Shown here piece after piece: positions 1 through 64,000 of a stretch of DNA of 64,000 bases. This DNA comes from Tribonema minus (Eukaryota > Sar > Xanthophyceae > Tribonematales > Tribonemataceae). Made by a program: the position numbers and the translations under genes. The first letter of the stretch is position 1. Each line of letters opens with the position of its first letter. The stretch covers positions 1,054,001 to 1,118,000 of the forward strand of contig JAFCMP010000079.1 of NCBI GenBank assembly GCA_017506865.1, written 5' to 3'. The notes beneath the pieces were generated by a model. That model did not search any database and was not told the DNA's origin. It was given only the letters and a program-made list of their open reading frames with translations.

Positions 1-1259
1 TGCCGAAGCTGCTCAATTGGCTCTCGTGGGAGGTGTAGGTGGGAGCGTGAAGGGGGGGGGGGTCGCTGCGGTCGAGCAGCTGCGCACATGGGCGCAGCAG
101 TGATCAGATCTGGAGACCCAATGCGCCGGGCGCGCAGCGGGGGGCACTGCTCAGCAGCAGCAGCAGCAGCAGCAGCAGCGCCGCCGCCGCCGGGCGCAGC
201 GCGCTCATGCCGAGTGCCAACTGGCACTCACGCAGCAGCACCCGCCCTCACTTCATTGCGTGGGGGAGGCGCGCCGCGCGGACATGTATGTGTGGTCTGT
301 GCAATCAGTTTCTTGTGTGGGCTATGGCCCACAGTGTGTCTGTGGCAGACTGCAGGGGCTGCCCCCTGGTGAAGTGCCACAGACAGCCAGGCGCAGCAGA
401 AGTACAGGGGAGTGTTCATAACGATACGTGAGCGGGCGCATAGGCAGTCTTGGGCACTGCCGCGCGGCCCGGGACGGCAAGCGTTTACGTCGGATTAACG
501 CCTTTTCCTGGAGTGGCGCTGGTCGCCGCACGCCGTGCATCGCGGCGCAGTTTGAGCATGTTGTGGAGCAGTGCGTTTTGGTGTTTCGCGCGCCAGTTTC
601 TCATGACCCCAAATGAACTGGTTTTGACATGTCTGGGTGTGCTGTGTCAATTGCTGTGCTTGAAGTTAAGAAGGAAGCTGGCAGCGCCATCACATCATTC
701 ATCTATCGTGTGCACACGCGCTCTGTTGCGGTTGAATGCAATGCTGTGTCGAGGTTCAAGTGTCTGAGAGATCCCCCCCCCCCCCATGTCAGTCGGCGTC
801 ACGCGATTGCAGCAACCGCAGCAATGTGCAGCAATAGCCTCCATTGTGCAAGCCACACCTTTCAGTTGACACATGTTCATCATTGATAGTTGTGTGATGT
901 GCTTGGCAGCCACCCATGTAATTCAGGGGCCCGTCCATGTCGATACCCCAACATTGTTACAAAAATCATTCCTCTGAAGTACTTGAAAATACTCCCAAGT
1001 ATTTACAGTGGTAAATACAATGCCAGCCCCAACTGCCCAGGCCATGCCCCGGACATTAGGCCACAGCATGTGAATGCGTAGTGGCCATGGCACATCTCTA
1101 TTGTGCTAGTCCTTGCAGCATGCGCGTACAAGCGCACCCGGGCAGCAGCACATGCTGTCGATTGGTTTCCAAAAGTCGCTGTGACAAAGCCCCCAACTTA
1201 GTTGGGCCACCAACCCCCAGCCTGCAAAGGCGACAAACCTCTGAAGCTGGGTCAGTCGT
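1..1259. other. Non-coding stretch at window start
   Basis: I see no supportable gene here. It holds a CAG microsatellite at about 158-178, a C homopolymer at about 776-786, and GC-rich unique sequence. The poly-C run at 1263-1282 marks the 3' end of the minus-strand gene that follows. Short open frames on both strands have no family signature and no splice partners. Confidence 0.5.
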
Positions 1260-2476
1260 TCACCCCCCCCCCCCCCCCCCCCGCCCCCGCACGCCATCCC
1301 CCCCCGTCATCCACGCGCGCTTCGCGTCGAGCATCGCGCGCAGCTCCGCGCCGCCCCACTCCTGCAGCTCCATGGCGTGGCGCAGCGTCGCGACGGCGGC
1401 GCCGAACTCGGCGCTCGCCTCGAGCTCATGTACCGCGGGGAACGCGCGGCGCGCGGCGGCGACGGCCGCGGCGAGGCGCGTGACGTCGCGCCCGTCGCGC
1501 AGCCGCTCCAGCAGCTCGCGCACGCGCCGCGTCTCGCGTGTTGTATCTGCGGGCGTCACGCCCGCGCTGCTGCTGCCGCCGCCGCCGCCGCCGCTTTCGC
1601 CGCCGCCGCCAGCGGCCAGCTGCAGCGCGCCAGCGCCGCCGCCGCTGCTGTCCAGTGCGGCAGCCGTGCCATCTTCAGCGCCCGCGTTGCTGCCCGCGGC
1701 GGTGGGCGGCGGCGGCGGCCGCTGCAGCAGCGCGGCGGCGGCGGGCGCGGCGGCGACGCCCGCGCAGCGCGCCGCGAGGTCCGCGCACACGTACGCGCCC
1801 CAGCGCAGCTCCGCGAGGGCGGCGTCCTGCTCCCGCAGCGCGCGCGCCTTGTCGGAAGGGCGCGCGAACCGCGGGTCTGGCACGCCCTCGCCCTCCGCGA
1901 CCGCCGCGCCGGTGGCGGCGTTGACGTAGAAGAGCTGAGCGCTGGCGGGGTCCTCCTCGAGGCGCCAGCCGTCGGCGTCGGCGGCTGCGGCGGCGGCGCG
2001 GGGGGCACGGGGGGCGTTCAGCGGCGGCAGCGCGGCGCAGAGTGCTGTGAGGTGTTGTCTGTGGGGGGGAGCGCACTTGCGGGCTGGCAACTGGCTGCGT
2101 GTCGCCAGAACCATCTGTGCTCTGCAAGTACAACTGAGCTGTGCAACACCAATGCAGGGCTGCGGCGGCTCATAGACATGCCACTTGGACGACTGCCCTG
2201 CTCACAAAGCACACTTGATTGCTAGCCGAAAAATCACAGCAATAACACTGCTGCGACCAGTGGCGCCACACACCTGCAATGAGCACCTCGCCGGTATCAG
2301 GGTCCAGCCACCGCGCCGCCTCTATATCGGGCTGCCACGACTTCTCCCACCGCGCCTCGCGCTCCAGCAGCGCCGCATTGCGCTGCCGCCGCTGCCGCAG
2401 CGCGTCCGCCTGCGCGCGCGCCGCCGCCGCCTCCGGCGGCACGTGCGCCGCGTAGTCGCGGTACCGCACCCACGCC

Positions 2477-2524
<48 letters not shown>

Positions 2525-5500
2525 ATGCACAGCAGCACGCGATCGGCCTCCGCGCCCAGCGCCATCCACTCATGCTCGCCGTCGTCGTAGTCGATACGGT
2601 GCCGCCCCGCCGCCGCCGCCGCCGCCGCCGCTGCCGCCGCTGCGCGCGCCGCGGCGCCGGTACGCGCCCACGGCGCCCTCGTACGACGCGCCCTGCTGCG
2701 GCCAGTAGACGCGCGCGCGCAGCCCCACGAGCGACTCCTCGAAGGCGTGCGGGCGCGCCGCGGCGGTGGCGCCGGTCGCCGCGCTGCGCCAGACGGCGGC
2801 GCCACGCGCCTCGTCCCAGACCTCCTCCCACGCGGCGTCGGCGGCGGCGTTGAGCGCTGCCTCCGCGTCCTCGTCGTAGTCGTCGTCGCACGCGTCTGCG
2901 CGCGGCGGCGGTGGCGGCACGCAGCGACGTGGCAGTCAGTGATGGGGATTAAGACGTCGAGCTACGGGCTGCGCGCCACGCGGGTGGTGTTTGTATGGGC
3001 TAGAGCATGGTGCGCTGTGCCTACGCGCTGACGGCGCTTATGCGGCTCATGATATGCACAGCCGCACTCTGCGAATGTCCTGCTTGAAGCTAGTCAGCGT
3101 GCACGTCATGTACACAGGCAAGTGCACTATACTTTCGCTTGAAGTTAGTGAAAAACGAATCAAAAAGATCGTTGAGCTCTAGGTGACAAGGTAGTGTTTG
3201 GGTCAGGCGGGGGCTGGCCTCTGTGATCCCGCCGCTCACCCGACCGCCGTGTCATCGACTCACTCGCTTTAAACCCAGCAATGCGGCATGCGCGTACCGA
3301 CCCAGCACATGCTGAGCGCTTCAACAGCACTTGCAAATCGAAGCGCAGTTGCCAATGGAAGCGCCGCGCGCGCTCACCGTGGTTGGCCTCCATGATGCGC
3401 CGCTCGTCGCGCCGCGCCGCCAGCGCCGCGCGCTCCGCGTACTCCAGCTCCTGCCGCCGCAGCACGTGCAGCGTGACCCTGTTCATGCGCACATCGCGCC
3501 ACCCCAGCACCCTGCTGCTGCGGAAGACGCGCTGTATGGCGGTGGCAGCGGCTGCGGCGGCGGCGGCGGCGCGGCGGCGCCGCCGCGCCGCGGCGCGGCC
3601 GCGCGAGCCGCGCGCCAGCGACTGCATCGCGAGCGCGCCGCGGTGCATGGCGTGCAGCCGCTGCACCCGCTGCCGCCGCAGCATCTCGCCGAGGCACAGT
3701 CCCTGGTGGCGGCGCACGAAGGCCTGGAAACACAGTTGTGGGAGAGGAGGCGCGGCAGCATTGCGTTTTTAGTGACGATGCCTGCGGCGGCGGCGGCATG
3801 GCGTGCTGCGGAGCTGGCGCGAGCGACAGGCCGTGGGATGCTGGGATCGCGGCGCGGGCATCGCGTCAGCAGCAGTGCCTGCAGCACGCGGCGCCGCCTT
3901 CGGATGCGCAGCACGAGTTGTGGGCGCGAGAGCTGCGGCGGTGCGGCTCGAATGCCGCATTGCAAATGCGCCTCGTTGAGTGAGGCGAGCAGCAGCATGG
4001 TGCGTCTGCGCAGGGGGTCAGCTGGGTCGGTGACTACTGTTGCTGAGCGGTGCTGGGGGGTGACTGCAGTGTTCAGTCAGTTGGGGTGTGGGGTAGCGTT
4101 GAGCATGCATTGCTAGGTGGCTAGCAAGGAGGCGCTGCTGGGCCAGACTGCTGCACCGCACGTAAGGGGGGGTTTGCACTGTGAGCTGCACATTTGGGCG
4201 ACAGGGATAAACGTCCACCAACGGCAACGATGGAACAAACAATTTAAGGGTCGCTCCACCAGCACCCAAGGGCACGGATGCTGCAATGTCGGAACATAGC
4301 ATCGCAGTCCTCCTGGACATCGTGGAAGTCACCTGAACGTGCTTTTCTGCGCACGACACGGCTGCAGTTCTCCCCAGGCGCTGTGCGCCGTCGCCTCTGA
4401 GCAGTCCGCCTCTCAACGCACATGACACATTGGACCCCTGGTTGCATCACGCGGCTGAAGCTAGCATCAGCAACATCTTGCAGGGCAGGATCGCGCTTTG
4501 TACTCGTGAAGCCGGCCGTTGCAGGGAGGGGAAGGGGGGGGGGCACGTACTGAATTGCACACTGTGCTCGTGAAGCCGCCCGGTGGCGGGGGTGGGGGGA
4601 GGGGGGGGGGAACAGGGGGAGGCGGGGAGCGTCACCTGTATGCGCGTGGCCGCGGCGGCTTCAAGTGCGGCGCGCCGCGCGGCCTCCTCGCGCAGCCGCC
4701 TGAGCCGTGCGCGCGCGATGAAGGCGCGGCCGGCCTGCTGCAGGCAGCGCGCGGCGGCGCCCCTATCGCGGTCGCGCTGGCGCTTGACCTGCGAGAGGTG
4801 GCGCGCAGGCGGGCGATGGGATGGGGATAGGATGAGTAAGGTGATAGTGGTCAGTTGGTGCATGTCGACAGCTTGTCTCGAACAAAGGGAAACAACTTGA
4901 CAGCCTTGTTGCGGTCGTGCTGGCACTTGACCTTCGGGATGGCACGCAGGCGGCCGATGGGATGGGACTAGGATGAGCAAGGTGACGGAGGCAGTTGGTG
5001 GAAGCCGACAGCTTAGCTTGAACAAAGGGAGACAACATGACAAACTGCAAGCAGGGCGGGATGACGACAGAGCAGGGGGCGGTGCGGCGGCAAGGTCGGC
5101 AGTGGGCGCGGCAGATGTTGAGGTGGCCGCCATCTGTTTCAGCTGCATCTTTTAACAGCGCCGCGCATGCAGATGAAGCGCTCTCAGTTCCCGGCTGCGG
5201 GCAGCGGGACGCCACTCCCGTGCCCCCATTACAGTGAAGGGCTGACCTGGCTAGGGTTCAAACAGACCTCAACGTTAACTTCAAGTATGGAGCGGGGAAC
5301 ACCTGCAGCCGTACTGCGTGTCAGGCGCTCATGCTGGGTGCAGCATTGAAATCATTCATCGTCTATTAGTGTGCGCCTGCAGGCTTCGCTGGTGCACTGG
5401 TGCAATCTGCAAGCGTGGTGCCCCAACGACGTTATAACTTGTGGTATAGCCGTGGCGGCGATGGCGTGCTGACTTGGTTGACGCGTCCGCACGGGGCAAT

Positions 5501-8500
5501 GCAGTGGCTGTGCCATCATCAAGACCGCCGCCAAATGTAGGATGGCAATGTGTTCTGCTGACGTCAGGCTGTACATGAAGCTGACAGCGGTGTCCTTGGA
5601 GTTACGCGATGAGTCTCGCCTTCTAAGCGAGCGCCACTTACCCATGCACTTGCAGAAAAATGAAAAAATGATTGCGGCCGCTGCTCGCTCACGCGGATGC
5701 CGCGAGGCGCCGCCGCCGCCATCACCACACTGCGGCGGCAGAACGCCGCACTGCCGCCGATGTGTGCCCAACAGCACAGGAGGCCTCACGTGACGCGTAC
5801 ACTCAAGCTGAAGTTGTGGAAACGGCATGCTAAAAAACTTCAAGTGTGACGCACCTCCGCCCACGCGCCGCAGCGCCGCCGCGCCAGCCACGAGCGCACG
5901 GCAGCGCCGAGGTGCACCGCCGCGGCTGAGCGCAGCTCGACGCGCCGCTCGTGCCGCAGCGCGGCGACGGCGGCCGCGACGGCGCGCGCCTGCGGTCCGC
6001 GCCGCGCCAGATGCCCCTGAGAGAGGCAGGGTAGGTATGTGTATATGTGAAAATGGGTATGTAGTGGTACGTCTACCTGGCAGCAATGAGCGGGACCAGG
6101 AGCGCACGCTCATAATCATCAAGCTGCAATGTACTACACCTTTCCTCGAAGTATAACGCACGCGCCGTTGTAATCACCGCAACAAGGCTGCTATTGGCGC
6201 TGCTGCTGCAGCAGCCACGCAGTGCCCGCGGCGTCACTGCGATGATGCGGTGGCTGATCTTCACTGCGCACGGCGGTGAAGCGCTGAAAGTGCGCACACA
6301 ACGCCAAATGCGATGCCGCACGCGCAACACCATATGGCACCCACAAAGCGCGGCGGCCTTCGTCACTGAGCAGCATGGAAAGAGTCCTGGTATCGCTGCG
6401 ACTTCGACAGTGCCCCGGTCGCAGTCCTGTTCGTGCTGCGCCCCCCCTTTCCATGCCCCCTGCTTTTAGGCGCGTACTTGCGCGCACAGCGCCCCGCCGC
6501 TGTGCGCACCTTGAAGACCGCCTGGATGGGAACGGCGTGCCGCCCCTTCGCCAGCAGCGCGGCGCGCTGGCAGCGCAGCGCCGCCGCCCGCCGCCGTGCG
6601 GCGTGCGCGCGGAACGCCGCCTGCAGCCGCACCGCCGCGGCGCCGCAGCGCCGCCGCTCGCGCGCCTCGCGGCGCCGCCGCCGCCGCCGGTGCGCCGCGT
6701 ATGCGAGCTGGACGGTGAGCGCGGCGGCGTCGCGGCGCGCGGCGGCGGCGGCGCCGAGCGCGCGCGCGCGCGCGCGCGCGCGCGCGCGCCCACGCCGCCT
6801 GCACGCGGCGCGCGGCGGCGTCGCGGACGGCCGCGCGCGCGGCGCGCAGCTTGGCGGCGGCGAGGTCCGCGCGCGGCGCGTAGCCGAAGAACGCGCGCGC
6901 GGGCGCCACGAGGTCGCGCCCTACGGCGTCGACGAGCGCGGCGAGGCCGTCGTCGGTGACGCGCGCGCAGCCGGTGAGGTTAAGCGTGTAGAGGCCGCGG
7001 CACCGCGTGACGAGCGGGCAGAGGCCCGCCTCGGAGATCGCGCGCGAGCCCTGAGCGGCGCGGCGCGGGGGGGAGGGGAAGGTGCGAGTGCGGGGGGGGT
7101 TGTTGGGGGGCGCGAGGGGAGGGGCGGCGAGGTCCGCGCGGCCTTGTGTGGAGAGCGCTGTGAGCGGAAGGCGCTTGCGGCGTGAGCGTATTGCAGTCGG
7201 CGCGGGTGTATCAGCACAACAAAGGGAATGACAGTGGTGCTGCTGGTCAACGCTGTCTGGTTGTCTTCGTCCCCAGTCGCTGTCGGATTTGCAGACTGTG
7301 GCTCGGTGCATGGACAGCGGCACGCTCATCTGTGCGAGCCGCGGAAGCGCCAACGCTGCAGCGCTGCGCGCTCGGGCTGTCTTGGCGCGCGTTCGCCCTG
7401 ACAAAGCGCTGCGCGGTCACCGATATTATTCTCTCATGCAGCGGACTCCAATGTCAAGGGGAGGCTGCAGACAACTGTGCAGACAGCTGCGCGTGGGGGA
7501 CCTGTCAGTTCATTGTCATCATACGCACATGTGGTAACGGGCGCATGCGCAGGTGCGCACCGCTTGCGCTGCCGTCAAATCCAGCGCCGACATCGCACAC
7601 AAATTGGTAACATCAACAAAAGATGCAGGGCCTCTGCGGTGCCTCAACACATTGTCTGCCACCGCACCGTTGGGTGGGGAGGGGGGGGGGGGCGAGCGCA
7701 ACGGCCGGACCGCAGCAGAGGCACAGTAGTCCTAAAGCTGATCTAACGCTAATTCTAACCCAAGTCCTCACCCTCACGACAACCCTAACCCAAACCCTAA
7801 CCTTGAACCCTAGCCCTAACCCTAATCCAGAACCCTAAATGCACGCACCGCGACGTTCAGGAATGCCAGGTGCGGGCAGCCGCGAGCGAGCGCCTTCAGT
7901 CCCGCGTCGGTTACATTTCCGTTGCGCCCGACGTTCAGGCTCGCCAGGCGCGCGCAGTGGCAGCCAATGTCCTCGATGGCGCGGCCGCTGAGCGCCGGGC
8001 ACTCGTGGAGGTTGAGCACCGCCATGCGCGAGCACGCGCGCGCCACGGCGCCGACGCCGGCGTCGCCCGCCCCCAGGCAGCCCTCTAGGGAGAGGAAGCG
8101 CAGGCGCGGGCAGCCCGCTGCGAGGGCCGTTAGCCCCCTGAGGGCGTCAGCATGGGAGAGGGGGGAGAGGATGTGAGGGCAACACGGCGGGGCCCGGCAG
8201 CGAGCTGAACGTCGACAGCGGCATGCTGTTCATACAGCGCGCAGCGCGCTACGCGGAGCTCACGCGCCTCAAGAGCCCGCAGTGCATGGTGAAGATTGCA
8301 ACACGCCTTCAAACCAGCAAGCGACATCAAGCAAGCGACATAGGCGCCACAAATTGGCAACGAGACTCGGAATCAAGAGGATCAGACATTCGTTTTTGCG
8401 AAGCATGTATGATATATTGTGCGCGGTCTGCTGTGTGTGGGTGCCTGCTTATGCAGCAGCTGCCTTCCCCACAGGTATGCCTGCTTATGCAGCAGCGACC

Positions 8501-10920
8501 GCTGTCGATTTTGCTTGCAACACCCACATGGTGATGTGAGCCCCCTGAGGGTGTTAGCGCGGGGGAGGGGGGGGATGTGAGGGCCGAGTAGGTAGACAGG
8601 GGGGGGGGGGGGGGGGGGGTAGGGTATGTTTCCAGAACGTGGCATGATGCGTACTTGTGGTGCAAGCACGCTGGTGTGGCTGGCGGAGGCAATGTGGTGA
8701 TGCGATGCAGAGGGCGTGCGACGGTGATGTTGGTTGCGCCGTGCAGAAGGGGGCGGGTGGCGACGGTGCGCATGTCTGCATTCCAATGCTGTTGCAGCGT
8801 TGCCGCATGGACAATGCAGCCACTATCAAGCATGTGTATTGAAATGTCGCAGTGTTATGCGGCAGATATGGTCAGATACTCAGTCAGCATACATTTGTTC
8901 TTCAACCACTTGATGCTGCAAAAACCAATGTGTGCAGTGCTGGTCGCAGTCAGGGTCGAGGCACTCGCCTGTTGCCGACAGATGCATTGCGGGACACATT
9001 GAGGCTCTGAAGATGCGTGCAGCTGCCAAGATGATGTGGCTCAAAGTACACCTCGAGAATCATATATAATGTTGCAAATATCAGCATGCATCCAGAGATG
9101 TAATCAGTGTACATGAAACTCGAAGAATGCTGTATGAGCATCGATGTGCAGTTACACGCTTATTGAAGTTGAATTACTCGCCTGTCACCGACAGATGCAC
9201 AGTGCGACAGGTTGAGGCTCTGTAGGTGCGCGCAGCCGCCCCCGAATCCAATAGCCCCCCCTATCCACGCCAGTCCCTCACTGTGGAACAAAGCATAGGG
9301 GGCACCGCATTCAAGGCCGAGTTTGCATAAACAGTGACGTGTTTACACTCACAGGCATATCGCAAAGAGGCGAGCTTGGCACGAAAGGCAACGGCGTGTC
9401 AACAAGCGCAGGCAACCTGGCACTACATCGGCGTGTGGGCTTCTGCACAGCACAGTTGCAGAAAAAGCGCCACTTTCAGCAGTCAGAGACTGACGACTTG
9501 ACAGCAGTGACTTGACAGAAAAGAGGAGCATTTGGTAGCTGTGAAGGCACGCAATGCATACGCGCTGAGGTGCGCGGCAGCTTAGCCAGGCGCAATGTGC
9601 CCGCATGTGTCAAGCCCGCGCCACAGGGCTGTGAGAGTGAGGTGCCATGTGTGCGCCAGCCGCAGGCAGAACTGTTGGCCTCAGCGCCCGGCATTCAAAT
9701 CCTTCAGCAACCGCAAATAACGGCCATCTGGTTCCAATTCTCGGTTATGCAGCTGGAAGCAAGCGCAGAGGGCGCTCCACCTTCAGCGCCGCACCGCCAA
9801 GCAGTAAACTTCAAGGACCGCCGCGCAAGCGCGCCCTCGACGGCCGCGCGCAACTGCGACTCAACCCCTGAGCGCTGACGCCTCACCTGTTGATCCCCGC
9901 GCACGCGGACACGTCCAGCGCCGTCAGCGTCGCGCCGCACAGCTCCGAGACGGCGCGCAGGCCGAGGTTCGTCACCGTGCGGCACGCGGCGAGGCGCAGC
10001 GTCCTGATGGCAAACAGGCGCGCGCACAGGACCTCGAGCTGCGCGTCGGCGACGCCGGTGCGGCTCAGGTCGACGGTCTCGAGGCTCGCGCCCGTGTTGA
10101 GCGCGAGACTGCGCAGCGCGCCGCTGCTGATGCCGCGCCACCCGGAGAGCTGCGCAGGGGCGCAGTGTGTGTGTGCTGATGGGAGCGCAGTAGATGATTG
10201 AAGGGGCTGGCGAATGCGTGAGGGGACTGGTTTGCGTGGGTTTTGTGTGTCGCTGCATCAGTGTCGCTAAGTGGGACGATGACATGGGGGCAATGCAGGC
10301 CGGGGTAAATTGAGCCCAAGAGCATGTGAATGTCTCCAAACCGGTTCAGAAAGCGGTGTGCGAATATGGCACTCATAAATGCATCCCTGGCAGATGTCAC
10401 ACATGGCCAGGATGATTGTACAAGCAGCTCAGGAGAGAGTCCTGTGAGAATTGACAACTGCACCAGAGCGGTAAAGCAGAGCGGCCTAGATGCCAACACA
10501 CCTGAGGTTGTAGCAGTCCATGCATGGCATATTCTTGCTCATCGTCGAATTGGCTGCTGAAATTGTCAGGAGTAAAATTCTGGTGTGGTGTGAGCAGCAG
10601 ACAGGTCTGCAGATCTGTGCAGCTTATTGGCATCAAGGCTGAGTGCGTTCATGCATCACTCAAAAACTCACATTGGCGGACACGAATATGTGGCCTTTTC
10701 TCAGCACCTCCCACAGCTCGCCCTCACGAAGCTCCTCCATGCCTGTACCTACGAATTCCAGGTCTCGAAGGGAGGCAGGCAAATCCGCCAGGGCTGCCCT
10801 GACCACTGCTGTTTCCACCTGCTTGTGAAGGCGTGCTTCTGCAGTCATCATCCGCTTCGCCAGCAGCAGACCAAATTTGGGTCCAGCCGTGCGAAGGCGC
10901 TCCTCCCGGTCCAGCTGCAT
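1260..10920 (-). CDS. LRR - IQ motif - WW-like - Tudor-like multidomain protein
   Basis: Ten exons, 5' to 3': 10920-10672, 10149-9887, 9280-9182, 8137-7849, 7050-6510, 6016-5855, 4788-4636, 3723-3378, 2895-2274, 2044-1260 (TGA). Phases match at every junction; the product is about 1168 aa. The N-terminal third is cysteine-containing LRRs of the AMN1/FBXL type, with repeats such as LNLTGCARVTDDGLAALV. Then come several IQ (calmodulin-binding) motifs, two of them split by introns (IQAVFK/GHLARR and RIQ/AFVRRHQG). The C-terminal third has WW-like segments (start WEEVWDEARG; GWRLEEDPAS) around a Tudor-like unit (VYWPQQGASYEG, then HRIDYDDGEHEWMAL). Two 1-nt frame breaks occur inside simple repeats, near 6750-6790 (GC dinucleotides) and 2600-2650 (CGG triplets); sequencing error or real lesions are both possible. 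Intron 3 has a GC donor at 9181-9180. The start was chosen as the first ATG after the upstream in-frame stop. A scaffold or chromatin role is only inference. Confidence 0.72.
4763..5043. repeat. Duplicated acceptor edge of IQ exon 7
   Basis: The segment 4763-4903, which spans the acceptor at 4790-4789, recurs at about 4907-5043 with a period near 144 bp. It shares GCTTGACCT, GATGGGATGGG, AGTTGGTG and GAACAAAGGGA. The copy lies upstream of the used acceptor in transcript sense. Confidence 0.75.
7738..7840. repeat. Degenerate interstitial telomere-type repeat
   Basis: About 100 bp of imperfect CCCTAA units (TTAGGG on the minus strand), with variants such as CCCAAA, CCCTAG and CCTCAC. It ends 8 bp from the donor at 7848-7847 of intron 4 of the LRR-IQ gene, so it is intronic and not a chromosome end. 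Confidence 0.8.
8131..8584. repeat. Duplicated acceptor edge of LRR exon 4
   Basis: The acceptor region and first exon bases at about 8131-8178 (CCCCCTGAGGG, then GGGAGAGG) recur at about 8538-8584, upstream of the real acceptor in transcript sense. The distal copy keeps the AG but has diverged. Confidence 0.65.
8955..9245. repeat. Duplicated donor edge of LRR exon 3
   Basis: The 3' half of LRR exon 3 (about 9177-9241, encoding HLQSLNLSHCASVGD) has a second copy at about 8960-9035 encoding HLQSLNVSRNASVGN. Both copies end in the GC-type donor sequence AG/GCGAGT. The second copy lacks the first half of the repeat, so I treat it as an intronic echo, although an alternative exon cannot be excluded. 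Confidence 0.65.
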
Positions 10921-11301
10921 GGTGCCTGAACGCGCTGCTATGATGTCAAGTGGTACCAGACCTCGTGGCCATCTCTGAGCATCCAACTACGAGAACTGTC
11001 AAGCTTGGAGGCATGTGACAGGGCTGCTGTTGTGTCAAGTGGTACCAAACCTCGTGGACATATCTGAGCGTCAAACTACGAGAACTGTCAAGCTCGGCAT
11101 GTGAGGCAAACTGCTTTTTTCTGCTGCGGTTTCAAACTTCAACAACTTGAAGTTCATTTCCGAACTGTGAACGGGGTTTGCCAAACGCCGCAGCGGCCAT
11201 GCAGTGACCAACGTGCCAGTGCCCTGGGGCAAGCCTCCTTGCGTTGCCAGCGCCGCATTACAGCAGCTGCAGAACGAGCATCACCTACTGCTGCAGTGAG
11301 G
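10921..11301. promoter_or_regulatory. Divergent intergenic region with 89-bp direct repeat
   Basis: 381 bp separate the start codons of the LRR-IQ gene (-) and the P450 gene (+). Two direct repeats with a period of 89 bp (about 10935-11017 and 11025-11104) share TGTCAAGTGGTACCA and CTACGAGAACTGTCAAGCT. A motif pair AACTTCAACAACTTGAAGTT follows at about 11136-11155. A shared bidirectional promoter is inferred from position only. Confidence 0.5.
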
Positions 11302-14300
11302 ATGCTGCCTCCCAAACTGGAAGCTCTGCTGTCCCGGCTCTCGGATGCGGATGCTGCGCTGCTGCGGCTGGTCATTGGTGCCATCGCAGCCCTGTGGCTG
11401 GCCAGCTGGGCCTTCCGTCGGTTGCTGTTCTCTATCAAGATTGCTCGATTGGCCAAGACCGTGCCCGGTGTCGATGGCGGAATCCCAATTTTGGGACAGG
11501 CGATCAACTTGGTCACCACTCCGCCCTGGGACCTGCTCACCTCCTGGGTGAGCCGCTACGGCCCTCTGTACAGGTTCAACATGTTCGGGACGCAGGTGGT
11601 GGTGTTGGCGGACCCCCACTACATCAGGGAGATAATGAACACCAAGCTCAGCTACTTCCACAAGGATCTGGTGTTCGCGTACAAGCCCTTCATGCCTCTG
11701 TTTGGCGACGGCATCGTCACCAGCGACGGGCCCAAATGGTTTCATCAGAGGAGGCAGCTGTCGAATATGTTGCGCATAGACGTTTTGACGGAAATACCGG
11801 ACATGGCGGTGAGGGCGACCCTGCGGCTGGCGGAGAAGCTGGACGAAGCTGCGGAGACCGGGGGGACTGTCGACATTGGGGAGGAGTTCCGGCACCTCAC
11901 GCTGCAGGCAAGTGACAAAGAGCGAAAGTCGGCACAGAGGCTTCGGTTGCACATTTACACCTTGCATATTGACCCACGTTCAGCACCAGCGGCTACGAGG
12001 CACCTTCATGTCGGACTATCAGTAAACGACGGAAGAGCTTGTACAAAAGCAGTACATACACCTGCCTGCACAACTGAGGTCATCATGGCACATGCAGGCA
12101 ATCACGCAGCCCATTCAGCAGCACCAGCGCGCTCTGCAGCCCCCGGTCTAAACACAAGGCAGGCACTCTGATACTGTGTTGACTGCTGCGGAACAGCACA
12201 ACATTGACGACTGACATTCAAAAGCAATCTTGCGCAGATGTGGCAGCCACGAGGTGGTTAGTCGCTGTGATGCAGCAGCTGCAGCACATTTAAGCAGCAA
12301 GCATACACTATGTAGAATACACCTACTCAGAGTCTCTGGACCCATCAGAAACGTCTGAGTCGGGTCCAGTCGTTTGCAGCAGCATGAGCTCGCCCACCCA
12401 AACGCAATGCATCATGGCATGTCCTTGACAGTTGAGCGGTTGCTGTCCAGCACAACATCAGCCAGCTTATCTCACCTCGATCGGCAGTCATGCGGTTGAG
12501 CGGTGCACTGAGATGCTCAGGCTGAGCATTGCTGCAGCCATCTGCGCTCACAGTCTATGCGGTCGCACAGGTCTGCTGTTGCAGTGAGCATGACCCACAG
12601 CAACTAGAATGCAGCTTATTCAGTGTCCAAGTGTCAGCAACAATGCCACGGCCAAATTCTTGAGGTTTTGCTGATCTGGATCTCACTGATGCCCAGTTTT
12701 CATCAGAGCTTCGTGGCAAGTGAACTTGTATACTCGGTCATGTGGTAACATACCTCCCAAGCGTCTCGGTCGAACTCTTCTGCCGCTGCAATCTGACACA
12801 AGCCATATGTATATGAGTAGCGGGACTGTCCGTCACCAATAGGGCGACGCGCTGAACGCTGCCCCCGCTGCACACTGATCGGTGTCCAGCTGTGATCGGT
12901 CACAAACAGTCTCGGTGACTGGTACCAAGGTAGCACTACCACATACGGTCTGAACTGCCGCTGGCACAGGGCGGTGGGCTGCATGAGTGCGCTGCGTCCG
13001 CTGCAGCAGTGTCGAATGCACGACTTAATGTCGTTCACCTGCAGCCGTCCGCAAAACGTGCGCCAAGCATCCACGGCCGCCCACGCTGCTTGAACTGTCC
13101 CGAGGCGCACTCTCATGGCGTCGTCTCGGCGCGCATCTCACGCCAACGCTGCGCAGCACAGCAGTACCTCAGCGCTGCTGCGGGTCTCCACCGCATCACC
13201 CGTCCATCATAACGCGTCACGCACAGACCCTTGGCACAGCCTGAAAACCTGACACGTTGAGCGCCTACACATACTTGGAGATTTATTCATCTCCCCCCCC
13301 CCCCCCCCCCTTGTCCACCCCCCCACATGCAGGTCATCAGCGAGGTGCTGCTGAGCATCGGCCCGGAGGAGAGCGACCGCGTCTTCGCCAAGCTGTACCT
13401 GCCAATCGTCATCGAGTGCCACAAGCGCGTGTGGAACCCGCTGCGCACGTGGTGCGCGGCGCTGCCCGCGTGGTGGCGCTTCCAGCGCAACATCCGCGAC
13501 CTCAACGCGTACATCTCGGGCATGATCCGCGCGCGCTGGGCGCTGCGGCAGAGGGAGGGGGGCGACAAGGTGTGTATGCCTTGTTACTTCAAGTAGGAGT
13601 TGTGGTTGTTGGTGAGTCGAGCTGTTGACGCGAAGCGGCGCGCGCGGCGACTGGCAGTCTGACAAGTGCAGCTTGGGGGGGCAATGTTAGGGGGACGAAT
13701 GCTGCACCAACGTCAGGGCAGCGATTTTCACCCCCCTGACGTATGATGCTTGCTTCTGCCAATGCCGATTTTCATCATGTAAACTCCGAAGTACTTTGAC
13801 TTATCGTACTGTCAACACCTGTGTGGTGCACGGTGCGGTGACCGCATAATGCGTGTGTGTCGACGGCATCGAGGCGGTCGGAGCAAAGACAGCCTAACGG
13901 TGGTCAGCCCACCCATCAATGAGGCTGCGTGTATTCACCCTGTCACTGGTCCCCACAGCAGTGGACGCATTTTTCTTTCATGCATGCCATGGCCACGACG
14001 TACTGCAGAAGCGCGGCGCACACCTCACCCTTGCAGCGCGTTGGCTTCCGCCAGTGTAGCGCACGCATTCACGTGTGGCACGCACAACACAATCCCAAAA
14101 CATGATACTTCTAGAAGTATATTCATAAACGCAAGCCAATCAGTGCTCACACAAACAGCAAACCGCGGACACAAAAAGAAGACCTCCTCCCCTGCCTGCT
14201 CCACCACAACGCCTCCCGCACCACCAACGAACGCGACGACACGCGCACGTACGCAACGCGCAGGCGGCGCGGCGCGGCGACGTCCTCGACCGCCTCCTCG

Positions 14301-15163
14301 ACGGCGTCGCGGCGGCGGGCGCGGGGCTCACCGCCGCGGCGCACAACCAGGTGCGCGACGAGCTCAAGACGCTCGTCCTCGCGGGCCACGAGACGAGCGC
14401 GTCCATGCTCAACTGGGCGCTGCTGGAGCTGCTGCAGCCGGGCAACGGTGCGCAGCTGCGGCGCGCCGTCGCGGAGGCCGACGTGGCGTGGAGCGCCGCT
14501 GCTGCCGCCGCTGCTGCTGCGGCGGCAAACGGCGGCGGCAAGCAGCCGGCTCCGAGCTCCAGCTCGGAGAGCACCGATGCGGCGGGCGGCAGCAGCGGCG
14601 CTGCTGTCTCGAATGGCAGCGGCGCTGATCAGGCCGCTGCCGCCGCTGCTGGCGGCGCACCACAGGCGGCGGCGCCGGCGGCGCCGGACGGCGCGGCGCT
14701 GGGCTACCTGGAGGCATGCCTGCGCGAGGCGCTGCGCAAGTACAGCATCGTCCCCATCACGTCGCGCGTGTGCGCCAAGGACACGACGCTGCGCGGGCCC
14801 GGCGGCGCGGAGCATGCGGTGCCGCGCGGCGCGATCGTCATGGCGCTGCTGCAGGGCGTGCACCACCGCGCCGATCTGTGGCCGCGGCCGTCGTGCTTCG
14901 AGCCGGAGCGCTTCTGCGACGCGGGGGGCGCGCCGATCGCGCCGGCCCCGTATACGTACCTGCCCTTCATCGAGGGGCCGCGCGCGTGCCTCGGCCAGAA
15001 CCTGAGCCTGCTGGAGAGCAAGGTCGTGCTGAGCCTGCTGCTGCGCAAGTACGAGTTTGAGGTGGCGATGGGCGGCACGGACCCGTGCAGCAAGCACAAG
15101 TGGCTCATACCCGTCATCCCCGCGTCGAACACGGTGGTCTCCGTCACAAAAAGGGAGGTGTAA
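11302..15163 (+). CDS. Cytochrome P450 monooxygenase
   Basis: Three exons, all phase 0: 11302-11907, 13333-13569 and 14264-15163 (TAA); 580 aa. An N-terminal hydrophobic segment (about residues 24-42) should anchor it in the ER or plastid envelope. P450 hallmarks are in order: I-helix AGHETS near residue 321, K-helix EALR near 436, the FEPERF motif, and the heme loop FIEGPRACLG with the ligand Cys near 523. Between the I- and K-helices sits an Ala/Ser/Gly-rich insertion of about 60 residues (near 358-415) that is not part of the normal fold. Intron 1 has a GC donor (CAG/GCAAGT at 11908). The heme loop and the sequence KYSIVPITSR look like microbial/algal P450s of the CYP4/CYP97 type; subfamily and substrate cannot be told from the sequence. 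Confidence 0.92.
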
Positions 15164-16860
15164 GGGTGGGGTACATTGCCCTTTTTGGGGACTCCTGTAG
15201 TGGCGGCGGGCGCACATTACAAGGCTCATAATGAAGGTAATTACTGCAGATTACGCTGGCTGAAGTCATCTTCCTTCTCCTTGCATGGCCTTTTGTGGTG
15301 AGTTGCTGCCCGTTGCGGCGCGGCCGTTGTGGTGCGCGCCAGCAGCAGTTGGCGACATGCAGTGTGCGCACCTTTTGCGCAGAGCATGCCATTCTTCAGC
15401 CGCGCGCACTGCCTGCGAGCGATAACTGCAGGCGGTTAGTCTGCACCCTTGTACATGTGCCCTCTGTGTGTGTTCTGAATTTGGAGGCAATTGCCATCGA
15501 CCGCAACGCAAAGTGAATCTGCAATTATCATAGCTGCGTACATGTGCATCACCCTCACCGTCATGTATTTGATGCGTCCTCTCTCAATCACGAATACCAC
15601 CAATCAAAGCGCCAGGGATGACGAGTTTGTCAAAGAAGCGCTATAGTATGCGAAACAAGGCTGCAGACACCGAAGGTTGTGTACTATTTTGCATCAGACG
15701 CATCATGTTGTTCTTGTCATCTTCTTGTCAAGTCAGAAGTCAATGAAGGTGCACTTCTGGGAGGGTGACAAGGTGAGAACTCGTCTGTTCTTGTCTGCTT
15801 CCTCGACGATGAGCAGTCATGCCCTTCGGACCAGCATGAGCATCAGCATCGCCAGACTCGTATTTGCCTCTACTCATATTTGCCTCTGCAGTGTGTTGGT
15901 CTTGCCGACACGCAACATGTAGCCCTTGTACATGCTGACACAAGTCTGACCATGTCCCTGGAATTGGCTGTGTGGGGTCAGCAAGACCCTTGAGAGCCCC
16001 TCTCGGGGGGTGGGGGGGTGGGGGGAGGGGGAGGCAATGTTGTCGGTTCACCTGCACTGTACTGTACCTATCCTCTACCTCTGGTTTATTCTTGATGAAA
16101 CCCAGTTGCATGCCGGTTGTATCAGCACACAGTAAAGAGTCTTCTCGTTGCCCTGCATGCTGTGATCGTCACTGAGGTGAAGATCCCTGCCTGCTGAGAA
16201 GTGCGCTCTGCACCCTGATGGTTGTTGTAATATCAATACAATCATCAGGCACGACAGCCGGGAATGGACTGACACAGGGGGCTCAGTATCAACTGCAAGT
16301 ATGCAGCACAGTAATGATCACCTGACAGCTTCCACACACCTACCTGTATTCAGAGAGCAGTCAGTCAGCTGCACCTTGCTGCCCGTCTGGGCATGTCCAA
16401 GGGGGCTGCGCATGGCGCCAACAGGCCACATGGTGCGCGCACTGCGTCTGTCGCCTGCGGCGCCCTTCGCATTGTCGTTTACAAATCGACATGCAAATGT
16501 GCGCAGACCACACGCACCTTCGTCGGATGGGACTTGTGATGGCCCACAGTCTCAGGATACGCGTTGCAATCAGCGATAGTCTTCGCCCGCCAGCACAAGC
16601 CAGGCAATGCCATTAGTGCACATGAGCGGTCCAGCACTACACACACACAAACTCACCTGATGAGCCATGCAGAGTTCGCCTCGTGCATCATGCAGAGAGG
16701 CCGGCGTGCAGGCATGCGGACATGAAAGCAGTATCATGCACGTTAAATACATCATTGTTTCATTGAACAAAGGGGCAAAAGTGGTACATTACGTTAAGCG
16801 AAAAGGGCGATCGAATTCGGGTCGTGCGCTACAATGCGCGAGAGGGCGACCTAATTCGCG
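15164..16860. other. Intergenic, no gene seen
   Basis: Between the P450 stop and the tail of the F-box/ankyrin-like gene. It contains a G-rich run at about 16006-16032. Short open frames show no domain, no consistent splice sites and no family resemblance. Confidence 0.5.
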
Positions 16861-18517
16861 TCAGTGCACCCCATCGAGAGACCGCAGCCAGGTCGCGACG
16901 GCGGCGTTGCGGACGCTCTCTGCCGACGCCACCATGATCGCCAGCGTCTCCGGCGACCAGTCGCCCATGCCGTGCTCCCTGGCCCACTGCAGCAGCGCGA
17001 CGGTGCAGAAGCGGTTTGCAGCGAGGGACGCGACCGCCGCGCTCCGCGAGGCGTGCGACTCCTCAAAGCTCCACTTAGAGAGCAGCAGCCGCGCCACCGC
17101 TGGTTTCCTGCTGCTCAGCGCCAGAATTACAGTGTCGACCGACTGCTCGACATCTACGTGGTCCAGCACCCACCGCACAATTTGCAGACGCCCTGCCCTC
17201 ACCGCCGTCTCCACGAGCGTCGCGTACCTGGATGCGCCATTGTCCCAGATCCTCGTGAAGTAGCCGTGCGCGTCGGCGTCGACATGATAGCCGATGTGCT
17301 GCACGAAGGCGCCGTCGTCAACCTCAAAAACCCAGCAATCGGAATCCACGACCCAGCGCAGCGTTTCCAGGTGGCCGCAGCGCGCCGCGATGCTGGCCAG
17401 TCCCGGCACGATCCACGTGGGCAGGTCGTCTGACCCTTCCTGCGCGATCCACTCCAGCATGACGCCCTCGTCTCCGCGCGCGGCGGCCGCCGCGGCCGCC
17501 GCCAGCAGGTGCTTCGTCTCGAACCCGTCGTCGTCGGACTCCTTCAGCAGGTTGCCGAGATGGACGAACCAGTCGGGGCGCCCGCTGCGCGCGGCGCTCA
17601 CGAGCATGCTGCCGTCGAGCTCCAGTCCGAAGCCGACGCCGGTGGCGCAGGCGAGCGTCGCGCGCGTGCCCCACCGGCCGAGCTGCTCGCGCAAGGCACG
17701 CTGTTGCCTGGGCTCCAGCGCTCCCGCATCCGCCGCCACGATGAGGGTTTCGACGCGGCAGAGGGTTTCGCGCCACGCGGTCTTCGCGAGGTGCTCGAAG
17801 CCGAAGTGCTGCGCGCACGTCGCCATGTAGACGCCGCGCCAGTGGGGGCTGACGCCCGCGATGTATAGCCACCTCGACCTGCCCGCAAACTGCAGGACGT
17901 GGCCGAGCAGCAGCGGGTCGTCCAGAACCGCGCTTCTGGCACCCTGAGCTGAGCTGAATCTTGGCTTTTTCGTCCTAACACCGAGCCTGCGGTCCCTCGC
18001 AGCTGGTAGCTGAGCGAGTACAGCCTCCATACCGCTGAACTGTTCGCCAGCTGCACTCAGCTGCGTGGCGACAGCGTGCAGCCCGTAAAGCTCGGAGTCG
18101 AGCCCTACCAGGCCAGGAGTCGCGGTGCCACTTCCTGCGGGCGTGGCATGGACACGTGCAAGTGGTCGGTGCAGAAGCGCAACGCATACTTCATACATAC
18201 ACAACAAAACAAACAGCCCCCACAACAAACGCCCATCGTCCTTCATCGCCGGAAGGAGGGTTCCAAATCGCCATAAACCAAAGACACGCCGGCCGGCTTT
18301 TTCCTTGCTTGAAAGTGGATATTAGCAGCTTAGATGACCGCGCTAAGGATGCGCATGCACAAGCACACACGAGGCGCCACGCGAGCCTTAGTTCGCGCGC
18401 GAACGTTTTGAATTGATCCTACTCCTCACCTCTTGCAAGCCGCGCCAAGATTGCTGACACCCTACCACATATGTAGGCATACGCATCGTCTGCGTGTCCC
18501 GGGTGTCCGGTCGTCAT
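16861..18517 (-). CDS. F-box/ankyrin-like family protein, copy A (intact)
   Basis: Exon 1 18517-18430 and exon 2 18134-16861, joined by a 295-nt intron with phase 1 (G/GA); 453 aa. Exon 1 encodes ADDAYAYICGRVSAILARL, which matches exon 1 of copies B (DDAYSYVCSRVAATLGQL) and C (ARSYVCHRVAAMLGEV). Exon 2 opens with ELYGLHAVATQL, then an F-box-like segment (LLLGHVLQFAG, then WLYIAGVSPHWRGVY, about residues 112-147), then about 300 residues of degenerate ankyrin-like helical repeats ending in VATWLRSLDGVH. The family is recognised only from the three copies here and a general likeness to stramenopile F-box/ankyrin-like proteins, so substrate-adaptor function is inference. An ATG at 18246 would give a 461-aa single-exon form with a hydrophobic start, but it lies in the intron defined by the paralogs. 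Confidence 0.75.
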
Positions 18518-20447
18518 ACTATGCACGTCCGTTGTGTGTGATCGATTTTTTTTCGAAAATCAAACTTCAAGTGGACTTCAAGTGGAGAGTCCCCGCACCC
18601 GAGCAATCGGAAGAGGTGACGGCGACGGCGACGGCAACTGGAAGCGTAGCCGAGAATAACAAGAAGGGCTGAGCTGCGGCTGTTTGTGCCCGCACGTCCT
18701 GTGGCAAAAGTCTCCTTAAACTTCGTTTTCGTGCGCAACCAGTCAGTGTCAGTCAGTCAGTTCTCAGCCGCAGTGTCGTCAGCCGCTGTCAAAGTTTCAG
18801 CCCACACCATCAAAAACTCGAGGATGGAGAGCTGATTACTCTTTGCAGCCCTGGCCATGGTGTTCATGGTTAGCCAGGCGACTGCTGCGTTGCACACTAC
18901 AAAACAGAAGTGGCAGTTATCAGCGCGACTGTACAAGGTGGATGGTAGAGGCAACCTTGCCGCACGGGGCACGCGGGCGTGCACTGCAGCAGTATTCCCG
19001 TCGCAGGAGTCGGCTTTGGAGCATGCGGATTATTTCCGCCTCTGTCAAGTCACGAAGAAAACTACACACGCCAGCCCGCTGTGGAGCTGGCCACTCGACG
19101 CTGCCGCCATTGCGCGATCAGCCACACTAAGCGAGGCGAGGAGGGGGCGCCGCCACTGCCGAGCGCCTCAGGGTTGAGTGCTGGAGACAGCGCGCAGTTG
19201 AAGTCGTTCAACAACTCTGTGCCTGTCAAGGAGCGGCTCACTCGGAAAGCATTCAGGCTGCTGCCAAGGCAGCAGCGAACAGCCGCATGGCTTCGCAATC
19301 CACTCTGATCTTCGCCAGAGTATATATACTTTGGACGGTTGTTGTAAATCTAGTGGCATATATGCCTCACTATATGGATAGCTCGTTGTATAAAACCATG
19401 GACAATCTTTTATTGGCAAATTCGCTTTGCTCAAGCACGTCACTGACATGATCATGAAGCGATGACTTGTCATGTAGCGTCGTGCTCACAGATGCACACA
19501 TTGCATTCTCAATCATGATCACGTTTCACCATTCAAGAGCTACTTGCAGCACTCGCAACGCCAATTGAAGACTGCAACAACGTCATTGAGACACGCATCC
19601 CACCTTAGAGGCCGCGACCGCTGCAGATATGTTTTGATGACTGTGCGCATGACGCTACGCATTGCGCGTCACGCAACGTCCAGCTTGTCTATGACACGCA
19701 GAAAAATCATGCCACTTGCTGAGTGTGTATGCAGTGACACGCAGCAGATGCAGTAAAACAGATGCAGTATAGCCAACCCCGCGTATGCAGGGGGCAAATG
19801 GATGCTGGGCAATCACAACTGGGCACATCAAGGCTGCTGGCGGCAGGCAAAGGTTCACGTGGAACAATCCTCAACACCAAACAAACGTGTTGTTCGATTA
19901 GCATCGCATTGCTCCAACGCCTTGAAGCTTATGCTAGACACTGCTATGAGCTACGTCTGTCGCCGGTGGTGTATCGGGGGCAGTCCAACCTGAACTGCGG
20001 TGCAGCCGTAATGTGCAGACTCTGATGCTACAGAGCTTGACTCCTGCAACTCCTGCTGTGCATGCGTGTGCAGCCGTGCGACGTCGTCAGCAGCACTGTG
20101 CCAGGCAGTCGCAGGCATCCCGTTCCGCCGCTGTTGTCGCCGAGTGCTGAAAGCATCTTCCGCGCATGCTGGACAAGTAAAGTCCCGTCACAGCGCACCG
20201 CGTGTTGCGCGTGCGAGGTGCTCTTTGTCCCTGATGCATCTGTTGTGCGGGAGCCGGCTGCGTGCGCCATTGTGGCGGCATAGTGCCGATTACTGAATTG
20301 ACTGACGCACGCAGCGTTCGGCCTGGAGGGGGGTCTTGCCAGTAGCGGCAGTTCTCGGTGCCGCCATACTGGGCTGAGCGCCATTTCATGTCAGCCAGGC
20401 AGACCAGTGACATTTGTGGTGGGAGGGCGGATGTTCTGCACCTGTCC
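18518..20447. other. Intergenic, no gene seen
   Basis: Nearly 2 kb without a recognisable gene. It includes CTTCAAGTGGACTTCAAGTG at about 18564-18583, one cluster of the scattered TTGAAGTT-type motif, and an AT-rich patch (TATATATACTTT) near 19320. Open frames are short and uncharacteristic. Confidence 0.45.
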
Positions 20448-22223
20448 TCAGCCTATGCCATCCAGGTCGTTGACCAGGTCCAGCAGCCAGCCATCGGCAT
20501 CGCTGCCGCCGCTGGCTGCCGCAAGGCTCCGATCAACGCCGCCGCCGCCGCCGCTGCTGCCGCCGTTGTGCAGCTGCGTGCCGCCGCTTTCGCCGCTGCG
20601 GCGCAGCAACGACTCGTCCATACTGTGCAGCGCTCGGCTCCACTGGTGCTCGCTGAGATACTGCGGCAGCGCTCCTGCCGCTTTGCCGCCGCCGCCGCCG
20701 TTGATGGCGGGGCTGCTGGTGTACGCCGGCGGCCGCACGTCGCCGCTGTCGCCCAGACTCGCGCGCAACGCAGTCGCCGCGCGGAAGACGGACACGGCGG
20801 TGGCCCCGCTGCTGCTGCTGCTGGCATGCCACCGCGCCAGCGGCGATGCCGGAGCAGCAGCCGTCGCTGCCGCCTTCGTGCCGTAGCTGCTGCGCGCTGA
20901 CGGCGGCGGTGGCGGCGGCGGCGCCGGCGGTGGCGTCGATGGCGCCGCCGCCATGGCGTGCAACGCCGCGTCCTGGCGCTCGCGTATCAGCAGCACCTCC
21001 TGCTGCAGCGATCTGACGACTCCCTGCAGTGCCGTCACGCCCTCGCGTGACTCGCGCTCCCGCGCGCCCGCCGCCGCTGCCGCCGCCGCCGCGCTCCTGC
21101 GCAGCCCTTCCGCCTCCTCCGCGGCGCGCGCCGCACGCGCCTCCGCCTCGCCGGCGCGCTTTTCCGCCGCCGCCACCGCCGCCGCCGCCGCTGCTGCGCG
21201 CTCGTGCAGCGCGCTGGCTTCCGTCTCCGCGCGCTTTGCTCGCTCCTCAGCGGTGCCGGCGCGCGCTTCTGCTGCCTCCGCTGCCGCCTGGGCCGCGCGC
21301 AGCTGCTCGCGCAGCGCAGTCGTCGCCGCCTCCATGGCTTTGCGCTCCACCTTCCAGCGCAGGTGGTCGGCGTCGGCAGCACGGCGCGCGCACGCCTCCG
21401 CGTCTGCCGCCGCAGCCTCCGCCGCGGCCGCGGCGCGCGCGTCGGCGTCCTCATGAGCGGCGCTGACGCTGACCTCCAGCGTGCGACAGCGCTCCGCAAG
21501 GGCCTCCTTCTCACGCAGCAGCGAGCAGCACTCCTGCTGCAGCAGCGACGCGCGCGCCTGGTACTTCTTCAGCAGCAGCACGGCCTGCGTCAGCCGCGAG
21601 CGCGTGTCGGCGGTCTCGGCGACGATCTCTGCGTTCTGAGCGCGCAGGCGCTCGAGGCGGTGCGCGCGCGCCGCTGCCTCCGCCTGCGCCGCGCTGAGCT
21701 CCTGCATGAGCTTGGCGACCTTGGCCTTGTCCGAGGGGCACAAGTCCACCAGTCTCGCTTCACCAGCAGCGGGCACTGCTGCTGCTGAAGTCGCTGCCGC
21801 TGCCGCTGCTGCCGCCATTGCCACCGCTGTCTGCTCTGCTGCATATGGTTGCGTCGTGCTTGGCTCCGTGCCTCGAAGCGATCGCATGCTGCTGCTGCCA
21901 TTGGCTCCGCTTCCGTGCTGCGGTTGCTTCGGTGCGACACCTGTGCCTGCACGCCTGCGACCACCACTGCTAACCTTTGGTGCACGGGAGATGCCATTGC
22001 TACTGCTGCTGTTGCCAGTATTATTACCGCTGCCTGCGCTTCTGCTGGTGGCACCGGAGGCACCGGTAATTACATTTCGCTGTGGTGCGTTTTGTTGCGC
22101 CAGCCTGTTTTTGTACTTCTGTATAATTTTCTCTGTCTCCGTGGTACCATCAACTGCAGCTGGCGGGAATGTCGGTGCGCCTCGCGGGGAGGGCAGGCCC
22201 GCCGACCAGCCTGTTGTTGACAT
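20448..22223 (-). CDS. Coiled-coil protein of unknown function
   Basis: Single exon, 591 aa from the ATG at 22223 to TGA at 20448-20450. The frame stays open another 77 codons upstream, so an earlier ATG or a spliced 5' exon is possible. Residues 1-150 are Ser/Asn/Gly-rich and contain ETEKIIQKYKNRLAQQ. About residues 160-425 form a long Ala/Glu/Arg-rich coiled coil (KVAKLMQELSAAQAE, LLKKYQARASLLQQE). A proline run (about 428-440) and a Ser/Gly-rich tail follow, and the C-terminus is the acidic WLLDLVNDLDG. This layout fits a structural or centrosomal/cytoskeletal protein, but I do not recognise the family. It is divergent from the AFG3/FtsH gene, with 512 bp between start codons. Confidence 0.7.
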   Translation of the reverse strand: MSTTGWSAGLPSPRGAPTFPPAAVDGTTETEKIIQKYKNRLAQQNAPQRNVITGASGATSRSAGSGNNTGNSSSSNGISRAPKVSSGGRRRAGTGVAPKQPQHGSGANGSSSMRSLRGTEPSTTQPYAAEQTAVAMAAAAAAAATSAAAVPAAGEARLVDLCPSDKAKVAKLMQELSAAQAEAAARAHRLERLRAQNAEIVAETADTRSRLTQAVLLLKKYQARASLLQQECCSLLREKEALAERCRTLEVSVSAAHEDADARAAAAAEAAAADAEACARRAADADHLRWKVERKAMEAATTALREQLRAAQAAAEAAEARAGTAEERAKRAETEASALHERAAAAAAAVAAAEKRAGEAEARAARAAEEAEGLRRSAAAAAAAAGARERESREGVTALQGVVRSLQQEVLLIRERQDAALHAMAAAPSTPPPAPPPPPPPSARSSYGTKAAATAAAPASPLARWHASSSSSGATAVSVFRAATALRASLGDSGDVRPPAYTSSPAINGGGGGKAAGALPQYLSEHQWSRALHSMDESLLRRSGESGGTQLHNGGSSGGGGGVDRSLAAASGGSDADGWLLDLVNDLDGIG

Positions 22224-22735
22224 CGAGCGCTGCTGCTCAGATTCCGCGCTTGTCCATCGCCACTGCTGGGAAGTACAGTTCGGCAGAGACAGCCTCGCCG
22301 TCGCGCAGATGCGCACACATTGCGCGCGCTTGTTGCACTGGAAGAACAAGAGTGCCAACTGCCAACCCAGACTCGTTCCGATGATCATGACGAGAGAGTT
22401 GCACTTCAGACTTCTGAGAGAGGCAAAGACAGCACCACACACACCTGGTTGCAAGGCGCTGCGCTGGCTGTAGCTGTGCGCTTGCTGGAGGCGAGAAGAA
22501 GCTGAGCCAGCGAGCAGGCAAGTCGCGGGACAATTGCGAAGCTTTCATGATGCAGGAAGGTCTATCTTGCCTGACACAGCGGGCTGTGTCAAATGCAGGC
22601 GAGAGTTGCTGGCGGATCTCAATGCTCTCACGTGTGATTGCAGCTCACAAAAAATTCCGTCGTCCTTGCCTGCTGCTTCCTTAGGCTCTGGAGCCAGCAA
22701 GCAGCGCGAGCCGAGCTGCAACCTTGCTCGGTGTC
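22224..22735. promoter_or_regulatory. Divergent intergenic region
   Basis: 512 bp between the coiled-coil gene (-) and the AFG3/FtsH gene (+), which must hold both promoters. I see no TATA box or clear operator. The 5' end of either transcript may lie further in, because the coiled-coil frame stays open to 22454. Confidence 0.4.
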
Positions 22736-34572
<11,837 letters not shown>

Positions 34573-35549
34573 CGGTCGCTGCTGCCTCTCATGGAGGGGT
34601 ATTAAGGGAACAGCCGGGAGGGGGCTTGTACAGGGGGGGGGGGGCGTGTGTGCTCACGGGGGATTCGGCTGCCTTGCCGCTTTGCGCATGGAGCCGCTGT
34701 AGCAGGATGTAACGAGAGCAAGAGCATTTGTTGTTGGGCGCGGTGTGGCACGTCGCTTCTGGCACTGCCTGCCAGATCATAGCATCAGGCTCAGAAGGTC
34801 CTCTTTTTACAGCGCGAAGGACTGCCGTGCCGGCTTACAAGTGTGCGTGCCGGGATAGCAGGCACTGTGACATAAACGACATGCGATTGCAACCAACATC
34901 CCCTGTGCCCCAATGTATTCTGCACTGCACTTGCATCAGCAAAGACTTAGCCCGCGCCCCTTTGCATGGATGATCCCTGTCCTGTTGCATCGGTCGCCAT
35001 CAGCACCTGACAACAGAGGCTTCTCCTTTGAGCTATCCAGTACTCTGTGGTCACGTCTCGGCGGTGACTGAGCAGTGTGGACAAGCTTTGATTCAACTAC
35101 TGTTGAAAAAGTTGCTGCCAGGTGTACATGCCAAATCATCACTGGTGTGCTGCACATTTTGTGCCCACCTGAACCCTTTGAAGCTTCAGGCATGGCAAAG
35201 CAGCATGAGCATGGACACAGCACAGATTATGAGCTGGAGCGGGCTGTTTGTACACATTGGCCGAATTTTGTGCAATGATGCATTCGCCATGTGAGTGAAG
35301 GCACTATTTAGTGATTGCGGCTCGCAGGCTGCCAGTGATCATGCTGCAAGCAACACGAACCACATAGAGCAAGGGACCACAACGCGCTGAAGCAACAGCG
35401 CACTGCCAGTGTCCAGCCTGGAGCAAGTGTACAAGGCATGCCTCTGAGTCTGAGCAAAAAAATAAACAAAAAGACGCACGCAAGAGGCAAGAGGTGTGGC
35501 CTTAGGTGTCGATTGTTGAGGGTACGACTGCCACAACTTGAATGACTGG
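34573..35549. other. Intergenic, no gene seen
   Basis: Between the convergent ends of the AFG3 gene and F-box/ankyrin-like copy B. A G run at about 34635-34644 follows the AFG3 stop. No domain or RNA gene is recognised. Confidence 0.45.
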
Positions 35550-37072
35550 TCAGTTCTCTGCCTGCAGCGATTTGAGCCACGCTTTGAGAGGTTTGTTCTT
35601 CACCCTCTCTGCCGCTGTGAGCATCTCTGAGATGGTCTCAGGAAACCACTGGCCCTTATGATTCTCCCTGGCCCACTTGAACAGCGCCACGCTAGCGCTG
35701 CGCACCGTGAGCGACGCCACTACTGCACTGTCTGACTCAGCAAAGCGCGCGCGCAGCAGCAGCAGTCTCGCCACACCAACATTACCGTGCTTAACAGCAA
35801 GAGCTACTGTGGCAGCAGGGACAGCGTGCACTGCGTGTGCTATGTGAGTAATCAAGATTCTCCACGACTTCCTCATGACCTGCCTTGACAGCGGTGTCCA
35901 GCAAACCGTAGACATGTGCCTCAGCGCTGCGCTGATCGATCTCGAAGCAGTTCTGCATAGCGAAGGCCCAATCATCGTCCAGATCTATGTCATCGTAATG
36001 CTCAGCATATGATGGGAAGTCAAACCTGTCGACGCCGTCCTCGAGACACCAGCCCATTGTGAATTCGTGGCCGTGCCTGGCGGCCACAGTGGCCAGACCT
36101 GCGCCAATCCACTGCGGCATGCCGCCCTCGCCCCAGTCCTGCTCCAGGATCCACCCCAGCATGTCGCCGTCGTCGCCCGAGCGAGCGGCGCTCACGGCCG
36201 CATTAATCAACTCGAAGCGACTCAGCGCCTGGGTTTCCTGCATGAGCTTCCCCACCAGCTTGAGCCACTCGAAGTCCCCGCTCTCGGCGGCGCATAACAG
36301 CACGTGCATGTCGAGCTCCAGCTTGAAGGCGATGCCCGTGGCGCAGCTGAGGATGACGCGCGAGCCCCGCTTGCCGAGTGCGCGCTTGATGTGCCGGGCT
36401 GACGACTCATCATTCAGCACGCCCGCATCAGCGGCCACGGCGAAGGCCTCGACACTGCCGACGGCCTCCGTGTAGCGCGTCTTGGCAAGGTGCTGCAGGC
36501 CGAGGCTTCTGGCGCACGTGGCCATGAGGACGGCACGCCAGTGACGGCTCACGCCGGCGATGTACAGCCAGCGTCCGCCTCCCTCAAACTGTAGGACCTG
36601 ACTGAGAAGTATGGCATCACCTAGGACGCGGTGTGTTGACCTTGATGCCTGACTTGTTGCGTCGACTTTATGTTTTCGTACGACGAGGTCGCCCTCTGCT
36701 GCCTCACCGTCTTCAACTGAGAGAGTAGCTGGGGCAGTCCCCGGTACTGATCGCCAGCCGTCTCTAGCTGCGCGGCTATGGCCTGCAGACCGTACAGCTC
36801 CGCTTTCAAGCCCGGACAACAATCAGCACCAGCACCAACGGCCCCTGTGTACACATCGCGGTGGATCAGGGAGTAGAAGACAAGGGAGGTCCATCAGAAT
36901 GCACCGTGACACAGTGCGAGCGAACACAGGAGCGTGTCCATAGCACTGCGCATTTGCAGCTTCTGCTGTTAATCAAGTGCTCTTAGATGTCCGCACCTCT
37001 TTGAGCCAGTTGGCCCAGTGTCGCAGCCACCCTTGAGCACACGTAGCTGTAGGCATCGTCGCGACCCGCCAT
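35550..37072 (-). pseudogene. F-box/ankyrin-like family, copy B with two frame breaks
   Basis: Exon 1 37072-36997 (MAGRDDAYSYVCSRVAATLG) and exon 2 36844-35550, with the same phase-1 intron as copy A. Exon 2 starts GAVGAGADCCPGLKAELYGL. The homologous reading then moves to another frame near 36690-36705, runs through LLSQVLQFEGGGRWLYIAGV and the ankyrin-like body, and moves back near 35855-35860, just after AVKAGHEEVVE. It ends KAWLKSLQAEN. The two breaks have opposite sign, so the ends are in the same frame but about 280 codons in the middle are not. Either this is a young pseudogene or there are two 1-nt sequence errors. It is divergent from the plastid-targeted gene, with 93 bp between start codons. 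Confidence 0.72.
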
Positions 37073-37165
37073 GCTTCAGTAGCAGAAATCCCAACTTCAA
37101 CTTTTCAACTTCACTTCCTCAGTACCTTCACTCTGTGTGCCCGGCGTTGCTCGAGAGCTCTGGCG

Positions 37166-40100
37166 ATGCAGCAGCAGCTGAATGTCGCCATGCGCCTCAC
37201 GCACTCGCTGCTCGTGCTCCTGCTGGTGTTGTCACCGCTGGACATCTGTGCTGCGTTCGCACCAATTCAAGTGCGAAAACAGAGAACCATCATGGTGCCT
37301 TGGGGCAGCCAACGACAGTGCTGCTCCAGCCGCTTGATGAGCCGGCGCGCTGTCGGCACCAGTACCACCAGGCTGCGCATGGCCGACAAGAAGAGCAGAG
37401 CAGAAGCGCAGTTTGAATCCTTGCTGAGGCAGGCTACGGGCCAGCATGACTCCACGTATGAATCACCTCGTGGCGGCTCCCAGGCGCAGGAGGTGGCAAC
37501 AGACCCTTGGACGAGGCTCGCACAGCTGGAGAACAGGTGCATGCATGCGTGTGTACGGCGGTTGCTTGTCTCACTGTCAGCGTGGTATTCTGTGTGCGCA
37601 GCTCTATTACAAACATGTGATGGGATCAGCGTGCAATATGCATGCGCCAGTGGCAGGGGTTCCTGCACCTAGAACAGCACTGAAAAATCAGTTGCACCAT
37701 GTGTCTACCAATTCACTCCCCTCGTGTAACGCATGTTGAAGTTGGTGCTGGGGGCAGAGCAAACCAATGTGGCAGTTGAGAGCTGGTGGCTATATTTCGT
37801 GCCAGGCTCGCACGATTCTCCTACATGTGCTCCGCTGTTGACGCCGACTGACTACCATCAAGTTGATGATGCCATTATAATAATGTGCAAATCAAGCACG
37901 GAGGCACCCCATGCCCATCTCAGCACTGCTGCTGCTGCGGCTGCTGCTGCAGTCCCTGAGGCAGCACGCACCCCCCTCCCCCCCCCCCGCCTTCCCCGCA
38001 CATACACACACACGCTCCCGCACGCACACGCACCCCCCCCCCCCCCCCCAGGGTCAAGGCCATGGAGGCGGACGTGCGCGCGACGGTCGCCGCCAACGCG
38101 CAGCTGCGCGCGAGCGCCGCGCGCCTGCGCGAGCGCAACGACGCGCTGAAAGCGCACCTCTACGGCGCCCAGGCGCGCACGATAGGGCCGCGCATGAGCG
38201 CCGCCGTCGGCGGCCCCCTCTCGCACGACGAGGAGACGCTGCAGCTGGGGTGCACGGCGGCGGGCGCGCTGGGGGGGCTTGCCGCGGGGAAGGTCATAGG
38301 GCAGGTGTACCTCGGCGGCGTCGCGGGCGCGGTCGCGGCGGCGCTGTACGCGCACCGCCCGGACTCGCGCGCCGGCAACTTTGTGCGCATCTGCGGCAAG
38401 GCCGTCATCATCGGCGCGTACAAGGTGAGGGGAGGTGGGGGCCCGCGCGCGGCGCGTCGTGCGCGTGTGTGTGGAAGCTGAGGAATAGGACGCGGGCCCC
38501 CAGCGTCGCTTTGCTCGCGCTCGTGAGTCACAGAGGGTCGCAGAAGGGCGCCGCGTCACATGTGGGCACCTGCGGCATTGTTTGTCGTTTGCCACGTGCA
38601 GCAGAGGGAGCGGTCGGTGCAGCGACATTTGAGGTCAGTCGTCACTGCGCTTTTGTAGGTAGAACTTGAGAGCGATGCACACTGATTGCTCACGTGTCCT
38701 GTGCGCTCAATGTTGCCATCCGCTCCTGCAAGTGCATCCCAAACTTCAAATTTAGCCTCAACCTCATTGCATGCTGACGTGGACGCGACCTGATCAGTGG
38801 TAGCGCCTGGGTGTCTGGCCTGCGTCATGGCAAACCTCATGCCCTTCATGCTGTAACCTGTGTTGGTCTGCAGATTCGGGCGCTGTGGCAGGAGTTTCTG
38901 GTGCGGTGGCGCGCCTGGAACGTCTACGAGCGGCTCTTCAAAGAGTGGGAGGCGCTGGACAGAAAGTGAGCATGCATGTAACTGTGTGGGCGATGGTCGA
39001 ACTTGCGGTGATTTGAGGCCAAACTGCTTGCCACTGGAGCACTTGAAGGTAATGATGGCAAGCCTGTAGGCATCATGGGCCCCGATTTGGGCAGCACCTG
39101 TCCAGCAGCTACGACATCTGCACCACTGGAAGCTTTTCGCATCGGATATATGCCCAAGTTCAAATGTGCGCCTTCTCGCCAGGATCCATCATAATCAGAC
39201 GTGAAGTTGAATATATAACGTTTGCAAAATGTACAAAATTGGTGTTGACGGCCGCCATCACCTGTGCGAAACGTTGTTGCCGGGCTACGGTGTGCTGAAG
39301 TCCGCTAGGTAGTCGCGCCAGTACTATAACAGACAGCTGTAGCATATGCATCCAGTGGCAGATCCACCTCATCGTCAGCAGTGCCATGCAAACTCTTCGC
39401 CCCTGCGCCGATCAGCACTGCAGGCACAGTCAGAAGCACATTGCGCGACTGCGCTGGACAGCCAGTCACATCCTCAGCAGTCGCGCGCCACACACCCCTC
39501 CAACGCTGCGCCACCCCCCCCAACCTTCGCGAATCACCGACAGCGCCGCGCCTGCCCGCCCGCTCCGCCGCCGCGCCGCAGGTTCGCCGTCACGGAGCGC
39601 GTCGGCTCCCTCAATGACAGGTACCAGATCGTCGACTCGGTGGGCGCGTGGGCCTCTGTCGTGCAGGCGAAGGCGGTGGAGGCGGGCGCGCTGGTGGCGG
39701 GCCCGGTGGAGAGGGTGGCCACGGGGGCGGGGCTCGCGCCGCACCTGGAGCACCTCGGGAGCAGCATCGCGAGCAGCCTGCAGGCGGTCGGGCGCGACAT
39801 TGAGAGCAACTACAACGGCACCGTGAGGTGAGAGAGTGCTGGTCGGTCACCGCGTGTGATGAGCTGCAAGGGCCGGGGGCAGGATGGAGGGCGCCGGGCA
39901 GGGGGGGGCGCGGGGGGGCTGTGGTGAGAGGGTGCGTTGAGAGCAATGACAACGGCACCGTGAGGTGAGAGGGTGGAATTGGATGACACGCATGGGGTAA
40001 GAGGGTGCGTTGAGAGCAACTACAATGGCATTGTGAGGTGAGAGAAAGGAATCAGATGACGCGCGTGTGGTGAGAGGGTGTGTTTGAACGACGCCTTGAG

Positions 40101-42501
40101 ATGAGCCGAAAGGGGCCGGGGGGGGGGCAGTGCGTCCCGAGGCAGGACTGAGGGGGGGGGGGGGGGTGTCCAGCAGATAGCTGCGCGCACTGGCATTGCG
40201 AGACATGAGAGCTGTGCTGCTGTGGCCACTAGTAGGCTGCAAGTCGCCAGGTGCGACATCGTTGGCCGTGTTGACCAAGGGCACCGTCACGCAAGAAGCA
40301 GAGTTCACCGGAGTTCACCCACCGTGCATCCTGAGTTCAGGCCCAGCCAAGCAGGGAATCCATTCTCGGGCGCAGCATCGAGAGCAGCGACAATGGCACC
40401 GCAAGGTGACAGGGCCTATGCTTGCCGTTGGCATGCGGACAACGTGTGTAGAAGCAGGATGGATAGCGCTAGAAGTTATGTGTAATTAGCAGTAATAGAC
40501 CAGGCAGACCTGAGATAGTAGTGGCAGCAGTGATGATCAAAGCGGTACATAGCAGCTGCAGTAGGTCAGGTTGGTGCTCACAGCTGGGGATTTGAAGTTG
40601 AAGTTACGGCAGGAGCCATCTTGAAGCTGCAGCAGCCACAGCAAGCGCGCTGATTTGGGACCACGCTGTGCTGCAGCCGCCTACCGCGGACGCAAGGAGA
40701 TGCGAACGTGCCAAACTGATCAACAGAAGTGGGCTGGGGGCGCTGCGCAAGAGCTTGAGAGGGCGGCGACACTGAGGGCCAGGGGGCCTGGTTTGAACTT
40801 TGATGATTGAAGCCGTTTACATTTGACCGCGTGCTACGGCAACATTGACAAAGGAAGTTACGGCGTTGGCATGCACTGCTTAAACAGCAACATGTGGATT
40901 ACATGAGGGCTGTTCAAAGGTGCTGCGCTGACAACTGACTGCTCACGCTTGAAGAGGTCTGCATCAACGACCCTGGCCTTGCGCATGTGCGCACACACGG
41001 GTGCAGTCCAACAAACCACATCTACTGCTGAAAGCCCATGCACGTGATGCGGCACCGCCATGTCACACTCAGATTGTGCTGTTATTGCTCCCCACTGTCG
41101 CCCTCCCCCCTGTGCAGTGCGTGGACGGGGCTGACGAGCGATGTTGCATCCTGGACCAATGGCATCACAGCGAGCTGGTTCAAGTGGGAGGTAAGAGCAC
41201 GGGACAGAACTCAGATTGCGACTCTAAAAGCAAGCGTGCGGCCTCCTGTGATGCCTCTTGCTCTGTATGAGCTCACTGCTGGCTTTTGTGATTGTTGGCA
41301 GCACAGCCCTCCAACGCAAGCGGCAGACAGGGCACGGTCACAGTTGGCTGTTGTGGTCCCCGTCGGCTCGCAGTTCTGATAATGGCAACCAAACACGCTG
41401 GCTGAGCAGTGTGGCTGCTGCATCGTCCTCGCGTGTACCCAGCAGCTTTAGGGGCGGCGCCACTTGCAGCTGGCATCGCTGAGATTCGCAGCGCGGCGGC
41501 GACATCGCCGTTGAACACGGCCTCGATGCGCTGATGCGTTCCTCAAGAGCATCTACGGCATCGATTATTGCAGCAGTCACGCTGGCACGCGCGTGATCGT
41601 ATGCAGCCGCTTCCTGCGCAACGGCCCTGTTCGTGACGGCTTGAGTTGCGCGCCTCATTGCCAGTGACTGTGCGCTGAGCGCTGCTGCAGAGACACGTGG
41701 ACCCCAATCATCGAGAACCTGTACAGATTCAGCAGTAGCAGCGGCCATGCGCGCCTGGACGCAGTTGCACTGGCGCCAGCAACCCACCCTGTCGTCATGC
41801 TCTCATCATGCTCATGTTGCCATGCTGTCCGGCGCACGCCGCCGAGAGCACACTACCACATGCGTGCTGACTGTTTCTGTAGGTGTTGTTATCTGACGTT
41901 GGTCTCGAAACGCCGCGCTGAAACTGGGTGGGGATAGTAGAGCTTGCCACGCAAGCTGACTGTGAGCAGCGCGCTCAAGCGTTGGTCTGCACATGCACGC
42001 TCCAGCTGAAGGTGACCATGACATGACGGTGCTGCAGTAACAATTCTCACGTCCTGCAAGAAGAAATATCGCGTATGCTGCTCTCCGCAGCGCTGAACGC
42101 TGTGCCTGCCCCTGTCGCGCAGACCTGCCGATGCAACATGCGCGTCGAGCGAGGGTGCCGAGCGCCACTGCCCTCACAAACAGCCGGACATTCAACTGCA
42201 TCGCCCTTCATAGCCACCGTCAATACCCTCATTGCTATGCAACGATGCCACATTTGACGCGCTCGCGCTTGTGTCCACGCCGCTCTGCGCCCGTGCGCGT
42301 GCCCGCTCCGTCATGCAGCCGCCATCTCAAGAGGCCGCCGTGAAAGCGGACGTCGTGAGCGAGGACGTCAAGCAGGCCGACCTCTCGCCCGCCGAGGCGA
42401 CGAAGGTGGCGGCGGCAGCGGCGGCGGCAGCGGCGGCGATGGCCGCGAGCGCGCCGCCGCGCGCCAACGGCAGCGGCGTTGACATCGCGGCCACGCAGTG
42501 A
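37166..42501 (+). CDS. Plastid-targeted protein of unknown function (AFAP signal)
   Basis: Six exons: 37166-37536, 38052-38424, 38874-38965, 39582-39827, 41118-41190, 42319-42501 (TGA). Phases agree; 445 aa. Residues 11-30 are a strong hydrophobic signal peptide ending CAA before FAP, with Phe31 at +1, followed by an Arg/Ser-rich stretch (to about residue 75). This is the bipartite plastid import signal of red-lineage secondary algae. The mature part has a coiled-coil-prone region (NAQLRASAARLRERNDAL), a Gly/Ala-rich hydrophobic segment (about residues 190-235) that may be membrane-embedded, a Trp-rich helix (IRALWQEFLVRWRAWNVYE), then FAVTERVGSLNDRYQIVDSV and an Ala-rich tail. I do not recognise the family. 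Targeting is well supported; function is unknown. Confidence 0.75.
39800..40410. repeat. Three echoes of the exon-4 donor edge
   Basis: The end of exon 4 with its donor (GAGAGCAACTACAACGGCAC, then CGTGAGGTGAGAG; donor at 39828) recurs with donors at about 39965, 40038 and 40405. The copies become less exact with distance. The intervening sequence also repeats GAGAGGGTG and ATGACACGCATG-like words. Confidence 0.85.
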
Positions 42502-43866
42502 GCGCTGCGTGCGCACTAGAAGTACTGTAGTGGCAGCGCGAGCACTTGCTGAGCCGCTGCACACGAGCGCTGCCTTTGCTGCAGCGAGCGGCGCGCCGGC
42601 GGAGACGTCGCCGATCCGCCTGACATGCGGCAGACCTACAGCAATGATGGGTTTGCGCCGGTCCAATTAGAGGCACACGGCCTACCCGCCTGTCGCCCCC
42701 TGGAGGCATAATAGGCTACGAGCGGCAGTCGCCAAGCGGGGCCGGTAACTGCGCAGCGGCGCACGCGCCTCGGCAGTCGGCAGTCGGTGCGGCGCGCGAG
42801 CAGAAAGGCTGGCGGCGGTTGAACCACGGGGGTCTAGACCCCCTTGGTGGAGATGTTAATGGGCGCAGGCCGGGGCCATAGCCGCCGCGCGCCTGCAATT
42901 TTGTTGCATAGACCTCTGTACACAAGCGTGGGTGGCGTTGGAGGAGGCGCACAATTTTGGGGGGGCAATTTGTGTTGAGCCACGCTGCAGCTGCGGCGGC
43001 GTGCATATGTGTGTACGACCGAGGCAGTCAGGCCATGCTGCTGAATGTAAAGATTTGGTGTCGCACGCGCTGCACTGCACTGGTGCTGTTGCTTTTGCTG
43101 TGTTGTTGCTGGCAGCATGGCCTTGTTTCAAACAGACAGTGTCAACCTTCAAAGTAGAACTTGACAATACATGGGAATGCTCTGAGTTACGCTTATGCGG
43201 ACTTCAGCATCTCATCTGGAATGAGCTGCATGGCAGTGTAGTGGCACCTATGTAGGGAGTACGCAATACTTCGCGTGTTATGCCCAATGCGCATGATGTG
43301 TTGACAATGGTGGTGGTTCACCGCTGCGGTCGATGGCGATCCTCAACATTGTCAGTCGTGGCCAGTGGGAGTCCTAAGCATTCGCGGCTATACTGTGAGG
43401 GCCTTAATCATCTACCTGCCCAAATGCCAGTGCGAGCGCTGGCACCTGCTTCGTGAACCTGCATCGTTCCAGTTGGCCGGATATGCAAACAAGACATTGC
43501 GCTTGTACAAGTGACTTGTGCTTGCCTGTGAAGTTGCCACGAATGGGAGTGACTTTCAGCTGGCCACAGGCATGCGGTTGGCTGGTGTATGACATGATTT
43601 GCATACGAAGCAGGCATGATTATGACCAGTCCTTTGCGTAGCCGACTCAGTGCACACACCCCTGCATCCACGGACACACCATTGGCGCGCGCTCGCTGCG
43701 CGTTCACTGCTGTACCTACGAGGCACACAAATTGAGAAACTTCATTCTTGCCACAACTACTACGCGCCGCCGCCAACAAGCGATCAGAACACAAAAGCGA
43801 GCGAGCACCCCACCGACAGATAAGCAAAAATGCCAGAGCAGCAAATCCGCGCGCGCGTCTCGTGAG
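42502..43866. other. Intergenic between convergent genes
   Basis: No gene is recognised. It contains a 16-bp perfect palindrome, GGGGGTCTAGACCCCC, at 42828-42843. The same palindrome occurs in AFG3 intron 8 at 31518-31533. Confidence 0.45.
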
Positions 43867-46408
43867 CTATTCATCCGTGTCCATGCCGTCGGGCCCGTCG
43901 CTGTCCCCCTCCCCCTCGCTCCCCTCCCCCTCCCCCCCCCGCGCGATGTCGGGGTCCGCCTCCGCCTCCGCCACCAGCGCGAGCTGCTCGCGCACGAGCG
44001 CCACCTGGCCCTCGTACGGGAACACAAACTGAGCGCTGCCGCCGCCACGGTTGCCGGAGCGTCGCTCCTTGCGCATGTGCTCGCGGATCTTCTCGAGCAT
44101 CTCGGCGGCGCGCTCCAGGTGCGCGCGCGCGAGCTCCAGGTCCGGCGGGTCCTGCTTGAAGAAGGCGGCGCCCATTAAGAACCACGTCTCCACGTCCTCG
44201 TCGTCCTCCTGCATGAGGCCTGTTTTGGGGGGGGGGCGCGGGGGGGAGGAGGAGGGGGCAGGGGGGGGTAGTGGGGGGGGGGGAGTGAGCAGAGTGTGCG
44301 TGGCACGAGAGTCGTGGTGTTGGGGGGGGTGCATATGCGGGGGCAGAGAGCGGTGTGTGCAGGGTACACGTGCGATGATGCACAGGAAGAGGGGCACTGT
44401 CAGTGTTCAGTTGAAAGTGACATTGACACCGCCATGACTCATTCTGCCCCTGGCTGAAGCGCGTTGCTGCGTGTTGTCGGACGCGTGAAGGTCGCTGTCT
44501 GAGCTGCGCTACACATGCACCAGGGGTCTGACACAAAAATATGATGTCTGACAAATGAGCATACTCATATCGAAACATCGTGCTGACCACCTGGCACATA
44601 CACTTCACTGAAGTTCGAAGCTTGCACAGTGATGACACACATTAGCCGCTCAACTCATGCAACACGCGCCAACGCCGTGATGACCATTTGTGATGCTCAG
44701 CGCGCGTGCTTATACCATCCGGCAGCTGTCAAGTCAGCCCGTGTGCATGCTGCACAGGCACCTGCACAGCGAGTGGCAGCTTCTTCTTCTTTGCTCCTCA
44801 GACTTGCACCTCACAGGCATTGAATGAACAGGACGGCTGTGCCTGGTGGCGTTGCTCCACACGTGCTGCACGTGAGCTACGCCGAGAACTTGCACCGTTC
44901 AACAGGACCATCGAAATTTGTTGTTTGCGGCACTCATGCCAACAGCACGCAACAGGAGAGGGTTGTGCAGAGCCAACTGCTATGATGATGTACACGCGCA
45001 GCCCTAGACAGCGATACTGGCGACGCCGCCCCCCAGTGCTAGTTAGGGTAAGGATCAGTCAGGGTTAGTGAGGCTGCAGCGCCGCCGCCCGCCCAGCGGC
45101 GCCTCTCGCAGCGCACCGCGCGTTGCTCGCCAGCAACACACACCCGCCTTGCGCGGAGCCACCGCCCTCGACGGCGCCCTCTCCCGGCCGTCATGCATGC
45201 CCGCGGCAGCAGCAGCAGCGGCAGCAGCAGCAGCGCTCACCTGCCAGCACCGCCAGCGCGTCCTCGCAGCAGCTCGCGTCCGCGTCAGCGCACTCCAGCA
45301 GCACCTTGGCCGCGCTGACGCGGAAGCCGTAGTCGGGGCCGGGGCCCCCCTCGCCGCCCCCCATGACGTCCCCCTCCAGCGCCGCCAGCGCCGCGCCCAC
45401 GCGCCGCGCCGCCTCCTTGGCGAACGGCACCGCGTCCGCCGCGCGCCCCTGGCTCAGCCGCAGGTGCGCCATCGCCTGGTGCGCCTCGGGGCCGCCCGCG
45501 TCGTGGCGCAGCGCCCTGTCGAGCGCCGCCGCGCACGCCGCCTCCGCGTCCGGCGCGAAGCACAGGTCCGTCATGTAGAGCTCGGCGACCGCGCAGCACG
45601 CGGCGCTGAGCTGCTGGCGCAGCTCCGGTATTGAAGTTAAAGTTGAGGTCGCCGCTGCCGCCGCCGCCGCCGCCGCGGGCTGCGCGAGCGCTGCCTCCAG
45701 CAGGGTCAACCCCCTGTTGTACAGTTTGAGCGCCTCCTCGCCCTCGTGCAGCTGCGCCATGTACAGCCACTTGCCGGCGCTGGCGTCGGGGGCGACTTCT
45801 ATGCTGCGCGACAGCAGCGCCTTCGCGTCGTCGGCGGCGCCGAGCTGCAGCAGCAGATCGGCGGCTTCGTCCAGCAGAGCGGGGTCCTGCGGGCAGAGGT
45901 CCAAGGCCCTCTTGTAGAATTTCAGCGCGAGCTCTGGTTCGACGCTGTCCTGCGCGTGGCGCGCGCGATCAACGAGGGCCTGTGCTGCTGCTGCCGGATC
46001 TGCCGATGACCCTGTTGCGGCAGCTGCATCATCCGCCGCATCATCTGCGGTACAGTGAAGTTGCGTGTTTCGCAATTATGCCATTGCCGAAGATTGTGCT
46101 CACCACTTGCCTGTCGTGCACAAATGCTGGAATGCTGCCGCCAATGCCATGCTCAAAATTCATCTTTCTCATGCGATGAATGCAGCACTCAGCATCCTTC
46201 GAGCGCGGCTATTGAGGACAGTAAGGATGCGGCAGCAGTGAACTAGTAAGCATAGCTTCACATGCACCAGAGCGTCTTCACCTGAGGCTTCTGCTTCGTC
46301 TGATTGTTCTGCTGCTGCTGCTGTTGCACCTTGCTGTTTATGTCGCTGATCTAATCGCCGCGCCTTGCCCTTCCCGTTCTTTTTATTTCTTCCTCTGCCT
46401 GTCGGCAT
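43867..46408 (-). CDS. ACL4: ACL4-like TPR protein (ribosomal protein L4 chaperone)
   Basis: Three exons: 46408-46282, 46044-45241 and 44219-43867 (TAG). Phases 1 and 1 match; 427 aa. The N-terminus is basic (MPTGRGRNKKNGKGKARR), then an acidic, Ala-rich linker, then TPR-type helical repeats (SVEPELALKFYKRALDL; LLDEAADLLLQLG; KWLYMAQLHEGEEALKLYNR). The last exon starts LMQEDDEDVETWFLMGAAFF, like the conserved C-terminal TPR of fungal and plant Acl4 proteins, and ends with a Glu/Asp-rich tail. Yeast Acl4 (387 aa) binds Rpl4 as it is made and escorts it to the pre-60S ribosome in the nucleus; the same role is inferred. An Ala run and TSTLTS insertion near 45630-45680 carry the AACTTCAA-type motif inside coding DNA. 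Confidence 0.75.
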
Positions 46409-47576
<1,168 letters not shown>

Positions 47577-48423
47577 GCTTTGGCCTCTCAGGCCCTACAC
47601 GCGGCGCAGCGGTGTGCAGCAGCGAACTGTTCAGGCGGAGACTTGTGCTGGGGAGCGGCAAGGTTTGTAGGGAGGGCGAGGGTCCGAATGAGGCTAGCTC
47701 AGCTTTCGTGACGGCAGCGTGTTTCATCGTAGGGTGGCTTCTGTGTGTTGTGATCGAAGCACTCTCGATCTGTGCTTGAATGTCAAAAAATGCTTTGAGT
47801 GTCCTCGTAGTGCGCAGTCATTATTGCTTCCTGTTGCCTCTCGATTACTGCAATCGTTATTTGCTGACAACGTGTTTGGCATGCTGCGTGCGGCTCTGCG
47901 AGCATGGCTTGGATGAACACATTCGCTTGCATCACAATGACTTACAAGCCCTTGCTTGCTACATAGCTGGTTCATAGAGATTTGAATATGATGTCATGCA
48001 GGAAGAGCTGGCCGCGCACGGCATGATAACTGGCATTTTATTGGAGGACGCACTGCGCACGCTACAAGCCATGCATCACCGATGCTTATGCAAGGTCATG
48101 ACCATGTGATATGGTCCGTAGTTCAGGCCCAAAAGAAAACACATGAGAAAGTTCAAGTGCTTGCGGCGGCGTTGGAGCGATTGAGACAGGGCTATGCAGA
48201 CTTGCCTGCCAGCTTTATTAACGCCCACATACCACATACCACACACACACACACACACACACCAAGCCAAGGTATACGTAATGAGAATTTCTACTCGCGC
48301 AGTGAGCCAGACGAGTGAACTCGCGAGTAGCGCCGTTGCAAAAAATTATCCTCACACGTGCACGCGGAAGCGGAGAGGGCGCATTGAAAGCAGTGGACGG
48401 CAGCAGCTAGGTTTGCGAGTCTA
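47577..48423. other. Intergenic after ARF copy 1
   Basis: No gene seen. It includes a CA microsatellite at about 48240-48262. The sequence does not resemble the region downstream of ARF copy 2. Confidence 0.45.
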
Positions 48424-48703
48424 TTAACGGTCGCTCTTCTGACTCGTGGCCCGTGCCAGGTGAGTGAAAGCCAGCTGAAGTGACGCTTTCTTGAGAAGAC
48501 AGAGCGACTCTAGATCTTGTCCTGTCGACGCAAGCGGAAATGGGTGCTCATCGCTGGCATCTCTTGGCACAGAAATGCTGTGCACGCTCCGATTCATGCG
48601 CGTGCCGTTGGGCTTGTTTGCCGCGAATGCTGACGCTGTTAGCAGCGTGGCAGCAGAAGTGATTGTGGAAGCCGGTAAGGTCAGCGCTGGCACAGCCTGA
48701 AAG
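48424..48703 (-). CDS. Possible exon of a small secreted or plastid-targeted protein
   Basis: An open frame of about 92 codons, ending TAA at 48424-48426, begins right after a good acceptor (CTGCTTTCAG, ending at 48704). It reads AVPALTLPASTITSAATLLT, then ASAFAANKPNG. The weakly hydrophobic start plus ASAFA matches the plastid signal cleavage motif of ochrophytes. No start codon or upstream exon was found, and the rest (HPFPLASTGQDLESLCLLKK) is not recognised. It may be spurious. Confidence 0.3.
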
Positions 48704-48946
48704 CAGGTCTACTCTGCGTCGGCTTGTTGATGGCTGCTGCTAGCACTGATATCACACGATGCCATGCTCAATCTTTCGGCATCGGCTCCTGGCAGCATCG
48801 TGTGCTGTCTCCACTACGTGGTGACCCTGCTCCGGCGCTTTGCTGCACGCGCCTCAGACGTTGTCCAGAGTGTCTTGCTGGTCGACACAATTTTTCTTAG
48901 CAGAGCGGACAGTGTGCTGTCGCCGCACACGCTTGACTCGTTGTGA

Positions 48947-49543
<597 letters not shown>

Positions 49544-51623
49544 GCGGAGCGGGGAGGGGGGTGCAGCGCTTGCACGGCGTGACACATGCTAGGTGAGCAT
49601 CGCTGCGCCTCGTGTTTGCGAAGGTGTCTTATCATATGCCATGCCTGCAGGATCATGCATGTACATTTATAAAAATGTTGTACCAGGAGAGTGTTACGCA
49701 AGCTACCGTTTTGCCGTTAGCAGCTGTAAGCGCAAGTCATCTTTTCAAGGAGGAGCACTGTGGGAGTGTGAAAAGCCACTCTGCGGAAGGCAACTGACAA
49801 CTACAGCCACCAGCTTGCGTGTCATTTGCTTTTGCTAGTGTTCCAGTGACACTGCCGGCACAAACTTCAACTCAACTTAGACTATGGGAGCCATGGCGGC
49901 AGTTTCGCTGTCGGCTTTGGAGGCTTGACCAGCTTTTCAACCCCATGTGTGTGATTGTGCTCTTCACATTCAGAGTAACGCAAAAAGAACGCACTTAAAC
50001 TATATGCTGCAGAAAGTCACAGATATGTTATAAATTCTCCACGCAAGGCCTGGACTCCAGATGAAATACAAATCGCTGAACAGTGCGCGGGGCCATGCAG
50101 CGCCTTACATTGCTTCTGTAAGTCGTTTAGGTGGAGAATCAACACCACTGAAAACGCTTTAAAGTTGATTTCTGAAAGCGGATCATCCTTTCCCGTGCTT
50201 TTCAACCTGTGCTTTCGACAAGCAGTATTCCGTACCAGCCATCTAATTGCTGTGTCCAAAAATTCATGGAATGAGAGTTGCGCTGCCAAGCTAGCAGCTG
50301 CACACAGCAGCGCTTTGTGACAAGCACATGATTCATCACATGCAACAGACAGTTAGTGGATTGTGTGATCCACGTTCACAGTTCACGTGCACGAAGGGCG
50401 TCATTGTGCCCGTGCGCCTAAATAAGAGCTGTGCAGCCAGCGCATCATGTCATGGTTGCGTGTCAGGCAGGTGACAGGCCACATGTAAGTAAAGTAAGTA
50501 AGGCGCATGCTCACCTTCGGACACTTGAGACAGTGTAGCTGTGGGCGTGAAACACTGGTGCACAAGGTCTCAGCCATTGCACCACGCGTTGCGCTGCGAC
50601 ACAACGCCGTCAGTGGCAGACATTGATGGAGCAATACCCTGCGTGCCTGTCAACGTGACTGATGCATACTCTCTGCACATGTCCTCTCCCCACATGTCTC
50701 CATGAAGACCCGGCTCGCTTATACTCAAAGCACATGTACAGTAGGGTGCATCGCTCGTGGCAGCTACCACCTGATCGCGTTTCCTGAAGTTGTGTGCATG
50801 CTGCCACGGTTGTGCCACAATGACTAAGCACCGATCCTGCATCGCACCTCACTGCTTGCTCGCTCTCTGCGTGCTCGCTCTCTGCCCTGTGCAGCAGAGA
50901 GGCGCGCTGGGGCACGCGCGCCGCGGCAAGTTTTGGTAGCTGCTGCTCGGTGCGGCAGCGACAGACGCAGTGGAGGACTGTCAGCCGCCACTGCTGCCGC
51001 TGCTGCTGCCATGGGGACAGCTCAGTGCTCACATCGCTCAGCTCTCCGGTGATGGCAGTGCTCACAGGTGTTCGGCGGTGATGCTCAGTGCCGCGCCAGC
51101 ACACATTTTACGGTGTGCATTGGGTGGAGGTGGCAAGGGGGACGGGAGGGGGGGGAGGCGGGGGGCAGGGCAGGGGTTGAAGCCTCATGACAGCTGCGTT
51201 GTCATGAGCGCCTGTTCTTGCAGCAGACTGGCCCTGTCTCTGTATCTTCGTACAGATCTTCCCGAGCAAAATGTACAAGCGGTGACGATGACATTCTGTT
51301 CCTGCGATTGCTGGATTTTCTTTGCAGCGCCACATACATTAAGTACATCTATTGAAGTTGACTTTGAATTGAAGTTTTACAAACTGCCCAACTGCCATAG
51401 GTGCTTGAGGTGATGCACCACATAGACTGAGTCATAACTCATGCCCTCTCTGTATCTGACCGCAGTCCTTACCCAAGGAGAGTTCACAGAAACACGTTTC
51501 CGCTCTGCTTTTCACATCAACTTCAAGCTCTCGATACTTCAAATTCCAACTTCAACTCTGTTCAAATGTTGGCGGGAGCACGGTGAGCGGAAAGCAAGAA
51601 GCTAAAGCGCCCCACCGTGCGCC
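49544..51623. other. Intergenic, no gene seen
   Basis: About 2 kb without a recognisable gene. The TTGAAGTT-type motif clusters at about 49864-49877, 51354-51378 and 51517-51560. A G-rich stretch lies at about 51125-51175. Confidence 0.45.
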
Positions 51624-53103
51624 ATGGGACCACGAGCCAACGCTCGCAGCTACGTATGCCATCGCGTGGCTGCAATGCTGGGTGAAGTGGCCAGAGGTGA
51701 GCGTTGCAGCTTGTGCATCAGGCGCACGGCACACAAAATAATACTTCTACAGCTGTCGTCGCCTCTGACCCGTCGCCATGAGTCTGAGCCTGTGTGCTGT
51801 TGCTTGTACCTCCAGGAGCCGTGGCGGCTGGTTCGCCTGGTTTGACCGCCGAGTTATATGGTCTACAGGCCATCGCCAAGCAGCTGGACGCAAGTGGCTT
51901 CAGTACCAGGGATTACCCCTGCTGCTCTCCCAGCTGGAAGCGGTGAAGGAGCACAGAGCATGTGCAATCACCAAGAAACGCAAGACCGACGTCGACCAAA
52001 GCACCAAGGCCTCCACCACCGCTCTAGACAATCCAATTATCTTGGGCCAAGTGCTGGGGTTCGTGGGAGGGGGGGCCTGGCTCTACACCGTCGGGGTGAG
52101 CCGCCAGTGGCGCGGCGCCTACTTGGCCGCCTGCGCCACCAGCTTTGGCCTGGAGTTCCTCCTCCAGACGAGCGTGCGGCACGCGGTCAGCGGCGTGGAG
52201 GCGTTCGCCGTCGCTGCCGACGCCGGCCTCATCAGCAATGACGAGGCGCTGCTGCTGCGCGCGCTGGGCCGGTGGGGCAGCCGCCTCGTCCTCGCCTGCG
52301 TCACGGGCGCCGAGTTCGGCGTGCCGCTGGACTTGCCGGTGCTGCTAGGCGCTGCCGAGAGCGAGCGCTTCCCGTGGTTCAAGCTGGTCGCGGAGCTGCG
52401 GCTGCGGACGCTGGGGCCGATGGAGCGCAGCCAGGCGGTGGAGGTGGCGACCGTCGCGGCGCAGGCGGGCGACGACGGCCGCATCCTCGACTGGATTTTT
52501 AGCCACGCGTGCAGCAGTGGCGTCTGGCCCAGGTGGTTGGGGGAGGGCCTGGCCTGCACAGCGGCAGAGTATGGCCACGTGCCGACGCTGGCGTGGGTGC
52601 TGACGGAAGGCCCCTCGCGTCACGGCCTGGCAGCGTACGCTGAGACGTACGACGGCCTCGAAGTGTCGGACGTTTACGACGGCGATCTAGCGGACTGCTT
52701 CACCGAAGATCCGCGCATCGACTACGAACGCGTCTATAGTCTGTTAGACTTGGCGATTGCGGCGGGTCACCCGAGCGTGGTCACGTACCTTTTGACTGAA
52801 GTCATCAGCCACACCATCTCCCTAAGCACGTTGGCTCTGGCAGTTGAGCACACGCGCGCGGAGGCGGTAAAGGTGTTGCTCCAGAAAGGCCGCTTCGAAG
52901 GCGTTCCTTCCAAGACCGCGGTGATGGTGAGCCTCGCTGCTGTGCGTAACGTAGGAGTTCCTCTGTTCGAGTGGGCTAGACAGCGTGACATCGGGTGGGA
53001 TCTCGACGACGCACGCAGTCTGATGCACATGCAGGAAGCAGCGGAGCGGGCTGACAACAGCACCTTGGTAGACTGGCTGAAAGCAGTGATACAGGGCATA
53101 TGA
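51624..53103 (+). pseudogene. F-box/ankyrin-like family, copy C with an N-terminal frame break
   Basis: Exon 1 51624-51696 (MGPRANARSYVCHRVAAMLG) and exon 2 51816-53103 share the phase-1 intron of copies A and B. Exon 2 starts GAVAAGSPGLTAELYGLQAI in the spliced frame. The homologous reading shifts frame near 51896-51902, between QLDASG and QYQGLPLLLSQL. After that one frame is open to the stop: F-box-like LGQVLGFVGGGAWLYTVGV, the ankyrin-like body, and the end VDWLKAVIQGI. An upstream ATG at 51778 in the body frame would give a 441-aa protein with an unrelated start. This is a pseudogene, a recently shifted gene, or a 1-nt sequence error. Confidence 0.7.
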
Positions 53104-54344
53104 ACGCCACAGCAGATGAGCGTGCAATGCTGAGTTGATCCGCCTTTTCTGACAATGATACATTGTTTACTATGTTGACCAGCTGCGTTCTTGTTGTCAG
53201 ATGCTCGCTTGCTCAGTCTGCTGTTTCGCTGCTTTACCCACTGCTTTGCTCTGTCACATTGATGCCAGCACCTTGCCGTTTGCGGCCAACGTCAAAACGT
53301 TGACCATGTGCAGCTGCTTCTGCTCAGCTGTATGGAGGTCATGGCTCTCATACAAGATCGCCGCAGCACCACCAACATGCCAGGCCTCTGTATGATTTAT
53401 GTGACGAATGTAGTGCAAGTAGCAGGTAATATTGCACCTTGGCTTCTCGCTCAATGCCATGCAACTGCCTGCCACGTGTTTCTGGCAGCACACCTAATTT
53501 ATTGGCATGATGTGATGCATCAGTACCTCGGTACACACAGCACGGCTCGGCAGGCCACGTGACTGTGACCTGAAAGCATGACGATTGTACATTCGTGAGA
53601 ACCAACATGGCCTTGACAAACATTGTATGGGATTTAAAACGCATGTCCTGCAGATGAACGCTGGACAAGCGTACAAATCAGCAATGTTGCAACGCGGCAC
53701 TGCTCGTTAATGCGCATGGGTGTTGCCATTCAGCATCACTTGCATCTGGCAAAAGCACGCTCAGCTTGAAGATCATTTTAGGGGGGGCAGACATCGCCCA
53801 TTCAGTCTTGCTGTAGGTGCAATTGAAGCCGACCGCCGCCTCACCTACAAACAGCAAAAATGGTGAGAGGGGGGGGCTACCGGGCAGCGCCTCGTAAATC
53901 AAATAGCGCCCGCGTCAGTGCTCGCCGTGCGTGCCCCCCCACCCCCCCGCGCTCTGAACCTTGAAGTTGCTGTGCATCCTCATAGTGCTACACCACTTGT
54001 GGGGCAATCATGTAGACTAGTCTGCGATCCTTACACCAAATGCGCGCACTACATACTGCTACCGACACCGCCACAATCACACCCTTGCTCCCGCTACCAG
54101 TAGAGCAGCAATCTCTCGTAGCGCTGTCGCCGACTGTCTCCGCGCCAGGCGTAAAAGTACTTCCAGGGTACAGAAGGGGGGATCGGATCGACGCCGCGCG
54201 TCACAGGCGGGGGGGGGGAGGCGTGCGGTGTTGTGTGGGGGAAGGGGCTTTGCCTAAGGAAGAAATGGCCTCAGCGCGCGCCGCGCGAGCGCCGCGGTGA
54301 GTCCAACATCAAGTACTTGAAGTACATGTTCTGACGACTACAGG
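53104..54344. other. Intergenic between convergent genes
   Basis: Between copy C and the 3' end of the PDAT gene. No gene recognised. It contains a G run at 54209-54218 and CAAGTACTTGAAGTACATG at about 54310-54328, a member of the scattered motif family. Confidence 0.45.
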
Positions 54345-57300
54345 TCACGTGGGGCGGCCGCGGCTAGGGTGCGTCAGCAGGTCGATGGACGCCGACACCT
54401 CCTTGATGTTGGTGATGACGCGCTCGCGGATGAGGTCGCCCTTGCCTGCGGCGATCGCCATGAGGCCCTCCAAAAGCTCGACGTTGCCGAGCACGTCGAT
54501 GTGGTCGCCGCTCGTGCCGCCGCCCCTGCGCGCGCAGGCGGAGCGACGCACGCGCAGGTCGGTCGCGCAGCGTTTGCGGCGTGCGGTGTCAACATGCTTT
54601 ACTCATCTAGGTACCTACAAGCGTTGCGTGGGCGTACAGTGTGTTGGGTAATCACGCAGGAAAGCGTACACTGAAAAAAATCGACGAACAGTCTGTCGCT
54701 CGAGGCTGACGCCAGCCTGATTAAAACAGCACCACGTCCAGTGCTTCTGTTGGTGCGCAATGTGCCGTGACCCCCCCCTTCAAGCTTGAGTCAAAGCTGC
54801 ACATGCCTGACTCATTTGCACAGGACCATAACGAGTGGAACCTGCTCCTGCAAAGGGCGCAATGATGGCGGCGGCACAAACAGCGCATCGCCTCCAACCC
54901 AAAGCCCACCTTACTTCTGAAAGCACCACAGCATCACAACCCGTACGGCGACCGCACTGCGCACCTGACTTCTCGAGCACATTGTCAGCGGTACGCGCGC
55001 AGTTTGCTGTAGGTGCTATCGCATGTGCATCAATAGCGGTTCGATACCGATATGCATGCAGTTGCACGCACAAAACACCTCGAAATGCACGTCGACAGCA
55101 CCCGCATTCACATCCGGCCTGCACGCATCCGAGCGACCCTCTCTCACCTGAGACTGAAGCCGGCGGGCAGGTGCGGATACTCCACGGTGGTGACATTGAT
55201 CTTGCTGGGGTTGTAGGGGTACTTGTCGTTCTTCCAGCCCTCGCTGCACATGTAGCCCAGCGACAGCAGCGGCACTGTGCCGTCGCCGTTGACCAGGCGC
55301 ATGCCCTGGGAGAAGCACCCGTTGCTGCCAGGGGGGGGGGGCGTGTGTGTAGGGGGAGAGGGGAGGGGGGGGTGGGGGGGGGAGTTAAGGCGTGATGCTG
55401 ATATTCACCTTGGTTCAATACATTTTTAAAGGTATGTGAGGACAGAGCGCAATGTACCAATGTGCATCAGCCCGATTGTACATAGCTCCTGCAGCTCCTT
55501 GATGTACCAATGTGCATCAGCCCGATTGTACATAGCTCCTGCAGCTCCTTGATGAGTTTGTTCGAAGAAGCACAATATAAGCAGGCAGCAGTATCAGGCA
55601 TCAGCAAGCAAGCCGTAAATAGGAGAGGCAGGTTTAAGAGACTCTCAGCATCACTCAAGACCCGCTGCATGATGCAGGTACTCACGAGCGCTGCAGTGAT
55701 GTACACCATGCTGAGCACTGCGCAGAAATCCTGCGTGTCGAGATGTGCATAGTACGAAGCATGCATCAACTGCTCTCCGCGCCACCAACGACAGAGGACC
55801 CGCTGCCGCACTACAGACACCCTCAAGCACGCAGAGCGGAAAAAGAACTTCAACTTGAAGTACACTATATCAAATTGAAGTTTGCGGCGTCACCTCGGCG
55901 CCGAGTTTGCAGATCGTGCACGCACAAAGATCAGCTCCTCCTCGCCATCGAGAGGCAGCGTGCAGTTGCCGGCCGGCAGAGTGGAAATTTCAACTTGAAG
56001 TACACTGTACAAGCTGAAGTTCAGAAGTTGAAGTACACTGCATCAAGTTGAGGATTGCGGCGTCACCTCGGCGCCGCGTTCCAGATTGTGTACGGCACGG
56101 AGATGAGCTCCTCCTCGCCGTCGACGGGCAGCGTGCAGTTGCCGGCGTCCTCGGTGCACGTCTGCGCCTCCTCGTACGGGCTCGTGCGGTACAGGTAGCC
56201 GCGCTCGGCGCTGTTGTTGGCGCCGTACATGCACCAGATGCGCATGTTGGGGGCGTTGGGGAGCGCGCTGGCGAGGGGGTTGGACCAGTACCTGCGTATG
56301 TGCGCGCGCGCACGCGTCGTATGGGCGAGGCGGAGATTAGGCATGAGAACATAGCGGTAGGAAGGCGAGGGTTTACACTATGTGCGGTGTGGCGCATATG
56401 TGTGACCAGGCTCGCTGCCACTGTGGGCGCCATGCACGGTCCAGGTGCGCTGTGTTTGAAGCAGTGAACGTGCACTGGCTAATGGGTCACTACCCACAAG
56501 TTTAACCACCCAACGCCTCGATGCCACAAGAATTGCGTGGCTGACTGGCGCTGCAGGGCGCACTAACTTCAGTCTTATATTGAAGTTAATGAGGGCCGAC
56601 ACAGTAAATTCGGGCTGCACATGCCAGTATATGCATCCGCCCTTAACGCGTTTGACAGCTGGCTTTACTGCAGCACCACAACCAAAAAAAGCATGGAGTG
56701 ACTGTTGCACAAACAGTGAGGGGGGGGGGGGGGGGGGGGGGGGCGCTGAACTGACGCTTTAGGGGCACATCGCGTCAAGCTTTCCGAACAGCAACTCGGG
56801 CTTCGCTTCCTTTTCACCTTGCAGAGAGGAGCAACAACCTGCAACCAAGCAGTCAAGAACTTCGCACGCTGCCAGGATCTGTCAACATATGCACTGGTCA
56901 TTGATGCTGCGGGTGACGAAAGCTGCCGGGGTGACAGAAGATGTTTTGACAAGACAGAAGACGCAACCAATTTCTAGTGCCTTACTAGCACTAGTGCGGA
57001 AACCTTGTTGACCAACCACCAACCAATTATGTGTCATGAAAAAAGAGTACAGCACGGAGGCTTCCCACGTGGTCCCCCACCGTAGTACTAGCTCCGCTCA
57101 AGGGTGCTTAACTTCGGCATCGGACGAGAGCTGGTGCTGTCACCATGATATGGCCGTACCCATTTGCTGAACCTGCAACTGTGCATATCAAATAATGTTA
57201 AGGTTGCCAAACCTGACATCTGGAAATGTGCCTTTTGAAAAAGGAAATATAGTATACAACGTGGACCGAGTGCCGCGCGTGTACAAGCAGAGTACAGCAC

Positions 57301-60300
57301 AGAAAATCACATTGTGCAGACCAACTACCAATGTTTTTTAATGTTTTTTGAATGAACTCTTCATGTGAGAGAATCATGGTGGACATCCGCCGTGATTTGT
57401 TCCAAGATCACACATCCTGCATTCAATGAATAAGGGTTATGTCAAACAACTTGCTGGTACAGACAACAACAGGGTCGACGATTGTGGCACCCAGCGGCAA
57501 CTACTGTGGCTCACATTGGCAGGTCGTAGCGCGCGTCGTTGCACGTTGCGAGAATGCATGGTGGACATCCACCGTGATATGTCCAAGCATACGCGCCCGC
57601 ATCGATCAATGCAGTCTTTGTGAAAAGGTAGGTGCTTGCACAGACAATGATGGCGTTGGGATAGTGCTACCTAGTTGCGACAAGCTCACATTGGGTGGTC
57701 GTAGCGCGCGTCGTTGCACGTTGCGAGAATGCATGGTGGACATCCACCATGACTTGTCCAAGCATGCACGCCCGCATCGATCAATACAGGCTTGTGTCAC
57801 AACCAAGGTGCTTGTACTGACGACAACGGTGTTGAGAATGACAATGCCCAGCGGCGACTAGTCAGCTCACATTGGGTGGTCGTAGCGTGCGTCGTTGCCC
57901 AGGTCCTCAATGTCCGCGGCCACCAGATTCGCGGCTTCCGCCTCGTCCGTGTACAGCCTGTGGTCGAGGCGCGGCAGAATGAGGGTCCTCCAGGCGTCCT
58001 CCCACGTCATGTTGCCCGCGACCGGCGGGACGACGTCCGGGACGAAGCTGCGCGGCAGCGAGGGCGATCGGAAATCTCCACGGTGAGAGAGTGGCTTTCG
58101 CGGCGGCGGCGGCGGCGATGGGTGACGCTGCGCGGGTATGCTGCTGCGGGCGCATGCGGTAGGTGGATCGTAACAGGGCGCAGTGCGGGACGCACACGCC
58201 AGCTGAAGCCCCCCCCCACACACACCCCTCCCCTTTATGACTCTGTTATGAGGTCCTCTGGCGCTGCAGACACCCACTGCAGTCAGCCTGGCGAGCAGCA
58301 CGGTGACTCGGTCATGTTATCACACACACAGCAGGGGAGCGCCAGTATAGGACAAGCCCCCCACTGCTACACAACGTGAATGCAGCGAGTACGACAGCTT
58401 GGCGCATAATGCCCACCAGCTGCCAGCATCATTGATGCAGCATGGGTACTTGACCCTCCCCGCTCTGATCATGCTGCCGGCAAGTGGCATGTGCGGAAGA
58501 GTTTCCTGCAGAGGCTTTCTCTGCATGCCTCAGCACAGCCTCAGCATGGTTGATGCTTGCCCTATGCCTCACTGCTCCCGTTCACTCAGGTGATCATAAT
58601 GCCATACGGCACGCTGAGCGGCAGGCTCGCCTCTGCACAAACACTACCAAACGACGGGTGGCGCACAACAAGAACTCAGAAATGCGCTGCACGATGTGCG
58701 CTTCAACATCGCTCATCACGAGCTGCCACAGTGCTGCCTTTACACTCTTTCAAAATGTCAACTTACCTGATGATGGTGCCGTACGTCAGGCAGCGCCGCG
58801 GCTCCGCCCCCTCCTGCGTGCCCTCCAACACAGACTGACTGAGACAGTAACAATCCTGTTTCAACTTCAAGTCACCTGACTCACACTGCCGCAACGCCGG
58901 GCGTTGCTGCAACTGCACATTCTCCTGCATGCCTCTCAACACAGAATAAAACTGCAGCAATCTTCGTCTTCAACTTCAAGTCACCTGATCATGTTGCCGC
59001 AGGTCGTGCAGTACCGTAGGCGGCTCCGCCTCCTCCTGCGTGCCCCCTCCCACACAAAACTGTAACAATCCTATGTTACCTTCGACTCACCTAACACACG
59101 CTGCCGCAACGCCGGGCAGTGCCGCGACTGCATACTCTCCTGCATGCCCTCCCCACACACACTCCATCTGCAGCAATCAGCACCTTCAACTTCAACTCAC
59201 CTGATCATGTTGCTGTAGGTCGGGCATGCCCTCACGTGAAGAATGGAACTGCAGCAATCTTCCTGTTCAATTTCAAGTCACCTGATCATGTTGCCGTAGG
59301 TCGGGCAGTGCGGCGGCTCCGCCTCCTCCTGCGTGCCGTCATTGGAGGGCGTGAGCGGCACGGCGGTGTCGTCCGGCGCCCACGTCGCGTTGCCCCAGAT
59401 GGCGCTGCCGCCCTTGGGCAGCATGGTCACCAGGCTGCTCCATGTCCTGCGGCGCCATGAACAGAGAGGTTTGAAGTTGGTTGTGAGGGTTGAAGTTTGC
59501 TATCAGGGGTGGATTGAGCCCCGGACGGCGCTGCCGCCCTTGGGGGCAGCATGGTCACCAGGCTGCTCCACGTCCTGCCGCGCCGTAGACGGGGTAAATT
59601 GAAGTTAGATATGAAGTTTGCTATTAGGCGCATGATTCTGTAGGGAACTCAGCCGCCCGACGCAGGCGTGCATCGCGTAGACTACCCTGCTGTTGCGGTG
59701 AGCCGTTGCGGCGGTGATGTGCAGCCCACGACGAGCGCTGACGCGAGGCGCAAAGAGGAAATACTTAGGCATGTACGTGGCGCAGCGCAGCAACAACGCT
59801 CAGCCGGTACGTTTCGCGCAGGAGAGGCATCGGCTCGCAGCGACGCGTACACATGCAACTTTCGCAACACTGCGCGAGCAACGACAGCCCACTGTTTGCC
59901 CTTCGATTGCACCGTGCGACCACGAGCCAAGAGGCGCGAGCGCGGTCCTCATTTGCGCCAACTTGAAGTAGCGCAGCCAGCGGACGAGCGTTGCCAACGC
60001 GGCCTGCCTGCATGACTACTCCATGCGCGCGCGCGCTCTCACCGCAGCAGGTGCGCGCGCCGCTCCGGCGACAGGTAGTAGTCCAGCGCCGCCGACATGG
60101 TCCCGAGCTGAGCCGTGTCCTTGAACTCGCCGGAGAGCAGCGCGCTCACGGCCTTGGGCACGCCCAGCAGCGACCCCGCTACGTTGGCGACGCCGGCGAC
60201 GTGCTTGGCGACCCAGCCGTCGCCGCCCTTGCCGCCGTTCTCGGACTCGACCCAGTTGAGGAAGAAGTAGACGACCTGTAGCGGGGGGAGGGGGGAAGGG

Positions 60301-63300
60301 GGGGGTCGAGCGCTGTGCATGATGTTTGCGTCTGGAGCGCAGTGGCAGAAGGCTGGCTGAACAAGCATGTGCCGTAGTGCTTTGGACCGGGCGACCCAGC
60401 CGTCGCAGCCCTTGCCGCCGTTTTTGGATTCTACCCAGTTCAGGAAGAAGCACACCGACCTGTAGCAGGGTGGGGGTGGGGGTGGGGGGGGGGGGGGCGT
60501 TTGCGCGTCTGATGTTTGCGGCTGTGTGCGACACAAGCGGTTGCAGTTTCACTCCCAATATTACCGTGCAGGATCAGGCGGTTGCAACTTCACTCCCTAT
60601 GACCTGCTCGCAGGAGGGAGACTTGCCTGCCCCCCAAGGAAGCACAATACCAGCGGTTGCAGCTTCCTTCTTGACTTCGTTTTGCTATGTTATCACAACT
60701 TCACTTCCTACTTCAATGGTGGCCTGCTCGCAGGGCATGAAACTCGTCTGCCCACCAACCCTGTGCGACATCAGCGGTCCCAACATGCGTTCCGACTTCG
60801 CTCTCAACCTACAACCTTCACTTCGAACTTCAGCTGGCAGAAATGGCTGCAGAAGAAGCCTTGCCTGCCCGCCGAAGCTGTGCAATATCATGACTGCAGG
60901 CGTGCCGCTGACTTCAAGCGCTGTCTCTAGCGTGTGCTTGAGGCGCGTCACCAAGCTCTAACTTCAAGTGAGAGAAATGGCTGCAGAAGACGACTCAAGT
61001 CTTCACTTGCCTGCCCGCCGAAGCTGTGCGACATCATAACTGCGGGCGTGCCGCTGACTTCAAGCGCAGTCTCTAGCGTGTGCTTCAGGCGCGTCAAGAA
61101 GCCATCGCGCTTCTCCGCCATCCACGGGGAGAGTCGCCAGTCATAGCTGGCCATATACATCTCGTTGCTGCGGCGCAACGGCAGCAGCAGCAGCGACAGC
61201 AACAGTGTGCAGGATCAGAAAGGGAGGTAGGCAGGTGCCAGGAGTCACAGATTGAAGTAGCAAATCAGGAGAGGCACCAGTCGTAGCTGGCCATGTACAT
61301 CTCGTTGCTGCGGCGCGACAGTGGCAGCAGCAGCGGTGAACGGGATCAGGAAGGGAGGTAGGTAGGTGCGGGGAGTCACGGGTTGAAGTAGCAGGTGCCA
61401 GTCATGGCTGGCTATGTACATCTCGTTGCTGCAACGCGATAGGTTTGGCAGCAGCGGTGCTCAGGTTCCCGAGGACAAAAATGTTGGAGACCGTACTCGG
61501 AGGTAAACACTTGCCAACGCACCCATGACAGCAACAGCATACATGTGAGCTGCCATAGCTGGCTATGTAAGTATTTATCGTTGCTATGCGAGAAGCGACC
61601 CATAGAAACAGCTCTCAGCGTCACAGATCAGGAGCGAGAGACGCAGTGAGGCATATACATAGTATACGGGCTTCTTTCATCTGCCATCTGCACAGCAGGT
61701 GGCATTTGCCTGTGTGCATGGTCAAACACTGGCAATGATACGATGGTGCAAGTTGACGCAGACTGCCATCCATACCGTTGCTGTCATGCAGCCAGATTGT
61801 TGGAAGTTATGTACCAAATGCATTCACAGGACTTGGCAGGGACTCGTGTGGTGCATTGCAGGGAATGAATCGCGTTGTCTACTTTTATTTCTGAGGTGCA
61901 AACAACGCAGGCTGGTCCCACGTTTGGAGTATGCACAACACCTCTTGTGGCAGTTACTGCAAGCCTGTGTGTGTATGTATGTGTATATGTATGGCGTGGC
62001 GCATCTCACCTGGTGTAGCCGATCTCTGTGCTCCGCCGCCATCAGTCAGAGCCGCAGAGCCGCAGAGATGAGTGGACAAGGCGCATACAGCACAAGCAAA
62101 CGCAACAGAAGTCAGCTTCTGGGCACGCGCACGTGAAAGCAACAATGAAATAATTGACTGTGAAGTACAGTTTCTTAATGTGTCGCATCGCTACCGCTTC
62201 TGCAGCGCCGTGGTAAAAGCGTTTGCAGCATGCATTTGACAATACCAGTGGCAATGAGGGCAGCGTGCCGGGCCTTGCAATGGCTACACAACAACAACCT
62301 ACACGTGCGCATCCACTTGAAGCCACCCAAGTCGAGCTTGGCACAACAAAGAGTGCCTGAGCCATGATTGTGAGCATACACTACGGTACTGCTTTTTCAG
62401 CATGAGTCGTGTTGGATGCTGATTGAAGCACTACTTCAACTCTGGTGTTGGTGACTTCCATGTCGCTGGCGGTCTACATAAATTTCACGGCGGACCGCAT
62501 GGCCTGCGACAGCGATGCCGGAGTGATGCAGTTGAAGTTGAAGGTGGCAAACCACAACCGTGCCTTGAGCACTGTATCACACCAAGCAGCATTTGAGGAT
62601 CAATAGTGAACACTTCACTACCAGCTCATCCCGAGACCACAGAGCATTATTCAGCAGAACTGCGGCGGCCAGAGATGTTTGCAGGATGGTTTGAAGTTGA
62701 AATTGATACCAGTTGCGCTACGCAGAGTTTTGCCACTGTGCCAACAACAGTGCACCCCAGTTCTGCTGCGCGCTGCGCGTTTACAACATGGCGAGTCACT
62801 CTCCACAATTTGGGTACGCACGTAGCCGCGCCCTCCGTTCAAACACATACAGCAGCACCGCATTGCGCAGCCACGCTCAGCGCGCAGCACACTCTCGCAT
62901 CGCACGCACGCGCCTCATGCGCACGCCGCCATCACACCAGCAACACCGCCAGCGCGCATCACATAAACTCTCCGTCTGCTTCGTTACCCAATGACCACTG
63001 CAACACACACTAACACACACCCCCCCCCCTCAACAAGGCGGCCCCCTACTCACCGGCGAGGTTCTGCGCGTGCGCGCCCGCCGCCATCACACCAGCAACA
63101 CCACCAGCGCGCATCATATTCACGCTGCCATTCGCTTCGCTACCCGACGATCACTGCCACACACACCCTCTACAAGGCGCCCCCCCTAAAAGGCACCCCC
63201 TCCCCGACTCACCGGCGAGGTTCTCAATTACCTTCCCCCACACCCAGTACCCGCGGAACACGTAGTCCGCCGCCTCGAGCCCGACCGCGGAGCGCAGCTT

Positions 63301-63486
63301 GCGCCCCGGCGGGTCCAGCCCCGTCTCCGAGTCCAGCTCCATGTGGCGCAGCCAGCACATCTTGTCCGCCAGCAGCGCCTGCAGCATGCTCGACGTGCCC
63401 CACACGCGCTGGCGGAAGTAGTGGCGCAGGCACTCCTCGCCGTCCCAGATCTCCAGCCCCGAGGACGTGAAGCCGGGGACGATGAC
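54345..63486 (-). CDS. PDAT: Phospholipid:diacylglycerol acyltransferase (PDAT, LCAT family), 5' end missing
   Basis: Nine exons: 63486-63213, 62025-62010 (a 16-nt micro-exon), 61167-61011, 60275-60043, 59446-59282, 58143-57871, 56291-56067, 55324-55148, 54525-54345 (TGA). All phases agree and the joined length is 1701 nt (566 aa). PDAT moves an acyl group from a phospholipid to diacylglycerol, making triacylglycerol in the ER. Visible features: VIVPGFTSSGLEIWDG, the lid-region CWLRHMELDSETGLDP, YVFRGYWVWGKVIENLA, ASYDWRLSPW, the nucleophile SHSFGG (usually GHSMGG), KHVAGVANVAGSLLGVPKA, catalytic Asp in NGDGTVPLLSLGYMC, and His in SGDHIDVLGN. The first exon here begins after an acceptor in phase 0, so the N-terminal anchor lies upstream, perhaps outside the window. 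Intron 3 has a GC donor (CAG/GCAAGT at 61010). For the 58143 exon start, 58140 is an equally good alternative. Confidence 0.9.
55452..55550. repeat. Perfect 50-bp tandem duplication
   Basis: The unit beginning ATGTACCAATGTGCATCAGC at 55452-55500 repeats exactly at 55502-55550, period 50 bp. It lies in the PDAT intron between the exons at 56067 and 55324. Perfect identity indicates a very recent event or an assembly artefact. Confidence 0.95.
55883..56148. repeat. Duplicated donor edge of PDAT exon 56067-56291
   Basis: About 95 bp around the donor (56054-56148) recur at 55883-55978, period about 171 bp, including the donor CGTCACCTCGGCGCCG and about 80 nt of exon with substitutions. Both are flanked by CAACTTGAAGTACACT motifs. 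Confidence 0.85.
57039..57044 (-). terminator. Polymerase III terminator of the 5S gene
   Basis: A run of six T on the minus strand (AAAAAA at 57039-57044 on the plus strand) immediately after the 3' end of the 5S rRNA. Confidence 0.85.
57045..57161 (-). rRNA. 5S rRNA: 5S ribosomal RNA
   Basis: On the minus strand, 117 nt from GGGTACGGCCATATCATGG to GTGCTGTACTC. It contains the diagnostic 5S blocks: GGCCATA near the 5' end, CTCGTCCGATGCCGAAGTTA (CGTCCGAT plus box A), AAGCACC, TAGTACT and GGGGGACCACGTGGGAA (box C). The ends pair to form helix I (GGGTAC with GTACTC). A T6 run follows directly, as expected of a polymerase III terminator. It lies inside the PDAT intron between exons 58143-57871 and 56291-56067, on the same strand as the PDAT gene. 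Confidence 0.95.
57505..57900. repeat. Two echoes of the donor edge of PDAT exon 57871-58143
   Basis: The exon end plus donor (CTCACATTGGGTGGTCGTAG on the plus strand, real copy at 57866) recurs at about 57685 and 57510, steps of about 181 and 175 bp. Each echo also carries GCATGGTGGACATCCACC and CCGCATCGATCAAT. A further remnant of GTGGACATCC is at 57380. Confidence 0.88.
58765..59350. repeat. Array of donor-edge echoes of PDAT exon 59282-59446
   Basis: The donor edge (TCACCTGATCATGTTGCCGT on the plus strand, real copy at about 59278) recurs at about 59199, 59088, 58981, 58873 and 58765, steps of roughly 80-110 bp. Some copies keep up to 50 nt of exon (GGCTCCGCCTCCTCCTGCGT). Just inside most donors lies CTTCAACTTCAAGT, so the scattered motif is part of the repeated unit. 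An acceptor-edge copy of the same exon is at about 59523-59586. Confidence 0.88.
60375..61600. repeat. Echoes on both sides of PDAT catalytic-serine exon, and of next acceptor
   Basis: Exon 61011-61167 has donor-edge echoes at about 60859-60955 (nearly complete, reading LHSFGGQ then GC donor), 60741-60778 and 60615-60655. It has acceptor-edge echoes at about 61271-61335, 61391-61455 and 61551-61592. The acceptor edge of the next exon (60275) has one echo at about 60385-60465 (CFFLNWVESKNGGKG). Similarity falls with distance from the real exon. Confidence 0.85.
62925..63225. repeat. Tandem duplication including PDAT first-exon donor
   Basis: Two units of about 150-160 bp (about 62925-63070 and 63077-63225) share GCCGCCATCACACCAGCAAC and end in the donor edge TCACCGGCGAGGTTCT. 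The copy at 63049-63066 is the echo; the copy at 63209-63225 is the real donor. Confidence 0.8.
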
Positions 63487-64000
63487 CTGGCGGCGGCGGC
63501 GGCGGGGGCGGCGGCGGTAGCGGCGGTGGCGGTGGCATAAGCGGGCGCGGCTCAGTGAGCTTTAAGAGGGCACGGCTCAGTTGAGGTCAAAGCGGTGCTG
63601 TGGCGGTGTCACGGCGCATGTGTGCGTTACAACGTCGGCGCGCGAGCGCGCTGCGGCGGCGCCGGCGCTTCGCAGGCTGATGCGAAATGCGGCGGCGCGC
63701 GAGCTGTGCGGAGGTGCGTGCACAACAGCGCTCAGCGCTGCGCAGACGGTTGCTGCGGCCGCTTTGGCCGACGTTGCTGGCAGCAGAGCTGCCGCAGCCA
63801 GTTGCTGAGCAGCATCAGTGCAGACTGGGTGTCCTGATGGAGCAAATGAACTCATATTCAGAAAGAGCATGATGTGCTGTGCCTACTTGTCCAGCACGAA
63901 AAACAGAGTCAGACTCAGGCAGCGCAGGCTTACTCCCCAGACCCCCACCCTGAGTCAGACTCAGAGTCAGGCAGCGCAGACCCACTCCCCAGACCCCCAT
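63487..64000. other. Upstream of PDAT: 5' exon not resolved; short end repeat
   Basis: The missing PDAT N-terminus should lie here or beyond the window. An Ala-rich minus-strand frame at 63870-63577 is a possible 5' exon, but no donor was matched. At the end, GAGTCAGACTCAGGCAGCGC-like units repeat (about 63907-63950 and 63952-64000). Confidence 0.35.

Follow-up and report, generated by a model that had tools for sequence, protein, structure and literature searches.

Copies of exon edges in Tribonema minus introns as probable remnants of short tandem duplication

Exon-edge copies in the PDAT gene and its neighbours

The window analysed here, 64,000 nucleotides from the genome of the xanthophyte Tribonema minus, a yellow-green alga, contains a PDAT gene and an LRR-IQ gene on the reverse strand and AFG3 and a plastid-targeted gene on the forward strand. 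The NCBI protein P0001, aligned exactly to the DNA across its introns, served to place the PDAT splice junctions and confirmed to the base the donors at 63213, 61011, 59282, 57871, and 56067 and the acceptors at 61167, 60275, and 59446 given by a first-pass annotation. At these junctions the annotation had described partial copies of the neighbouring exon edge, termed echoes here, and had proposed a self-comparison of the window and a count against randomised introns as checks. Self-comparison revealed direct repeats over all eight junctions that it had named. For the count, probes of up to 40 exon and 15 intron bases were compared with the adjoining intron, only introns being searched, and a cut-off derived from 300 Markov-resampled introns yielded 14 supported echoes adjoining 8 of the 16 PDAT junctions (one at 63213, two each at 61167 and 61011, one each at 60275 and 59446, four at 59282, two at 57871, and one at 56067); reverse-complement probes in the PDAT introns yielded none. 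The eight junctions are the same as those annotated, and three of the 17 echoes originally claimed fell under the cut-off. Each PDAT echo carries one exon edge only. Detectable copies cover 2,312 of the 7,537 PDAT intron bases, and 13,784 of 148,834 intron-labelled bases in the wider sample described below, so that "introns filled" with copies was too strong a description.

The PDAT exon that ends at the used donor 63213 (63213..63486) has its donor crossed by P0002, a transcript-derived protein from another source, and its upstream end outside P0002; the NCBI model extends this exon to 63559. A tandem pair on this donor (62919..63224, copies 62919-63065 and 63074-63224) holds one donor echo with its boundary near 63053, and it is followed by a 16-bp microexon (62010..62025; EIGYTS, end codons split) placed by spliced alignment, the residues of which are present in P0002. 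Copies around acceptor 61167 (61128..61455) include echoes at 61268-61319 and 61397-61432, and the exon at 61011..61167 ends in a GC donor at 61011, over which a tandem pair (60823..61102, copies 60823-60956 and 60957-61102) places an echo boundary near 60864, with a weaker echo at 60742-60773. Acceptor echoes lie near 60459 for 60275 (60207..60524, copies 60207-60334 and 60390-60524) and near 59574 for 59446 (59392..59628, copies 59392-59507 and 59518-59628). The donor array of 59282 (58754..59340) has echo boundaries near 59200, 58984, 58875, and 58766, and a three-copy array with a period of about 180 bp on donor 57871 (57366..57898, copies starting at 57366, 57547, and 57722) has boundaries near 57689 and 57514. 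On donor 56067, a tandem pair (55852..56146, copies 55852-55973 and 56025-56146) carries an echo donor at 55893/55894, and the echo was taken as a 120-bp exon (55894..56013) by P0001 and is missing from P0002. A perfect 50-bp repeat of 2.1 units (55452..55554) lies wholly in a PDAT intron and is outside the 120 pairs counted below. P0002 matches the echo-free PDAT model at 499 of 501 residues and spans all eight introns; the echoes lie inside these introns, and none appears in P0002 across the eight.

Direct repeats were likewise found by self-comparison in each of the other three genes for which copies had been claimed. In LRR-IQ, a tandem pair starting at 4768 and 4911 (4768..5042) lies on a predicted acceptor at 4788 with an echo near 4931, and copies at 8129-8180 and 8536-8584 (8129..8584) lie on a predicted acceptor at 8137. 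Two further LRR-IQ copies, 8963-9027 and 9176-9240 (8963..9240), are each followed by CAG|GCGAGT, a candidate GC-type donor; the HMM gene finder predicted no exon there, and this family, which resembles a missed GC-donor junction, was counted as intronic. In AFG3, a pair starting at 32810 and 32987 (32810..33166) lies on a predicted donor at 32855 with an echo near 33032. The plastid-targeted gene (39788..40414) has a predicted donor at 39827 with echoes near 39964 and 40037 (copies at 39800, 39937, and 40010), and the geometry of the pair 39788/40366 places another near 40405. A 133-bp tandem duplication, 95.6% identical, lies wholly in a predicted AFG3 intron (25517..25784) and is the echo-making process at work away from a junction.

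Local repeats and their placement across 304 kb

Local repeats were surveyed in five contigs totalling 304 kb, a partly gene-rich sample with three gene-dense contigs, in which genes were modelled with a self-trained HMM except for three NCBI proteins (P0001, P0121, and P0241). Local pairs (at least 36 bits, within 1 kb) numbered 124 direct versus 8 inverted, and four direct pairs of low complexity were discarded to leave 120. The direct repeats, with offsets of 60-700 bp, form 68 families, and 101 of the 120 pairs differ by 10-30%. In fresher pairs, alignment and offset are nearly equal (301/300, 135/133, and 175/176 bp); the alignment exceeds 0.9 of the offset in just 17-43% of pairs, depending on identity class, owing to erosion of the copies or incomplete alignment.

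Half of the families (34 of 68; 30 crossing one predicted junction and 4 crossing two) were assigned to junctions, under a scheme that gave the junction class priority and so favours this count, and that relabelled predicted exons below 25 bp as intron. The label set omitted the P0001 echo exon and kept those of P0121, which added some junction and exon-side cases. Pairs wholly within exons numbered 0 against 10.4 expected from random shifts, a count that is partly built in, because, where both copies had been called as coding, one was barred from coding if this cost less than 30 in likelihood, and pairs are thereby moved to classes other than exon-exon; as this mask was applied to many pairs, the zero supports purging of exonic duplications only weakly.

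The annotation had held that donor echoes lie downstream of the used donor and acceptor echoes upstream of the used acceptor without exception. This polarity was obeyed in 42 of 48 junction cases, several of which share a junction and are hence non-independent; of the six that deviate, three lie in one predicted gene region, two are M16-peptidase echo exons labelled exon, and one is on contig C50. A fall in similarity with distance, also claimed, was not borne out: the echoes of the 59282 array have identities of 0.86 at 81 bp, 0.92 at 297 bp, 0.78 at 406 bp, and 0.85 at 515 bp, and a monotonic fall is absent at five of the seven multi-echo junctions of the sample.

The concentration of echoes at 8 of 16 PDAT junctions raises the possibility that R-loops, transcription-coupled breaks, or junction sequence increase tandem duplication there. 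Consistent with this, 47 junction pairs were observed and 31.0 expected from random shifts, and 12 of 15 families in the discovery window are of the junction class (p = 0.004 against a neutral placement simulation that covered the whole sample, took units of 70-400 bp with divergence drawn uniformly up to 0.45, and excluded large deletions). Outside that window, however, the junction share of 22 of 42 is not significantly above the 0.433 of the simulation (p = 0.15), and the three gene-dense contigs have entirely intronic families (22 in 136 kb, 0.161 per kb) and intergenic families (only 4 in 25 kb, 0.158 per kb) at similar density. Longer-lived junction copies also explain part of the excess, and the window share gives p = 0.09 if junction duplications persist twice as long; the alternative share of 0.60 is arithmetic on the simulated births, 2 x 1605 / (2 x 1605 + 2100), rather than a separate simulation. 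Junction-targeted duplication is thus unlikely, and the pattern is not junction-specific as the annotation had proposed. There may be a modest junction preference, below about twofold. With random shifts, simulation, and the split between window and remainder compared, a junction-specific mechanism is superfluous.

Decay of the echoes and retention of their splice sites

Echoes diverge less on the exon side (0.085) than on the intron side (0.169), the exon side being lower in 25 of 28 paired comparisons. Divergence at codon positions 1 and 2 relative to intron divergence was 0.47 (CI 0.32-0.65), against the 0.5 expected if the exon is fixed and its echo evolves neutrally, and third positions diverged by 0.132. 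Just past donor position +6, identity steps down from 0.90 to 0.75, gaps being scored as mismatches.

The annotation had suggested that echoes supply ready-made decoy or alternative splice sites, and the sites are indeed mostly intact. The dinucleotides of 41 echoes, several of them sharing a junction and hence non-independent, are GT in 23, GC in 3, GG in 1, and AG in every one of the 14 acceptor echoes; in splice-site score, 19 of the 27 donor copies and 6 of the 14 acceptor copies equal or surpass the used site; and echo peptides occur in two of the three NCBI models examined, one in P0001 and three in P0121. These observations would suit echoes preserved to regulate splicing or supply alternative exons. 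Retention does not, however, significantly exceed neutrality (38 of 41 kept versus 34.3; p = 0.08, or 0.15 with one echo per junction), so that this per-echo test of selection is suggestive at most. Donor 9-mers are kept no better than the adjoining exon (p = 0.21), the exon part of the echo decays at the neutral rate, and the repeats are missing from the four M16 homologues compared. Alternative splicing itself found no transcript support here, as P0002, the one transcript-level sequence found, skips every PDAT echo. We regard functional preservation of the echoes as quite improbable.

We also give little credence to a broader form of this reading, that some ten thousand junction duplications with selected intact sites form a store of second donors and acceptors, often exonised into alternative peptides, a figure that is a naive extrapolation from 34 families in the 304-kb, partly gene-rich sample. 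The four echo peptides and the intact acceptor AGs are hints in its direction.

Origin of the echoes and their known counterparts

Echoes are probably the remnants of frequent short direct tandem duplication throughout non-coding DNA, decaying neutrally in introns. Direct duplications with units of about 60-500 bp, perhaps generated by replication or break-repair error, would arise across non-coding DNA. Where an exon-intron edge falls within a unit, the exon-bounding copy would stay in use and the other would turn into intron and drift neutrally; with the outer site still used and the inner copy now intronic, the intron would grow stepwise. Selection would purge duplications lying wholly inside exons, and the polarity of the echoes follows from purifying selection on the protein. 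The outer site may be favoured for two reasons: if splicing works here by exon definition, an additional donor or acceptor on its own does not define an exon, and splicing at the inner site would in most cases disrupt the frame. The annotation's own reading, intron growth by tandem duplication with the outermost site in use, is supported by the direct orientation, the echo-free P0002, and the one-sided decay.

An origin from introners or other transposable elements bearing splice sites might be suspected from the word TTGAAGTT/AACTTCAA, which is strongly over-represented and mostly non-coding (TTGAAGTT: 128 copies, 84 intronic, 34 intergenic, and 10 exonic), and which shows a mild excess in duplicated stretches (13 of 84 intronic copies, 15%, against the 9% of intron bases covered). 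Against such an origin, the copies contain gene-specific exon sequence, and three echo arrays, among them 58754-59340 and 57366-57898, matched only their own place in a search of the 158-Mb genome that scored only the best candidates and skipped very common words. All three arrays being local, this origin is disfavoured and very improbable. An assembly artefact, for which nothing speaks beyond the general difficulty of assembling repeats, is more improbable still: 101 of 120 pairs are diverged by 10-30%, and the transcript-derived protein from another source agrees with the outer PDAT junctions. It is refuted for diverged copies; perfect repeats (55452-55554, and one of 300 bp on C1) lie outside that verdict.

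The annotation knew of no matching system, but the closest known kind is tandem genomic (internal gene) duplication across exon-intron boundaries, with which the echoes share local direct orientation (124 versus 8) and units that cross such a boundary. A study of internal gene duplication reportedly dealt with duplications that change a gene's product or that give rise to introns or copy them, whereas the Tribonema echoes are decaying partial junction copies left in introns. Unlike tandem duplicated (mutually exclusive) exons, PDAT echoes are one-edged and absent from P0002. Within-gene duplications, some with intron-exon structure, are cited as common in eukaryotes (PMC3443670, PMC4974935). 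In the potato RdRp gene, as described in PMC4974935, a tandem duplication that crosses an intron-exon boundary copies the acceptor and exon edge; splicing treats the duplicate as a new intron with a new stretch of exon, and an 83-bp tandem duplication lies inside an intron. The Tribonema duplications are likewise local and direct and copy a site with its exon edge; in contrast to that description, the PDAT intron merely lengthens, with the copy absent from P0002, and does so repeatedly, at half of the junctions. Introners, described as dispersed copies with splice sites in introns (PMC9860276), resemble the echoes as intronic, site-bearing copies, whereas the three tested echo arrays are local. 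Short tandem duplication is described as a common insertion mutation (PMC2374710), and the echoes belong to this mutational class with longer units (60-500 bp) and a xanthophyte host. A literature search that left most subscription papers outside found no junction echoes for Tribonema or as a genome-wide pattern. What is unusual in Tribonema is the number of cases, the mostly intact decoy sites, and the echo exons in NCBI models.

For gene annotation, the echoes are a warning that echo exons become in-frame peptide repeats in gene models, as in P0001 and P0121. They also pose a question of splice-site choice, as two identical donors compete right after duplication and PDAT uses the exon-bounding one. 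Since the echo drifts while the exon copy does not change, a footprint of splice-site constraint, such as the identity step past donor position +6, can be read from one genome without a second species. The echoes show stepwise intron growth, with the used exon edge as the reference for each duplication, and they appear to be neutral residues of ordinary duplication, not a splicing system of a special kind.

Exon-edge echoes in the PDAT gene

Tribonema minus is a xanthophyte of the PX clade, which also includes brown algae. Its assembly is 158 Mb in 554 contigs, with the window on contig C79 (1,396,252 bases; G000:C79:1054001-1118000), and the best protein matches, P0001, P0121 and P0241, are NCBI Tribonema minus models. 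The gene at 54345-63486 encodes a relative of phospholipid:diacylglycerol acyltransferase (PDAT; PF02450). Exact splice-aware alignment of its NCBI model, P0001, to the DNA reproduced the splice coordinates of the first-pass annotation and revealed one further exon, a 16-bp microexon (62010-62025) missing from the annotation. The GC donor at 61011 was consistent with both P0001 and the transcript-derived PDAT protein, P0002; GC made up 15% of donors and GCAG was preferred at acceptors in the splice model self-trained on our 304-kb sample.

The annotation had reported 17 echoes, partial copies of an exon edge including its splice site inside the adjoining intron, at eight of the 16 PDAT junctions. 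All eight were covered by direct repeats in a local self-comparison of the window, and exon-edge probes of the adjoining introns, with a cut-off taken from resampled introns, placed echoes at exactly these eight; 14 echoes scored above the cut-off and three of those reported fell below it. Reverse-complemented probes of the same introns gave none. Echoes were also present in the LRR-IQ gene, AFG3 and the plastid-targeted gene. The long PDAT intron additionally holds, on the gene's (minus) strand at 57044-57161, a full-length match to 5S rRNA (Rfam RF00001, positions 1-120 of the model, 94 bits).

Every PDAT echo lay on the intron side of its junction, as had been claimed without exception, while sample-wide, with the gene-model strand considered, this held for 42 of 48 junction cases (28 donor and 14 acceptor). 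The six exon-side copies (4 acceptor and 2 donor) comprised three from one predicted C79 gene region (around -32,896 in window coordinates), one in contig C50 and two at the M16 peptidase gene, both involving echo exons that were kept labelled as exons in this count. Intron-side polarity is demanded by protein conservation, because use of the inner site, that of the copy, would add the duplicated segment to the mRNA. The claimed fall of similarity with distance did not hold generally, being steady at two of seven multi-echo junctions and absent at five; some arrays seem to have expanded through duplication of several units in one event, for example with the 218-bp offset in 58758-59226.

Echo decay and splice-site choice

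If the used copy were held by selection and the echo were neutral, exon-side divergence would be half that of the intron side. Mean divergence was 0.085 on the exon side and 0.169 on the intron side, with the exon side lower in 25 of 28 paired comparisons. Mismatch per site over 29 junctions was 0.101 for the first codon position, 0.070 for the second and 0.132 for the third, compared to 0.056 for splice sites and 0.169 for the intron sequence past them, and the corrected ratio of codon positions 1 and 2 to intron was 0.47 (bootstrap CI 0.32-0.65). Identity in donor echoes dropped sharply past position +6, from 0.90 to 0.75, and in acceptor echoes was complete at the AG compared to 0.72-0.82 across the 30 bases preceding it. 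Echo splice sites were mostly intact: the dinucleotide of the used site was kept in 38 of 41 echoes, against a neutral expectation of 34.3 (p = 0.08, or p = 0.15 with one echo per junction), and the consensus match was at least that of the used site in 19 of 27 donor and 6 of 14 acceptor echoes.

P0002, the translation of a transcript assembly (EukProt, record name starting TRINITY), matched 499 of 501 residues of the echo-free PDAT model across all eight introns, showing that the exon-bounding PDAT sites are used; no PDAT echo was included in this one transcript-derived protein. Of interest is that echo sites so well matched are yet passed over in the PDAT transcript. Exon definition could account for this, as a lone extra donor or acceptor would leave its exon incomplete and the pair bounding the smallest exon would win.

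Generality and origin of the duplications

The sample comprised the window with its surroundings (144 kb in all) and four further contigs at 40 kb each, with a self-trained splice and gene model. Similar segments spaced 30-1000 bp apart and scoring at least 36 bits formed 124 direct pairs compared to 8 inverted ones. Removal of 4 low-complexity pairs left 120 pairs in 68 families, which, with priority given to the junction class, spanned one predicted junction (30) or two (4), lay in introns (23) or intergenic DNA (7), or matched part of an exon to part of an intron (4). Offsets ranged from 60 to 700 bp (below 250 bp in 86 of 120) and identity was 75-85% in 67 of 120. A perfect 300-bp tandem duplication on contig C1 (G000:C1:129631-130231, L014/L015), in DNA labelled non-coding, was the sole pair above 99% identity.

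Compared to random shifts, the pairs numbered 47 against 31.0 expected for junction, 4 against 5.4 for two-junction, 47 against 41.4 for intron, 10 against 16.7 for intergenic, 12 against 15.0 for exon-to-intron and 0 against 10.4 for exon-exon. The lack of exon-exon pairs suggests purging, with the zero partly built in by masking of one coding copy. The junction excess would be expected if duplication itself preferred junctions, and the junction share (one- or two-junction families over these plus intron families) was 12/15 in the window, the place of discovery, compared to 0.433 in a neutral simulation that kept exons conserved, used the same detection score and gave junctions no preference (p = 0.004, rising to 0.09 under twofold longer survival of junction copies). 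Outside the window, however, the share was 22/42, compatible with the simulation (p = 0.15), and the excess has, at least in part, an ordinary cause: because one copy is conserved, a junction pair is recognisable for longer and is not lost by deletion of that copy. Family density on the gene-dense contigs was 0.161/kb for intron-only (22 in 136 kb) and 0.158/kb for intergenic families (4 in 25 kb), and both classes were scarcer on two gene-poor contigs (intron 1 in 12.6 kb, intergenic 3 in 55.7 kb). The simplest reading is that a uniform duplication process, with selection and survival, accounts for echo placement; a junction preference of less than about twofold could still act alongside it.

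Dispersed elements such as introners do not look to be the source of the three PDAT arrays searched, which matched nothing in the whole genome beyond their own place and their own local copies. Assembly error is argued against by the divergence between copies. The first-pass annotation knew of no matching system, but the Tribonema echoes belong to a known mutational class, tandem genomic duplication. Such duplication is one listed mechanism of intron gain (PMC3443670), and in the potato RdRp gene duplication across an intron-exon boundary resulted in a new intron (PMC4974935), in contrast to Tribonema, where the outcome is silent.

Other repeats were also observed. The word TTGAAGTT/AACTTCAA has 36 copies in the window (0.86 expected by a dinucleotide model); across the sample it lies in either orientation and largely in introns and intergenic DNA. 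Genome-wide, CTTGAAGTTGAAG has 1,128 copies, compared to 491 for a reversed control. Two tandem genes at 47030-47571 and 48997-49538 (plus strand; 542 bp, 96.7% identity) are putative ARF-like small GTPases, as judged from their translation, and the gene model gives each of them one coding exon. One gene family has three diverged copies (17614-17910, 36245-36815 and 51836-52397; 66-72% identity) in mixed orientations, spaced 16-34 kb apart.

Echo peptides in protein models

P0001 carries a 40-residue insertion in which an echo of donor 56067 was taken as an exon (55894-56013), and P0121, the NCBI model of the M16 peptidase gene adjoining PDAT, has three more echo peptides, DAKNRTSDERRLLQVLKALADPAHPFSK, the RPDDLADYYAALAVLP region and QNSAFVAYW, each beside a second version. 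These in-frame peptide repeats are echo exons, that of P0001 missing in P0002 and those of P0121 absent from all four homologues compared (Ascophyllum P0124, Ectocarpus P0125 and EukProt records P0122 and P0123), of which P0125 is without part of the first region altogether. A casual, unsystematic look at the third NCBI model, P0241, noticed no echo peptide. In-frame peptide repeats elsewhere in the Tribonema minus proteome warrant suspicion, and the echoes are of value both as a caution for gene annotation and as a system for studying splice-site choice.
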